Below, piece after piece: positions 1 through 64,000 of a stretch of DNA of 64,000 bases. The notes beneath the pieces are model-generated. The model had not been told where the DNA came from, did no database searches, and was given only the letters and a program-made list of their open reading frames with translations. The stretch is from Porphyra umbilicalis (lineage: Eukaryota > Rhodophyta > Bangiophyceae > Bangiales > Bangiaceae). The stretch covers positions 429,713-493,712 of the forward strand of contig KV918775.1 of assembly GCA_002049455.2 (NCBI GenBank), given 5' to 3'. Numbering within the stretch: the first letter of the stretch is position 1; each line of letters starts with the position of its first letter. The translations under genes were made by a program, and so were the position numbers.

Positions 1-759
1 CCGACGCAAACGGCGTGGCCGCCGTCGCCACCTCGTCGGACCGAAAGACGCCGCGAAGCGCCGGGGGGGGGGCGCCGCCGCCGTCGGCGGGCGCCGCCGC
101 TGCCGCCGCCGCCGCAGACCAAAGGCGCACCGTCTCGTCGCTGCCGGCGGTTGCAAACGCGCCGCCGCCGGTCAGGTCTGGCAGCCACGCAACGCCCGCA
201 ATCGGCGCGCCGTGCGCGCCCGCCTCCCCCGTCACGGGCGGCGGCGGCAGCGGTGGCGGCGACGGCCCGCCGTTGGCGCCGCCGCCGCCGGCAGCGGGCA
301 GGTGCATTAGCAGCGGTGCGCCAGAGTAGATGCCCGCCAGCAGGGTGGCACCGCCGCCGCCGCCCCCCGCCGACGCCCGCCGCAAGGCGAGGCTGCTGAC
401 CCACTCCCCCGCGTCGGCAACGGCGCCGTCGGCGACGGGCGGGGGCGTCGGCAGGCCGTAGCGGAGGTCCACCACCTTTTCGGTGCCGAGGCGGCGGCGG
501 CGAAGGAACTTGACGAGCGTCGTGCGGAGGAGCTCCCCAGTCGCGACGACCGTAAAGTCCAAGGCGGGGCGGCCGGCTTTTGGGGGGGGAGGGGGCACCG
601 CCCCGTCGGCCGACGCGAGGAGCGTGTGCACCAGCTCCGTGAGGCCCTTGCGGCCGAGGGGGGGGGGACCGCCAGCTCCACGCCGTCAGCCGCGCGGAGG
701 GCCGGGGGGAGCGCGGGGGCGGCCAGCAGCCGAATGGGGATGGTGTCGGGGGCGTCCAT
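1..759 (-). CDS. WDR12/YTM1: WDR12/YTM1-like ribosome biogenesis protein, 5' part
   Basis: WDR12 (yeast Ytm1) acts with Nop7/Erb1 in the nucleolus to mature the 60S ribosomal subunit. The start chosen is the ATG at 759 (MDAPDTIPIRLL). An N-terminal NLE domain follows: a segment GRKGLTELVHTLL, then LDFTVVATGELLRTTLVKFL, then EKVVDLRYG and a Trp at EWVSSL. This matches the order seen in WDR12 (hydrophobic strand, 'LR.PL' turn, 'VVEIEYV', 'DDWISS'). A WD40 blade ending in DETVRLWSA lies near position 100. The frame is broken at the ten-G run 658-667 (plus strand); one more base restores the NLE domain. Upstream of the break the reading is MDAPDTIPIRLLAAP, downstream GRKGLTELV. The gene runs off the left edge, so most WD40 blades are missing. 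Family confidence is high; the reading near the edge is uncertain because of another G run at 63-72. Confidence 0.85.
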
Positions 760-2192
760 CGTGGTCCGGGGGGGGAGAGCGGACGAGGCAGTGGCCCACA
801 AGACCAAGAAGACTGCTGAGGTACGTGGGAAGATGCTAAAGTGGAGATGTAGAGCCGCTCGCCAAGATGAAAGGTGGAGTTTGGTGGGGTCGGCAAGGCG
901 GAGCAGGGGGCAGTACTCGGCCTGCGCGCCAGTGGCCGTCGAATCCGCATCAAGACGGTTGTCGCCGCCGACGTCCCAGTCGTGAAACGGCTGCATTGAC
1001 GTGATCCAATGATAAAGGTAGCACGCCTGAACAACCTTGCAGAAAATGAGTCCTCCGTGCCCGCGGCTTCCTCACTCACGCGTAGCCAGGCCAGCGGAGC
1101 AGCATGGTGGCGCCGGTATTCGTCCGCGACAGGGCGCTGGCACCGGCACAGTCGACCCGCTGAGTGGCATCTTGTTCCACTGGCTGTCCGCACTGTGGAA
1201 ATTTTGGTAGGGAGTCCAGCGACGCTCGGGGCGTCTGGTGCTATCCGGGAGGGCGATCGCCCGGCCCGCGATCGGACGTGGTGTCCCCTCATTTCTCACT
1301 AGCCGATACATGCTCGCGCTCACTCGCGCTCACTCCCTCTGGTGTTTCTCCCGTCAGACGCTTCCCCCGCGTCTTAGTTTTCCCATGTCTCCTCTTTCAT
1401 CACCAGCAATCGCCTCCTCGTGTGCAGCCGTTCCCGCGGCGGCAGGTGATGCCGAACGCGTCCCGCTACCGGTCTCCCACGCGGCGGATACACAATGTTA
1501 CGCTCTGCCGGGCGCTCGGGCCCTTCCGCTATTGTGCCCTGTGCCGAAACGCGTCACTCTGCCCGGCTACTTGCCTTGATGAGGGTACACCCATCCGTTC
1601 CGTCTCAGTGACACCCCGTCTCGAATCATCGCACTGCCATACGCAAGATGTACGCTGTGCCCAACGCGCATACGTATGGAACAGGCTTCTGTCCTGCAGA
1701 AGAAACAAAAGCGATCATGGCAGTGGGGCCCGTGCACGGCTCTTTTCCGTCAGCCGCGTTGTGGCGACGCTCGGCCGCTGGATCGAGGCCTTGTGGTAGA
1801 CGTTGCATCAGATTGCCACGTGGATCACTGCGAGCCACACTGCTCGAGTGCCGCGCACCACTCGATGGCCGATGGCTATCGAACCTACGGATTGGGGTCT
1901 GTCCTGAGCCACAGTCTCATCCGCGTCCAACTCGCCACCCGCGGGAGCAGTGGGCAGGTGTGACAGCGATCTGTCGATTCATCTACGACCGCCCACTGGA
2001 CACGCCACACCACTGGCACGGTCTGCAGAGACACACATTCCCGCTGCACCGCTCTCTTCTCCATCGGTACAGCCGCCGTCACTCCCTCTCCATCCTGTGT
2101 GCTCCATCACCAAGTTGCTGTCGCCACCTCCCGTGCATCTCATCCTCTTTCTCGCGCCTCTCCGCGGAGTTTTGGTGCTCATTGCTGGTACC
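760..2192. other. Intergenic region, no gene recognised
   Basis: This stretch separates the divergently transcribed WDR12-like and plastid-protein genes and presumably holds both promoters. Open frames exist on both strands but show no domain, signal or consistent coding character. I see no RNA gene or clear repeat. Confidence 0.5.
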
Positions 2193-2849
2193 ATGGCTTT
2201 TGTCGGTGTCTGGTCGCTCCCTGGCGCGCTGCCGCGCGCCGGCCGGTCGGCTACCTCTGTCGACCGGCCAAGCGCCTCTCCTGTGCACAAAGCGCCAGTG
2301 AGGCAAGCCGCGTCAATGGCTGCCGAGGAGCCCGCCGCTGCCGCCGCCCCCGGCGCCACCGCGGAAGCCGCCGCAGCCACCACCCCCCCCGCCCCCGTCG
2401 TGGACGAAGCGGCCGTCGCGGCCGTCCAGGACACCACCGCCAAGCCCGCCTCAGCCGCGTGGACGGCCGCACTCCAGCGGCTGTCCGCGGCCACGCCGTC
2501 GGTGCCAATGGCAGAGGTGGAGGCCGCCCTGGAAGAGGCGGACGGCCTCGAGATGAAGGCCCTGGAGCTGCTGACCGCCGCGTCGCAGCGCATTGCGCAG
2601 CGGGAGGCGCAGATTGCCGAGTACCGAGCCAGCGGCCGGATTAGCGCGATGGAGGAGGCGGCACTGCGGCGCCGGGTGGTCGGCTCCGCCGCGGACTTCT
2701 TCAAGAGCTACGTCGAGGTCAAAGGCGAGTACGTTGACCAAGGCTACGTCGACGAGAGCAGCGACACGATGGGCAAGGCGGCCAAGGCCGTGCAAAAGTT
2801 CTTTGGTAAGTTTACCAAGACGTCCGACGCCGACAGCGGGAAGAAGTGA
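2193..2849 (+). CDS. Predicted plastid-targeted protein of unknown function
   Basis: A 218-residue protein starting at the ATG at 2193. The N-terminus (MAFVGVWSLPGALPRAGRSA) is rich in Ala, Ser and Arg, has Phe at position 3 and almost no acid. That is the look of red-algal plastid transit peptides, and the BADC-like protein of this window starts similarly (MAAFVGAA). Residues about 43-95 are an Ala/Pro-rich linker. The rest is soluble, charged and probably helical: a stretch with EAALEEADGLEMKALELL is followed by a Tyr/Lys-rich segment (SYVEVKGEYVDQGYVDESSD) and a short basic end. The frame continues upstream to 1950, but that part looks non-coding. After the stop comes a T-rich stretch (about 2885-2935) that may be the 3' end signal. 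I do not recognise the family. No membrane segment is seen, so a stromal soluble protein is inferred. Confidence 0.65.
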   Translation: MAFVGVWSLPGALPRAGRSATSVDRPSASPVHKAPVRQAASMAAEEPAAAAAPGATAEAAAATTPPAPVVDEAAVAAVQDTTAKPASAAWTAALQRLSAATPSVPMAEVEAALEEADGLEMKALELLTAASQRIAQREAQIAEYRASGRISAMEEAALRRRVVGSAADFFKSYVEVKGEYVDQGYVDESSDTMGKAAKAVQKFFGKFTKTSDADSGKK

Positions 2850-3489
2850 GTGCTGCATAGGTCTGGGGTGCATCCCGCCAGAGAGTTGGCATTTTTGTTC
2901 TTATTTTTTGATGTACGTACATTTTTTTATCAGAGCACTCTGTGCTCTCTCCATCGAGTTCCTCTGGCTGCTCGCTACGTACCGGACGCCTCGTACTCCA
3001 GTGACAACCGCTTTGGACGGAGGCCACCCCTGGGAGCCATGGCCTGTGCCTTTCCTCGCCATCGGCAGGCGGTAAAATCACGTCTCCTGCTTCATGAAGT
3101 CACTGCAGCGGGATCGCCTGTAGTTACGAACAAACTCAGCGAAGGTCCACCGTACCCGGCATCAGTTGGATGTCTCTTCGTCTGCGTTGGCGCCCCCAAC
3201 AGGTGTGTCATCCCATTGCGGCACCGATGCCAGTACCATCCCAACACACAACGCCGCCCCGCTCATCCCGGCATGGTCGCGCTACTACACGTGACAATTC
3301 GCGAGAACGTTGTCCTCCCGCCTGATGGTCATGTGCAGGCATATGCGCACAGTGCGCCTGCTTCGCTCGTCCTCCACTGCGGCGCACGTTCGCTCCCTCT
3401 CGGCAGAACTGCACATTGGGTACCGCACACCACCATGACACATTAACACAACCTTTACAATGCACAGGCCGGATGTCACCAGAGCACAA
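2850..3489. other. Intergenic spacer between convergent genes
   Basis: The spacer lies between the 3' ends of the plastid-protein gene (+) and RPT5 (-). It starts with a T-rich tract and otherwise shows no coding signal or repeat. Confidence 0.5.
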
Positions 3490-4827
3490 TCAAGCAAACA
3501 TGTTCAGCGCCGGCTTCTTCTTGGCCTGCACCGTGATGATGCCCTCCACAAAGTCCTCGTGCACAATCTCCGAGCGGTCCGCGCGTAGGGCCTGTACGCC
3601 AGCCTCTGTACAGACCGACTTGAGCATGGCGCCGTTAAAGTCCTCGGTGCTGCGCGCCAGCTCCTCGAAGTTGACGTCCTTGTTGACGTTCATCTTGCGG
3701 GAGTGGATTTGCATAATGCGCGCCCGGGCGTTCTCGTCAGGGTGGGGGAACTCAATCTTGCGGTCAATCCGGCCCGACCGCAGCAGCGCAGGGTCCAGAA
3801 TATCCACCCGGTTGGTGGCCGCCACGACCTTGATACGGTCGTCCGACGAGAAGCCGTCCAGCTGGTTGAGCAGCTCGAGCATTGTCCGCTGCACCTCGCG
3901 GTCACCGCTCAGCTCGGAGTCAAACCGCTTCGTGCCGACCGCGTCCAACTCGTCAATAAAAATGATTGTCGGCGCCTTCTCCTTGGCCAGCGCAAATGCG
4001 TCGCGCACGAGCTTCGCGCCGTCACCGATGAACATCTGCACAAGCTGTGGTCCGGCCAGCTTGAGGAAGGTGGCGTTGGTCTGCGCTGCACAGGCACGCG
4101 CAAGCAGCGTCTTGCCCACTCCGGGGGGGCCGTACATGAGCACGCCCTTCGGCGGTTTGATGCCGATCTTCTCAAAGCGGTCCGCGTGGGTCATCGGCAG
4201 GACCACCGCCTCCACCAGTTCCTGGATCTGCTTGTCTAGGCCACCAACATCACCGTAATCCTCCGTCGGCTTCTCGTCGACCTCCATGGCCTTGACGCGC
4301 GAGTCATACTCCGCCGGCAGCGCCTCCAGGATCAGGTAAGAGTCCTTGTTGACACCCACCAGGTCCGCCGGCTTGAGCTCCGTCGCCGGCACAAGCCCCA
4401 CTACTGGCAGGAAGATGGTCTGACGCGTGCTCGTCTTGAGCACAACCGCCTTGCCGACGCGCTGCGCGTCCAGATCCACATTCCCGCCATCCTCCTCCTC
4501 GTCCTCCTCCCCAACGTCCAGCACCTCCACGACGTTACCGACCAAGTAGGGTAGCTGTTTGTTGAGCTTGATCTTCTCTTCATTCTCCTTGATGCGCTCC
4601 TTCAGGCTGCTCTTTTCCGCCGACAGCCGCAGGGACTCGTTGCGCAGGAAGCGGACCTCCGCCTCCAGCAGCCGCGTGCGTTGCGTCAGCTCAGCAGAGG
4701 TGGCTCGCAAGATTTCGGCGCTGAGTTCCTCCGCCTCTGCCGCGCCGTCGGCGCCGCCGCCATTGCCAGCCGCGCCGGCATCCCGCATCTCATCCTCCGC
4801 AGCCATCAGGGCAGCAGCCGCCGCCAT
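3490..4827 (-). CDS. RPT5: 26S proteasome regulatory AAA+ ATPase RPT5 (PSMC3/6A)
   Basis: RPT5 is one of six AAA+ ATPases in the base ring of the 26S proteasome. It unfolds ubiquitinated substrates and opens the 20S gate, in cytosol and nucleus. The intronless gene encodes 445 residues, close to the human PSMC3 length of 439. Domains in order: a variable Ala-rich N-terminus, a coiled coil (about 33-90), an OB-fold with an acidic loop ([10 protein letters not shown], then [11 protein letters not shown] as in RPT5), and the AAA module. Walker A is GPPGVGKT (233-240), Walker B IIFIDE (288-293), and the arginine fingers are R350 and R353 in LLRSGRIDR. The C-terminus MFA fits the HbYX gate-opening motif, with Phe in place of the usual Tyr. 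I chose the ATG at 4827; the frame stays open to 4923, but those 32 residues do not resemble the family. Identification as RPT5 rather than another RPT rests on the acidic OB loop and the AKKK tail. Confidence 0.97.
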
Positions 4828-5316
4828 CGTATCGAGAGAGCCGCGACGTTCCTCAAACGAGCGATGTACCGCAGAAAAAGGAAGACGACCGACACCGGAG
4901 CAGCTCGAACGCTCAGCCCACACAACAGGCAGCTACTCGCGCAGGGGGGGCGAGCAACAGAAAGCGACCGGTATCGGAGGTCGATTTGAGCCCTCTGAGC
5001 CAGCACATCAGCCTCCTCCCCGATGCGCAGACTGTGCGCTGCGCAGCTGTTGCGAGCGAAAGGTGGTGCTGGCTCTTTCTGAGCTGACAGCATTCCACTC
5101 CGGATTCCGGAGTTAGGTACCAACTTGATATTCGGTGACATGTTAAGTACATGTTTAAAGGGTCGAAGACAAAAGCATGAACGAAAAAGGGAGACACGGA
5201 AGGCACGTTGGCCACAACACCACAGGCAACAGGCAGGAAACAGGCTTCAAGCAAAGAGCGCCGTATCCCCATTTTAGAAGCAGGCCGAGAGCCCGAAGGT
5301 GGACCCTTGACCAACT
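4828..5316. other. RPT5 upstream region
   Basis: Short gene-free region between the RPT5 start and the PEX22-like stop. It should contain the RPT5 promoter; no element could be recognised with confidence. Confidence 0.4.
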
Positions 5317-6740
5317 CTAGTCATCCAGCAGCGCGTGCAAGGTGGTCCGGCCTGGGCCAGGCGGCGCAACACCATCGTCCCCGACTGTCCGGTCCAGCAG
5401 CTGCACGCTCTTCACAAAACGTCCGAGCGCGTCGACGACGCCAGGTGCCTCATCCAGCGCCAATTGCGGTTCCAGCTGCCGTACCATGCTCACCCGCCCC
5501 TCCACCGTCTCGCAAAAGAGCGCCTTGTGTACGTTCATGCCCGCGGCAATCACGCCGCCGTCAACAAGCGCCGACACAACCTCCGACTCCCCCTCATCCG
5601 AGGACACCCGCGTCAGGAGGTACAACTCCACCGTTGACGCCAACGTGCACAGGGCCGGCACCACTTCGGGCCGAAGCGTCAGGCGCATGGGGGCGGAGGA
5701 CCCGCCACCGGCCGACGCACCGCCGATCGGCGGTGCCGTCAAAGACGAGGACGCGGAGGACGCGATGGGAGGGGCGGAAGAGAGGGTGAAGAGAGCCCCG
5801 CCCTCCGCGTCAGAGCCAATGGTGAGCCGCCGCACGGTGGCCAGTTTCCGAGGCCGGTTGGCTGCAAAGAAGGGCGGCGCGATACGAGCGACAGAGAAAC
5901 AGATGCACCACTCCAGCAAAAGTCAGAGAGAAGACGAGAGGGAACATCACACAAGGCAATGCAAGGGACACAGAACAAGTGAGGAAAGAAGACAAGTACG
6001 GTACGACGGTCAGTGAGGAGTGCCATGCGCAATCAACTTGCATGCAGCACCAGTTATGTAAGCGGCCTGAGCCAGCGACCAAAGCAGAGTGAGTAGTCCA
6101 AATGACCGCGGACAGCCCCAGCGAGAAGCATCCCCCCCACGCTGGACATCGATGGAACAATAGCAGCTGCCATACCATCGCGCAAGGAGCGGCGACCGGA
6201 AGCTCGGCCACTCCTTCCTCCTGAGCCGGGTCCAGTCCCACCCACGTCCTCCACACGGGGGCGCCTGACATTGGGCGCGCGGTCCCTGTACCAGCCGAAA
6301 AGGACAACATGGTACGTGTGCATAAAAGTCAAGGGAACAAAGCAGGATGCCACATGCAACAAGAGAAACAGTGCAAGCGCAACAAGACGGGTCAGAACTG
6401 TGCCGTGGAACACCAGCACCAAGTTATGGGTACTGCTACAAAACATGAGCGTACACAGTCTTCGCAACTGTCCATGCGCAGAGAAACTGTGTGCCGAAAC
6501 ACCCTGGTGTGAAAGGGTTTAGTAAAAATGAACGTGCGCAAGACAAACCGCGGGCGACGGCGTACCTGTCACGAATAAGGAGCAACAGAGCGGCGCCCGC
6601 CATGGCAATGACGACTACAGGCACGGACCTGTGCGGATATCCAACCGAAAACAGAAATGGACAAGAACCAGAGCAGCATGCAAACAAAGGTCAACAACCA
6701 CCCACAGGAGTTGCACGAGCCGCACGTGGGTGGCGCTCAT
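5317..6740 (-). CDS. PEX22: Peroxisome biogenesis protein PEX22-like, four exons
   Basis: PEX22 anchors the ubiquitin-conjugating enzyme PEX4 to the peroxisome membrane, which allows recycling of the import receptor PEX5. The last exon (5317-5861) carries the plant-type core: VELYLLTRVSSDEGESEVVS, ALVDGGVIAAGMNVHKALFC, then GRVSMVRQLEP, followed by GVVDALGRFVKSVQ. This is close to the Arabidopsis pattern (YL..RVLDDE...VL.AL..AGV....V.KDK.LFC....GR.SFVRQLEP). Proposed upstream exons are 6176-6285, 6566-6628 (membrane segment VPVVVIAMAGAALLLLI) and 6706-6740 (start MSATHVRLVQL). All junctions have GT/AG, and the phases agree, giving about 250 residues with one N-terminal transmembrane helix, as expected for PEX22. 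The two downstream junctions are well supported; the first exon is tentative. Confidence 0.8.
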
Positions 6741-7427
6741 CGAGCGCGGCGCGTAGCATACAAACGGCGACATCGGGTTGCGTTCGCACAGCATAAGGAG
6801 GCAGGTAAGTAGAGCCGCACCAAAAGGAAACAGGGGGCAAAGGCATTCAGGAGACGACACGATGCCCACCAGCGTCGCCTGCCTCCGCTGCCAGCCGCAA
6901 AAAGTAACCTACGCATTGCGTGCCCAGGCCGCCCGCATGTGGGCCCATGCCATGACGATCGCGCGTGATAGGGATGCCATCAAGACGCCGGAAGCCAGCC
7001 GGCGTCCAACACGGTGGTGCCGACAACACACTGCGGGATCCGACACGCGGGTCGACGATGCTGGGTGGACTCGCCAGCTTGCTGGCGTTTGACTGCAAAT
7101 TGAGAGCGTGCCTAAAAATAGACAAATCCGCCCCAGTCAAGCGTGTCGTGGCTCTTCGCGTCGCGTTCGCGCAGGCCAGTGAGCAGACGCACGGCGACAC
7201 AAGACAGCGGCGGCGGTGCAAGCGACCAAGTCACGGCAACGGGGCCTCATACAATTCGCACTGGCCTAGAAATGCAACAGCATTGACGGCCGCGCCCGCG
7301 CACCCGGAGGCACAGAAAGAGAATTGGTAGTGACTACGTACGGTCCGACACACTCGAGCGTTTAAGGGAATCGTAGCCGCCTGTCGACCATCTCCTTCCC
7401 CCTCCGCGACGGCCGCGGCGCGGCCCC
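6741..7427. other. Intergenic region between two minus-strand genes
   Basis: Region between the PEX22-like start and the kinase stop. Short open frames occur but none has a recognisable domain. It probably holds the PEX22 promoter and the kinase 3' end. Confidence 0.4.
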
Positions 7428-10400
7428 TCAAAGTCCCCCTCCTCCCTCGTGGTAGTGCACTACCGGCCCCGTGTGTATGCCATTGGCCAGGGGCGGCGGG
7501 TCAGTCCCGTCAAAGCCCGCGTCCGCCGACCGGTTGCCGTGGCTGTCCCGCCCTTGTGACGTTACGCGGCTGCCTGCGCTGGCATTACTGCCCGCATATG
7601 CGCGGGGGGTGAGCGACGCCGGCGGCAAGTTCTTGGCCGTCAATGCCGAGCCGGTCGATCCGAGGCTTCGGTCGCGGTCCGTCACAGCGGCGTCGGACGC
7701 CCGTCGTGCCGCCTGTGTCTTCATGGTCACCACGAGGGCGGCGAGGCCACCAGGCGGCAGCGGCGGTGGCACGCGGACGCCATGCAGTACCGCAGAGCCG
7801 GGGTTGGATGACCACCAGAGGCCTTCTTGCTCCCGCTCCTCGGCAGCTTCAAGTTCGATGGCCCGCGCGGCTGCCTCGCGAGCCACTCGCCGGGCGGCGG
7901 CGGCCTTGGTGGCGGCCGCTGCGCTGGAAGCCGCTTGAACTTCGGCGGCCGCCGCGGCCGCTGCTGCGGCGTTGGCCGCCGCCACAGCCGCGCCGGCCTC
8001 GGCCGTGACGTTGCGCCGTCGCGGTGGTCGCCGAGTGGGGGTTGGCCGCGATTTGGGGGTGGGAACTGGCGCCGCGGTAGCACGGGCAGGCGGGGGCGTG
8101 CCGCCCTGTTGTCGGGCCGGCGGCTCGGGCGGCACGCTCGCCGTGGGCCCCGCGCCCTGAGGTTGTCGTCCAGCGAGGGTAGCGGCGGTAGTGGTGGCGG
8201 CTGCTCTTTGAGGTTCTCGAGGAGCGGCCGGCCGGGAAGGCGCGCCGGCAACGTTGGGAGGCTCGACGGCCGCCGGCGCGTGGACGACGGCGCCGACCAC
8301 GGGGGGAACCGACGCAACCGTCATGGGCGAGTCGGCCGTGATGGCCGCTACCACTGCGGCTGGGGCAGGCCGCGCACCCGTTTCCGGCCGGCGTCCCCTC
8401 CCGGTGCTTGCCGAGTCTGATGAGCTTGATAAATTACTTGATGTCGGCGCCATCGGGGTGCGGGCGCCCAACGCCCGAGCACGTGGGGCCGCGTCAGACC
8501 CACCGCTACCTGCCGCCGACGCGGACGCGCTCCGCGCGTCCGCTTCCTTGGTGGCCTGAGCTTCCGCCGCGGACTCAGCGGCCGCGTCCGCTGCGGCCGC
8601 AGCGGCCGCGTCCGCTGCGGCCTGAGTGGCCGCGTCCGCCTCGGCGTTAAAGGCAGCCTCCTCCGCCGCCCGCTCCGCGCGGGTGTACTCGTCTTCGAAC
8701 GGAGGGTTGGCCGCTTCCGCGGCTGCAATAGCCGCCTCCCGCGCCTCCTCGTCAAAAGGATGAGCGACGCGCGCGCGGACCCGTGCGGTGGCCAACCGCA
8801 CCTTGCGTAACAACTCGTGGAGGGCGGCGACAAAGATGCGCTTGAGCCGCTCCAACGCCGCCACCGCCCGCACCGCCGCACGCGCGCGAGCGAGCAGCGG
8901 CCGCCTATCCGAGTGGAGGCACGTGCGGTCGCGGGTAATCTGGGTGGAGGGCGCCTCCGTAAGCACGAACTCGTGCTGTAGCGCAGCGAGGGAGTTCAAC
9001 CGCTTGGCGGGGTCGTTTTGCAGTAGGCCCCGCACAAACGATTGGGCAGCGGGGCTGACGCCCTTCCACAGCGCCGCGGGGTAGTGAGCCTTGCCGTTGA
9101 TAACGTTTTGGAAGTAGGCCGCGTTGTTGGCGCCCCGAAAGGGCAGCTTGCCGGTGATGATAGAGCAGATCATCATGCCGACCGCGAAGCAGTCGACAGC
9201 GGGTCCGTACGCATCGTGCCTCAGCAGCTCGGGCGCCATAAAATAGGCCGTACCGAGCTGCGCGTGAAACACACGATCGGTCATCCGCTTTGGGTCGATA
9301 AAAGCGGCCAGCCCAAAATCGGCCAGCTTGACCGTTATCGGCCACTCCTTGCTCTTCAGCAGCACGTTGTTCGGTTTCAAATCCCTGCGCGCGTTCCAGA
9401 TCCATAGAAACAGAGCCAGTGAGTACGAGTCAGCGTCAAGACCATCAGAGAGGGGAGAGCGACCACAGGCAGAGCAGAAGCCAGCAACAAAACCACAAAC
9501 ACGCGTCAGTGTCAAGAGATATACGAAGAAGCCAGCAGAAATAGCCAACTCCCGCGCCCGTCCCGTGCATCCCCAGCAGTACCCTCAAATAACATACCTG
9601 TGTACGACGCCAACCGAGTGCAAAAATGCTACCGACCGAAGGATGCCCTGCGCAATGTGCACGATGTGGTCCTCGGACAGGTTGGGGAAGGAAGAGCAGT
9701 AGTCAAACAGGTCCCCCCCCCGCATCACCTCCATCGCAAAATACACCTGGCGCTGCAGCTTGATCACCCGATGCGTTCGCACGATGCCCGGGTGTCGGAG
9801 CTCGCATACAATCGCCACCTCTCGCCGCACCCGCTCGTCCCGCCGCGCGTCACCGCCCGTAAACGAAACGACTTTGACGGCGTGAATATCGTGCGTGTGG
9901 CGGTCCTCGGCCTCGTACACCTTGCCAAAGGCGCCCGCGCCGAGAACCTTGCCCATCACGTAAAAGTCTCCAATGCTGCGCCGCCCGGCCACCTCCGTGG
10001 CTGCCTTCCACCGCGCCGCGTGCCGCGCATCGGGCAGCGCGTACACGGAAGGAGGAAGGTCGGGGAAGCCCGACAGGTTGAAGGTAGCAGTGGCTACGTC
10101 CACCTCCATAGTCACCTCGGACACGTCTGCGTGATTCACCCCCGATGCTTCTTGCACTTTAAAGCCGACCTCGTCGACGGCGTCGGGGAAGGAAGGTGCG
10201 CTGCCGGCCTTGGCAGAACCCCCTGCGTCTGAGCTGACGTTACTGCCAACCACTGATACCGCCCGCTGGCGGCCCGATACGTCGCGTACGTCCCGGCCCC
10301 GGGCGAGCCGCCGAGCGGGCGATGGTGACGGCAACGGCCGTCCGGCCCGTAGCTGCTCCATGGTTGCCTCCCGCAACGGCCCAACGGCGGCGGGGTCATC

Positions 10401-11789
10401 CGAACTGCAGTCATCACAGTCGTCATCATCAACCAAGGAGCCCGTGACCATGTCCTGTGGCCCGCTCAACGCCATCGCCTGCACGCCGCTCGAGTTGCTG
10501 GGCGGCTCCAGTGCCATGCGCGGCGCATCGTTACCGCGCAAGAAGGGCTCGTCCGCCGCCTGCACGATATCCTCCGGTGTCATGTAGTGGAGCGTCAGCA
10601 CGTGCCCTCGCAACGAGAAGAGCAGCCGCTGCCAGGATAGCGGCATCGGGTCGCCCGGCGCCGGTATCGCCGCCCCATCAGGGACACGGATCATAGTCAT
10701 GCCCAGGTCAGTCTCCTCCAGGTACTGCGGCCGCCCTTCCATAGAGGACACGCGGCTCACACTGCTTGTACGACTGCTAGACCGCCGCGGGGCCCTGCTC
10801 CCAGTGATGCTAGCGCTGCCCTGGGCAGCAAACCGAGCAGCCGCCTCCTCGGCCTCCGCCGCGGCATCTGCTTCCATCCTGGCCGTCACGTCGCCCGCAG
10901 CGCCGCCCCGTATCAAGTACGCGGCATTATCGGGCGAGGCACGGGAGGAGCTCTTGCGACTAGCCCCCCGCCCACGCGGAAGTGACGGCGAACGAGCACC
11001 ACCGCGGCCATCGACACCCCCCCCATCCGCCCCTGCCATCGACGACAGCCGCCGGGACTTGCGCTTCAGAAGAAGTGACGACAATACGGAGCGGGAGGAG
11101 CTCTGCGACGAGGGCTTACCGTTCACACTCGGCGTCTCCGTGGACGCATCTTCGGGGACGCTGCTCTGCGCACGCGACCGCCGTTGAGTGCGGGACGATC
11201 GGGAGCGCTTAGATAAGCGGGAGGAGGCCACACTCCCTCGCCCCGGCGTGCTCCCGCCTGGCGATGCGGTGCCCGTTGAGGAAGATAGCTGGTTGAGGCT
11301 CGACGCGTGGCCCATACTGTCGGGCTTCGAGCCATCCGACGAGATCGAGCCGAGCGCCGACGCAAGGCGACGCCTGAGGCGGGTGGCCAGCGGCGGTGAT
11401 GAGCTCTGCGGCCGGGCCTTGGCGGCCCGCGCAGGTACCTGCGCCATGTCCGCTGGCCCTTCGCAAGCCCCACTCAGATCCTCCACTCCATCGCAATCCT
11501 TGTTCAGCTCCTTCGTCGCGGTCTCCATGAGCGTGTGGTCAGCTACAGCCGCCGCCGCCGCAGCCGCCACGTGGGACCTCTCCTCGCTGGATGAGCTGCG
11601 GCGATCGCCTCCACTGGACATGCCCCCATTACCATTACTGTCCCCAACGCCGATCAGGTGCCGCTCGGGTGACGCTGCCCGCAGCCGCTGGTGCCGCCGG
11701 TACGCGGCAACATTCGTGGCCTTCGGCGGCAGCCCATCAAGCTCCGCGGGACCACCCATGCGCGCTGCAGACCGGCGCGCAGACTTCAT
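7428..11789 (-). CDS. Large Ser/Thr protein kinase, two exons
   Basis: Exon 1 is 9598-11789 and exon 2 is 7428-9384. The 213-bp intron (9385-9597) begins GTATGT and ends GCGCAG, and it splits the Arg codon of the catalytic HRD motif. Joining gives about 1382 residues. The N-terminal 600 residues are Ser/Arg-rich and low in complexity; one patch (SWQRLLFSLRGHVLTLHY) could be part of a PH-like fold. The kinase domain is about 606-880: glycine loop GAGAFGKVYE, Lys 639 in HAVKVV, HRDLKPNN (730-737), ADFG (752-755) and MAPE (780-783). All catalytic residues are present, so it should be active. The C-terminal 500 residues are Ala-rich with Pro-rich stretches. The start at 11789 (MKSARRSAARMGG) is inferred; the frame is open to 12227, but that part looks non-coding. 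The subfamily is unresolved (CAMK/ULK-like appearance). Confidence 0.85.
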
Positions 11790-13370
11790 ACGCAGGTAGG
11801 GGAATAGGTGGGTCACCGCGGTCACCGGCCCGCAGGCGCAAGTATACCAACGAAGACAAACTACCAGCGCAGATGCCCCAACGGGGACCACGTACCAGCA
11901 AACGTGAAAAGGGAGATAGAAGGTGCGTCGTCGGTGACCACGCGGCCGCAGCAGCGGCGGACCTGATCGCAGTGATGATGACCACAGCGAGAGGGGCCGC
12001 AAGGAGGTCCCGCACAGCCGCGCCGTCGAACGTGACGACAGACAGGTGCGGGGGCACTCCCCTCGGGAGCGACAGCGGCAGTAGCGCCGCACGCCCCGGT
12101 AGTGGCCGTACCGCAACTCGACAAGGCCCCTCCCCTCGAGCGGCGAGTGGTCACCCACCGTCAGTGCGCGCGCAAAGGCGTGCGGGGGTGCGTCGGCTCG
12201 CTCACGCACCAAAAACCGCCTCGACACGAAGAGAAAAACAATAAACGTGGCGGGGAGTCTCGCAGCCTCACCCCCCCGGCGGCGTGCGCCAAGCAGGAGG
12301 GTAGACCAACGGAAGGCGTCGTCGGCGGGGGCGCGGCAGCACGCGCACTACCCACGCCGCCAGCGGCGTAGCAGGAGGCAGTGACGGGGGGCGGCCGCGG
12401 CGGCAAGCCGGAGGCGGCAAGAGGGGAGGAGAATGACGGCAGACCGAACGCGCCGCGGTGGCCGCGCCCGTGCACTGTGGCCCCGTGGCGCGTTGAGGCG
12501 TGTCACGGGGCGGGCGGCCGCGCGGGAGGGGAGGCCGTGTGGCGGCGCCCGTGCCACAGCGCAAGCCAGGGTGGGGGTGGGACCTGGCGAAGAGCGCGTC
12601 ACAGAGTGGGCCGGTGGCCACTGTTGCAGCCAAGCACGGGCGGTGCCGCGGGGAGACTCTGAGTGGTCACCTCGTCGTCTGTTTTGCCTGGAACATAAAA
12701 TACCCACGAAATCATTGGCTGTGCCTCATCCACGTGGCGCGGCCGGGCGGATCTGCCAATAAGACGGCTGTGTTCAAGAAGAAGCGCTCCTACGACATCT
12801 TCTGTAAGACGGCCACCACCGGCCATGGCAAATACAACCGAGGCATCCTGCTGGTGGATTGCGTGGCGCTGGCCCAGGGGAAGGGTTCCTTAATGGGCGT
12901 GACAAAGGTCGTCGCTCTGTTGAGAAGCGAGCAGCAGCGCGTACCGCCGAACAAAGCAAAGTGCTTGAGACAGCAGGCTTACATCTGTCCTGCCGTTTTT
13001 CTCACAGGTGTCTGCAACAGATCGGCGTGTGTTTCGGAATAAATATGTAATTATGTAAATCTGTTGTAGGCTGATGAACATTCCCGATGTTGACCTACTG
13101 TTGGGCAGGGCGCTACTTGCAATCAAGTTTGAGAACCATGTTATTTTTCTTTGTCTCGCAGCTGCCCGTGCGCACCCCCATGCGCGTAGCACAGGAGCTA
13201 TTCTCGGAGCCAGCACGAAAAAAACTGCGCCACTTTTTGTGACCTGCAACATAATTCCGAGAGCGAAGCTTTCGAGCTTTTTTTTTCCCGCGCCACAGCA
13301 GAAGACGCAATTCCACTCGCATCAGCTACACCAACGGCCGCGCGCATGCTAGCACCACCCAAGAGCGCCC
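11790..13370. other. Intergenic region upstream of the kinase
   Basis: GC-rich near the kinase start and distinctly AT-richer between about 12690 and 13330. Several frames are open but show no recognisable protein. No repeat or RNA gene was identified. Confidence 0.4.
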
Positions 13371-13727
13371 TCACTTCGGACACGTGGCCAATGTCAGCTG
13401 GAAGCCACTCGCGCAAGACGCCTCCTGCACGTTGCACAAGTTGCAGTAGCGCTGCCCATTGTTGTCACATGGCTGGTCTGCAGGCGGCAGGCAGTCCGCC
13501 GTGCACGCAAAGGCGCACGTGGAGGGCAGGTTGGCGAAGCCGGCGCAGTCGCGAACCCCATTGGGAGGAGCCGTCACGATGGTGCACGGCTGCTCGGCGC
13601 CGCCCTTGGTGCACAGCGGCACGGAACACGTCGGAGGTGTACAGACAGCCGCAGATGTGGTGGCCATCACGGCGACGAGCAGCATTAGCAAGGTGGCGGC
13701 GGGCGCAAACGTGGACGAAGAAGCCAT
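13371..13727 (-). CDS. Small secreted cysteine-rich protein, Kazal-like
   Basis: A 118-residue protein. Residues 1-27 form a clear signal peptide (ATLLMLLVAVMATTSAA). The mature part has fourteen cysteines. The C-terminal half, from CAFACTADC through CDNNGQRYCNLCNVQEASC to a final TCPK, has the spacing and the C.NNG..Y.N.C.....C core of Kazal serine-protease-inhibitor domains. The first half (CTPPTCSVPLC) may be a divergent second Cys-rich module. The ATG at 13727 is chosen because the signal peptide starts there; the frame extends upstream to 13865 with non-secretory sequence. If it is a true Kazal protein it would inhibit secreted proteases in the cell wall or outside the cell. The match is by pattern only. 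Confidence 0.7.
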   Translation of the reverse strand: MASSSTFAPAATLLMLLVAVMATTSAAVCTPPTCSVPLCTKGGAEQPCTIVTAPPNGVRDCAGFANLPSTCAFACTADCLPPADQPCDNNGQRYCNLCNVQEASCASGFQLTLATCPK

Positions 13728-15121
13728 GGTGCGACAGAGGCTGGGGAAGGAAGACTTGACGGAGCAACGGACGACGGGTCTTAATGCAGGGTGTTTTCGA
13801 GTGAGCACGATAGGGAGGGGATCGCGCCGTCTTTGAGTGGGGTTGTTGATGAAAGACGGGCGCACGACAGCTGCTGAGATACAAGGGCCTTTTTAAACTC
13901 TCAAGGAGGAAGAGCGAGGTAGTCTCTGGCGCCCATCCAACGATTTCCCATCCTGGCTACCAGATACCGTGGGATGAACCAGCCTGAGCCATCGAATCCA
14001 TGCGCTCCAATGGGGTTGTCCCATCACGGCCTATGTGGACATTGAAAGCAACATCGCACGTGATGACCTGGACGCAGCAACGCTCTTTTCATGCCACGCG
14101 ACAAGGAACATCCGACTGACCGCATGTACTCCTCGGAAAGGGCTGCTGGTAGCGCGATTGATCGACTATGTGCCAGTTACATTGTCTTTTTAGTGGTCGG
14201 GGAAAAGCTGCAAACGCACAGTGTCTTTTCAATGGTCGGGGCAAGACTGCAAACGCACAGTGCCCTCAGAACGGTCAAGACGCAGCGCGGAACAGACTCG
14301 TTGCGCTGCTGTGCGAGGATCCCTTCCATCGCCTCCATCACTTCCATCGCAGCAGATGAGGTGGCTTGGCCGCGCCTCTCTCCAACCAACCTTTGATCTG
14401 ACACACGCAGGGAGCCAACATCGACAGCCCACCGCAAGCCCTGTGGGCGCAGGATGAATCTGTGCAGAACCCGCGAGTGCCGACCGCCCTGCCCGTCGGA
14501 GTGGGCACCTTCCATCCCCTCGCAGCTTCACGATGTGAAGTCCACGTCACCGCCGTCGGCAAGGCAGGCCCAGACGCGCCGCGCGGTTCCGCCCAGGAGG
14601 GGGGCGACACGTGCCAGCCTGGCGGCGGTCGCTGCCCGACGGCGCGCCCGCCGCGGCCGGATCAAATCCTCCCCGCGGCCAATTGCGAGGAACAATTTGA
14701 TCCGAGGGGTCCACCCCCCGTGCCCCTCACGATGGGCGCCGCCGGCACCGGCTACGCACCGCCGCCAGCGGCGTTCGAGCGCAGGCGCCGGCGGGACACG
14801 CCCGCGGGGCGGCACGTCGACGCGTGGCCGGCATCCAGTGCGTGCGTGGGTGGGCGCTCGCGCTGGGCCCCCACCGCTCGTGCGCGCGCGCGCCCTAAAA
14901 AGGGCGACGCGCCCGTTTCGTGGCGGGCCGTGGCGCGGGGACGCCGCCGTTGTCATCCGCCGCGCCCTGCCGTTTCCCCGCGCCTCTTTTGTGCCTACGC
15001 ACGGCTCGTGGCGTGGTCCCGCCCGCCTCCCTCTGAACGTCGCCTCCTCCCCCTCTCGTGACGCACGTGGGGCACGTGCCGTCCCCCCCCTCGCCCCTCC
15101 CCCCCACGGCGCCCGATTGCC
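13728..15121. other. Intergenic region with a short tandem duplication
   Basis: A 39-bp direct repeat lies at 14184-14222 and 14223-14261 (shared core TGGTCGGGG and CTGCAAACGCACAGT). The second half is very GC-rich and leads into the membrane-protein gene. Long frames on both strands here appear to be shadows. Confidence 0.45.
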
Positions 15122-16105
15122 ATGGCCGACCAAACGGCGGCGGCGCCGACGGCGCCCACCCCCACCGCCGTCGCGGTCGCCGCCGCCCTCCGCTCCACCC
15201 CCGTCATGGCCGCGTCTGTCTTTTACGCCCTCCTCCGCCCGACGGCCGTCGGGGCCATTGGCGTGTGGGCGTTTGAGCGCCTCGCACCCGTCACGTGGGC
15301 GGCGTGCACGCTCGGCGTCGGGAACGTCGGCGGTGGGGCGGCGCGCGACGGCGCCGTTGCCGCCGTCCACGCCGGCCGCGACTGTGCGCTCGGCTCGCTG
15401 CTGTTTTTGGTGCCCCTGTACGGGGTGGTGGTGGGGGTGGCGTTGGCCCACACCGCCGCGGTGGTGGTGGCCACGTCGGGGGAGGACGTGGCCGTCGTCC
15501 CCGCGGCCACGGCGTCCGACAAGCGTGCCAAGCAGGCCGTCGCGGGAGCGGAAGAGGCGGAGGATTCTCACGACGAGGAGGAGGAGGAGGAAGAGGAGGA
15601 GGAGCCATCGCGGGAAACGACCGCGGCCCGCCGTGCCGCCCCCGCGCTCCTGTGGCGCGGCACGCACGCGCGCGTCGCGGCGGTTGTCGGCGCCGAATTC
15701 CTCGCCGCCGCCGTCTGCCGCTTCCTCCTCCCCGGCGGCCGCGCGGCTGCGTCGGGCGCGCCACTCTTGGACGGCCGCGCCGTGGCCATTGCCGCGGCCG
15801 CAGCCACCATCCAGCCGGTGGGGCTGGCGGCGCTCGCCGCCCTCGGGGTGGTCATTGTGCCGCCGCGTGCGGTGGCGTGGCTGGCGCCCGCCCACGCGGG
15901 GTCGCGCGCGCCGGCGGCCGCGGCGGCGGTCGCCGTTGCTGTCGCCGCGCTCGCCGCCCGCGCCGTGGCCGTGGCGGCAGTGGCGGTGGCGGCGGCGGCG
16001 GCGGGCGCCGACGTGCTGCTCGCCGAGCTCCGTGCGGGCGCCTCGACGGCGGCTGTGGCGGTGCGGGTGGGGTGGGGGGGGGGATCGGCGTGGCCACCGC
16101 GGTGA
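15122..16105 (+). CDS. Ala-rich multi-pass membrane protein, function unknown
   Basis: The ATG at 15122 opens a 327-residue frame. Hydrophobic segments are visible at about residues 29-50, 95-122, 184-205, 220-250 and 257-300, so 4-6 membrane helices are likely. An acidic loop follows the second segment (DEEEEEEEEEEPSRE, about 152-166). The C-terminus is Ala/Val-rich. The frame ends just after a ten-G run (16074-16083). If that run were eleven G, the protein would continue as IGVATAVMAAGLRLPRVGG and stop at 16149, which looks like a natural last helix. I recognise no family. Lack of a transit or signal sequence leaves the membrane undefined. Confidence 0.6.
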   Translation: MADQTAAAPTAPTPTAVAVAAALRSTPVMAASVFYALLRPTAVGAIGVWAFERLAPVTWAACTLGVGNVGGGAARDGAVAAVHAGRDCALGSLLFLVPLYGVVVGVALAHTAAVVVATSGEDVAVVPAATASDKRAKQAVAGAEEAEDSHDEEEEEEEEEEPSRETTAARRAAPALLWRGTHARVAAVVGAEFLAAAVCRFLLPGGRAAASGAPLLDGRAVAIAAAAATIQPVGLAALAALGVVIVPPRAVAWLAPAHAGSRAPAAAAAVAVAVAALAARAVAVAAVAVAAAAAGADVLLAELRAGASTAAVAVRVGWGGGSAWPPR

Positions 16106-16643
16106 TGGCTGCGGGGCTGCGCCTGCCGCGCGTTGGGGGGCGCGCGTAGAGCGCGACGGGCGTCGACAGCGGCGACTTGAATATGGGGTGAGGCCGCTGT
16201 GTGGTCGTGGCGGGCGGGGGGCAGGGGGGGGGAGGGCGGGGAAGGGGGGCTGCCGTTCATTGTCAAGCCGGGAAGAAGGCGTAGGCGTGAGTCTTGATCT
16301 TTTTTTGTGATGTGCACACTGGGGCGGGCAGATGACGCCTGGGGCTATCGCAACAGAAGTGGACCGACGCGACGATCGGTCGCGTCGCGCCGAAAGGCAG
16401 TGGCGGGCTCGGCGGCGCATAACGTTTGCGGCTCGGTGTGTTTTCCCCCGCTGTTGCGGTGGACACGACTCACAGCGAGCCGTTTTGAAAGCACCCAGAG
16501 TGCCATGGTTTCCGCCAACACCTTTCACCGCCCGCCCGCCCCTCATCCAATCACGAGTGCGCTTCGCGGCAGGCTCCCCGATTCCGTTGCTGGCACTCGT
16601 CCGTCATCCGGCTCTCCCGGCGGCCTCCGCAGCCATTCTACAG

Positions 16644-16718
16644 TACACTGAAGCTGTAGAACCTACAGCCCAGTGTACAGTCAATACACTGAAGCTGTAG
16701 AATCTACAGCCCAGTGTA
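16644..16718. repeat. Tandem hairpin repeats, 41-bp period
   Basis: Two copies (16644-16677 and 16685-16718) of a near-palindrome. Each starts TACACTGAAGCTGTAGA and ends CTACAGCCCAGTGTA, so each can fold into a stem with a 2-4 base loop. The copies differ at one position (ACC versus ATC at the loop). Confidence 0.85.
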
Positions 16719-17132
16719 CAGTACCGGCGTTGCGGCGTGCAGCTTTCAGCTGGGTGAGGGGGGCAGCCTGAGGTCCGTCGTCGCGCCGCCATCGGTGGTC
16801 GAGACACCGCCATGGCGATTGCCTGCGCCCGTCTGCCCTGCCGGCATCATTCCCGCCCCCCCCGCCCACTGGACACGTCTGCAACCGTGAGGTAGATGGG
16901 CAGCTTTCTACCGCCTGCAACCGGTACGAAAACATGCCGCGCGTCGCCGTCGCGACGACGCCGTCGCCCCCACGGGGGCGCGCCCGTGCCCTCAAGCGCG
17001 GCTGTGAGTGATGGCGGCCCGCCGTGAATGCCAGAAACGGGGTTGGGGTGGTGAGCGGGGAGCTGAGCGCGCCTTTCGGGAGACGCTGCAAGGGACGCCA
17101 AGGTCATCGGTGTCCGGTGTGCGCTCCGGCTT

Positions 17133-17250
17133 GTGCAGTTCCTTCTTGGATGCTTTGTAGCCGTTTTGGGGCGCCCCAAAACGCCGCCGGCTCGTGCAGT
17201 TCCTTCTTGGATGCTTTGTAGCCGTTTTGGGGCGCCCCAAAACGCCGCCC
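17133..17250. repeat. 61-bp tandem repeat, each unit with a perfect 22-bp palindrome
   Basis: Unit 1 starts at 17133 and unit 2 at 17194, both with GTGCAGTTCCTTCTTGGATG. The palindromes are at 17162-17183 and 17223-17244; their central 20 bases read GTTTTGGGGCGCCCCAAAAC. The units are essentially identical, implying a recent duplication. Confidence 0.9.
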
Positions 17251-17624
17251 GGGCGGCACCGCGTTTGAGCCCGGGGAGAGAGCCAGCCGCGATGGACATC
17301 AGGGAGGGGGGGTCCACATGCACTACATCCCCAGCCTGAGGGATCAGCGACAATCTCCCCAATCCACCCACCGATAGAACTCGCATCACACGTGGCAGCA
17401 GACCCGCCGCGCTCGACGCAGACGGCCCGCGGCCCGGCGGCGGTCGCGGTGCGCAGGACACCCCCAACGCCAACAGGGGATCCCCGCCGCTCCCCACCTC
17501 CGCGCCCCCCCCCCCCGCGGCCTCGCACGCACCCCCCCCCCCCCGCCGCGTCGCCAACTTGGTGGCCCATCGATCTGTGTCCCGACCCGGAGACACGCGG
17601 GTGGAAGAGCAAACCACCCGCGCC

Positions 17625-18664
17625 ATGGCCGCGTTTGTGGGTGCCGCCGGGGGCGCCCGCCTCGGCGCCCGCCGGGCGCCGGTCGGGGCGGTCGTGTCGG
17701 CCCGCCCCGCGGGGGTGACGGGCGCGGTGTGCCGCCGACTGCCAATGGCGATGGCTGCCGAAACGGCGGCTGTGGTCGAGGGGAACTCCTCTGCGCCGGT
17801 ACGTTTGGTGTGTTTTGGCGGTCTGCCAGGGGGGGAGGGGCGGCGTTTTCCCCCCTGGTGGCTGGTGGGGTGGAGTCTGGATTGCCCGGGACCGTGGGGT
17901 GATGGTCCATTTGGCCAGTGCGCTGACACAGTGCCCGTATTGCTTTTATTTGTTTGATCGCTGTGTCTTTTTATGTCTGCTGCTGGTGTTTGTCTTGACA
18001 TCTTGGTTGCGTATTCATTCTCCCGCTCTCCCCCTTTCAGGAGGTGAAGCTGATGGCTTCTGAGGAGGATGGCGATACGACCCAGTCGGTCGTTCAGTCG
18101 ATGGACGACGTGGAGGCCATCATCTCCATGGCCGCCGAGCTGCAGCTCGGGGACGTGCGTCTGACGCATGAGGGCGTCACCCTCGAGGTGACCTTCCCAG
18201 GCGGCGCCGGCTTCGACGCCGACGGCAACCTGCAGGTGCCTCCGGCGCCGGTTGTGGCGGCGGCACCTGCGGTTGTGGCTGCCGCCGCCGTGCCCGAGGC
18301 GTTGATGGAGGCCCCCGCTACGGACGAGCAGGAGGAAGACGATGGGGAGTCAGAGGAGCCTGCCCCGCCCTCGTGGGAGACATCTTCGGACGATGGGGCG
18401 AGCGACGGCGGCGGCGTCGTCGAGTCGGACTTTACCGTGTCGAGCAACCGCGTCGGCTTCTTTTTTTCGGGCGCGAAGAACAAGCCGCCACTGGTGAACG
18501 TTGGCGACCACGTTGGCTTTAACCAGCCCGTCTGCATCATCGAGCAGCTGTCTGCGCAGTACGTGTACAAGTCAGAGGTGTCGGGCACGGTCGTGGCGGT
18601 TTGCCTCGAGGACGGGGACCCGGTCGAGTACGGTCAGAAGCTGATGGCCATCCGGCCCGATTAA
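17625..18664 (+). CDS. BADC: Plastid BADC-like protein: BCCP paralog without the biotin lysine
   Basis: Exon 1 is 17625-17798, exon 2 is 18041-18664; the intron starts GTACGT, ends CCTTTCAG, and is phase 0. The joined protein has 265 residues. Residues 1-45 look like a plastid transit peptide (MAAFVGAAGGARLGARRAPV). After an acidic, Ala-rich linker comes a biotinyl-like domain: VSSNRVGFFFSGAKN, VNVGDHVGFNQPVCIIEQL, SEVSGTVV, DPVEYGQKLMAIRP. In biotin carboxyl carrier proteins the hairpin reads EAMK; here it reads EQLSAQ, so the lysine that accepts biotin is absent. The same change (IEQL) is typical of plant BADC proteins, which occupy BCCP sites in heteromeric acetyl-CoA carboxylase and lower fatty-acid synthesis. 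Red-algal plastid genomes are known to carry accA, accB and accD, so this nuclear protein would act on a plastid-encoded enzyme. Role inferred from homology. Confidence 0.88.
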
Positions 18665-19084
18665 CGGGGGGGCGCCGCGTGATTATTCTCTTGCGTCGGG
18701 TGGGTGGGTGGGGGATTGGAGTGGCGGAGGGGGGGTGTCGTGTTTGCGTGTGCCCTGTCTCTTATACGTGTGCGTATTCGGCCTTCGTAGGCGAGTGCGG
18801 CTGTGTGTGTGTTAGCCGGTCGCCACGTCGGGCGGGCTTGAGCTAGATGGCTTGGCTGGTGCCGTTGCCCTCCGTCGTTGTCCTCGTTTTCTTTTGCTGG
18901 GCACGCACTGTCCCACCCCGCCTGACGTGATAGGGTCCCACCCCACCTGACGTGATAGGGTCCTACTTTTTCTTTACCTTTTTTTTCCGAACCAAGCGCA
19001 TCTACCCACGGCCACGCGCACGCACGTCACGTGTCCCCCGCCAGCACCGACCAGCTCGACTCCCCGCCAGTGCCCGCCCCCCCC
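18665..19084. other. Spacer between convergent genes with a 26-bp duplication
   Basis: The sequence GTCCCACCCC(G/A)CCTGACGTGATAGG occurs twice in tandem at about 18910-18961. Otherwise no feature is seen. Confidence 0.5.
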
Positions 19085-19848
19085 TCACGCGTCCGCGCGC
19101 CGCAACCGGGCGGCCTCGGCGTGACCGTCGAGCCCCTCTGCCCGCGCCATCACCTCTGCCACCTTGGCGAGCGCCGGCACCTCGGCGCTGCCGACGCCGA
19201 CGACGCTCGTCACCTTGACAAAGTCCGACACGGAGAGGGGCCCCGCAAAGCGCGCGCTCCCCCCCGTGGGCATGACGTGGCTCGGCCCCGCCACATAGTC
19301 GCCGAGGACCTCGCAGCTCGCTTCGCCGAGAAAGAGGCCGCCCGCGTTGGTCACCCGCCCGACGAGCCCCCACGGGTCGGCCACGCACAGCGACACGTGC
19401 TCCGCCGCGTAGGCGTTGGAGAGGGCCACCGCCTCGTCCATGTCGGCGGTCACGACGAGGCCCCCGTTGGCCGCCAACGACGACCGCGCCACGTCCGCGC
19501 GGGGGAGCCCCCGCAGCTGCCGCCCGACGGCGGCATTGACGCGGGCGGCGAGCGCCGCCGACGGGGTGAGGAGGATGCCCGCCGCCATCAAGTCGTGTTC
19601 CGCTTGCGCGAGGAGGTCCGCCGCAACGAGCTCCGCGTCGGCCGCGTCGTCGGCAAGGACGACCGCCTCGGTCGGCCCGTAAATGCCGTCAATGCCAACG
19701 ACGCCATAGACGCTGCGCTTGGCGAGGGCGACAAAGACGTTGCCGGGGCCGACGATTTTGACGACCGGCGCGACCGTCGCCGTGCCGTACGCGAGCGCCC
19801 CGACCGCCTGCGCGCCGCCGACGCGGTACACCTCCATCGACACGGTGC

Positions 19849-19879
<31 letters not shown>

Positions 19880-20593
19880 CGGCGCGTCGCCGACGGGGTG
19901 CCCCCCCCCCCCCCCCCCCCCGCGGCCCCACACACCTCCATGCACACCCCAATGGCCGCGAGCGTCACGTCCGCAATGACGCCCGTGGACCGCTCTGGGG
20001 GACTCACCACCACGATGCGGGGCACGCCCGCGGCAATCGCCGGCACCACCGACATGATGACCGTCGACGGCAGCGGCGCCGTCCCGCCCGGCACGTACAC
20101 GCCGACCGAGTCGAGCGGCCGCACCAGCTGGCCGAGGACCCCCCCATGTCGGTCGTCATCCACGACCCCGCCGGCTGCTTGCGGTGAAACGCCAACACCC
20201 GATCGCGGGACGTGCGGAGGGCGGCCGCCAGGTCGGGGGCGACGCGCCCGAGCGCCGCCGCGATGGCGGTGGGGGGCACGGCGAGCCCCCCGCCCGCCGC
20301 CGACACGTCGACGCCGTCAATGGAGGACGTGAAGCGCGTGACGGCCGCGTCCCCGTCGGCGCGCACGGCGGCGAGGATGGTCGCCACCGCCGTCGCCGCC
20401 GACACGGGCGGGGGGTGGGTGGGGAAGAGCGCGTCGACGCGGGATTGGATGGAGGGGGGGAGCGCCGCGTCGTCGAGGGCGCGGCGCTTGAGGATGCCCG
20501 CCGCCGCGTCGTGGGCCGTGTAGACGGGGACGGGGCCGGCGGCGCCGGCGGCGGCGAGCGCCGCCGCCGCGTCGGGGGGGCGCCTTCGCCCAT
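19085..20593 (-). CDS. HDH/hisD: Histidinol dehydrogenase, frame interrupted
   Basis: Catalyses the last two oxidations of histidine synthesis, histidinol to histidine, with NAD and zinc. Family motifs seen in order: [71 protein letters not shown] (zinc-binding Gln and His), NAYAAEH (catalytic Glu-His), and [15 protein letters not shown] (zinc Asp and His). The proposed exons are 19936-20593 and 19085-19831, with a 104-bp intron between. Two C/G homopolymers, 20574-20580 and 20139-20145, are each one base short; adding one base to each gives a continuous family-like protein starting MGEGAPP. The N-terminus looks too short and acidic for a transit peptide, so the true start may lie upstream. 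Plant homologs are plastidic. It is divergent from nadC. Confidence 0.9.
19832..19935 (-). other. Proposed 104-bp intron in histidinol dehydrogenase
   Basis: Begins GTGTGTGG and ends ATGGAG. Both borders sit in the same ten-base word ATGGAGGTGT, so the intron is flanked by a direct repeat. It includes a run of 21 C (plus strand, 19901-19921) and a GCC-repeat tract. Its length is not a multiple of three. Removing it joins IGVCME to VYRVGGAQ in frame with near-family spacing, while reading through breaks the frame. Confidence 0.7.
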
Positions 20594-21291
20594 GGTGCGC
20601 GCGTTGGTGGTGGGGGGGGGGGGCGCGGAGCAGGAGGAAAGAGATGGGAAATGGAAGAGAGAGGAGCGCGACCCAAGGGCGGCCGCTCGGCAGCGGCGGC
20701 AGGGCGTGGCGGTGGCACCGGCTGCGGCAACGCCGGACGCGGGGAGCAGCGCAGCGACGTGGGCGTCGTCGGTGCTTGTCCTTGCGCTCCGGCCACCGAC
20801 GATGCTGTGCCGTTCGCGACGGTTCGCCCCGAGCCGGCCGCGGGGGGATCACACACGCCCGGATCGAGGCCAGCAAAATATGCTCTACTCTTCTCAAGCA
20901 GCCTCTTCTGCGTAAAATCAGTGAGTTCTCGCCATAGAGTCGGGGATGATTTAGCAAGGTCCATGTAACTTTTCATATTTATCCCCCTTGATTTCGGGTA
21001 CAATCGGATGGCCTGAGATCTTACAGCGAGAAATCACTGTAGTGACACCATGATTGCGAGTTTGCTGAATGTGTGTGCCTGGTCTGATGGGACAAAGTCA
21101 TGACTGCGCCAGATCCGTCACGCCTGCACCGACTCGATGGCCTGCGGGGTAGCGCCTGTCCCGGCTTCCCTCACTACCTTGCTCCCCCGCCCCCCCACGC
21201 ATCTGGACCACCCTTTCCCCCGCTTACATTTCTACCGCCTGCATCCCGTTGCAATGGCGACGCCAATCATGCCCCCCCCCCACCCCCGAGG
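20594..21291. other. Shared upstream region of divergent HDH and nadC genes
   Basis: About 700 bp that must contain both promoters. A lower-GC patch (about 20870-21090) interrupts the GC-rich surroundings. No element was identified with confidence. Confidence 0.4.
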
Positions 21292-22316
21292 ATGGCTGCC
21301 ACCGCCCCCGCGACCGCCGCCGCCGCGCGGGGCCTCTTGGAGCCCGTCGCCCTCGCCTCCCTCGTTGCCGGGTGGCTCAAGGAGGACGTTCCCTCCTTTG
21401 ACGTTGGCGGCGCGGTCGTGGGTGACACCCCAACGACCGCCACCCTCTACCAAAAATCACCGGGCGTCCTCGCGGGCGTCCCCTTTGTCGAAGCGGTCTT
21501 TTCCGCCCTCGGCTGCACCGTCGAGTGGCTCCCCGTGCCGGCAGGCGCCGTCTCGGCCGCCACCGCCGCCGCCGCCGCTGCCGCTGCCGTCGCCGTCGGC
21601 GGCGCCGACGGCGCCGGTCCACCCCCCCCGCCGCGTGGCCCGCCGCCTACACGGACGGCACGGTGACGGGCGCGGGCGGCCGCGTCGCCGTGGCCACCGT
21701 CGCCGGCCCCGCGCGGCGGCTCCTCCTCGGCGAGCGCGTCGCCCTCAACACCCTGTCCCGGTGCTCGGGCGTCGCCACTGCCGCGCACCGGCTGTCGACG
21801 GCGGCGGCGGCGGCGGGGTGGGGCGGCCGCATTGCGGGCACGCGCAAAACGACGCCCGGCTTTCGGCTGGTGGAAAAGTATGGGATGCTCGTCGGCGGCG
21901 CCGACGCGCACCGCATGGACCTCTCGTCCATGGTGATGCTCAAGGACAACCACGTGGCCGCCGTCGGCGGCATTGCGCGGGCGGTGGCGGCGGCGCGGCG
22001 GCTCGGCGGCTTTGCGTTGAAGGTGGAGGTGGAGTGTGGGAGCTTGGACGAGGCGCTGACGGCGGCGGCCGCGGGCGCGGATGTGGTCATGCTCGACAAT
22101 ATGGCCGCGCCCGTCTTTGTGCGCGCCGCCACCGCGTTGCGGGCGGCGCTCGGGGGGCGGCCGCTGATTATTGAGGGGAGTGGGGGGCTCGGGCCGGCGA
22201 CGGTCGGGGGGTACTTTTGCGAAGCCGCCGACGTGCTGTCGATGAGCCTCAGCCAGGGGTGCGAGGCCGTCGACTTTTCGTTGAAGGTGGCCAAGCCGGC
22301 GGTCATGGAGGCGTGA
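21292..22316 (+). CDS. QPT/nadC: Quinolinate phosphoribosyltransferase (decarboxylating), frame interrupted once
   Basis: Makes nicotinate mononucleotide from quinolinate and PRPP, the entry step to NAD by the de novo pathway. The N-terminal part has LVAGWLKEDVPSFDVGG, the family WL.ED...D.T region. The C-terminal barrel shows ERVALNTLSRCSGVAT, then GTRKTTPGFRLVEKYGMLVG (substrate-binding Arg and Lys), ADAHRMDLSSMVMLKDNH, VEVECGSLDEAL and IIEGSGG. An Ala-rich insert (about residues 85-105) is unusual. The frame shifts at the eight-C run 21622-21629; nine C would join PPPAAWPAAYTDG in frame. The start at 21292 is chosen because family similarity begins soon after; an earlier ATG at 21100 in the same frame is possible. 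Plant QPT is plastidic, but a transit peptide is not obvious here. Confidence 0.92.
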
Positions 22317-24193
22317 CGCTGGCGACCGTCGGGGTGCCCCAGATCAAGCAAAAACAAACGTCACAGGAGGGCGGTGGAGCCGTCGGAAAGGAAACGGCGA
22401 TGGTCCCTCGGACGCGCACGTCAGGGCCGAGAAAAGAACAAAGGGCACAAAATCCAACACAAGGACGTTGGCAATGAAGCCAGCCCCACCAGCACGCCGC
22501 ACTGCGGCGCCGCTACCCGTCCCTGACACGTGAATGCCGGTGGCTCTCCCCTCATCCCGGCTGCTTCCGTCACGGCGGTCGTTCCCCCCCCCCCCCTCAC
22601 CATCAACGGCGCGAGCGCTCCTTGCAACTGCCAGCACGGCACCGCAGCCCCAGCGCACACACGGCCACGTCTGTCTCTCGGCACCCCGACCGGTTGGCCG
22701 TCAAGACGCGCTTGCACACACCCCCCACCCTACGGGAAAAAATTCGCCTCCATAGTGAGGCACCCATCACTCAATGACCAGCCGACAGCACCTCGTGGAT
22801 GAGTTTTCCTGACTCAATAGTGATTCATCAGAGGCTTCAGAAAAGAGACGACTCTGGCTTCTGATTCGTCCTCAGGACCAGAGAACCCGTGCCTCTGATT
22901 GGTCCTCAGGACCAGGTCAGGACAGTAATAGAACTGTTCGCATCTGCTGATTAACCAATGCTATGAATAGCAGTTGTTTATATAGTATGTACCACGGAGA
23001 GGGCTGCGTAGTGCGGTTCCCCGACAAACATACACCACACACCCAAGGCAAGTACCGCCGCCGACAGCCCGTCGGCGCACGGGAGGCGGGCGGCGGCCGT
23101 GTCGTACACGTCCCCCGCGGCGGCCGACCGCCCGCTCGCAGCGTTTGGGGCGCTTGACGCGCCCGTATCAGACGTGGCCGGCGACACAGTCGGCGTCGGT
23201 GCGGCAGGCCGCGTGCGGGCCGGCGGTGCCGGGGACCGCGAGGGGACGGACCGCCGCGGCCGCACCGCACGTGGGCGGGGGACGCCGCCGCGGGGTCGGC
23301 GAGGCACACCGCCGCCACGGCCGTGGCGTCCACCGCCGCGCGTAGCAGCGCCGGGTGGAAGGATACCATGACGGAGGCTTTGGGGGAGAAGAGGGGGGGC
23401 AAAGGGGGGGCACGGTGCTAAAAAAGAGATGGGAAGGGAGAGAAACGGACTTGAGTGGTGGGGGTCAGGAGCGCGCGCCGACGCCGAGTTGAAGATCTTC
23501 AGGCGGGAAACCGGCACGCCTCAGGTTGCCGTCGCCCGCCACCCCCCCCTGAACCAGGACGCTAGTCGGTCCCGGCGGTCTATATGGGTCGGGCGCTCAT
23601 ACAGACCATCCGGACCGACTGGCGTGGCCCGCACCGGCACGTGGCGCCATGTAGCGCGGCCCTCCCCGGTCCCCTCAAAGCACGACCACGCCAACCCGAC
23701 ACACACAACCGCTTGTCAGCGCGTCGCCCACCTCAATTGGCCTGCAGGTGGGCGATGGAGGTCACCACCGCCGGCCACACTTCCATTTCCCTCCCCTTCG
23801 CCCGCGCAGCATCCTCCCCCATGCGGAAAGGCACACGCCCGCCGGCGTGTCGCCGGCCCCGCTCCCGCCTCGGCCGCCCGCGTCGCTGATGAGGGCGTGG
23901 GCGCGGTGCACCCCATTTTTGACAAGATCCGCCGCGCACCGTCGATGCCGTGAGCACAGCTGTGCCCGCAGGCGGGCAGGCGGCGCCGCTGTGCATGTCC
24001 GTTCCCGGCGCCGGGCGGCATCCGCGCAAGGTGTTTCGTAGGGTATTGGGGGGTTTGCTCCTACTGTATCATACAGCGTGATGGGCACCGGCACGACGCG
24101 GAGCACGCGCAGTAAGCCGAGTTGCGACAACAGAGGCTCCTGAAGTGCTCTGTGAGAGGCAAAGGCAACCACATCAATTTCATATTCTCGACT
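22317..24193. other. Gene-poor region with short repeats and a possible degraded gene
   Basis: The word CTGATT(C/G)GTCCTCAGGACCAG occurs twice (about 22861 and 22896). Between about 23370 and 22980 on the minus strand there are coding-like pieces: MVSFHPALLRAAVDATAVAA, then in another frame PHAACRTDADCVAGH, then a hydrophobic end LSAAVLALGVWCMFVG. They are in different frames, so a broken small secreted protein is possible but unproven. The rest shows nothing recognisable. Confidence 0.35.
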
Positions 24194-25815
24194 TTTCCCT
24201 GGCCTTTAGGACAGGGTGCTCTCAAAGTGTAGTGATGCACACATATACTTAGATCAAGGGACTTGCTCTCCGTTTCAGAGGTGGCAGTCTGCATTCGTGT
24301 CCTCAGAGCAAGCCCAGCGGTGCCCGCCAACGCCATAGTATAGCGTTTTCGACTCGATTCGTGGCGCATTGTGAGTGGCCCCTCCAAATTATGGAGCGGC
24401 CGATGGTCGGTGTCTTCCAGCGGTTCGGGCGCCAGAGTATAGCGGAAAATCCGAATTCTTCGGGACCGCGCCAGGAAGTGGAGGAGGAGCCCCGCCTGCA
24501 CCATCCCAGCTGCAAACCATGCGTTTTCTGCTGGCGGAGCGCCCGCTGCGGAAGTGTAAAGATATGTACTCCCTCCCCTCTCTATTCGCATATTGCTCCC
24601 CCGCCCTACACCCCCCCACATGAGTTGAAGGGCGTGTCTTGGGGGACTGGGCCATCACGCTCGCCAGGAAGAATGCATGAGTTCAGCGCCACCCCCCCCC
24701 CCGACCCTCGGCCAGCTGAAATCAACTGAAGATGTCGACGAAGAAACAGACGCACATATTAGATCGCTTCTCTGTTTATTTAGAGCACAATGGCGGTGAC
24801 TGGCAAAAAGACGACAGCATTTGAATCCTCCCTGTTGCACCGTGCTTCCATGAGGCGGGAATGCATGGTCGCTGGCTTCGAAAGCGACGTTGCAGCCGGA
24901 CGTGTCTTGTAGTCATTGGTCAGGCGATTCAAAGAAACCACATGGCCACTTCGAAGTGTCACCTGTCCTCATATTCGAGATGACCTTTCGATTCGCAGCG
25001 GCATGTTTCCGCCATATGGCTCCGCCAAACGTTGGGATGGCGTAGATCTCACGCCATACCACCGGATTATAGCGTCGGATCTCCGCCATCCCAACGTTTG
25101 GCGTGGATTCCGCGCCATAAATCTGACCGCTGGGCACCCTTCTCCGCTATAATTTGGCGTTAGCGGAGATTCTCCGCCATAATCCGAACCGCTGGGCTTG
25201 CTCTCAGGGATCTGAGGGCGTGTCAGTGTTGGAAGGGTCGCGATGACGCTAAAAACGAATGGAGTTACGTGGCTGAGAAGGACTGTCCTGCCACAGGGGT
25301 CACTGGACCCGGACGGCGCCTGCCCCCGTGCCCCCTCTACCGCCCTGAGTTGCGCGCGGTGACCGTGCGCAGCGACTTCCGGGGCTTGACGCGCCCACTA
25401 TGACCCGCGAGTGATCGTGCCTGCGCGCCGTCTTCTGTTGCGGCGGCGCGTCGGCGTTTGCTGACGCCATCTGGCGGCGCGGTTACAGGCGCCTCGTCGC
25501 GCGGCGATCAGTCCCACCCGCCCGCCCGTGCGCCGTTTCGGCCGCCCTGCCCGCCGTGCGCAGATGCGCTGCGCGGCGGAGTGACGGCCTCGCACGTGGG
25601 CGCGGCGCGACGCCGGCGGGGGCCGCCGCCGCTGCGGTGGCGGAGGCGGCACCCCTTTTCCTACCCGACGCCCCACCCACCACGGCAACGTGGCTGTACG
25701 TGCCCCCGTGCGCGCTCACGGCCATAGAGCCGGCCGGCGTGCCCGGTGTCAATGCGTCGCCGAGCGCGCCACCGTCCTGAAGGCCGGGGTATTGCACGCA
25801 CGTGCCTGGAATCCG
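24194..25815 (-). repeat. Dispersed ~0.7-kb repeat, copy 1, interrupted by a transposon
   Basis: On the minus strand this matches 52988-53681 over its length, apart from an 896-bp insertion at 24307-25202. Shared landmarks are ATTCCAGGCAC near one end, TTCTCAGCC near the middle and GGCCAGGGAAA at the other end. No coding function is seen. The copies differ by scattered substitutions, so they are not an assembly duplication. Confidence 0.85.
24307..25202. mobile_element. 896-bp non-autonomous DNA transposon with 14-bp TIRs and 5-bp target duplication
   Basis: The ends are AGCAAGCCCAGCGG (24307-24320) and CCGCTGGGCTTGCT (25189-25202), exact inverted repeats. The element is flanked by CTCAG on both sides (24302-24306 and 25203-25207). 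The same repeat at 53569-53573 has one CTGAG (the same site on the other strand) and no insertion. Inside is a hairpin with arms CCAAACGTTGGGATGGCG (25025-25042) and its complement (25084-25101). The right part has many TCCGCCAT/GCCATA words. No transposase is encoded. The 5-bp duplication does not point to a superfamily with certainty. Confidence 0.9.
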
Positions 25816-26166
25816 CTTCTGTGAACTGCTGTGACTTGCTGCGAGCTTTTCTCAGATCCGATCTCTTTTATGGGCCACGCCATGTATTATCAGAAACATG
25901 AAAAATCCAGCGTTGAACCATCTTACTTTTTGTTCAGTTTGAGTTAAACCAAGGCAAACGCTGTCAACCATGATTAGGGGTGATGTGCTGTATCCACGTC
26001 TGTCCATGGCACCTATGTTGCGCGTCGTGCGCGTACTGCCTGCCGGCAGCCACGGCGCCCTCCCTTCCCACGGCACCCTCCTTGCCCACGGCGTTCTCGT
26101 CGTTCACGCGATCGTGCACGACACCCCTCCCTCGACAGCCTTCAAGCACCGCCCCGATCATTCACG

Positions 26167-27291
26167 ATGGCCGCTCCCTCCCCCAACATGCCCCTGTGGT
26201 TGGAAGAGCATGGTAGCATGCTCCCTCCTCGGAAGGTGACCGTGTTGCACGATTTTGGCGGCTCTCTGCGGCTGTTCAAGGACCCCAAGTCCGCACGCAG
26301 CTTGCTTTCCTTTGGCAAAGACCGGTCGGGCGTGCAACCCCGGCCCGACATGGTCATCCCGCTTGTGCGCGGCGGCTCCTCTGTGGAGCCTGATGACGAC
26401 AAGCTGCGGCCCGGTTTTATCATTACCACCCCAGCACGGGCTGGCACGAGCGACAACAAGAAGGTGCGGCTGGCGGCAGACAATATTGCGAACCGCAATG
26501 AGTGGGTGAACTACATAACGCACGCGGTGGCACCGTGGCTGGAGACGCCACAGGCTGCACTCTCTGCGGCAGCCGAGGCAATCATGGCTCCCGGTCACGA
26601 GGTGGACCAGGGGCATCTGTCGCGCATTGGCACAACCGCCCCATCCGCCGCACCGGCTGCCGCCCTTTTGCTCGCCGTGACGAGAGCGTGCGACCGCGAC
26701 ACCACGTCGTCGCAGCAGCATTCACAGGCAACGGGTTACGCGCGCGACGCTGCGCGCCACTGCTTGGCCCTGCTGGCCAATTTGCACGCCGACGACCGCG
26801 CCCAGACCTGCCCTTTGCTTGGCACCGATGCGACGACGCTTGCCGCAGTTGAGGCAGACCTGGCAGCCCTGGACCATCGCCAGTGTCTCCACCGCCCCCA
26901 CCGTGGAACGCATGCCTCCAAAGCAGGAGGTGGTCCGACGATGGCCGCCTGCGTGCATCTGCAGCAGCTGGAGCTGCAACTGTCTGACGCCGTCCACAAC
27001 GACCAGCGGGAGCAGTTGCACGACACGATTCGTTCGCAAGAAGACAAGATCCGCCTCCTCCACGCAAAGTGTGGCGAGATGCAGGCCAAGATGGACCAGC
27101 TGGCTCAGGCAACCATGGCGGCCCAGGAGGCCAAGGCGCAGCGCGTCCGCTCCACGAGCCCTGTGCGGGCCGGGGCGCCGTCTGGCACCGAAGCGGCGCC
27201 CCACGACGAGGTGCCGACGTCGCCAGCGAGGCCGCGGCGGTCGCGCGCTCGCAGGCTCGGTCGCCGCATCCTTGACAAGCTGTTTCATTAG
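26167..27291 (+). CDS. PH-like domain protein with C-terminal coiled coil
   Basis: A 374-residue intronless protein beginning MAAPSPNMPLWLEEHG. Residues about 20-120 alternate basic and hydrophobic strands (KVTVLHDFGGSLRLFKD, PGFIITTPARA, KVRLAADNIANRNEWVNYI). They end in a helix with the conserved Trp of pleckstrin-homology domains (NEWVNYI). This suggests phosphoinositide or protein binding at a membrane. The middle is Ala-rich with several His and Cys. Residues about 262-330 form a coiled coil (LQQLELQLSDAVHNDQREQL). The last 40 residues are basic and Ser/Pro-rich. The start is the first ATG of the frame; an AT-rich stretch ends shortly upstream. The PH assignment is by pattern and not secure. 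Confidence 0.65.
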   Translation: MAAPSPNMPLWLEEHGSMLPPRKVTVLHDFGGSLRLFKDPKSARSLLSFGKDRSGVQPRPDMVIPLVRGGSSVEPDDDKLRPGFIITTPARAGTSDNKKVRLAADNIANRNEWVNYITHAVAPWLETPQAALSAAAEAIMAPGHEVDQGHLSRIGTTAPSAAPAAALLLAVTRACDRDTTSSQQHSQATGYARDAARHCLALLANLHADDRAQTCPLLGTDATTLAAVEADLAALDHRQCLHRPHRGTHASKAGGGPTMAACVHLQQLELQLSDAVHNDQREQLHDTIRSQEDKIRLLHAKCGEMQAKMDQLAQATMAAQEAKAQRVRSTSPVRAGAPSGTEAAPHDEVPTSPARPRRSRARRLGRRILDKLFH

Positions 27292-28726
27292 GCTCCCGCC
27301 GACGGTGAGCGTAGTCGATGGTGGCACCGCCGTGGACACCGGTGCGCGACCGCCGGCCGTGCAGACGGCCGGAGTAGGTGCGGTGCCGCGGTGGTCAGAC
27401 GGAGGGCGCACCGCCCGGTTGCCGCCGCCGCTGCCGCCGCTGCCGCCACCGCGGCGGGCGGTGCAGCGGCGGGCGTTGCAGACGACGCGGCCGTGGTAGA
27501 GGGGATGGGGTGGGGCGGTGGCACGGGGTGCCGCCCACGAGGAAGAGGGCGGTCGACCCCTGCCGCATGGGCGGTGGGAGTGCTGGTGGGGGCAAGCCTA
27601 AGAAGCGGGGGCGGAGGGCCCAAAGGTCAGTCAAACCACGGGTGGGAAGGGTGGGAGGGGGGGGGGGGGAGAAGATGGTGGGCGAATCGGGCGGAGGTCT
27701 GACGGGGCTGGCAGCGGGGGAGGGGGAGTGGGGGGGACAGCGTCAGAAGGCAGAGCGCATCGTGGAGCCATGACGGAGGGGAGCGCCATCCCAGACGATG
27801 CAACACCGGGGGGGGCGGCCGAGCCGGCGGCGTGCGCGGCCGGGTGTTGCAAGGCGGACGCCACCGTGGTGCCGAGTGGTCGGGGCCATGCGGCGAGTGC
27901 GGTAAATAGCGTCGATGTGGGGGTGTTGGTGACCGGTCGGACTCGCTAGATGGGTTTGGGGGAGCCAAAAGCGCGGCGTCGGGTATTCAACGCCAATTGG
28001 CACCGATGACGGCGGTGCGAATTCTAGTCCCACCCGCCCATGGAGTTAGCTTGTGCGTCACGCCGCTTTTTCACGCCCAGTTGTTTCAGATTCGGAGCAC
28101 CGTCATGTCATCTGAGCTGCTGGCTGGCTGCTGGCGCCGGCAGAGCGGTGGCGGCGCCGCTGGGCGGCGGTGTGGGCGACGGCCGCCGCCGGCCGAGGCC
28201 CACCGCCGGTTCATGGTGGCCACCATTGTGGCCACCATTGTGGCCACCCATGGTGACGGGGGGACCGCCACGCGTCCGATCGGTGCCACGTTGGCGGGAC
28301 TGCTGGCAGGCCGCGGCCCGCGCGCGAGCGGTCGCTGCGGCCGCGTCGCCCACGAGGTGGTCTGCTTTGGGCTCGTATCTGCGGCGGACGCGCGGCGGAG
28401 GCGGCTCGCAGATGCTCGCGCCGTGGCGCATGGATTCGTATCGCGTGTTTTACCTCACCACCGCCTCACGGGCGACCCAAAGCCCACCCGCTGCCGCGCC
28501 CCCTATCGGGTGCAGCGGCCCCACCGTCCCAATACGCGCTTGGCAATCCACGCGGGTGCGGCTCCTCCCCCCTACACCCGCTTAAAACCATGTGGCTTGC
28601 ACGGTCGTCCCCGTTGCTTTCGTTGCGGTACCGTCGCTGCCCTCGTTGTGTCTTGTCGCGGGCAGACATGGCCGCTGCCACGCCCCACGAGCGCTCCCGC
28701 GCGGGGCCTCCGCCCGCATGCATCGC
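27292..28726. other. Low-complexity intergenic region
   Basis: GCC-repeat and poly-G tracts (for example 27657-27669) dominate. A 15-bp motif with GTGGCCACCATT is repeated about three times near 28215-28250. No coding sequence is supported on either strand. Confidence 0.45.
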
Positions 28727-29494
28727 TCAGAGCACCCCTTCGATGCAGTGCGTCACGACGGCGCCGACGACTTGGCCGGCGAGGAGCTCGACAATGCCCG
28801 GTCCAAATCGCCGCCCCTGCCCCTGCAGGAGCCCCTGCTGGTGGTTATGGGCGGCGGCCGCTGGGTACGGCGGGACCCCAGCAGCCGTGGGCGCTTGGTA
28901 AAAGACCGTCGGCTGCGGTGGCGGCAAGCGCGCACGGTAGGCGGCGGTAGCGGTGGCGGCAAGGTCGCCTGCCCGCCCTGCGGCCGCAAACGCCATCGCT
29001 GCGGCGGTGGCGGACCAGCGGGGAGCCATCGGTGGGGCGGTGGCGGAGCTCGATGCCGCCATCGCGTACGCGTGGTTGACCCCTCCCGTCGCCGGCATGA
29101 TGGCAGCGAGCATGGCGTCGGGGGTGGGCCAACGCTCGACCATCGACGCCGGAATCCCGTCGTAGAGAGCCACCGACGGCTGGGTGGCGGCCGCCGCGGC
29201 CGCCGTAGCCGGCCATGGTCCGCTGCCGTTGACGGCGTAGGTGGTGGCGACGGCGCGTACCAAGGTCGGCGCGATGACGTCGAAGCGCACATCCGCCGCG
29301 GGCGGCGCCAGCCGAAAGGCCGCGGTCAAGGCCGCGACGGCGTCGTTACCATTGGCAAAGCAGGTGGTGAGCTTCCCGCCACCGGTGTGGCTGCACTCCA
29401 CCGTCACCAGTGGCTGTTGGATGCCAAGTGCGTCGGTCGTGGGTCGCCACCATGCGGAGCGGGCGCTCGCAGCTGAGCGATAGCAGGCGTCCAT
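28727..29494 (-). CDS. Hypothetical soluble protein
   Basis: A 255-residue frame starting at 29494 (MDACYRSAASARSAWWRPTT). The first 120 residues have ordinary composition, with strand-like pieces PLVTVECSHTGGGKLTTCF and DVIAPTLVRAVATTYAVNG. The rest is Ala-rich and ends with a hydrophobic segment (FGPGIVELLAGQVVGAVVTH). No signal peptide, transit peptide or known motif is seen. The frame extends upstream to 29671, but those residues look non-coding. It is listed as a gene because the frame is long, GC-rich at third positions, and has a balanced N-terminal half. Confidence 0.5.
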   Translation of the reverse strand: MDACYRSAASARSAWWRPTTDALGIQQPLVTVECSHTGGGKLTTCFANGNDAVAALTAAFRLAPPAADVRFDVIAPTLVRAVATTYAVNGSGPWPATAAAAAATQPSVALYDGIPASMVERWPTPDAMLAAIMPATGGVNHAYAMAASSSATAPPMAPRWSATAAAMAFAAAGRAGDLAATATAAYRARLPPPQPTVFYQAPTAAGVPPYPAAAAHNHQQGLLQGQGRRFGPGIVELLAGQVVGAVVTHCIEGVL

Positions 29495-32246
29495 AGCGTC
29501 AGAGGGAGGGGGTGTGGTGTCTTGCCGTGGGGGTCTCTGAGGTGGTGGAACGCCGTACTGGTGAGTGGGGGGATAGAATAAGCGTGAGGCGGGGTAACAG
29601 TACACAGGACAACGCACACAGTTGAGCGGTTGATGAACAGCGTTGATTCTCGGGCTCGCACCGACGCGCACCAGTTAAGAAGCAGATCCCGCCGCGTTCA
29701 GAGGCGTACGAGACCCCAACCCTGTTACGTGCGGGGATCACCTCTTGCCGGTCAACCCCCTCGATTGGGCGAAGCAACACCGCGACCTGCTTGTTCGAAT
29801 AGGGTCCTCACGACGCTAGCATCCTTCCATGGCGCCGACCGGCGACACGGAATGCAGCCGCCGGCCGGTGACAAGGACCGCAGCGTGGGTGACAAGGACC
29901 GCAGCTTGCCCCATGCGTATACCTGTTTGGAACTCTTTGTGTCAGCCGTAGACGGCCTGCCCGCCCAGGCTGCCACGTTCCGCAGCTCAGCATCTGCCGG
30001 CAGGGCAACGCACTGGTTGCCAAGGCTACGATGCTCACAAATGGCGGGTGTGGAGCTTACAACCACGACGGCCGCGCCGTCAGCCTCGCGGGGCTGACCG
30101 CACCGCCGTCATGGTTGCAATCGAGAAAAGCCCTCGCCGTCAAGCAGCGGTCGTCCTACTCGTGGGAAGCCAAGGTGATTCCGACCTGGTTGAAAACGAA
30201 AAGAAATCTACTTATACCACAAGTAGCTTACTGCAAGTCAAAGAAGAAAAGGGAATGTCACTGCGAGTAATTCGTCCTATTCTGCACAAGCGCACCATCT
30301 TGAGCATACTTCTTCCCTAGACTTCAGTACAGGGTACCATACACACCCGCACGTTGCAGAACAATTTGTCTTTTCCAGTGCACGTTGCGGAAGTACTTGA
30401 CCAAAACAGTCCCGGGCGGTCCTTTTTGCGTCCTACTTTGTCCGGCGACGTCCCCATTTTGTCTCTCGACGATGGAAAGAAGAGCATAGGTCCGCCCGAC
30501 CATCGTACGAGTTTGCTCGAGGTGGCGACGTCTTCATCGTCCGTACGGTCCGCGGGAGCAGATCGTGGTTAAAAAGGTACGTGAGGGCAGATGCGGTGTT
30601 TGCGGGGTCGTGGGGGCAGGTGAAAGCGGCCGAGAACGGCCATGACGTCAGAACTCCGCGGGAGTTGGCCAGAATCGGGCTCTGGGGGCCCTGTGGGAGG
30701 TGTCCGTTTTGAGTTTTCAAACGGGGGGTCGTGCCTGCGCCGAATGCGTGGCGGTCTCCGTGGTCGCGTCAGAACGGGGGTTTGGGGGCGGCGGAGCGGG
30801 ACGTCGTGCGGCTGCCTTGACCGGGGTACTGCAGGCGGCCGCGCTATCCGGGGGGGGGGGGGTGCTCGTGCCCACGGCCGCCTCGGTCGCGTCGGGCACC
30901 GTGCCGCAGCCAGCCGGCGGGCGGGGCGGCCGCGCCCGGGACTGCTGGCTGCTGGTGGCGGCGCGCCCCCCGGGCGGGTTGCCGCCACCGCCGCCGCCGC
31001 TGCCGCCGCCGCCGCCGCTGCCGCCACCCTCGTGCTTGCCGTTGCAGCCGCCGGGGAAGCGACCCCGCCCTGCCAACAGCATCGACAGTCGCGCCCAAGC
31101 GCCGTGGCGGCGGGCGACGGCCCGGCGCTGTCGCCGCCGCCCGAGGTGGGGCGCCCACAAGGCGCCCTCCACCGCGCGTGGGGGTTTGCCCAGCGGGGTC
31201 GGGGAACCCCTTCTCTGCCGCCCTCCGCCTGACGTCCACGTGCCCGCCGTCGGCGGCCTCGCATCAGCGTCCTGGGTCTCCTATCGCTAATGCTGCCGCC
31301 GACGCGGCGGTGGGCGGGAAACGACCGCGCGCACGACGCGCGCCTGCTCGCGGCAGCGAGCGGCGGCGGCGGCCGCGGCGGTGGCGGCGGCGGCGACGTG
31401 GCGCCCCTGCCATTTTCTCCCCCCACCCCCCGCCCCCCCCCCCTGCCATCGACGGCTTCTTCCCCCCCCTCCCCCCTGTAGCCCCCCGTACCCTCCCCGC
31501 CCCATCCACCGCGTCGCCGCCGCGCACGTGCGCATTGAGCAGCTCGGCCTTGAGTCGGCGCTGCGGCAAGCGGCGGCCGCCCGGCCAGCGTCGGCCGGTG
31601 GATGCCCGCCTGGTGGCCATCGTGCATCGGTGGCAGCCGCCGCCCGCCACGGCGGTGGCGGCCGCTGCCGACCCGCCGGTGGGCGGGCAAGAGCTCCGCG
31701 CGGCGGTCCTTGGCGGCGGGCACGCCATCACCTACCCCCCGCGGACGAGGACGAAGCGCTGCTCGCAGAGGAGCGTGCGGGCGGCCGCTACGAACCAGTG
31801 GGCGGGTATCCCCCCGACGGCGGCGGCTGCCGCTCGCGCGGGCCGCGGCGGCGGTGGGCGGAGCGCCCCCTACGCCAACAAGCGGTGGTCACGTCGGCGA
31901 CCGCCACCACTGCCCCCATGGCCGCAATTCTCGTTTCCTTTTTGCTGCTCTCCCGTTCGTACGTGCGCTCCCAAGCGACGTCGGTCGTGCGTGCTCGACT
32001 TGTCTATCTATCTTTCGTAAATAGTGTGAAAATATTTTTTTCGTTTCAAAAGGCCAGGGAGTTTTCGCGAGCGCGCTTTCAGTACACACAACAATGCGGA
32101 AGTCAAACTGGGGCCTTGAATGCGGTATTCAAAAAAAAAAACGCCCCATAGCATGGGGACGCCGCACCCGCGGCGGTGCCACTGCCCTTCCCATCCACGT
32201 CCAGCCCGGTCTTCATGCTGCCGTCCGCGTTGCCGTCGCCGTCGCG
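29495..32246. other. Region without a confirmed gene
   Basis: The part 29600-30600 is less GC-rich and unrecognised; GACAAGGACCGCAGC is repeated at about 29870 and 29890. From 30640 to 31950 the sequence is very GC-rich and open in several frames on both strands. On the plus strand between about 31530 and 31850 coding-like pieces occur in different frames (RIEQLGLESALRQ, DARLVAIVHRWQPPP, ADEDEALLAEERAGGRYEPV). The last pair could be joined if the six-C run at 31735-31740 were seven. A broken gene is possible but not supported enough to call. Confidence 0.35.
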
Positions 32247-33710
32247 TCATCGACAGTGTCTGGCGGCCCCCCCCCCCGCCCTCCGCACGTGTACGCCCTC
32301 TTTCACCTCCACCCCGTCGACGACACCGCTCACCATGCAGGTGGCGGCGCCGTGCGCGCTCCCCCCAACCCCCCTGGCGCTCCCCCCCCTCACCGGCAAA
32401 GCCCCAACGCCGTGGCACACGCCCACTCCGTCATCCCTCCCATAATGCGGCGGCACTGTCGCGTCACCGCCACCGCCCCCGTGGACAGCCCCCGACGCGG
32501 CTGACCCGTTCGCCGCTGACGGTACAACCTCCTTCCGCTCCCTCCGCGCGGGCCTCCGCGTCCGCCCCCGCCCGCCGCCTTTGGCGGGCGGCGGAGGCGC
32601 TGACACCACGCGGTCAGTCAAGAGCCGCAGCATGTAGAACGCGGGCGATGTGGGGGGCGGCGCCACCTCTGCCGCCGCCACCGCCCATTCGGTGGGATCG
32701 AGCCTCGGCCACGCCGCCGCCGGCACTCCCGCCGATGGCGCTACGTCGCCGTGGGGAATGCCCGCTGCCCATCATGGCGCGTGGTGGGCTCCACTGCCAT
32801 CGCCGGGCAACGGCGGACCACCCGGCGATCTTGACGGCAGCCTCCGCAACCTTTGCGGCTCGCGCCGGCGGCCGGGCGGCACGGCGGCGGCTGCGCCGGC
32901 CGGTGGTGGTGGTGCCCGCCGCTCCCGGCTCTTGCCGCCGACGTGGAGCGCCGAAGTCTCGGCTGTTGCCGGGTGGTTGACGCTCGTCGCAGGCGGGGGT
33001 GAAGCGGGGCAGGCGGGCGCACCGCCATGGCCGCCCTGCCCGCTGCCGCCGGGCGTGGCCGCCGCTGCTGCCGCGGCCGTGGCGAAGGGCGGCGCCACGT
33101 CGTCCACCTCCCGCTCGTCGTGTTCGGGCGGTGGCGGTGGCGGCGGCGGCGGCGGTGGTGGCGGCGCGCTGCCGCCGTCCCGGCTAGCACAGCGCGGTGG
33201 GGGCGGCGGCGCCGCGGACGAGCGGCGGCGCCTCGTCGCGCCCATTGCCGTCGAGACGTTGCCGTCCGGCTTGTCCCTCATGACCTTCCTCGTCGGTGAA
33301 CGGGCACCCGCGCGGTCGTCTCCGCCCCACCCACCGTCGCGGCCAACGTTGCCGCCTGCGGCTGTTGGTGACAGAGGCGCGAGCGCCGGTCCGCTCGTCC
33401 GTGGCGCGCCCCTGCTCCCCGAAAATCGGCGGCGCGCGGCGTCAGCCGCCGCGGCGGCCGCGGCCGCCGCCGCCGCGTCGGCCACCCGCCCCCTCGACCC
33501 GCTGCTGCCGCCGACATGGTACATGGCGGCGGCTGGTGGCGGCGCCGCCGCCGCCGACATTGCGACCGGCGGGCCACCCTCTCCACCCGTGGCAGCCGAC
33601 AGCACGGCGGTCCGACGATGGCGTGACGGTTCCGCCGAGGCGGTGGAGCCGCCGCCGTCCTTGTCCGTGACGACCGGTGACTCGCCCCCCGCCGTGCTGC
33701 CGCTCAGCAC
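32247..33710 (-). CDS. Possible Gly/Pro/Ala-rich gene, frame uncertain
   Basis: Two long minus-strand frames (32772-33710 and 32247-32726) have a more balanced hydrophilic composition than the plus-strand alternatives. Examples are PTRKVMRDKPDGNVSTAMG, EHDEREVDDVAPPFATA and YMLRLLTDRVVSAPPPPAKG. Similar coding-like pieces continue upstream to about 34280 (SVPSVVTNDEARRASAR) in another frame. Poly-Pro and poly-Ala runs are frequent. No domain is recognised. The plus strand is also open over 33882-34445 and shares the third codon position with the minus frame, so strand cannot be settled by base composition. Confidence 0.3.
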
Positions 33711-35113
33711 CCCCCGCGCGGTGGTGGAGGCGCGGGGTGGCCGCGGAGTCGGCCGGCGACCCCGTCACCGCCGTCGAGCCGCCGCTCGAGCAGCGCTACC
33801 GCCGGCCCGACGGGCGGCGACGGCGTCGATGATGCGTCGGCGGGTGGCGGCGACGGCGGCGAGAATGGGTGGCGACGCTCCGTGACGCCACCCAGCCCGC
33901 CCTACCGCGGCCGCACGTCCACGTCCACGGTGACCACGTCGGCAACGGGCGCGAGCTTGGCCGATGCCCTGCCGGCGGGCGGCGGCGGCGGCAGTGGCGC
34001 CACCGCCGTCCCCCCGTCGCCGCCTGGTGGGCGGTCGCTCGGCCCCCACCACGACGGCGGCTCTCCCCGCGCGGCCGTCCGCGCCGACGCCCGCCTCGCC
34101 TCGTCGTTGGTAACGACGGAAGGCACGGAGGCGGCGGCCACGGCCTCGACGCCGGCGCCGCCACCCACCCTCCCCCGGCGGTCTGTCAACTGGTGCGGTG
34201 CCGCCGCCGCTCGCCAAACCGCCGCGTCGGCGGGCGGCGGAAGCGGCGGCGGCGGCGGCGGTGGCCGTCCGACCGCCATTGTGTGGTGCGGCTCGGCCGC
34301 CGGCGCGGAGTGCGCGGCGTCCCTCGCGGAGGCAGACGTAGGCGTGTTGGATGACTATGTCGAGTTTGCGTCGTGCCGCGCGCCGAGTGGGGGAAGGTGG
34401 GGGGGGAAGGACCCCTCGGGGGTGGGGGGGAAGCCGCCTGGGTAGGGCGGGGGGCTCCGCCGCCGCTGGCTCCGCCGCCTCTTTTCATCCAGGGGCGGGG
34501 GTGGGGGGGGGTGAGCGCCCCCGCCGGCGCGCCGACGCGCCCCGTGTTGCTGCCGCTTGATTCCCCAGTGGTGCGTTGGCACCCGCAGAGTGGGTGCCGT
34601 CCCGAGGCAGAGGGGTAGGGCGGCGTGCGGCACACCGAGCCGGGGATGGGGGCGGTCGTGACGCCAAGTGGATGACCCCGCTGCACCAGCGGCGGCGTCC
34701 ATAGACGAAAGATGAGACGAGGAAAAAGAAAAAGAGAGCACCATGGTGACACACAAGACCAATTACGCATCCGCCGCGCATGCCATCGTCCCGCGTCTGC
34801 GCTGTGGCCACCGCCCCGAGGACCTACGGGCGGCACGCAGACGCAGGGCGCGCCGCGGGCATGCCGGCGGCCAGCCACACGTCAAACGCAGCAGCAACAG
34901 GGGCTCGCGCGGGGCGGCGGGTGACGCCACACCACATCCTCGATCGGCAAAGACCGCACCACCAGCAACGCCAAGATAGACACCACGATGCGCCACCGCC
35001 ACCGCCGCCGCCGTCGCCTGCCACCCCATCGCGGGCCGGCACATCCCCCCAGCGCCGCACAAGCCCAGCCGCCCCACCCGCCCACCGCCATCGACCGGCG
35101 GCAGCGCACCGAG

Positions 35114-36878
35114 TTAGCGCCTGTGCAGCGCCGGGTGCAGGGGCATCACCGGCGCGGTGCGGCTGAGGCCCACCCGCCGCGGCGGCGGCCCGGGCTTGGC
35201 GCCGGGCGGCAGGCCGTACGACTGGATGGCGCGGGCGCCGCCCGACGCGCGCGCGCCGCCGCCAGTGCCCGCCGACGACGGTGCCGCCGCATTGGTCAGC
35301 CTCGCCGGCCGCATTGCTCCAGCCGCCGGCACAGCGCGGGCGGGCGCCGCCGCCGCCACCGTCCCGGACGACGACGACGACGACGACGACAACGACGGTG
35401 CCGACGCGGCCGCTGGCCGCTTGACCGACGGCGCCGACGGGCGGGGCGGGGCGGCCGAGGCAACCGCCGCCGCCAAAGCGGGCTTATTGGGCAGGGGCCC
35501 ACGGGGGGCGGCGGCCGCCGTGGCCCCCGCGGGCCGGCGGCCACGAACGGGGGCGGTTTTGACGGCGGTGGCCTTGGCGGTGCCACCCGCTGTGCGGCGG
35601 GCTACGGGGGTGGCCTTGGCCGCGGCGGCGGCCTTGGCGGGCGCACCGCGCCTGCGGGCGGGCTTGGGCTGCTCCTCAAAGTCCGAGTCGTCCGAGTCCT
35701 CCGCCGCGGAGACGGAGCTTTCACGACTGACTGCGTCGGTTGAGGCACCGCCGACAAGGAGGAAGACCAACACCGCCAGCAAGGGTAAGCGAGAGGGGTG
35801 GGGAGCCAAGCACAAGACACATCATGCGTAAAGACAAGACGACGATACGAAGAAAAAAGCACACGCACGCCCGGCCACAGTGCACAGAACAAAAACAAGC
35901 TAGACGGAAGCAAGAGTCAAGGACAACAAGTGGAACACCACAGGCATGTCAAAAGGCACTGCCCGATGAAGACATCCATCCCCCCGCCTACATGACACAA
36001 ACGCCAGCAGGCCAGTCGGCCCGCGCCCCGCGCACCCGCAGGGAAGCATCGCCCGCCATTAACGCTTCTCCACCCGCACACCCGCACCCCCCTCACCACG
36101 CCTTCCGCTTACCATTGTACTCGTCGCTGGCATCTTCCTCCTCCTCGTCGTCGTCGTCCGAGCTCTCCACAATGGTCCTGGCAGTCTTGCGCGCCGACGC
36201 CACGGCCGCCCGCCGCCGCTTGGACGGCGGCGGCGTCGGCGAGCGTGTCGCCTGCGCCCCTTCCTCGTCAGAGCTTTGGACGGTAGGTGTTTTGCGCGCT
36301 GACGCCGACACCGCACGCCGTCGCTTTTCGTGCGACGGAGTGACCCCGCCGCCCTCCCCGTTACCGTCATCATCCTCGTCGTCATCGTCCTCGCCCTCAC
36401 CCTGCCCGTCCCTGTCCAAGCCTGCGCCCACACACTTCCCCCCGCATCCATCCTCCCCGGCACCCACATCGACAGCCTCGTCGGCCGGCGGGGACGGACC
36501 GCCCGGCACCGCCGCCGAACAGGCACCCCCTCCATTGGCACTCAGCAACGCGTCGCCTGAGCCGGCGTCGCCCGGGTTGCCGGCTGCCGCCGCCACCGCC
36601 GCAGCCGTCGCCTCCGCCTCACCCGTCTCGGCGACCTGGCTCACCCGGCCGACGCCGTCAGTGGGGTGCCGCCGCGGCGGATGCGGCGCCGCTGCCGCGT
36701 CCTGGGCCTCGGTCACCTCCCTCACGTCGGGCGTCCACGGGAGACGGCCAGACGCTGCCGTCATCGCTGCAGCTGCCGCCCCGCCGTGGCGGCCGCCGAC
36801 GCCACCGCCACCTGCCGTCCGCGGGTTGATAGCGTCCACGCCCTCCGCCGCGGCTTCCACCGTCGAAGCCCGCCGCAA
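35114..36878 (-). CDS. RAD51AP1: RAD51AP1-like nuclear protein with C-terminal RAD51-binding motif
   Basis: Exons 35114-35730 and 36113-36878 (5' end open). The intron starts GTAAGC and ends GACGCAG, phase 1. The upstream part has acidic and basic nuclear-type tracts: KRRRAVSASARKT, SKRRRAAVASARKT, SSDDDDEEEEDASDEYN. Exon 2 continues with EDSDDSDFEEQPKPARRRG and an Ala/Lys-rich linker. The protein ends RRVGLSRTAPVMPLHPALHR. This fits the conserved RAD51-binding motif of RAD51AP1, whose core is GLSR.A.V.PLHP at the C-terminus. RAD51AP1 binds DNA and RAD51 and stimulates strand invasion in homologous recombination. Protein-like sequence continues upstream of 36878 in the same frame (RWRSQRPSGASDAGTFALR) to an AG at about 36966, so a first exon is probably further out. 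Confidence 0.7.
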
Positions 36879-37023
36879 CGCAAAGGTTCCCGCGTCCGAC
36901 GCGCCCGACGGGCGCTGCGAGCGCCACCGCGCGAGGCGGGATGACTCGCACCCGACCGGCTTGCCTAAGTACGTTCACGACAAGTGATTGGCTAAACTAC
37001 GAGGCTATCTAACAAACTAAAGG

Positions 37024-37150
37024 AGGCTCCGAGGAAACAAACGAGAGTGGGGACCTGGGGACCAGCTGGTCCCCACTCTCGTTTGTTTCCTTGGAGCCTG
37101 GCGGGCCAGTTAAAAATCACAGCGCTGCAGCGCTGTGATGCTTAACTGGC
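37024..37150. repeat. Two adjacent large inverted repeats
   Basis: First, 32-bp arms at 37024-37055 and 37068-37099 with one mismatch and a 12-base loop; the inner ends read GGGGACC and GGTCCCC. Second, GCCAGTTAA at 37105 pairs with TTAACTGGC ending at 37150 and encloses a perfect 24-bp palindrome at 37116-37139 (core AGCGCTGCAGCGCT). The DNA could extrude two cruciforms side by side. Confidence 0.9.
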
Positions 37151-37170
37151 GTTGTGGAAACGCCTTGTGG

Positions 37171-37231
37171 AATGGAAGACTCGCGACCCATATTCTCTTG
37201 TAAACGATTCTCTTAAAACGAGAACGCACTG
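37171..37231 (-). mobile_element. Truncated MITE copy, inverted
   Basis: On the minus strand it starts CAGTGCGTTCTCGTTTTAAG and matches the first half of the MITE at 37481-37610, then stops after TCTTCCATTCCA. It lies next to the large inverted repeats. Confidence 0.8.
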
Positions 37232-37480
37232 TGAGGCACACAGCATCTAAATTGTGGACACTTGGTGTGCATACTGTACATTGCTGGCGCTGTGCACGTG
37301 CTCCTACCGTGCGAGTGCACTATTGGTTGTACGAAGACGTAGCACCGTCTGAACAGTGCTGAACTCACAGTGGTGCAGAGAACGGTGCTTGCGGTCATAG
37401 GACTGTAGCTATCGGCGATATTGACACATGCATGCCGTCGCAGGACGTCTTGAGGTACTCCAACAGGCCAGGGTGTGGTA

Positions 37481-37610
37481 CAGTGCGTTCTCGTTATAAG
37501 AGAATCATTTACAAGAGAATATGGGTCGCGAGTCTTCCATTCCAGTCCGTGTAGGCCACTGTTATTGATATTCAGCTGAATCAGCCGTCTCTTATAACGA
37601 GAACGCACTG
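37481..37610. mobile_element. 130-bp MITE, pogo/Tigger-like
   Basis: Starts CAGTGCGTTCTCGTTATAAG and ends CTTATAACGAGAACGCACTG, so the terminal inverted repeats are at least 20 bp. It is flanked by TA on both sides (37479-37480 and 37611-37612), the target duplication of Tc1/mariner/pogo elements. Ends starting CAG with a TA duplication are typical of the pogo/Tigger branch. Confidence 0.88.
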
Positions 37611-38402
37611 TACACACAGCGATTTGCGACCTCTTCCTTATTTAATCCTGGTGCTTGATTCAGATGGTCCGCAGGGGTTTCCAGAGGTCTGTCTGTTTCT
37701 TGCATCCAAATCAATCCTGCACACAGCTTTGAACGATCCTTCGAATTATCGCACATCGATTGAAGGATCGGTAGGAGGGAGTCCCTCGAATTCTTCCACA
37801 GATGCTCCGGATGTGATGCCAGGATCGTCGTGAGATTGGCGCACGTTGTTTCTTCCGGAAATTACTTGGAACTCTCTCAGGGCGACTTCAGTCATTTTCT
37901 TCGGGATGATCTTACGCAATGTCCTGGGATCAGAAGCGGACTGCTCCGTGGATAGTCCGTGGGATCAAACGAAGAACGTAACAGCAGAGTACCATTGGGA
38001 TGATCTGTGAGATCTTCCGTCGGTCGTTTCTGAGGGCAACACTCGTCCCAGTTCTGGGATTGTTCGTCACACGGCCATGTAGGACGATGCATGGACGGTT
38101 CGCGAGCTCAAGCATGCTGCCAGCTTCTGGATTCAGTAGAGTTTAACGAATCAGAACCTCGTGTGCATCGAGCACACGCGGCAGGGCGGTTTTACGCTCT
38201 TGCCATGCCACACCTCGGATGATGTGCCGGGGACGTCTTCTGTCAAGGGCTGCTCGTACTGGGTACAGAAGCGCGATTCGAATCGTTCCTGGACTGGTCT
38301 TATCCGAATCGAGTCTGCTTGTGTCTCCCCGCATCGTCATAGCTCCCTATTGAGTGAATTCGAAGCTCAGCTTGCTGCCCTGTTTCTGGCCCCCAACCGG
38401 CA
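37611..38402. other. Left subterminal region of the large transposon (inferred)
   Basis: About 790 bp without a gene. It carries repeated short words such as GGGATGATCT, GGGATTGTTC, GGGATCA and CCTTCGAA. Related words occur on the minus strand near 52500-52600. Clusters of short subterminal motifs are usual in large cut-and-paste elements. The exact terminus was not found. Confidence 0.45.
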
Positions 38403-41390
38403 ATGAAGCGTCGCAGGCGGGGGCCTCGAGGCTCCGCCTACTTCGATCTTTCCGATGGAGACCTCATGCATATGCAGTCGCAGCAGGCCACCTCAACGAC
38501 AGGTTCGAGAGCAGTGCCTATGGAGGAGTCTGGAAATAGCGGTGTGACGCAAAACCTGGGCCTGCTGTCAGGAAGGCCGTCACCAGCACCCTCTCTAGAG
38601 GACCACCAAGATGTAGTCACGTCTTCAGAATCTGAGCCTGATGGATGCCCCTCTGACGATACAGACATCTCCAGTGAAGAGGAACGACCAGTCGGGCAAT
38701 TTGCGTCTCGCCGGGAGTTTCTCTGCTTTGGGTACCTCTTTGGTCGAGCGCGTGTCACGCTGCGGCAGTACGACATTATGCGAGAGGCAGAGAACTCATT
38801 CAGCCCCAAAGAGAAGTGGCCATCTAGATGGCGCTTACAACAGTTGCGCAAGCAAATGCTGAACACCGCTATACCTCTGAGACGGGAAGTGACCACGCGG
38901 CAGTTACCCGTTGGCAAAGGGAAGGCTCTTCGCAAACTGCCGGACGTTACTGTGTCTTACATTCCCTTTTCCGTGCACATCAAGAGGGACTTTGAGGACC
39001 CAGTCACAGCAGCTCTGTTCCACAGCGAAGGGGATGCGCGCGCAGGGACCGTTGAGCGCCCAACAGAGTTTTTTCAAACAGTAGCTGCGAGGGACCCGGC
39101 TCGGTTCAATTTCAAGAACGGATTTTTCCGAGACGGATACACGTACGGCATTGGGTGTATTGTCTCTATCTTTTTGGATGGCAGCACAACGCTCCCGGCC
39201 CGATTGGAAAGCACAGCGATTGCATCCGATGGAGACGTCTCGATCTCAGAGGCGTCGTATACTCCACCAAGCGCCCTCAGAGTTGGGGACTTACTAGGGC
39301 TGTTTGATGTCATGCATGGGATTGAGCCTCCTGATCCGTGGGCTTCGTGCTTTCAGGATGCTCGCCGGTGCACGCTACGATTCACAAGGTCAGGCGGTGT
39401 GTTTATCAATGCGGTGCGCAGCTCTACCGAGCGCGAAAAGGATTCTTGGACGCTGTTGACGGCAGAAAAGCCGATTGAGCTGACACAAGTTGCAGAGCAA
39501 AACGAAGACGAGCTGCCAGAGAAAGACCCACACACTCTGTACGTTTCATTGTACGCGGATGAGTTTAGCGTGTACAAGCGACGCCGTGGGAGCTTAGAGG
39601 GCTACTACGGAGCGTATACGTCTCTGAGCTTGCATGATCGTGCGTTCTCCGTTCGGCCACTCTTTTACTTACCACCTGGGGCAAACCCTGAAGCTCTCTT
39701 GAAGCGTGTCGTCGAGGACATGCTCCAAATGAGCAAGGAAGGTGTTGCCGTGTATGACGCGCACTCAAAGGAAAACATCGTGGTTCGGGTTTTCTTGTGC
39801 CTGGGCGTGTTTGATTTTCCTATGGCGGCCAAGTTCTCCAACTCTGTAGGAGCTCCAGGAACTGAGCACTGCACCAGCTGCGACATTGTCCATCCGAAGA
39901 CTAAGAGCGAGAGGAGGGATCGCGCGATGAGCAGCACAGTTTCCTTTGATGTCAAAGACACAAGGTACTCCAGAGTGCAAGACCGAACAGCTGCCATCAT
40001 GTCTTCCCTGAAGAGATCTACGCAGTTGTCTGCAGAAGCTATGAAAGACGCACTCCTGCTAAATGGAGTTACGGACAAGTCAGGTAGCCTGATGATGCGA
40101 CTGACTGAGGCCCGAGGTCCTGGGACGTTTGACATACACGAACATGTCATTGTTGCACCATCTCACCTTTTGTACTACAACATTGCATCCAACCTCCTGA
40201 TGGAAGCGTACGAGGCACTCTCTGTCGCGCAGCGTGACAAATTCATTTCAGAAATGCGCCGCAGTTCGAAACATGTTCCAACACACACGATCCTATCATC
40301 CTTTGAGCCTGAAAAAATGGGTGGCACGACTCTTTCTATGTCCGACTACGCAGTGCTGCTTACCGTGGGTCCCACGGTCCTGGAGTACAGTGTGCACACC
40401 TCAAGTACTTCTGCACGTGCGGTTGCTACTGTAACCGCTCTGAAGGCCCTACGACATTTCGCTACTGCTCTGTTTTACAGGCCGACTCTGTGCTCTGACG
40501 GAGAGCATGCCGTGAGGGAACGGCCAACAGTCGTTGAGCTCCAACGTCTCGGCGAGAGTCTGATGATTGAGTTGCGTCGCCTGCAACCGTTCAGCGGAAA
40601 GTGGGAGCGGCCTGCCGTTCATCGCCTTTTGGAGTTGCTGTATCGTACTCTACCGTTGGTGCAGCTCGGCTCATCAATATGCGAGCTCATCTTTGAGAAC
40701 TTCCATCAGATGGCGAAGCGCGAGATCGGCCAGAGCAACCATCGGAACCCTGCGGAATATTCAATGCAAAGGTGGAGAGACACAGAGCAGTACTCAAGGG
40801 CACTGTCCATGCCTGATGAGTACGGCATTCCGAAATCGTGGCTGCTTGGCCTCGGCGGTAATCCATTGAAGGCCGTCTCTTTTCACAGGCTCGCTCCGCA
40901 GAGGCGGTTGGCATCCGCCACTGGCCGAAGGTGGTGCGGCAGGGAAGCCTTGAGTATGGTTTTGGGTTCGACAGAAGACTTCTGGCGGGGTCACACACCC
41001 AACGCGCCCGTCAAGTTCTGGAGGAAAGCCAGGCACCCACAGCGATCATTTTTCATTCGAGAGGGGTCGACAGTGTCTGTGCTCCAAGAAGAAGATGCAT
41101 GTGACGTATTGAACGACCCCAGCACGACAGGAGGGCAGAGAGTACAATTCGGTCGCGTCCGAGCGATTGGCACAATTGCGGAAGAGCTGTACCTTGAATG
41201 TGAATGGTGGACAGCCCCTGCGTCAGCCTTATGCATCGTTGGGAAACCTACGGTAGTCCAACTCGACGCTACGTCCGGCGTGGAACTTGTGCAAGCTGAG
41301 CGCGTACTGCAGTCTGCTTTTGTTCTCCCTTGCGGCGCGGACAAGGTACTGTTCACAAAGAAGTCGGGCTTTCACTTTAAGAGCGGCTGA
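38403..41390 (+). CDS. DDE-type transposase-like protein (CACTA/Plavaka/KDZ-like)
   Basis: A 995-residue intronless protein with codon use less GC-rich than the surrounding host genes. The middle resembles the tnp2/Plavaka type of transposase: LYADEF with Asp 386, then GYYGAYTSLSLHDRAFSVRP, FYLPPGANPEALLKRVVEDM, CLGVFDFPMAAKFSN with Asp 471, and a CxxC (HCTSC). Near residue 761, ICELIFENFHQMAKREIGQS gives the likely third catalytic acid (E761 or E765), followed by a basic SNHRN. The order Asp, Asp, Glu fits an RNase-H-fold cut-and-paste transposase. The N-terminus is basic then acidic (EPDGCPSDDTDISSEEE). No internal stop or frameshift is seen, so the gene may be functional. Superfamily placement is by motif only. 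It is convergent with the JmjC gene. Confidence 0.72.
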   Translation: MKRRRRGPRGSAYFDLSDGDLMHMQSQQATSTTGSRAVPMEESGNSGVTQNLGLLSGRPSPAPSLEDHQDVVTSSESEPDGCPSDDTDISSEEERPVGQFASRREFLCFGYLFGRARVTLRQYDIMREAENSFSPKEKWPSRWRLQQLRKQMLNTAIPLRREVTTRQLPVGKGKALRKLPDVTVSYIPFSVHIKRDFEDPVTAALFHSEGDARAGTVERPTEFFQTVAARDPARFNFKNGFFRDGYTYGIGCIVSIFLDGSTTLPARLESTAIASDGDVSISEASYTPPSALRVGDLLGLFDVMHGIEPPDPWASCFQDARRCTLRFTRSGGVFINAVRSSTEREKDSWTLLTAEKPIELTQVAEQNEDELPEKDPHTLYVSLYADEFSVYKRRRGSLEGYYGAYTSLSLHDRAFSVRPLFYLPPGANPEALLKRVVEDMLQMSKEGVAVYDAHSKENIVVRVFLCLGVFDFPMAAKFSNSVGAPGTEHCTSCDIVHPKTKSERRDRAMSSTVSFDVKDTRYSRVQDRTAAIMSSLKRSTQLSAEAMKDALLLNGVTDKSGSLMMRLTEARGPGTFDIHEHVIVAPSHLLYYNIASNLLMEAYEALSVAQRDKFISEMRRSSKHVPTHTILSSFEPEKMGGTTLSMSDYAVLLTVGPTVLEYSVHTSSTSARAVATVTALKALRHFATALFYRPTLCSDGEHAVRERPTVVELQRLGESLMIELRRLQPFSGKWERPAVHRLLELLYRTLPLVQLGSSICELIFENFHQMAKREIGQSNHRNPAEYSMQRWRDTEQYSRALSMPDEYGIPKSWLLGLGGNPLKAVSFHRLAPQRRLASATGRRWCGREALSMVLGSTEDFWRGHTPNAPVKFWRKARHPQRSFFIREGSTVSVLQEEDACDVLNDPSTTGGQRVQFGRVRAIGTIAEELYLECEWWTAPASALCIVGKPTVVQLDATSGVELVQAERVLQSAFVLPCGADKVLFTKKSGFHFKSG

Positions 41391-41888
41391 GGGAGGCTGC
41401 ATGAGTTTTGCGAGGAGCACGGAGACGGTAGCCCAGAAAAGGCTGTTATTGCACGACTTTTTATAGACCTATCGTGCTGATACGGTCGCAAGAGACAAGC
41501 AGAGAAGTTTCGTAGGAAGAGTTGTTCACATTTTCAGTTAAGATTCAAAGCCAAAAGAGAAGTATCATTTCGCCATCTTTGCCAGTCGTCGCTCGCAACC
41601 ACTACTTTTTCTCTCTCTTTGAAGGGACCTCACTCTTCGTACAGACCTGTGCCGACGCCATGGCTTGTATAATCTATCGCAAGCCATGCCAGATCCCTGT
41701 GCACGATGGCGCGGGAGTTTCTGTCCGCGACGTTGGTGCGTGCAGCGCCCCGTTGATCGACGGAACAAAGGAATCAAAGGAGAGGCATCACATGATGAAG
41801 GCGCCCCAGTGAGCATCACGAAACTGCCACTCAACTCACATACAGACAAAGAAGTACGAAACCCACAGAATGCAAGAACGTTGTCGAC
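41391..41888. other. Spacer between the two convergent transposon genes
   Basis: About 500 bp without coding signal; it must hold both 3' ends. Confidence 0.5.
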
Positions 41889-44800
41889 TTAGTCACTACC
41901 CATGTCCCCAATCGTCTTCAGCTCCTCCACTAGCGAGGACACGCGGCCATTGGATAGCCGCTGCACCACCAAAGGAGCGTGACATCCAACGAGGTGCGGC
42001 TCCTTCCCGCTGGCCTGCTCGGGCCGGTAGTGCTGATCGTCGTACTTGGTCGGCGCGCACCGCCAGCAGCAGATCGGCGCACTCGGTCCAGCTCCGTCGC
42101 CTAGCTGGTCAATGCATGCCGGGCACACGACCAAGGACATCCAGACGACAGTTCCGCAATGAGGGCACGCCGCACCGTCCACAGAGTAGTCTGTGACGAC
42201 TCCATCCTTCTCGTGGGGGAGCACCAACCCGTGACCGGCTGGTTTGATCGCGTTATCGGTAACAAACTGCTTCACAGCGTGGGGTGCCGCTTGTAAGTCC
42301 ACGACGACTGCGTTTTCTCCCTTCCAGGCTGGATGCGAATCGGTTCTCATGTACGCAAGGATGCAGTCTAGATACTCGGTCAAGAAGGAGGTCATGACTC
42401 GGAGGTCCCGTCGAAACTCTGCTGGGTCGCACGCCTCATAGGCTTTCGCATCGCCAAACCACCACTTTCCAGCAGCCAGTTTCAGGGCGCTCAGTACGAG
42501 CAGCTTCTCGAATGGAATAAGCATCCCTATCTTTCCACGCCAGCGGGCCTCATGTTCAATAGCATGCGCAAGCCAGCCAGTGCACGCAAGGTTCACTGCA
42601 GACGCTACGTTCGTTCCCGCGTTGAATCCGCTGTGCGGAACGCCGTAGCCCGTCACGACGAAGTCGCCAACTTCCATTTTGTGGAAGCCGACGCGAACGC
42701 CGTGCGCAAGGAAAAACGACGCAGGCCACAAGACTGCCTTCTCCGCTAGAAACGTCCACACGTCACCTCCTGCAGCTGCCAGAACGACAGGGTCCATGTG
42801 TTCACTGATGACGCGTACCATTTTTGGAACCTCAGACCTCGCAACAAAAAACCAGAACTTGTTCGCCCCGGACTGCAGGTAGGAAGTCGACTGCAGCAGA
42901 TGGTCCTCTACATGCCAACTAAAGTGAGACCCAACGCTTCCCGTATAGAGAAAGCTAGTGTTGATGCCTTCGTATGTGGCACAGGCACCAAGCATGCTGT
43001 GGTGGTTCAGAGTACGAGGGTTCTGCAAGCGCTCATTCGGCGGAAAGGGCTCCGGTTTGGCTGTACAGGCTCGATCGCCCAGGCTCCTGCCACACCCATC
43101 TTCGTTCGCTGGAGTCATGTCGGAGACGTAGCACACCTCTATTGGCTGGGGCTTTCCAGGACCAAGGGCTCTGGTCTCGCGCCCACCTGCAGTCACACCT
43201 CGCATCCAGGTGACCCTCGGATCATTGACGTTCTGAAGGAACTGAGGAACACCAAAGTCCTTGTATCGGGCGCGAAGAGCGGTTGTGCTCTCGCGCATCC
43301 TCTTCGTGACCTCAGCACTCGATAGCATCATCTCCCTTTCTGGCGGCATTTGATCTCGTAGCCCTTCGCGATTCACACCAGGATGCGCCTGCGTGCTACC
43401 ACCGAAGGACGCACTGACAATGGTTGGGTACTGCGGGAAAGTTTGAATCCGCACCCGGACTTTCACGCCAACTTTCCGCTTTGGCGCCGCGCATGACACA
43501 GGTCGAATACGGGGTGCTACTATTCGAAACACGTGTGCGCCAAATGTACGGATGGACGCTGTCTGCGATCGAATCAAGCCAAGCAGTCCGAGGTCCGGAA
43601 GGGTGGTTATGCAGGTGACAGGAATTGAGTGGAACTTCGTGCCACCGTGCTCGGCAGTCTGCGGCTCCACCACCGACTCATCGTGTTGCAGCCGCGCCAG
43701 TGCATGCAGACCCCCTTCACCACTGCCTCCAGCACCACCGTGCGCCACCCGCCCACCCCTTAGGCCGCCACCTTCACCAACAGGCCGACAGCGTGCGTCG
43801 CCTTGACGTTGACCTTGACCATCCCGTCCAGCATCAGCACAACGACGAGCATCACGTGCGACCCCGTCGTCAGCGACCTCGTCGACATCGCCACCTTCAC
43901 CAACAGGCCGACGGTGTGCGCCGCCTTGACGTTGACCTTGACCACCCCGTCCAGCATCAGCGCCACGATGAGCACCACGTGCAACGTCGTCGTCACGGCC
44001 ACCTCGATCATCGGGGCGACCGTGACCGCCGCCTTTTCCATGACCTTGACTACCTTGTGCACCATCACCTCCACGGCCAGCTTCACCTGCGGCCTCATTG
44101 TCACCGCCGCCTCGTTCGTAGGGCCGACGGAGACCTCCGCCTTGGCATTGATCATCACGATCACGTCCTGCTGCACCACCAGGTACCTCATCGTCATCAA
44201 CATCGTCATGATACCCCACTCGACTACCAGGCTGACGGCGTCTGCCACCTTGTTCTTGAATGTGTCCAACTCGGCCACCGTCGCCATTACGGCAGACGCC
44301 ACCTGCCACTGCATCGTGACCACCAACTCGACCATCAGGGCGACGGCGTCCGCCGCCTCGACCGGCACCTTGACGATCTCGTCCACCGTTAGCGCCACGA
44401 CCGGCACCATCTGCGACCCCATCGTCTCTGCCAACTAGACCATCAGCGCGACCGCGACCGCCGCCTTGCGCTGAACCGTGACCACGACGGCCACCGTCGC
44501 CACTACCACCGGCGCCACCTGCCTCATCAACGTGGCTACCATCGCGACCACCAGACTGACGGCAATCGCTGCCCGCACCTTGACGTGCAACACCCCGTCC
44601 GCCATCATCACCACAACCAGCAAAAGCGGCAACTTGATCGTCTCCGCCAACTCGCCCGTCGGCGCGACCGCGACCGCTGCTTTGAACTGGACCGTGACCA
44701 CGACGGCCACCGTCGCCAATACGGCCGGCACCACCTGCCACTGCATCGTGACCACCAACTTGAGCATCAGGCCCACAGCGCCCGCCGCCACGAGCGGCGC

Positions 44801-47800
44801 CTTGACCATCTCGTTTATCAATAACGCCATGACCCGCACCAATTAAGACTCCACCGTCGCCGCCAACTCGCCCATCAGCACGACCGCGACCGCCGCCTTG
44901 TGCTGGATCGTGACATTGACGGCCACCGTCGCCACCAACACCGGCGCCACCTACCTCATCAACGTGGCGACCAACGCGACCACCAACCTGATGGCCATCG
45001 CCGCCCGCACCTTGACGCGCAAAACCCCGTCCGCCATCATCACGACGACCAGCACGAACAGCGGCTTGGTCGTCTCCGCCAACGCGCCCGTCAGCCCGAC
45101 CGCGACCGCCGCCTTGACCTGGACCGTGACCACCTCGGCCACCGTCGCCAATACGGCCGGCACCACCTGCCACTGCATCGTGGCCACGAACTTGATCATC
45201 AGGCCCACAGCGCCCGCCGCCTCGAGCGAAACCTTGACCATCTCGTTCATCAAAAGCGCCATGACCCGCACCAATTAAGACTCCACCGTCGCCGCCAACT
45301 CGCCCATCAGCACGACCGCGACCGCCGCCTTGTGCTGGACCGTGACCACGATGGCCACCGTCGCCACCACCACCGGCGCCACCTGCCTCATCAACGTGGC
45401 TACCAACGCGACCACCAACCTGATGGCAATCGCCGCCCGCACCTTGACGCGCAAAACCCCGTCCGCCATCATTACGACGACCAGCACGAACGGCGACTTG
45501 GTCGTCTCCGCCAACGCGCCCGTCAGCCCGACCGCGACCGCCGCCTTGACCTGGACCGGAACCACCTCGGCCACCGTCGCCAACACGGCCGGCACTACCT
45601 GCCACTGCATCGTGACCACCAACTTGAGCATCAGGCCCACAGCGCCCGCCGCCTCGAGCGGCACCTTGACCATCTCGTTCATCAAAAGCGCCATGACCCG
45701 CACCAATTAAGACTTCACCGTCGCCGCCAACTCGCCCATCAGCACGACCGCGACTGCCGCCTCGCGCTGGACCGTGACCACGATGGCCACCGTCGCCACC
45801 ACCACCGGCGCCACCTGCCTCATCAACGTGGCTACCAACGTGACCACCAAACTGATGGCAATCGCCGCCCGCACCTCGACGCGCAAAAGCCCGTCCGCCA
45901 TCATCACCACGACCAGCAAAAGCGGCAACTTGATCGTCTCCGCCAACTCGCCCGTCGGCGCGACCGCGACCGCTGCTTTGAACTGGACCGTGACCACGAC
46001 GGCCACCGTCGCCAATACGGCCGGCACCACCTGCCACTGCATCGTGACCACCAACTTGAGCATCAGGCCCACAGCGCCCGCCGCCTCGAGCGGCACCTTG
46101 ACCATCTCTTCGATCATAAGCGCCACGACCCGCACCACCTACGACTCCATCGTCGCCTCCAACTCGCCCGTCAGCGCGACCGCGACCGCTGCCTCGACCT
46201 GGACCGAAAACACGACGGCCACCGTCGCCACCTGCCTCATCAACGTGGCTATCAACACGAACACCAGACTGACGGCAATCTCCGCCCGCAGCTTGACGTG
46301 CAACACCCCGACCGCCATCATCACCACGACCAGCACGAGCGGCAACTTGATCGTCTCCGCCAACTCGCCCGTCAGCGCGACCGCGACCGCCGCCTTGATC
46401 TGGACCGTGACCACGACGGCCACCGTCGCCACCACCACCGGCGCCACCTGCCTCATCAACGAGGCTACCAACGCGACCACCAAGCTGATGGCAATCGCCG
46501 CCCGCACCTTGACTTGCAACACCCCGTCCGCCATCATCACCACGACCAGCACGAACGGCGACTTGACCGTCTCCGCCAACATGCCCATCAGATCGACCGT
46601 GACTGCCACCTTGACCTCTGCTACCCCGTCCACCGTCAGCGCCCAGACGAGCTGGGACTTGATCACCTGCGCCGAAACGAGCATCAGGCCGCCGTTGGCC
46701 ACCGCTTTGGCCTCGACGTTGGCTATGGTCAGTATGGCGTCCGCCGCTGGCAGCACCTGCTCGTCGACCGCCTCTGCCACTGCTACCGCCACTACCACCA
46801 GATCCGCCGCGGCGGCTGCGTCCCTTACTGTGTCGTGCGTCCCGCCCCGATCCTGGCCTCTCGTCGTCGTCGTCATGGCTACCGTCGCGGTCGCCCATAT
46901 GAGCATCTCGGCAAGAGCTACCGCCGCAATCGCTATCGTCGGGGTTGTCAGCAGCGCGTCCACTCAAAATCGCATCAGCCTGCTCTTCCTCCTTGAGCTG
47001 GTCATGCACAGGGTAATGAGCCACGAGCAGGTGCCGGAGGCGATGACGGAAGTCAGGGGCGTATGCCGCCTGCTGCCACTTGGAAGAGTGCGGGTCCAAG
47101 AAATCTCGCCTGCTAGCGTCGTTGGGTGCGCCGAACAGAAGAGCGACGTACGCCAGGAGGTTGTCGGATGTCTCGCGCGCGTCGCTCCGCCGCGGCGCAA
47201 TGACCGACACAGGCAGCATAGTTCTCAAGTTGCTCTCAACGCGGAAGCAATAGTCCGTGTCGATGGAGTGAACCTGCGCCACAACGACGGCCAGCATCTT
47301 GATGAACCCCTGCAGCACACACTCATTCCAGCCCCCATCCCCCTCGCCAACTCCAGAGGTGTCTATGACCACTATCGCGCCGTTGGCCGAGTTCAGGACC
47401 TCGGCGGCGTCCGTCTCACGCCGCATGTAGCGCACTAACACCGGCAAAACTTGGTCCAAGTCTCTCAGGACCACCCCCCACCACACGTTGCCGGAACGCA
47501 CAGGCATCACCGTCATTCCTCCGCTCAGAACCATGCCGTCCCTAATCGCCTTGCTCCCAAGGCGCACACCCCACGACTTGCCAGCCGCGGCGCCGACGAA
47601 CGCGTCAGCAGTCATGGAAGACAAGACACGGGCGCCGCCACGCGATCGCGACGTGACCGCCCGGGAGAGGAACCAAAAGAAGACACCATCGACAACCCGC
47701 TGGGACAATGAGCTCCTGCCACGAACAGACTGAGCGTCTCCACTCGAAAGCTCAACGCGGCGCTCGGCATTGCGGGGAAAGAGCCACGGCCCCTCCGAGG

Positions 47801-49052
47801 CAGAAGCGTTGGGCCCTGTATGCTCACCCGAGGCGTCAGCACGCTCCGCAGTCCGCTGCAGCTCTGGTCGAGGGTAACCTTCACCGCGGTGGCGCTTGGT
47901 CGGCGACGAAATAGGCGCCGGGGTCGTCGACGGCGAATCGTTGAGTTGCGGGGGCCGGGGTCGGCGAGATGGCGCGAGCCGGTTAGGTGGTGATCCCACC
48001 GGTGGAAGCGGCGGGCGTGGCGCGGGGCGGCATCCTCCATCGCATGCATGTGCAAGGAGGCCCTGGAGGAGAAATCGAGCCGCCTGCGAAACAGAGCCCC
48101 CACCTTGCAGCATGCTTACAGAGCCTAGCATCGTCGAATCAAGACCCACCACGTTGCCACACCCCGCCGAGCAGTCCCGCATAACTTTCAATCGCGAATC
48201 GTCTGGCAGGAAGCTCGGGCCAGCAAACTCGAGCGCAGCAACGGCCATTGTCAGTTGCCCGGGAGATAGCCCGCCGACGGAGCCAATCAGCGTTCCACGA
48301 GCCCCTTGGATGACCGAGGCAAACGGAGATGCGATGGACGGTGGAGCAGGGCCCGATCCAATCGCGTGCTCGGTTCGAGCAGAAGCTCGTTCCGACACCA
48401 ACAGGCCGGCGTGACGAGCGTGATCTCTCACCCCACCCGATGCCGCGACCGCCGCAGCAAAGCGTGGCCATTGCGGCACCCGCGCTTCAGACCCGGCGGG
48501 GTCACGCGCTCGGAGGGAAGCGTTGGGCCCTTGCACCACATCTGATGCCGCTTGGCCGCGCGACGGCCCGTCAGTGCGGCTGCTCTTTCTTGATTGTCGA
48601 TCTTGGAGGCCTGATCGGGCCCCGTCCAGTCCGCGCCGGTTGGGGAGACGGATCAGCGTGCCACCGCCGCCACGCACGCTGGCATCGACCGTGCGGCCAA
48701 TGGCGCCACGAACAGCGCCGCCTGGCTCAAACAGCCGGGGCCCGGAGTCACCGCTCCGAGGCGCGTGCAAATCCGCGTCTCGACCCGGGGCTTGCAATGC
48801 GTCGGCGGCTGCTGCAGCCGCCTGGGCCATCCGAAGCGCCTCAGCGGCGATACGTGCGGCGTGCACCTGTGCTCGGGCGAATCGGCGCCGCTGGCCACGG
48901 GCATAGTTGGCCCCCCGCCCAGCCGTCTCGTCCGATCCGCTCATTACGCCGTTGTCGCCGATCTCATCAGAGTGGGCCCCGTCTTTTGTCATGGTCGGTG
49001 GCACGCTGCGGCGTCGGCGCCGTGCCAATGCTCTCTTAAAGGCACGCGGCAC
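41889..49052 (-). CDS. Giant transposon-borne JmjC dioxygenase protein with repeat array
   Basis: One uninterrupted frame of 2387 residues starting MPRAFKRALARRRRR. Order: (1) basic, Ala-rich N-terminus; (2) about 450-685, a globular region resembling a C48/Ulp1 peptidase with altered catalytic positions; (3) about 690-1770, roughly thirty 36-residue Gly/Asp/Arg-rich repeats; (4) a linker region; (5) a JmjC domain, about 2016-2180. In the JmjC domain, FSWHVEDHLLQSTSYLQSG gives iron ligands H2047 and E2049, K2065 in GANKFWFF is the 2-oxoglutarate lysine at the same +18 spacing as in KDM4, and VPHSGFNAGTN gives the third ligand H2140. (6) A Cys/His cluster (CPHCG, CPAC, CCWRC, GCH; about 2296-2342) resembles the zinc finger after the JmjC domain in KDM5 proteins. 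All iron and co-substrate residues are present, so a working histone-lysine demethylase or protein hydroxylase is likely. The Asn that helps bind 2-oxoglutarate in KDM4 is Ser here. Confidence 0.8.
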   Translation of the reverse strand: MPRAFKRALARRRRRSVPPTMTKDGAHSDEIGDNGVMSGSDETAGRGANYARGQRRRFARAQVHAARIAAEALRMAQAAAAAADALQAPGRDADLHAPRSGDSGPRLFEPGGAVRGAIGRTVDASVRGGGGTLIRLPNRRGLDGARSGLQDRQSRKSSRTDGPSRGQAASDVVQGPNASLRARDPAGSEARVPQWPRFAAAVAASGGVRDHARHAGLLVSERASARTEHAIGSGPAPPSIASPFASVIQGARGTLIGSVGGLSPGQLTMAVAALEFAGPSFLPDDSRLKVMRDCSAGCGNVVGLDSTMLGSVSMLQGGGSVSQAARFLLQGLLAHACDGGCRPAPRPPLPPVGSPPNRLAPSRRPRPPQLNDSPSTTPAPISSPTKRHRGEGYPRPELQRTAERADASGEHTGPNASASEGPWLFPRNAERRVELSSGDAQSVRGRSSLSQRVVDGVFFWFLSRAVTSRSRGGARVLSSMTADAFVGAAAGKSWGVRLGSKAIRDGMVLSGGMTVMPVRSGNVWWGVVLRDLDQVLPVLVRYMRRETDAAEVLNSANGAIVVIDTSGVGEGDGGWNECVLQGFIKMLAVVVAQVHSIDTDYCFRVESNLRTMLPVSVIAPRRSDARETSDNLLAYVALLFGAPNDASRRDFLDPHSSKWQQAAYAPDFRHRLRHLLVAHYPVHDQLKEEEQADAILSGRAADNPDDSDCGGSSCRDAHMGDRDGSHDDDDERPGSGRDARHSKGRSRRGGSGGSGGSSGRGGRRAGAASGGRHTDHSQRRGQSGGQRRPDARFGAGDQVPARLGADGGRGSRGQGGSHGRSDGHVGGDGQVAVRAGRGDDGGRGVASQGAGGDCHQLGGRVGSLVDEAGGAGGGGDGGRRGHGPDQGGGRGRADGRVGGDDQVAARAGRGDDGGRGVARQAAGGDCRQSGVRVDSHVDEAGGDGGRRVFGPGRGSGRGRADGRVGGDDGVVGGAGRGAYDRRDGQGAARGGGRCGPDAQVGGHDAVAGGAGRIGDGGRRGHGPVQSSGRGRADGRVGGDDQVAAFAGRGDDGGRAFARRGAGGDCHQFGGHVGSHVDEAGGAGGGGDGGHRGHGPARGGSRGRADGRVGGDGEVLIGAGHGAFDERDGQGAARGGGRCGPDAQVGGHDAVAGSAGRVGDGGRGGSGPGQGGGRGRADGRVGGDDQVAVRAGRRNDGGRGFARQGAGGDCHQVGGRVGSHVDEAGGAGGGGDGGHRGHGPAQGGGRGRADGRVGGDGGVLIGAGHGAFDERDGQGFARGGGRCGPDDQVRGHDAVAGGAGRIGDGGRGGHGPGQGGGRGRADGRVGGDDQAAVRAGRRDDGGRGFARQGAGGDGHQVGGRVGRHVDEVGGAGVGGDGGRQCHDPAQGGGRGRADGRVGGDGGVLIGAGHGVIDKRDGQGAARGGGRCGPDAQVGGHDAVAGGAGRIGDGGRRGHGPVQSSGRGRADGRVGGDDQVAAFAGCGDDGGRGVARQGAGSDCRQSGGRDGSHVDEAGGAGGSGDGGRRGHGSAQGGGRGRADGLVGRDDGVADGAGRGANGGRDRQGAGRGGGRRRPDGRVGGHDAVAGGVCRNGDGGRVGHIQEQGGRRRQPGSRVGYHDDVDDDEVPGGAAGRDRDDQCQGGGLRRPYERGGGDNEAAGEAGRGGDGAQGSQGHGKGGGHGRPDDRGGRDDDVARGAHRGADAGRGGQGQRQGGAHRRPVGEGGDVDEVADDGVARDARRCADAGRDGQGQRQGDARCRPVGEGGGLRGGRVAHGGAGGSGEGGLHALARLQHDESVVEPQTAEHGGTKFHSIPVTCITTLPDLGLLGLIRSQTASIRTFGAHVFRIVAPRIRPVSCAAPKRKVGVKVRVRIQTFPQYPTIVSASFGGSTQAHPGVNREGLRDQMPPEREMMLSSAEVTKRMRESTTALRARYKDFGVPQFLQNVNDPRVTWMRGVTAGGRETRALGPGKPQPIEVCYVSDMTPANEDGCGRSLGDRACTAKPEPFPPNERLQNPRTLNHHSMLGACATYEGINTSFLYTGSVGSHFSWHVEDHLLQSTSYLQSGANKFWFFVARSEVPKMVRVISEHMDPVVLAAAGGDVWTFLAEKAVLWPASFFLAHGVRVGFHKMEVGDFVVTGYGVPHSGFNAGTNVASAVNLACTGWLAHAIEHEARWRGKIGMLIPFEKLLVLSALKLAAGKWWFGDAKAYEACDPAEFRRDLRVMTSFLTEYLDCILAYMRTDSHPAWKGENAVVVDLQAAPHAVKQFVTDNAIKPAGHGLVLPHEKDGVVTDYSVDGAACPHCGTVVWMSLVVCPACIDQLGDGAGPSAPICCWRCAPTKYDDQHYRPEQASGKEPHLVGCHAPLVVQRLSNGRVSSLVEELKTIGDMGSD
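43740..46975 (-). repeat. 108-bp coding minisatellite with 432-bp higher-order period
   Basis: About thirty tandem units of 36 codons inside the JmjC gene. Four distinct units form a 144-codon (432-bp) higher-order block. Their starts in one block are GGHDAVAGGAGRIGDGG, GGDDQVAAFAGRGDDGG, GSHVDEAGGAGGGGDGG and GGDGEVLIGAGHGAFDE. Adjacent 432-bp blocks (for example 45275-45706 and 45707-46138) are nearly identical, while the four units within a block differ more. The block structure implies recent amplification of a whole block. Frames on the opposite strand stay open for long distances. Confidence 0.9.
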
Positions 49053-50685
49053 GCAGACAGCCTAACCAAAAGAGGGATGCACGGCCCTGCCCGACAGAGG
49101 GACGGGCCGTGGCCCAGCCGGCGCGCCCCGAAGGTGGCCGACACCAATTCACACTGGGGCCGCCTGTCCACAGAGGCGGCCCAAACAGTGTCCAGAGGCC
49201 GCCTGTCGGCAGAGGCGGCCCACAGGCGACGACGGCGGTCGGCCGCGTGAGCGGGACGCGCCTGTCGACGGCAGGGATGCGCGGCCCTGCCCGCCAGAGG
49301 GGCGGGCCACGATCCAGCCGGCACGCCCCGGAGGTGGCCGACTCCGATTCACACCGGGGCCGCCTGTCCACAGAGGCGGCCCAAACAGTGTCCAGGGGCC
49401 GCCTGTCGGTAGAGGCGGCCCACAGGCGACGACGGCGGTCGGCCGCGTGAGCAGGACGCGCCTGTCGACGGCGTGGATGCGCGACCCAGCCCGACAGAGG
49501 GGCGGGCCACGATCCAGCCGGCACGCCCCGAAGGTGGCCGACTCCGATTCACACCGGGGCCGCCTGTCCACAGAGGCGGCCCAACCAGTGTCCAGGGGCC
49601 GCCTGTCGGCAGAGGCGGCCCACAGGCGACGACGGCGGTCGGCCGCGTGAGCGGGACGCGCCTTTCGACGGCGTGGATGCGCGGCCCTGCCCGACAGAGG
49701 GGCGGGCCGCGATCCGGCTGGCCTCCACGTAGTGGCCAGCGAGTAAACAATGATCGCGCCGCACTGGGGGTATGATATCACGCGACTGGGTGGAGCTAGA
49801 AAGGATCGAGCGAGAGGGGATCGTGGAGGTGTCTCAGGATGCGACAGCGAGAGAAAATGGATCGAACAGCGCGTGTGCGAGATAAAAGTGGTGTGCAAAA
49901 CAGTGACGACGAAGGGGGAGGTCTAACGACGGTGACGGGGAAGCACGGACTGGGCGCCACGCACCGCTCGGCGAGCGCCTGTTCACGAATGAAACACCCG
50001 CCCTGCCCGCACCCGCACAGCGCGCGCGCAGCGAGCCCCTCCCTGCGGCGCTTCCTAGCGACCCTCAAATGTGTGGCTCCGCGAGATTCGCCCTCGGCAT
50101 GGACGGGGACGACGGCTGAATCGAGATCACTCGTCGGCCGCTATTCAGAGGCCGGAAAACGGCATATCTCCCCGCGAAATTTTAAACAATGGAGTAATTT
50201 GTGAGCCTCGCGAAGGACCAGCTGAAGAAGTTTACCTAGAAGTACTGCTCAAGCGCATAGCGCGGAATGAAGGCTCTGATTTGCTCATCTGTAGCCATCG
50301 GGGGTCCTCCCTTGCTCTCGGCACAGCGGCTGTCTCCGAGACTGTGGCGTAGTCGGTCTCGACCAATGGTCGCCAAGGAACGTACTTACTGCAAGAGGGC
50401 ACTGTGGGGCGTGGCTGGTGAAATTTCATCGGTCTGATGTGCAATCCGAGGCCGCCCGGATACTTCGGAGGTGCACGCAGGTGCAGGTGGAGGTGCGCGA
50501 ACGCAGTTACCGCGTTTTGAGCGCACCGCATGTGGTATGCTCTGATGCACGCGCTTGCCAATCCTTTACGGGCACCAGTTGTCCTGTTTGGCTCTGTGGA
50601 CTGCCGTGGCTATCTGGAGCTGAACGCTTTGCCCTTCATCCAGTGAGACGCTATTGCAGCCATCCGCTTGAGTACGAACGCGACG
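49053..50685. other. Upstream region of the JmjC gene and third transposon gene
   Basis: Starts with the 200-bp tandem repeats described separately. The rest (49760-50685) has lower GC and no clear gene. An additional upstream exon of the next gene is possible (for example around 50418-50685), but no junction is convincing. Confidence 0.4.
49073..49720. repeat. 200-bp tandem repeat array directly upstream of the JmjC gene
   Basis: About 3.2 units with an exact 200-bp period; the word GGCCGCGTGAGC recurs at 49241, 49441 and 49641. Each unit contains AGAGGCGGCCCA and CCGCCTGTC words and is far more GC-rich than the sequence beyond it. The array begins about 20 bp from the start codon of the JmjC gene. 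Confidence 0.9.
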
Positions 50686-51766
50686 ATGGTTGAATTTGAC
50701 GTCGAAGACGACACCGGCACGCCGCATGGCTCACCGGGTGCCAGCTCACCTGCTGTCGATGCTGCCTTTTTCTTGAGTGTATGGAGCTCTCACGGGGTCC
50801 GTTCTTGAGTGCTGTTGGATACGGAGCAGGTGGCTGCATGTGGTCATGCGATGCGCTGTCGTTGCTGAGCAACGTCACAAGGCGCGCTGCATCGACGTAT
50901 GACCTAACTTAGAAGCTCGCTTATGGCTGGTTGTGCGTACGCGACGGTGTCGCCTCATTCCCCTTCCATGCTTACGTGCTGGTTGAGCTTGTCTCCTGTA
51001 GGATGAGGTTAGCCGCCTGTTCACCAGGTACGGCCAAGCTATGCTCAAGAAGATACGAAATGGATCTGTGAACCCTGGTCTGAATGGCAGCGCAGCTGAC
51101 TCGCCTGAACATGACTGCCTGTCGTGGCTCGCCCCGACGGGACAACTGGAAGGCCCCAATCGAGACTGCACTCGCCCCCTGCGCGCTGTTGTGAACAAGG
51201 CGGTTGAGAAGTGCGTCGGAAAGATTGACCACGGCGCGAACGGATGGTCCCAGAAACGGCGTGAAGTGCGAGCTGCGCTGAGAAAGGGTCTACGAACACG
51301 ATGCAATCGCCGACGCGCATCGGCCCGACTGCTTGCCTATCGTACCCTGGGGGTATACATGGACGCTGACGTGAAAGAGGCCACCTTAGAACGCGTTGTT
51401 TTGGCCCACGGCGTGAACGACACCGCTCCAGTCCCGCAGCCTGCTGCCCTGGCCAGTGGAAGCAACATTGGGTACCGCCTGAAACTGCAGGACGGCAGTC
51501 AGGAAATGGAGCGAGCGCTGGACATGAATGGAGCTGCCGGTTCTATAGTAGGGGAGCTCCTGTTGTTGGACCCGAGCGAGGTGTGGACATCTGTGCGTGA
51601 AGGTGCTGCGGCTTGCTTAAAGAAATATGTGGACGACGCCGCGTACCCCAAGTTTTTACGCCCTGAGAGCGCTGAGGCTCGCAAGGGCGTCGTACGCTGC
51701 ATGCGCGATGAGCTCAAAGACCTGAAGGCCGGTGACATTGATCTATCTGACGAAGACTCAGACTAA
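50686..51766 (+). CDS. Third transposon-associated protein, unknown function, two exons
   Basis: Exon 1 is 50686-50778 (MVEFDVEDDTGTPHGSPGAS), exon 2 is 51002-51766. The intron starts GTATGG and ends CTCCTGTAG, phase 0, joining AAFFLS to DEVSRLFTRYGQAMLKKIR. The total is about 285 residues. The middle is basic (QKRREVRAALRKGLRTRCNR), suggesting nucleic-acid binding, then comes a helical part (DPSEVWTSVREGAAACLKKY). The end is acidic (AGDIDLSDEDSD). No family is recognised. Base composition resembles the two neighbouring transposon genes rather than the host genes. It may be an accessory DNA-binding or regulatory protein of the element; this is inference. Confidence 0.55.
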
Positions 51767-52820
51767 TGTTCTGACGTGATGCTCCGCGACATGCCTTGAA
51801 TACGGCTGCACAAGGGTGTTGTTGCCTCGGCAACAGAGATACAGGTTTCATGCTCTGCCGAGAATCTGAGGAGCCCTGTCCGGCGAGCTCTGTCCCACGA
51901 AGATCTCTGCAAGTGAGTGGAGGGTGCAGTTTTTTTTTTCTCTTTTTATCCCTTTTACTGTCGTACCTGTATCATGTTACTCTTACTTGTTCCTATTTGT
52001 CGTATTAAATTTATTTCTGCCACCATTCGCATATCGCGCCAAGAAACAGCACGGGACCGTCATACACCGCCGTCATAGGAACAGTCCTGTGGATTGGTCT
52101 CGAAGACTGCCTCGGAGGTGTATTGCTCATAAATCTGAGCGTCTTCCCGTCGGACCGACCTCTGAAGAAGAGCAAGGACCATCTGCGTCAAAGTGCGAGG
52201 GAAATGCCGCGAAGGATGCAGAGGAGCTGTTCCGTGGACTTCTTTCAAGCTCATCCGGAGAACACGTTCACAAGAATGGGTCTGGGTACGTTCCACACGA
52301 ACAGCGACGAACTCCTCGCACGACTATCCTTTGAACGCGCGCGCGACCTTCTTCGGGCATGGTGTCTCCTTCTGTTTCAAGGCAAGGACTGGGTCAGGAA
52401 CCTCGTTCTTTGCCGCACATTTTTCAGAGAGGAGTTTGCAGCAACATCCTGTTCCTAGCTTGCTGTGCTCGTTGACATCAGTTTCTGCATGTGTTTCGAA
52501 GAATCGTCCTTCGAACGTACTGTTGGATATGCTGCGAGACAATCTTAAGAACAATCCTGGGAACCGTTCCTGACCAGTTCCCGAGACCATCCCGGGAAAA
52601 GACTACAGGGTTGATGCTGGAGGTCGGCAAGGATAATTCCAAGGCCAGTTCCTAGAATTTTCTTGCCGCGCCCAAACAGAAAATCGTCCAAATCATGTGC
52701 CAGTCTTGTTTCGGGATTTTCTGGAGGGCAGTCCTCCGTCCAATTCAGAAGATACTTCCTTATTTATATTGGAATATCTTTCACGAGAAAGTTTCTGGAA
52801 CTTCATTCCAACACACAGTG
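51767..52820. other. Right subterminal region of the large transposon (inferred)
   Basis: AT-richer sequence without a convincing gene. It contains repeated TTCC/GGAA words near 52540-52680 (CCTGGGAACC, GTTCCTGACCAGTTCC, CATCCCGGGAA). On the minus strand the words GGGATGGTCT, AGGATTGTTC and CGATTCTTCGAA resemble those in 37611-38402. Confidence 0.4.
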
Positions 52821-52952
52821 CAGTGCGTTCTCGTTATGAGAGAATCGTTTACAAAAGAATATGGGTCGCGAGTCTTCCTTTCCAGTCCGTGTGGGCCACT
52901 TCTTCTTCATATTGAGCCGAATCAGCTGTCTCTTATAACGAGAACGCACTGT
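52821..52952. mobile_element. 132-bp MITE, second full copy
   Basis: Same family and orientation as 37481-37610: starts CAGTGCGTTCTCGTTATGAG and ends CTTATAACGAGAACGCACTG. It is followed by TA, but the left flank reads TG, so one side of the target duplication is changed or the element lies in an older repeat. Confidence 0.85.
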
Positions 52953-52987
52953 ATACTGTAGGAGTCACATGTGATGCGGAAAATGCG

Positions 52988-53681
52988 CGAATTCCAGGCA
53001 CCTACGTGCAATACCCTGGCCTTCAGGGCGGTGGCGCGCTCGGCGACGCATAGATACCGGGAAGCCGGCCGGCTCCATGGCCGCGAGCACGCACGGGGGC
53101 ACGTGCAGCCACGTTGCCGTGGCGGGCGGGGTGTGGGGCGGGGAAAGGGGTGCCGCCGCCGCCGCCGCGGCGGCGGTGGCCCGCCGGCGTGGTGCAGCGC
53201 CTACGGGGGGGGCCGTCACCCCGCCGCGCAGCGCACCTGCGTGCGGCCGAGATTGCGCACGGGCGGGCGGATGGGATCGACCACCGCGCGACGGGGCGCC
53301 TCTAACCGTGCCGCGAGATGGCGTTAGAAACCGCCGACGTGCCGACACAAGCCGGCGCGCAGGCACGATCACCCGCGGGTCATCGCGGGCGCGTCGAACC
53401 CCGGAAGTCGCTGCACGTGGTCGCCGCGCGCAACTCGGGGCGGTGGGGGGGGGCAGGCGCCGTCTGGGCCCTGTGACCCTTGTGGCAGGACAGTCCTTCT
53501 CAGCCGCGTAACTCTATTCGCTTTTAGCGTCATCGCGACCCTTCCAACGCTGACACGCCCTCAGATCCCTGAGGACATGAATGCAGACTGCCACCTCTGA
53601 AACGGAGAGCAAGTCCCTTTATCTAAGTATATGTGTGCATCACTACACTTTGAGAGCACCCTGTCCTAAAGGCCAGGGAAA
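52988..53681 (+). repeat. Dispersed ~0.7-kb repeat, copy 2, uninterrupted
   Basis: Matches the minus strand of 24194-25815 without the 896-bp insertion. The empty target site CTGAG is at 53569-53573. A GCC-repeat tract lies near 53155. No open frame here looks coding. Confidence 0.85.
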
Positions 53682-54760
53682 TTGCAAGAATCTGTCTCAT
53701 CGTAGAGAACACGGATCTGAACCCGCTGTGCGGACCGCTCGACACACCGCACCGCTGTTCCTCGTCGTATTCGGATACAGCGCCCGCACTTGGCGGCCCA
53801 CAGCGCCTCTCGAAGGACAAGGGGCCCGCGGCAGGGGACCCCACGGCGTGTCTGGAGTGACAACCACCGATACAGAGTCAGCAACAAGCGTTTTTTCGTG
53901 CCACGTTGGTCGCCGCACCTCCCCAGGCACTCGGCTCCTGAGCGTACATTCAGGTGCATCAGTGGCAATGGCGCAGTCCCATTGGCGGTGGGCCCCTGCA
54001 CCGCCTCCGCGTCGAGCACAGTCGAGCGGGTCGCGCCCGGCGGCAGCGTCCCTACGTACTGTGGCGCGGCGCCCTTGCTCATCCAGGCGACCAATGCCGA
54101 GTACGCTGCACACCAATGTTGCGCTCCTCAGAGGACCACGACAACCAGGGGTTAGTGTCAGACCGCCGCACTCAGGCTGCCCAAACGGGAACACAACCAA
54201 TGGCAGAGCGCGTTCAACATGTGGCGCCCTGAGCGTGGACACTGCACAGCACCATGCGGCTCCGCCGCGGCGCATGGTCAGAGACGCTGCGTGCGTAGGG
54301 AGCGGCAGCAGGCTGCTCGCGCAGGAGCGCGCTCGCCCGTGCTGGCCGTCCGACCCCTGACGGCTGTTGACAGCCGTGCGTCTCTGGCGTACAGTCTCGG
54401 AGGACGGGAGACTGCCGGAGGATGCCTTCGAGTGAGGTGGCGTACCCATGGTTTCCTGATGGCCGGTAAACTGTTGCGTGCCGCCACCCAGCACCTCGAT
54501 CAGCAGATGACCAAGTGATGGGGACGGGTGTCGGGCCGCGGAGGGCGGTGATGCTTCAAGAACGTCGAGCCGGCTACGCGCGCTTTTAAGCGCCGCGTGA
54601 AGGCAGGGCAAGCGAGCTCCTTGTTTGCACCCTCCCCTGACATTGCCCGCGACGGATACTGCCCCCCCCCTCCCTCTCCACCAAGCCCCCGCCGTGCCCC
54701 ACTCGCGCGTCCTGTCAGGCTGCGGTTTCTCCGAGCAGTGCCGCCCCCCCCTCTATCGCC
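53682..54760. other. Intergenic region, no gene recognised
   Basis: Moderately GC-rich. A 304-codon minus-strand frame (53697-54611) has poor composition and no motif, so I do not call it. The last 150 bp are C-rich and probably hold the promoter of the lactonase-like gene. Confidence 0.4.
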
Positions 54761-55861
54761 ATGGCCGCCTGCCTGCGCCAGGCGGAAGCGCCTCCCGTGG
54801 CGGCGCTGCTCGCTTCGCTCCTCGTGGCTGGCGCGTTCACCTGCGCGTCGGCCGGCACGGTCGTTGTAAACGCGGACGTGGTGGCGGCGGCGTGCCCCGG
54901 CCGCTTTGCAGACGGCGCGAGCCTCATCCACGTGGCCAACGCGACCTTTGCCGAGGGCCCCGTCGACTTTGCCGAGGCCGACGCGACGCTCTTCACCGAC
55001 TTTGCCGACTGGACGTCGACCGTCCCGACCGTGTACAAGTACGACCGCAGCAGCAGGGCGGTGACCCCGTGGCTCCGCAACACCTCCGTGGGGGGCATGG
55101 CGCGGGCGCCCGACGGGGGGCTCGTGTTGGCCCTCCGCCGCACCCGCAGCGTCGGCGTCATTGCCGACCCGGCCGGGGCGGACCCGCGCGTCACGGTGCG
55201 CGCGTCGGCGTTCCAAGGCAAGCGCCTCAACGCGCCCAACGATGTGGTTGCCGACGCGGACGGCGGCGTCTACTTTACAGACCCGGCGTGGGGGGTGGAG
55301 GAGGCGGACCGGCAGCTCGACTTTAAGGGCATCTACTACCTGCCGCCCGGCGGCGGCAACGACGACCTGGTGCTCGTCGGCAAGCAAAACTGGCCAAACG
55401 GCCTCGGCCTCCTGCCCGACGGGCGGTTACTCGTTGCCAACGAGCAGCAGCCCCTTGGCTGGTACCTCTACACGCGCGTGCCGGGCTGCGGCGGCGCCCC
55501 GCCGTCGTGGGCGCGCTCCAACGCCCTCACGCCCGAGGGCCCGCAGCTGCCGCACCTGCCCCCGCCCGAGCCGGTCGCCGACCGACGGGGCAACGACGGC
55601 CTGCACGTCGACGCGGGCGGCGCGGCGCCGCCGGTCGTCTACGCAACGGGCTACCGGGGGCTGTGGGTGATGGCGCCGCCGACGGTCGGCCGCGCGTGGT
55701 GGGTGACGTGCGTGCTGCCCCCGCCGCCGGCGGTCAAGGTGCTGACCAACGTGGCGACCGGCGCGTGCGGCGGCGACGGGCCCTGGCGGGGGCTCCGCCC
55801 CGACGCCCGCTGCTTGTACATCACCGCCGAGGCGGGCATGTACAAGATTCCGCTCGCGTGA
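54761..55861 (+). CDS. Secreted SMP-30/gluconolactonase-like beta-propeller enzyme
   Basis: An intact 366-residue intronless protein with an N-terminal signal peptide (residues about 1-31; core VAALLASLLVAGAFTCASA). The rest follows the SMP-30/gluconolactonase/strictosidine-synthase-like six-bladed propeller. FAEGP carries the metal-binding Glu (E65). GKRLNAPNDVVADADGGVYF with FTDPAWG gives Asn 157 and 160. QNWPNGLGLLPDGRLLVANE gives Asn 213. GNDGLHVDAGG gives Asp 279 and 284. Family members bind a divalent metal and hydrolyse sugar lactones or related esters. Cys 45, 243, 317, 336 and 351 suggest disulfides, consistent with secretion. The substrate cannot be predicted. The start at 54761 is the only ATG that gives the signal peptide. 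Confidence 0.88.
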   Translation: MAACLRQAEAPPVAALLASLLVAGAFTCASAGTVVVNADVVAAACPGRFADGASLIHVANATFAEGPVDFAEADATLFTDFADWTSTVPTVYKYDRSSRAVTPWLRNTSVGGMARAPDGGLVLALRRTRSVGVIADPAGADPRVTVRASAFQGKRLNAPNDVVADADGGVYFTDPAWGVEEADRQLDFKGIYYLPPGGGNDDLVLVGKQNWPNGLGLLPDGRLLVANEQQPLGWYLYTRVPGCGGAPPSWARSNALTPEGPQLPHLPPPEPVADRRGNDGLHVDAGGAAPPVVYATGYRGLWVMAPPTVGRAWWVTCVLPPPPAVKVLTNVATGACGGDGPWRGLRPDARCLYITAEAGMYKIPLA

Positions 55862-56179
55862 GCGGCGGGGGGGGGGGTGGGGGGGGGGGGGGGGGGGGGG
55901 TGGATAGGTACGCAGCGTCGGCGCACACGGGCGTGGCAGCGACGCTGCCGACGACTTGGCGCTCTGTTTTTTTTTTGGGTGCGATTTTTCTTCTCCACGC
56001 ACCCACCGCGGGGCGACGCGGTCGTCGGGCGGCCACGCCCGCCGCCAGTGCGCGCAGACATCAAAAACGGGCAGAGGCCGCGCGTCGCCCGCGCGCGGGG
56101 CGCGCGCGCGCGTGCGCGCGCGGGGGGCCGACCCGCCGCCGCCCGGCCGCCAAGTGTCGGCCGAGCGGCTTTCAGGGCG
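55862..56179. other. Intergenic region with long poly-G
   Basis: A nearly uninterrupted run of G (about 55867-55900) follows the stop codon closely, then GC-rich sequence with an alternating CG tract near 56100. No gene is seen. Confidence 0.5.
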
Positions 56180-56644
56180 GCGCAGCGGGCCCAAAACCGT
56201 CGTCAAGAGCACGTCTGCTTTTGCGTGTTTTCGGACGAACAGATTATCTGCAAACCGACCTGGGGCTCTGTCAAGGCTGGTTTTTTCCAGAAAAGGCACC
56301 AAAATCATCTGTTCGCCGGGATAGATGCATCTCCACTCGTAAAAAGAGAGACACAGCATAAGACGTATTATATACACTTCACCCTTCCAGAAAGAGAGAG
56401 AGGCGGAGAAGCATCTATGGCCCTGCTAGCAGGCGCAATGTGTGGAGTGAGGAACGATTCCTGTTTTCGCAAACACAACCATGCAAGGACCTCGTATGGG
56501 ATGGCCTCTGAGAGCCTGTCAAGGGGGGTCGATCTGTTTTTTGCACAGGAATTCTGTTTTTTCAAACAGGAAAACGGGCCTCCAAGAGGCTCAAAACAGG
56601 CAAAAACAGACGTGCTTTTGATGACGGTTCTGGGCCCGCTGCGC
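56180..56644. mobile_element. 465-bp fold-back element with ~50-bp terminal inverted repeats
   Basis: Ends GCGCAGCGGGCCC and GGGCCCGCTGCGC. Inward, the left arm AGAGCACGTCTGCTTTTG pairs with CAAAAACAGACGTGCTTTT on the right with few mismatches. The interior has no credible protein. A target duplication could not be defined because the flanks extend the inverted repeat. Confidence 0.75.
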
Positions 56645-56715
56645 GGCCCATTCGGCGCCTGACGGCCCACGTGGCGGGCGTCGCCTCGCGGCCACCCCCC
56701 CGCCGCCGCCCCTGC

Positions 56716-57752
56716 GCAGTGGTGACTAACCGGCGCAGTGGTGACTAACCGGGGGTGGGACACAAATGCCGTTTTGGGCCATGTGGGTCCACATTCGGTC
56801 ACGGAATCGGCCTGTGCGGGGTCACACACGCAGACTTTTTCCACAAACCTTTGTGGATGATATTTCCTGTCTTCTGGGGTTGGATGTCTTTACACCGCCA
56901 GAAGCGTCTCGACGAGAGGAAGAGCATTGCGCCGAGTCTGGCCGCCCAAGTGAACAGGAAGTGCGCTTCACAAAGCCATGTGGAACAGCCGTAGCGTCCG
57001 TTCACAAAGGCATGTGGAGGCGACCGCTGCTTTGTGGGCGGCCTGTTGCGTGTGGGGATATCTCCCAACAGTAAGGCGACAAGACGAGGGTGCTCTCCCA
57101 CCATGTTGGCCCAGTGGAGATCATGGCTCGACGTCAGAAAGAAAGTTTCGAGCTCTCATTGGCCATCATCAGCTTAGAGACAAAGCATTGATTGGCTGTT
57201 TTGCACTGTCGGGCTGTCTGTTCATGGGGAGATTCCATGTGCTGATATGCCGTGGGTCGACTCACGAACTGTAAACCACAAGAGCCACCACAAAACCATG
57301 TCAATGTGTGTGGCTTTTGGCGTCCTGCGGAAGCCCCACACGTCGGTCTGACCTTTCCACATGGTAAAAAGTCGTTTGTGTCCCACCCCCGGTTAGTCAC
57401 CACTGCGCGGGGGTGGGACACAAATGCCATTTTGGGCCATGTGGACCCACATTCGGTCACGGAATCGGCCTGTGCGGGGTCACACACGCAGACTTTTTCC
57501 ACAAACCTTTGTGGATGATACTGTACTTCCTGTCTTCTTGGGTTGGATGTCTTTACACCGCCAGAAGCGTCTCGACGAGAGGAAGAGCATGGCGCCGAGT
57601 CTGGCCGCCCAAGTGGACAGGAAGTGCGCTTCACAAAGGTTTGTTGGAAAAATCTGCGTGTGTGACCCCGCACAGGCCGATTCCGTGACCGAATGTGGGT
57701 CCACATGGCCCAAAATGGCATTTGTGTCCCACCCCCGGTTAGTCACCACTGC
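56716..57752. mobile_element. Two tandem/nested MITE copies with long terminal inverted repeats
   Basis: Left ends read GCAGTGGTGACTAACC (56716 and again 56735) and right ends GGTTAGTCACCACTGC (about 57390-57405, and ending 57752). Copy A is about 56735-57405. Copy B is about 57406-57752 and lacks its first bases. Copy B is almost wholly an inverted repeat: the arms GGGTGGGACACAAATGCCAT and ATGGCATTTGTGTCCCACCC continue past CACATTCGGTCACGGAATCG for over 100 bp. Both copies share an internal segment around GTTGGATGTCTTTACACCGC. No transposase is encoded. Confidence 0.8.
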
Positions 57753-57978
57753 ACTGCCCCCGCCGGCTTGGGATCGCTGTCCGAGCGCCGCCCGCGCGCG
57801 TCGTCGCGGCGCTGTCACCCCCGCGGCCGTGGCGGAGCCGCTCGTTTGGGCACGCCGCCGTCCCGCTCGTTGGGCACGCCGCCGTCCCTGCCGTCAGTGC
57901 GCCACCCCTTGGGACTGCTACGCCCACCCCCGCCGCCTTCCACGCGCTGTCCACTCTGCCCCTGCGGCCCCTCACAGC

Positions 57979-58328
57979 ATGTCCGTGGCGGCCCCCACGG
58001 CGACAGCCACCCCCCACCCGCTCCTCGACGCCGCCCCGTGCCTCGTGCGCTTCTCCCCGTCGGCCGACGCCATTGTCAATGGCGCTGCGTGGGCGCAACC
58101 GCACCTCGAAGGCCCTCCGCACGGGGTGCGCCTCGTGCCCGCCGCCGCCGTGGGGCGCACGCGCCCCCCCTCCCCCCCCCCTCCCCCTCCCCCTCCCCCT
58201 CCCCCTCCCCCACCCCCCCCCCCGCGGGTGGGACCTCTACTACGTGCCCCCCGCCGTCGGGCGGTCGGTCGGCCTGCCCGCCGGCTGGACCGCCGCCGTC
58301 GACGACGCGACGGTGGCGGACGCTGCCA

Positions 58329-58359
<31 letters not shown>

Positions 58360-60331
58360 CTGGGCCGTGGCCCTCGTCGACGGCCCGGGCGGCGGGGCCG
58401 CGCGGGCGGCGGCGGCGGGCCGGCGGCGCGGCTGCTGGGGGGGGGGGGGGGGACGACGGCCCCCGCCACGCGGCCACGGCGGTGGTCGACGGCGTGGGGG
58501 GGGGGTGTGGCATGAACTGGGGGGGGGGGGCGCCCGTTTGGGGAACCCCCGCCGCCAGTGACGTATGTGTTTCCCCGGCCGCCGCCGCGGGCGGGTGGCG
58601 GCGACGGCGGCGGCGGCGGTGACACGGATAGGGGCGGCGGTGCGGGCGGCGGTGGCGGCGGCGGCGGCGCCCGCTGGGCCCGCGTCGACGTGCGGGTGGA
58701 GTTTGCCGAGCTCCCCGCCGGCGCCGACGCCGACGCGGTCGTCGACTGGGCCGCCGTCCCCCGCCGCCACGCGTGGACGGTGCGCGTTGGGGTGGTGGCG
58801 GCAGCCGCCCTGCGCGCCGCGGGGCTCGTCGGCCGGGGGGGGAAGTCGTCGGCGGCTGGGTGGGGGGGGGGTGCCGGCACCCCCGCTCACCGAGGGGGGT
58901 TGGGCCGCGGCTGCCGCCGACGCGCACGCGGCGGGCGTCAAGGTGCCTCCCGCTGTGGCGGCGGCGGCGCCCGAGTGCCTCCCCGCCATGCCCGCCACCG
59001 TCAGTCCCGTGGCGGGGGGGGCGGCGCCCCGCCAGTGCCCATCCCCCGCCGCTGCCACAACGGCCGGGGCCGTCGCCGCCACCGCCACTGGCGCGGACGC
59101 GGTGCCCGGCGCCGCGGCCGGCGTGGTGCGGCGGCCCCTCGGCGCCGCCGACGGCGGTGGCGCCGTCGGCGGCGGGCGGACGCCGCCCGCGGCCGCCGCC
59201 GCTGGCGTGGCGGCCGCCGCCGCGGCGGGCGCGCCGCCGTCGCTGCTGGGCGGCGGCCGCCGCGGGCGGCTGCGGCGCTCCCCGGCCCCGCGCCTGCGGG
59301 CGCCGGCGGACGTGGCGCCCGGGGGGGTGGCCGCGCCGGCGGCGGGCGGCAACGGCGACAGTGGCGGTGGCGACGGCGGCGGCGGCGGTGGGGACACGGC
59401 GTCCCCGCCGCGGCGGTCTTGGTCGCTGCCGCGGCCTTCCTTTTCGCCGCCCGCGTTTCTGTCGCCCCCGCTCGTGGCGGCGGGCGGCCGCGGCGGCGGT
59501 GGGGGGGACGCTGCGTCGCTGCCCCCGCGGCCGTGGTCGCTGCTGCGGGGCTCCTTTTCGCCGCCGTCGTTTCCGCCGGCGCTGCCACTGGCGGCGGGCG
59601 GCCGCGGCGGTGACGGTGGGGACGCTGCCTCCCTCGCGCCGCGCTCGTGGTCGCCGCCACGGAGCTCTTTTTCGCCGCCGTTGTTTCCGCCGTCCCGGCC
59701 GTTGGCGACGGGCGGTGGCGGCGGTGGCGGCGGTGGCGGTGGTGGAGACGCTGCCTCCCTGGCCCCGCCGTCATGGTCGCCGCCACGGGGCTCCTTTTCG
59801 CCGCCCGCGTTTCCGCCGCCCCTCCCATTGGCGACGGGCGGCGCGGGGGGGGTGGGGCGGAAGCCGCCGCCGGGGGTGGCAGCGACAATGGCCCACCGTC
59901 GCCGCCGCCGGCACGGCCGCGTAAGCGGCAGCTCGCAGCGGCGGCGGCGGTGGGTGCGGACGCTGCCACCGCCGCCGCCGACGGCGGGGGTGCCGCCGTC
60001 GACGGGGGCGCCGCCGACGGACGGCGCCTGCGACGGCGGCGGGGGCGCGCCCCCCCCGACGGTGGTCCGGCTGCGTCGGCGGCGACGCCCGCCGCGCCCG
60101 TGGCGCGCCCGCCGTCGCCGGCGCGGCCGCGCGTACCCGCCGCGTCGGCGTGGCGGGGGCGGTCGGGCGGCCGCGCGGCGGCGCCGCCAACGGCGGCGGG
60201 CGGGCTCCGGCACCGACCGCCCGCGTCGACGCCCACGTCGGCGGCGGCGGCGGCGCCGACCGCCGGCCGGCGGCGGCGACGTCACGCGCACCGCCGCCGC
60301 CTGGGCGCCGTCGGTGGCGGCGCCGCCGCCG

Positions 60332-60366
<35 letters not shown>

Positions 60367-62303
60367 AGCGACGCAGACGCATCGTCAGCCGACGCGTCGT
60401 CAGACGCGGGGGGCTCGACGGGCGCGCGCCCGTTGCGGCGGCGGCGCATCGTCTCGCTCTTTGCGTCGAGCAGTGAGAGCGACGGGTGCGGGCGCGCGTC
60501 GCCGGCCTACTGGGCGCGCGCGGGGGCGGCCGAGCGTGGCGGCGGTAGAGGCGGCGGCGGCGGCGGCGGGGAAGGCGGCGGGGGGGGTGGCCCCGCAGGC
60601 GTCGCGCCGCCGCCTCCCCGCAGTACCTCCCCCCCCGCTCCACCCCCCCCGCCTTCCCCGCCTCCTTCCGCCCGTCGGCGGCTGCCGCCGCGGCGCTCCC
60701 GGCCGAGCTCGACCGTGCCGCCGGCCGGGCGGCGCCCTCGACAGACGGCACGCCGCCGGCCAGTGACGGGTCGCCCGCGGCCACCCGCCGGGCCGCGCCG
60801 CCGGCGCGGCCAAGCGCCGCCGACGTGCGCGCCGTCGCGGCGGGGGAGCCGCACCCCGCCGCCGCCGCGATGGGGGGAGGCGCCGCCGTCGCGTCGGCCG
60901 CGTCGGCAACGGCGGCCGACGCGGCGCGGGGGGGAGGGGGGCAGGGGGCGCCGCCGTGCCGCCGCCACCAGCGTGGCGGCAAACGGTCGTGGCGGCGTCA
61001 GCGGCGGCAGCGGCGGCGGCGGCGGCTGCGGCGGAGGCGGCCCCCGCCGCCGCCGTCACGGTGCTACCGCCGCTCGGCCTGCCGTCTGGCTTTTTCAGCC
61101 TCCCCTTTGGCGGGCGCAGCGGCGCCGCGCGAGCGGCGCCGCGCAAGACGGTCGTCGGCGCGCCGGCCGCGGCGGCGCGGCCGGCGTGGCCCCGCGGCGC
61201 ACCCCGCAAGTCGGTCGGCGGCGGCCCGCCGACGGCGACGGCGGCGGCCGGCGACGCCGACGGCGACGCAGCGGGCGCGGTCGACCCGGACGACCTGGAA
61301 TGTGACAGCGCCGTCGACGGCGACGCGGCCGCCGCGTCGGCGGCGGCGGCGGCGGCGCTGCCGCCCCTCCGCGGTCCCGCCCGCGGCGGCGGCGGCGGCG
61401 CCGGCTGGGCCGCCGTCGCCGCGAGGGGGTCGCCCCCGGCGGGGGGGGATGACGCGCTCGCCGCGCCCGTCGGCGGACGCCCCGGCGGCGTGACGCGGCA
61501 CCACGGGCGGCGACAGCGGCGACGGGCGCGGGAGGCGGCGGCTGCCGCGGCGGCGGCGGCGGCCAGCGATGGCGGCGGCGACGCGGCCGACGCGGGCGAC
61601 AGCCCCGCGTCGCACCCCCTGGCGACCGACGCGGCCGACGCGCCGCGGTCGCCCGCCGACCACTCGGCGCCGCCGTCGCCGCCATCCCCACCGCCGCCGC
61701 CGCCGTTGCCGCCGCCGCCGCTCGCATGGGGGACGGCGGGGCACCCCCCCCCCCCCCTCCTGGCGGGACCGCCCGCCGCCCCGGCGGCGGCGTGGCGCTT
61801 CCCCACCCTCCTTCCGTCGGCAGCAGCCGAGGCGGCCACGGCAGCCGCGCGGCGGGCGGCGGGGGTGGGGAGCGCGCCCCTCTTCCCGCCCCTCCCGCCG
61901 CCGGCGGGCGCGGCAGCGGCGACGGCGGCGGCTGCGGCGGCGGCGGCGGCGGCCGACGCGACGCAAGCGGCCGCGTGGGGCGCATGGAGGGGGGGGAGGG
62001 GGGGGGGTGGGCCCTGCCGCCCCTGGGGTTGGACCCCTTGCCGCCGCCGCCGTCGCCGCCGCCGCCGCCGCCGCCGCCGCTGGAGCTGCCGCCGCTGCTG
62101 CCGCCGCCGCCGCCGCTGCCGCTGCCGCCACCGGCGCCGCCTGCGGCGGCGGCGGCCATGTCACCGCCGTCTCCGGGGTGGCTGCCCTACCCGCCGCGCA
62201 CCGAGTACCCGCTGCAGGCGACGCGCGGGGTTGCCGACGCGGCGGCCGACGCGGCGCTGGCCGCCCTGGGCATCCCCACGGATGCCGGCGGCGGCCTTGT
62301 CAA

Positions 62304-62336
<33 letters not shown>

Positions 62337-63303
62337 GCGCGGTGGGGCGGACCCCGCTGCCGCCCCCCACCCCCCGCTGGTGGGTGCGCCGCCGGTGACG
62401 CCCCACACGACCGACTCGGTCGGCGCGGCGACGCGGCGTGGGCGGCGGCGGCGCGGCTCGCCGGCGCCCCGCCCCGACGGCCGCAGCGGCCGCCACATCT
62501 TTGACGGCGGCGCCGTCGGCGGCACGCCGCTGCGCCGCCGCCACTGGGCGGCGGGTGATGGTGGCGGGGGGGCCTCGGGAGCACCTTTCTTCGAGTGCCG
62601 CCCCCGACCGATGGGGCGGCGCTCAGGGCGGCGACACGCAGGGCGGACCACGAGCGGGAGCAGTACAGGGATTGGTTGCTCTCGCGCAGCGGCGGCGGCG
62701 GCGGCGGCGGCGGCGACGGCGGCGGCGGCGGTGGCGTTGGTGACGGCGGCGACGGCGTCGTCGATGAGTGGTTGGTCACTCGGCCGCTGCGGACGGGCGC
62801 GGGGCCAGCCGCTGCGGCTGCCGCCGCCCCACCGCGGTGGCCCGCGAGCGGCGGCAGCGTCGGTGCCGCCGCCGACGGTGCGACGATTGCCACCCACCGG
62901 CCGTCGTCGCCGCGGCCGCGTGGGGCGTGGTGGCGCCACGCCGCCGCCGCTGCCGCCGCCGCCGCCGACGCCAACAACATCGACGGCGAGGGTGACAGCG
63001 GCCGGCCGCCGATGAGCGCGGCTGAGGCTGCGTTTGCGGCGACACCCGACTTGGCGTCGGCAGCGGCAGACGCCGCCGCCGCCCGGCGCCGCCGCTCGGC
63101 CATGGCTGCGGCGGCCGCCGCCGCCGCGCGCCTCGACGGCACGCGCGCGCGCCGCGCCGGCGCGCACCTCCGCCGCGCCGACGAGCGCGCGCGCCACGCC
63201 GCGGCCGAGGTGGTCGGCGGGCGGTGGCCCGCCGGGGCGGCGGCGCCGCCGCCGCCGGGGGGTGGCCGCCGCCTGCCACCGCCCGCGCTGTGGCCGCCGT
63301 CGA

Positions 63304-63345
<42 letters not shown>

Positions 63346-64000
63346 ATGCAGAGGCGCCGGCCTACCCGGGGGGTTTGGGGGGTACGGGACGGGCGACTGG
63401 GCCCGCCTAGCCTGGCTGGGCGCGGGGGGGGGGGGCGCTGGGCGCCGCCCACCGACCGGCGGGCCCCCCGCTGGCCGCCGCCGCCGCCGCCGGCCGCCGC
63501 CGCCTCCGCGGGGCCGCCGCCGCCGGGAACGGCCGCCGCCGCGGCGTCGTCGGCGGTGGCGGCGGCCGCCGCCGCGGCGGCCGCCGCCGCCGGCGACGAT
63601 GACGAATTGGCCATTGTCGGGCCGGACGACCCGGCCTACCGCCCGACGCCCGCGCGCGCCGTACCGATCGTGACGCTCTCGTCCGACTCGGAGGCGGCGG
63701 CACCGGCGGCGGCGGCGGCGCCGCCGCCGCAGACGCCGCCGCCGCCGCTGCCGCCGCGGTCGGCACCGCCGCCGCCGCCGCCGCCGTCGCCGCCGCCGCT
63801 GCCGGCGGGGCCGCGGGGGGCCGCCCGCCTGCGGTGGGCGGAGCCGCCCGCCGACGTGGCGTGGCGGTGGCACGCGCGGGGGGGGGGGGACGGGGGGGGG
63901 CGGGGGGGGCGTCGGGTGGCGCCGGGCCCGCCGCGGGGGGGGGTCTCGGGGGGGGGGGGGCGGGGGGGGGGGGACTCGGACCTCACCGCCTCGCCCGACC
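57979..64000 (+). CDS. Very large Gly/Ala/Pro-rich nuclear-type protein, frame interrupted, 3' end missing
   Basis: The ATG at 57979 (MSVAAPTATATPHPLLDAAP) starts a coding region that continues to the right edge (over 2000 codons) but changes frame repeatedly at C or G homopolymers. Globular pieces occur early: CLVRFSPSADAIVNGAAW, WDLYYVPPAVGRSVGLPAGW, ARVDVRVEFAELPAGADADA and HAWTVRVGVVAAAALRAAG. Between 59393 and about 59850 a 38-42-residue unit repeats four times (DAASL.PRSWSPPRSSFSPP). Later parts are poly-Gly, poly-Ala and poly-Pro with Asp/Ser clusters. IVSLFASSSESDG (about 60447) and VPIVTLSSDSEA (about 63658) look like SUMO-interacting motifs, a hydrophobic core followed by acidic Ser. 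A nuclear scaffold or SUMO-binding role is a guess. The strand choice rests on the clear N-terminal part and on coherent pieces in the plus frames; no known enzyme domain is seen. Confidence 0.5.

Follow-up and report, generated by a model that had tools for sequence, protein, structure and literature searches.

The window analysed here is a stretch of 64,000 nucleotides from the red alga Porphyra umbilicalis (C15:429713-493712 in an 83.8-Mb assembly of 665 contigs). In this window, a gene for a JmjC dioxygenase lies next to a transposase gene. The locus raises the question of whether the dioxygenase gene belongs to the transposon, and what such an enzyme would do for it.

Ends, flanks and copies of the element

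The element and its immediate flanks consist of the following features.

37615..52820, no strand: whole transposon, CACTA-like, 5' CACAGCGATTTGCG ... CCAACACACAGTG 3'; homology between copies stops here
37613..37614, no strand: left target-site duplicate CA, from copy comparison
52821..52822, no strand: right target-site duplicate CA, from copy comparison
37481..37610, no strand: MITE-like palindromic repeat in target DNA outside the element, from inverted-repeat detection
52821..52951, no strand: second flanking MITE-like repeat, forming with the left one a tandem pair split by the insertion

The window holds a complete DNA transposon of 15,206 bp with CAC...GTG ends, which were set by comparing fetched pieces from four copies (C27, C254, C130 and C24). 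On the left, the C27 and C254 copies are homologous from 37615 onward; on the right, those on C130 and C24 are homologous up to 52820. On the right side, homology to C27 and C254 is broken off earlier, at 52764 and 52287. The sequence-only reading had placed the element at 37611 to 52820; its right end was confirmed, and its left end is corrected by the copy comparison. The termini of the window's element read CACAGCG...CACAGTG, and only a very short inverted repeat was seen at the ends.

The terminal 180 bases were used as DNA queries against the whole assembly, and 28 left-end and 30 right-end matches were found. The 27 aligned left ends (L071, which matches only from base 44, was left out) share their starting base, and 25 of them open with CAC. 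Their flanks differ, except that those of C32 and C259 are alike. Similarly, the 12 right ends read in addition to that of the window all stop at the identical base, ending in GTG, with differing flanks. A perfect 2-bp target duplication was identified in 11 of 13 two-ended copies (C15, C130, C254, C24, C2, C503, C13, C8, C206, C175 and C124), and a 3-bp match in none; the 2-bp flanks of C27 and C114 disagree. As a control, mismatched left and right pairings agree in 10 of 156 cases (P about 5e-12). The two-ended set comprises the 13 contigs with same-orientation ends, with C182 (opposite orientations) excluded, and some of these copies are lengthened by inserts, e.g. 49 kb lie between the C254 ends. 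The shared ends and the 2-bp duplications indicate a mobile DNA element. The island in the window belongs, as a single copy, to a large family of autonomous CACTA-like (CMC-clade) DNA transposons. Plant CACTA elements commonly have subterminal repeats to which a TNPA-type protein binds; in a crude count for such repeats, exact 7-mers in the two ends were no more numerous than in shuffles.

The flanking inverted repeats, each about 130 bp, abut the element, and their two parts are 93% and 89% alike. They are not parts of the element, because other copies carry different flanks. By reading, the target site appears to be two tandem MITE-like repeats that share one TA and were split by the insertion. 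The abutting position and likeness of the repeats could suggest a composite moved by the two palindromes instead of a CACTA element, and this was rejected as highly improbable, since other copies have identical start and end bases, other flanks and their own 2-bp duplications, and the repeat pair can be accounted for by insertion of the element into a tandem dimer. Near-perfect palindromes with 32-nt arms (37024-37099) and 27-nt arms (37105-37150) also occur in the window, and a half copy of the MITE-like repeat lies beside them at 37168-37232.

The locus had also been described as a lower-GC island in GC-rich host DNA. This holds at both flanks, where the GC content is 0.50-0.56 over 37-42 kb and 0.49-0.58 over 50-53 kb, with most other kilobases at 0.60 or more; it does not hold for the middle of the island, which is GC-rich (0.58-0.70). 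The last 6 kb of the window (58000-64000) have a GC content of 82-87%, and open frames overlap there on both strands.

The transposase, JmjC and third genes

The coding features of the element are as follows.

38403..41390, plus strand: transposase, 995 aa, Transposase_21 (tnp2/CACTA; Pfam PF02992), 46 loci in the genome
41889..49052, minus strand: JmjC gene, open frame of 2,387 codons, GTG at 49052 and first ATG at 48992; identified by Pfam
46917..47714, minus strand: N-terminal conserved domain, residues 447-712; 55% identity to P0019 over 260 residues; at least 94 matches in protein searches of the assembly
43766..46572, minus strand: 108-bp (36-codon) repeats, about 21 copies, Gly/Arg/Asp-rich linker, from repeat detection
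42591..42950, minus strand: JmjC domain, residues 2035-2154 (Pfam PF02373, E 1.3e-14), with H2047, E2049, K2065 and H2140
42030..42167, minus strand: Cys/His cluster CPHCG...CPAC...CCWRC...H, of zinc-binding type by sequence reading and comparison of copies
51041..51766, plus strand: third gene, 241 aa, conserved in the module; at least 152 matches in protein searches of the assembly

The sequence-only reading had recognized an intact transposase-like gene, a convergent JmjC gene and a third gene, and all three were recovered as open frames. The transposase matches PF02992 just above the cut-off (E 4.9e-7; 29.6 bits, cut-off 28.6). By reading, D386, D471 and E765 are candidate catalytic residues, with a CxxC at 490-493. 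Of 12 transposase rows, several of them partial, 11 contained the CxxC, 8 the second D, 7 a single conserved His and 6 the candidate E. These counts used self-chosen patterns aimed at C(2)C and H(3-4)H between the second D and the last E; the second His of the H(3-4)H motif was not found in these rows. Eleven transposase relatives were found in the protein search.

The JmjC open frame carries, in order, the N-terminal conserved domain, the Gly/Arg/Asp-rich repeats, the JmjC domain and the zinc-type cysteine cluster. The iron triad and the 2-oxoglutarate lysine lie exactly where they had been placed from the letters. Conservation was measured in the best 30 of 73 JmjC loci: H, E, K and H are retained in 30, 28, 28 and 30 of the 30 copies (E and K are each lost in 2), and the positions of the Cys/His cluster in 26-28. 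When an alignment profile was compared with solved structures, Arabidopsis JMJ13 ranked first (6ip0, E 5e-28); next came a chain annotated as 2-oxoglutarate oxygenase, together with KDM4D, and KDM5 and others followed. Because the best profile matches are JMJ13, KDM4 and KDM5, the fold and the residues fit a histone lysine demethylase. Known targets are H3K27 for JMJ13, H3K9/K36 for KDM4 and H3K4 for KDM5. Judged from these best-hit enzymes, candidate substrates span H3K27, H3K9/K36 and H3K4; an H3K4 demethylase would repress, not activate. In the Pfam search, the TET/JBP family was absent from the protein, and JmjC is what was found.

The N-terminal domain and the JmjC domain lie in one same-length open frame at 12 loci (1,848-2,570 codons), and the huge open frame therefore recurs. 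The relative P0019 has the same domain order as the frame in the window; another relative, P0018, seems, by reading, to start in another frame. The possibility that the Gly-rich stretch is an intron or a wrong frame is countered by the same-length frame at the 12 loci and by the order in P0019. Within the repeat stretch, GC by codon position is about 0.92/0.68/0.36 and long open frames run on both strands. The differences between repeat copies have no consistent third-position excess, and the third position leads only between neighbouring units. Coding of the Gly-rich repeats themselves is not proved by these sequence patterns.

The N-terminal domain is 27-38% identical in distant subfamilies, compared with mostly 55-68% for the JmjC domain. 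It has no match in Pfam or PHROGs, and a Ulp1-like cysteine protease, guessed by reading, was dropped without support from either. No JmjC relatives were found among proteins 0.55 to 1.75 times the length of the whole open frame, and eight were found with a shorter JmjC piece as query. Just upstream of the JmjC start, a 200-bp tandem repeat in 3 copies (92%) with GC-rich hairpins occupies 49075-49722 and is possibly the promoter region of the gene. The protein of the third gene has a weak Pfam CC142_N match below the cut-off and a weak PDB match (E 0.0011). Searches of viral and prokaryotic contigs found no relatives.

Pairing across the genome, selection and descent

Protein searches of the assembly gave at least 48 transposase matches (46 loci) and at least 76 JmjC matches (73 loci). 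A convergent JmjC gene lies on the opposite strand, 210-983 bp downstream, at 44 of the 46 transposase loci; under even scatter, about 0.02 such pairings would be expected by chance. The defined ends enclose the gene and the pairing is nearly constant, which bears out the claim that the transposon owns its JmjC gene. The sequence-only reading would have been contradicted by transposase copies lacking the gene or by a single-copy host JmjC gene. Copies without it amount to 2 of 46 loci (9 of 69 class-A loci in a looser Pfam search), and the gene is not single-copy: 73 close loci exist, and three host-like genes group apart. Of the two exceptions, C503:33202-36174 adjoins the end of its contig (37,069 bases), and C95:16909-19338 matches residues 1-810 only, with N-terminal-domain and third-gene matches present downstream.

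The full module is regular as well. The order transposase (forward), JmjC and N-terminal domain (both reverse), third gene (forward) was identified at 35 of 46 loci under generous limits of 30 and 36 kb, and at least 1 of the 35 (C80:139613) borrows parts of a neighbouring copy. At 37 of 46 transposase loci, a third-gene match lies on the transposase strand within 36 kb downstream. Among the 73 JmjC loci, 29 are without a transposase match; downstream of these, the N-terminal domain is present at 23 and the third gene at 20. Identities to the window are correlated between transposase and JmjC (Spearman 0.47) and between transposase and third gene (0.60).

A control was available within the same genome. 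Pfam Transposase_21 has 136 matches across the genome, some below the cut-off, in a scan that scored 150 of 176 candidates. The matches were split into classes A and B according to which section of the profile they cover; this split was made after viewing the list. In class A, which is the kind found in the window, a convergent JmjC gene lies within 8 kb at 60 of 69 loci. In class B, no JmjC of any kind lies within 8 kb at any of the 67 loci (Fisher P 2e-29). This contrast indicates that the JmjC gene belongs to one CACTA-like lineage, not to all. Pfam JmjC itself has 105 matches across the genome, of which 41 have no class-A transposase within 8 kb.

Many class-B loci, e.g. C21:189264 and C320:56845, share a frame length of 946 or 1,046 codons, and the group looks recently active. 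At C212:66297-80691, C164:53414-63335, C173:15134-23737 and C90:66822-76156, JmjC genes are separated by 8-14 kb from homologues of the third gene (about 39% identity), and the JmjC domain of C212 is 44% identical. These four loci probably represent an older branch of this element family, its transposase undetected. The profile PF18264 (preSET_CXC), a cysteine-rich domain found in E(z)-type methyltransferases, has 76 matches in the genome. Many of them sit in long frames, often of 900-1,250 codons, and are too numerous for a host gene; they perhaps represent another mobile family with a CXC-like domain. The contig C665 holds eight near full-length phycobiliprotein matches, as expected of a red alga.

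Selection was compared between the two genes. Between the window and intact JmjC copies of other subfamilies, dN/dS is 0.15-0.20, with most comparisons near saturation (dS 1.4-1.9, above 1.3). For the transposase it is 0.10-0.19, where the value of 0.10 falls at a saturated dS of 2.2; seven transposases were compared (8 fetched of 46 loci, including the window), of which five contain stop codons, and these codons were skipped. The closest three to four JmjC copies (C8, C6, C206 and C175), at dS of about 0.7, give 0.18-0.20. In the C8 copy, dS is 0.66 for the JmjC gene and 0.58 for the transposase. Near copies of the window's element have dN/dS of 0.51-0.58 (JmjC) and 0.63-0.64 (transposase), and a 99% copy has about 1, with very few changes. 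Among the 30 JmjC copies fetched, 21 are free of stops. For both genes alike, these substitution patterns fit selection along the active lineages and relaxation in individual copies.

Capture of host gene fragments by CACTA elements is known, and the JmjC gene could be such a passenger, functionless for the transposon. This is very improbable. The presence of the gene at nearly every transposase locus, its regular layout, its catalytic residues, the class-B control and the low dN/dS between subfamilies speak against it, and likewise against a neighbouring host gene. Pairing and constraint mark the JmjC gene as a regular component, under selection, of one CACTA-like lineage.

In the JmjC tree, the element-type proteins and a divergent group (P0017, C212) are split from the host-like genes C263, C30 and C344 and from KDM5B, with support of 100/98. 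The tree holds 16 of 40 rows, near-identical ones having been thinned, and its long branches were flagged by the program. Among these three host genes, the KDM5-like C263 has the lowest similarity (27%). The JmjC gene may have been taken up a single time, before the family diversified.

Proposed role and comparison with known systems

The JmjC protein is probably a lysine demethylase that erases a repressive histone methyl mark and lets the CACTA-like element escape silencing. The N-terminal domain or the third protein would perhaps bring the JmjC protein to the chromatin of the element. The mark would be removed there, the transposase gene would be transcribed, and the element would move. The enzyme would be the histone counterpart of the TET/JBP genes on fungal transposons.

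The DNA_methylase profile PF00145 has no match in the genome; the control was positive in 10 of 14 genomes, and introns could hide pieces. Because no DNA-methylase domain was found in the genome, histone methylation is the likelier silencing layer. In another red alga, Cyanidioschyzon merolae, H3K27me3 is reported on up to 50% of repetitive elements (PMC5405695; review PMC8566409). A narrower version of the proposal is more tentative, namely that the red-algal CACTA-like clade lives by a histone demethylase that clears its own copies of Polycomb-type H3K27 methylation, in a host that has no cytosine methylation of its DNA. If this were true, a self-encoded eraser of histone marks would be a standard component of a transposon lineage and a sign of an arms race at the histone level.

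Two other roles are unlikely, each to a similar degree. The JmjC protein might act at integration, by opening or recognizing target chromatin or by guiding the transposition complex, with anti-silencing not its main role. Its gene lies regularly beside the transposase and is similarly constrained, and the fast-evolving N-terminal domain of this multi-domain protein could be a targeting factor. However, the 27 left-end flanks have, by eye, no evident common target sequence, and a catalytic triad kept in nearly all copies indicates enzyme activity, not only tethering.

Alternatively, the target of the JmjC protein might be H3K4 methylation or a protein other than a histone, e.g. the transposase, or it might act by binding without catalysis, like Epe1. 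In the H3K4 version, the element would be kept quiet and tolerated. Fission yeast Epe1 is reported to oppose heterochromatin non-enzymatically (PMC7192584), KDM5 is among the profile matches, and a few copies are without E or K. Against this, the subfamilies retain H, E, K, H and the Cys cluster, and of the three host genes it is the KDM5-like one that resembles the element's protein least. Erasure of a repressive histone mark remains the preferred reading.

The element resembles CACTA/EnSpm (CMC/CMCT) transposons in its Transposase_21 domain, the CxxC after the candidate second acidic residue, the CAC...GTG termini and the possession of several genes. Its 2-bp target duplication fits the 2-5 bp given for the CMCT clade and differs from the 3-bp duplications given for EnSpm (PMC12730594). 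The JmjC gene further sets this family apart from the class-B Transposase_21 group of the same genome. At the protein level, the JmjC fold by profile, the HxE...H and K residues and the Cys cluster after the JmjC domain are shared with JMJ13, KDM4 and KDM5; the repeat linker, the N-terminal domain of its own and the location on a transposon are not. The protein's type also groups apart from the three host JmjC genes and KDM5B.

The sequence-only reading knew of no described element with this layout, and no transposon with a JmjC or histone demethylase gene was listed in searches of the open-licence full text of PubMed Central, with Repbase reports outside this scope. In the covered part of PMC12730594, no JmjC-carrying element was found, and the words JmjC and Jumonji are absent from its text. 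Since the literature searches gave no such element, a CACTA-like transposon with a histone-type epigenetic eraser is considered a new form of an already known type of element. A testable question follows, namely whether transposons fight silencing via histone methylation in eukaryotes that may lack DNA methylation. A further question is which mark silences transposons in such eukaryotes. Tens of natural variants of the enzyme are present in the genome, where the JmjC-free class-B elements can serve as an internal control.

Other DNA transposons encode proteins that act on chromatin or against silencing. Oomycete HarbingerS and MuDR elements carry a SET histone methyltransferase, and plant VANDAL elements encode an anti-silencing protein (both cited in PMC12730594). 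These belong to other superfamilies, and their proteins are a methyl writer or a sequence-specific regulator, whereas the protein described here resembles a demethylase, i.e. an eraser. In fungi, transposons from many superfamilies, among them KDZ, EnSpm and Plavaka, carry TET/JBP dioxygenases (Kojima 2025, PMC12730594). Like the present element, they are DNA transposons with a gene for an iron/2-oxoglutarate dioxygenase, which is proposed to counter the silencing of the element. The comparison with KDZ/TET elements, which the sequence-only reading had drawn, can serve as an analogy only, since the transposase and dioxygenase families both differ: the TET/JBP enzymes of fungi act on DNA bases, whereas the JmjC protein of the red alga is of the histone-demethylase kind. 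DNA-demethylating dioxygenases on fungal transposons were already known; a transposon lineage with a histone-demethylase-like gene that is nearly as constant a part of the element as the transposase did not come up in the literature searches.
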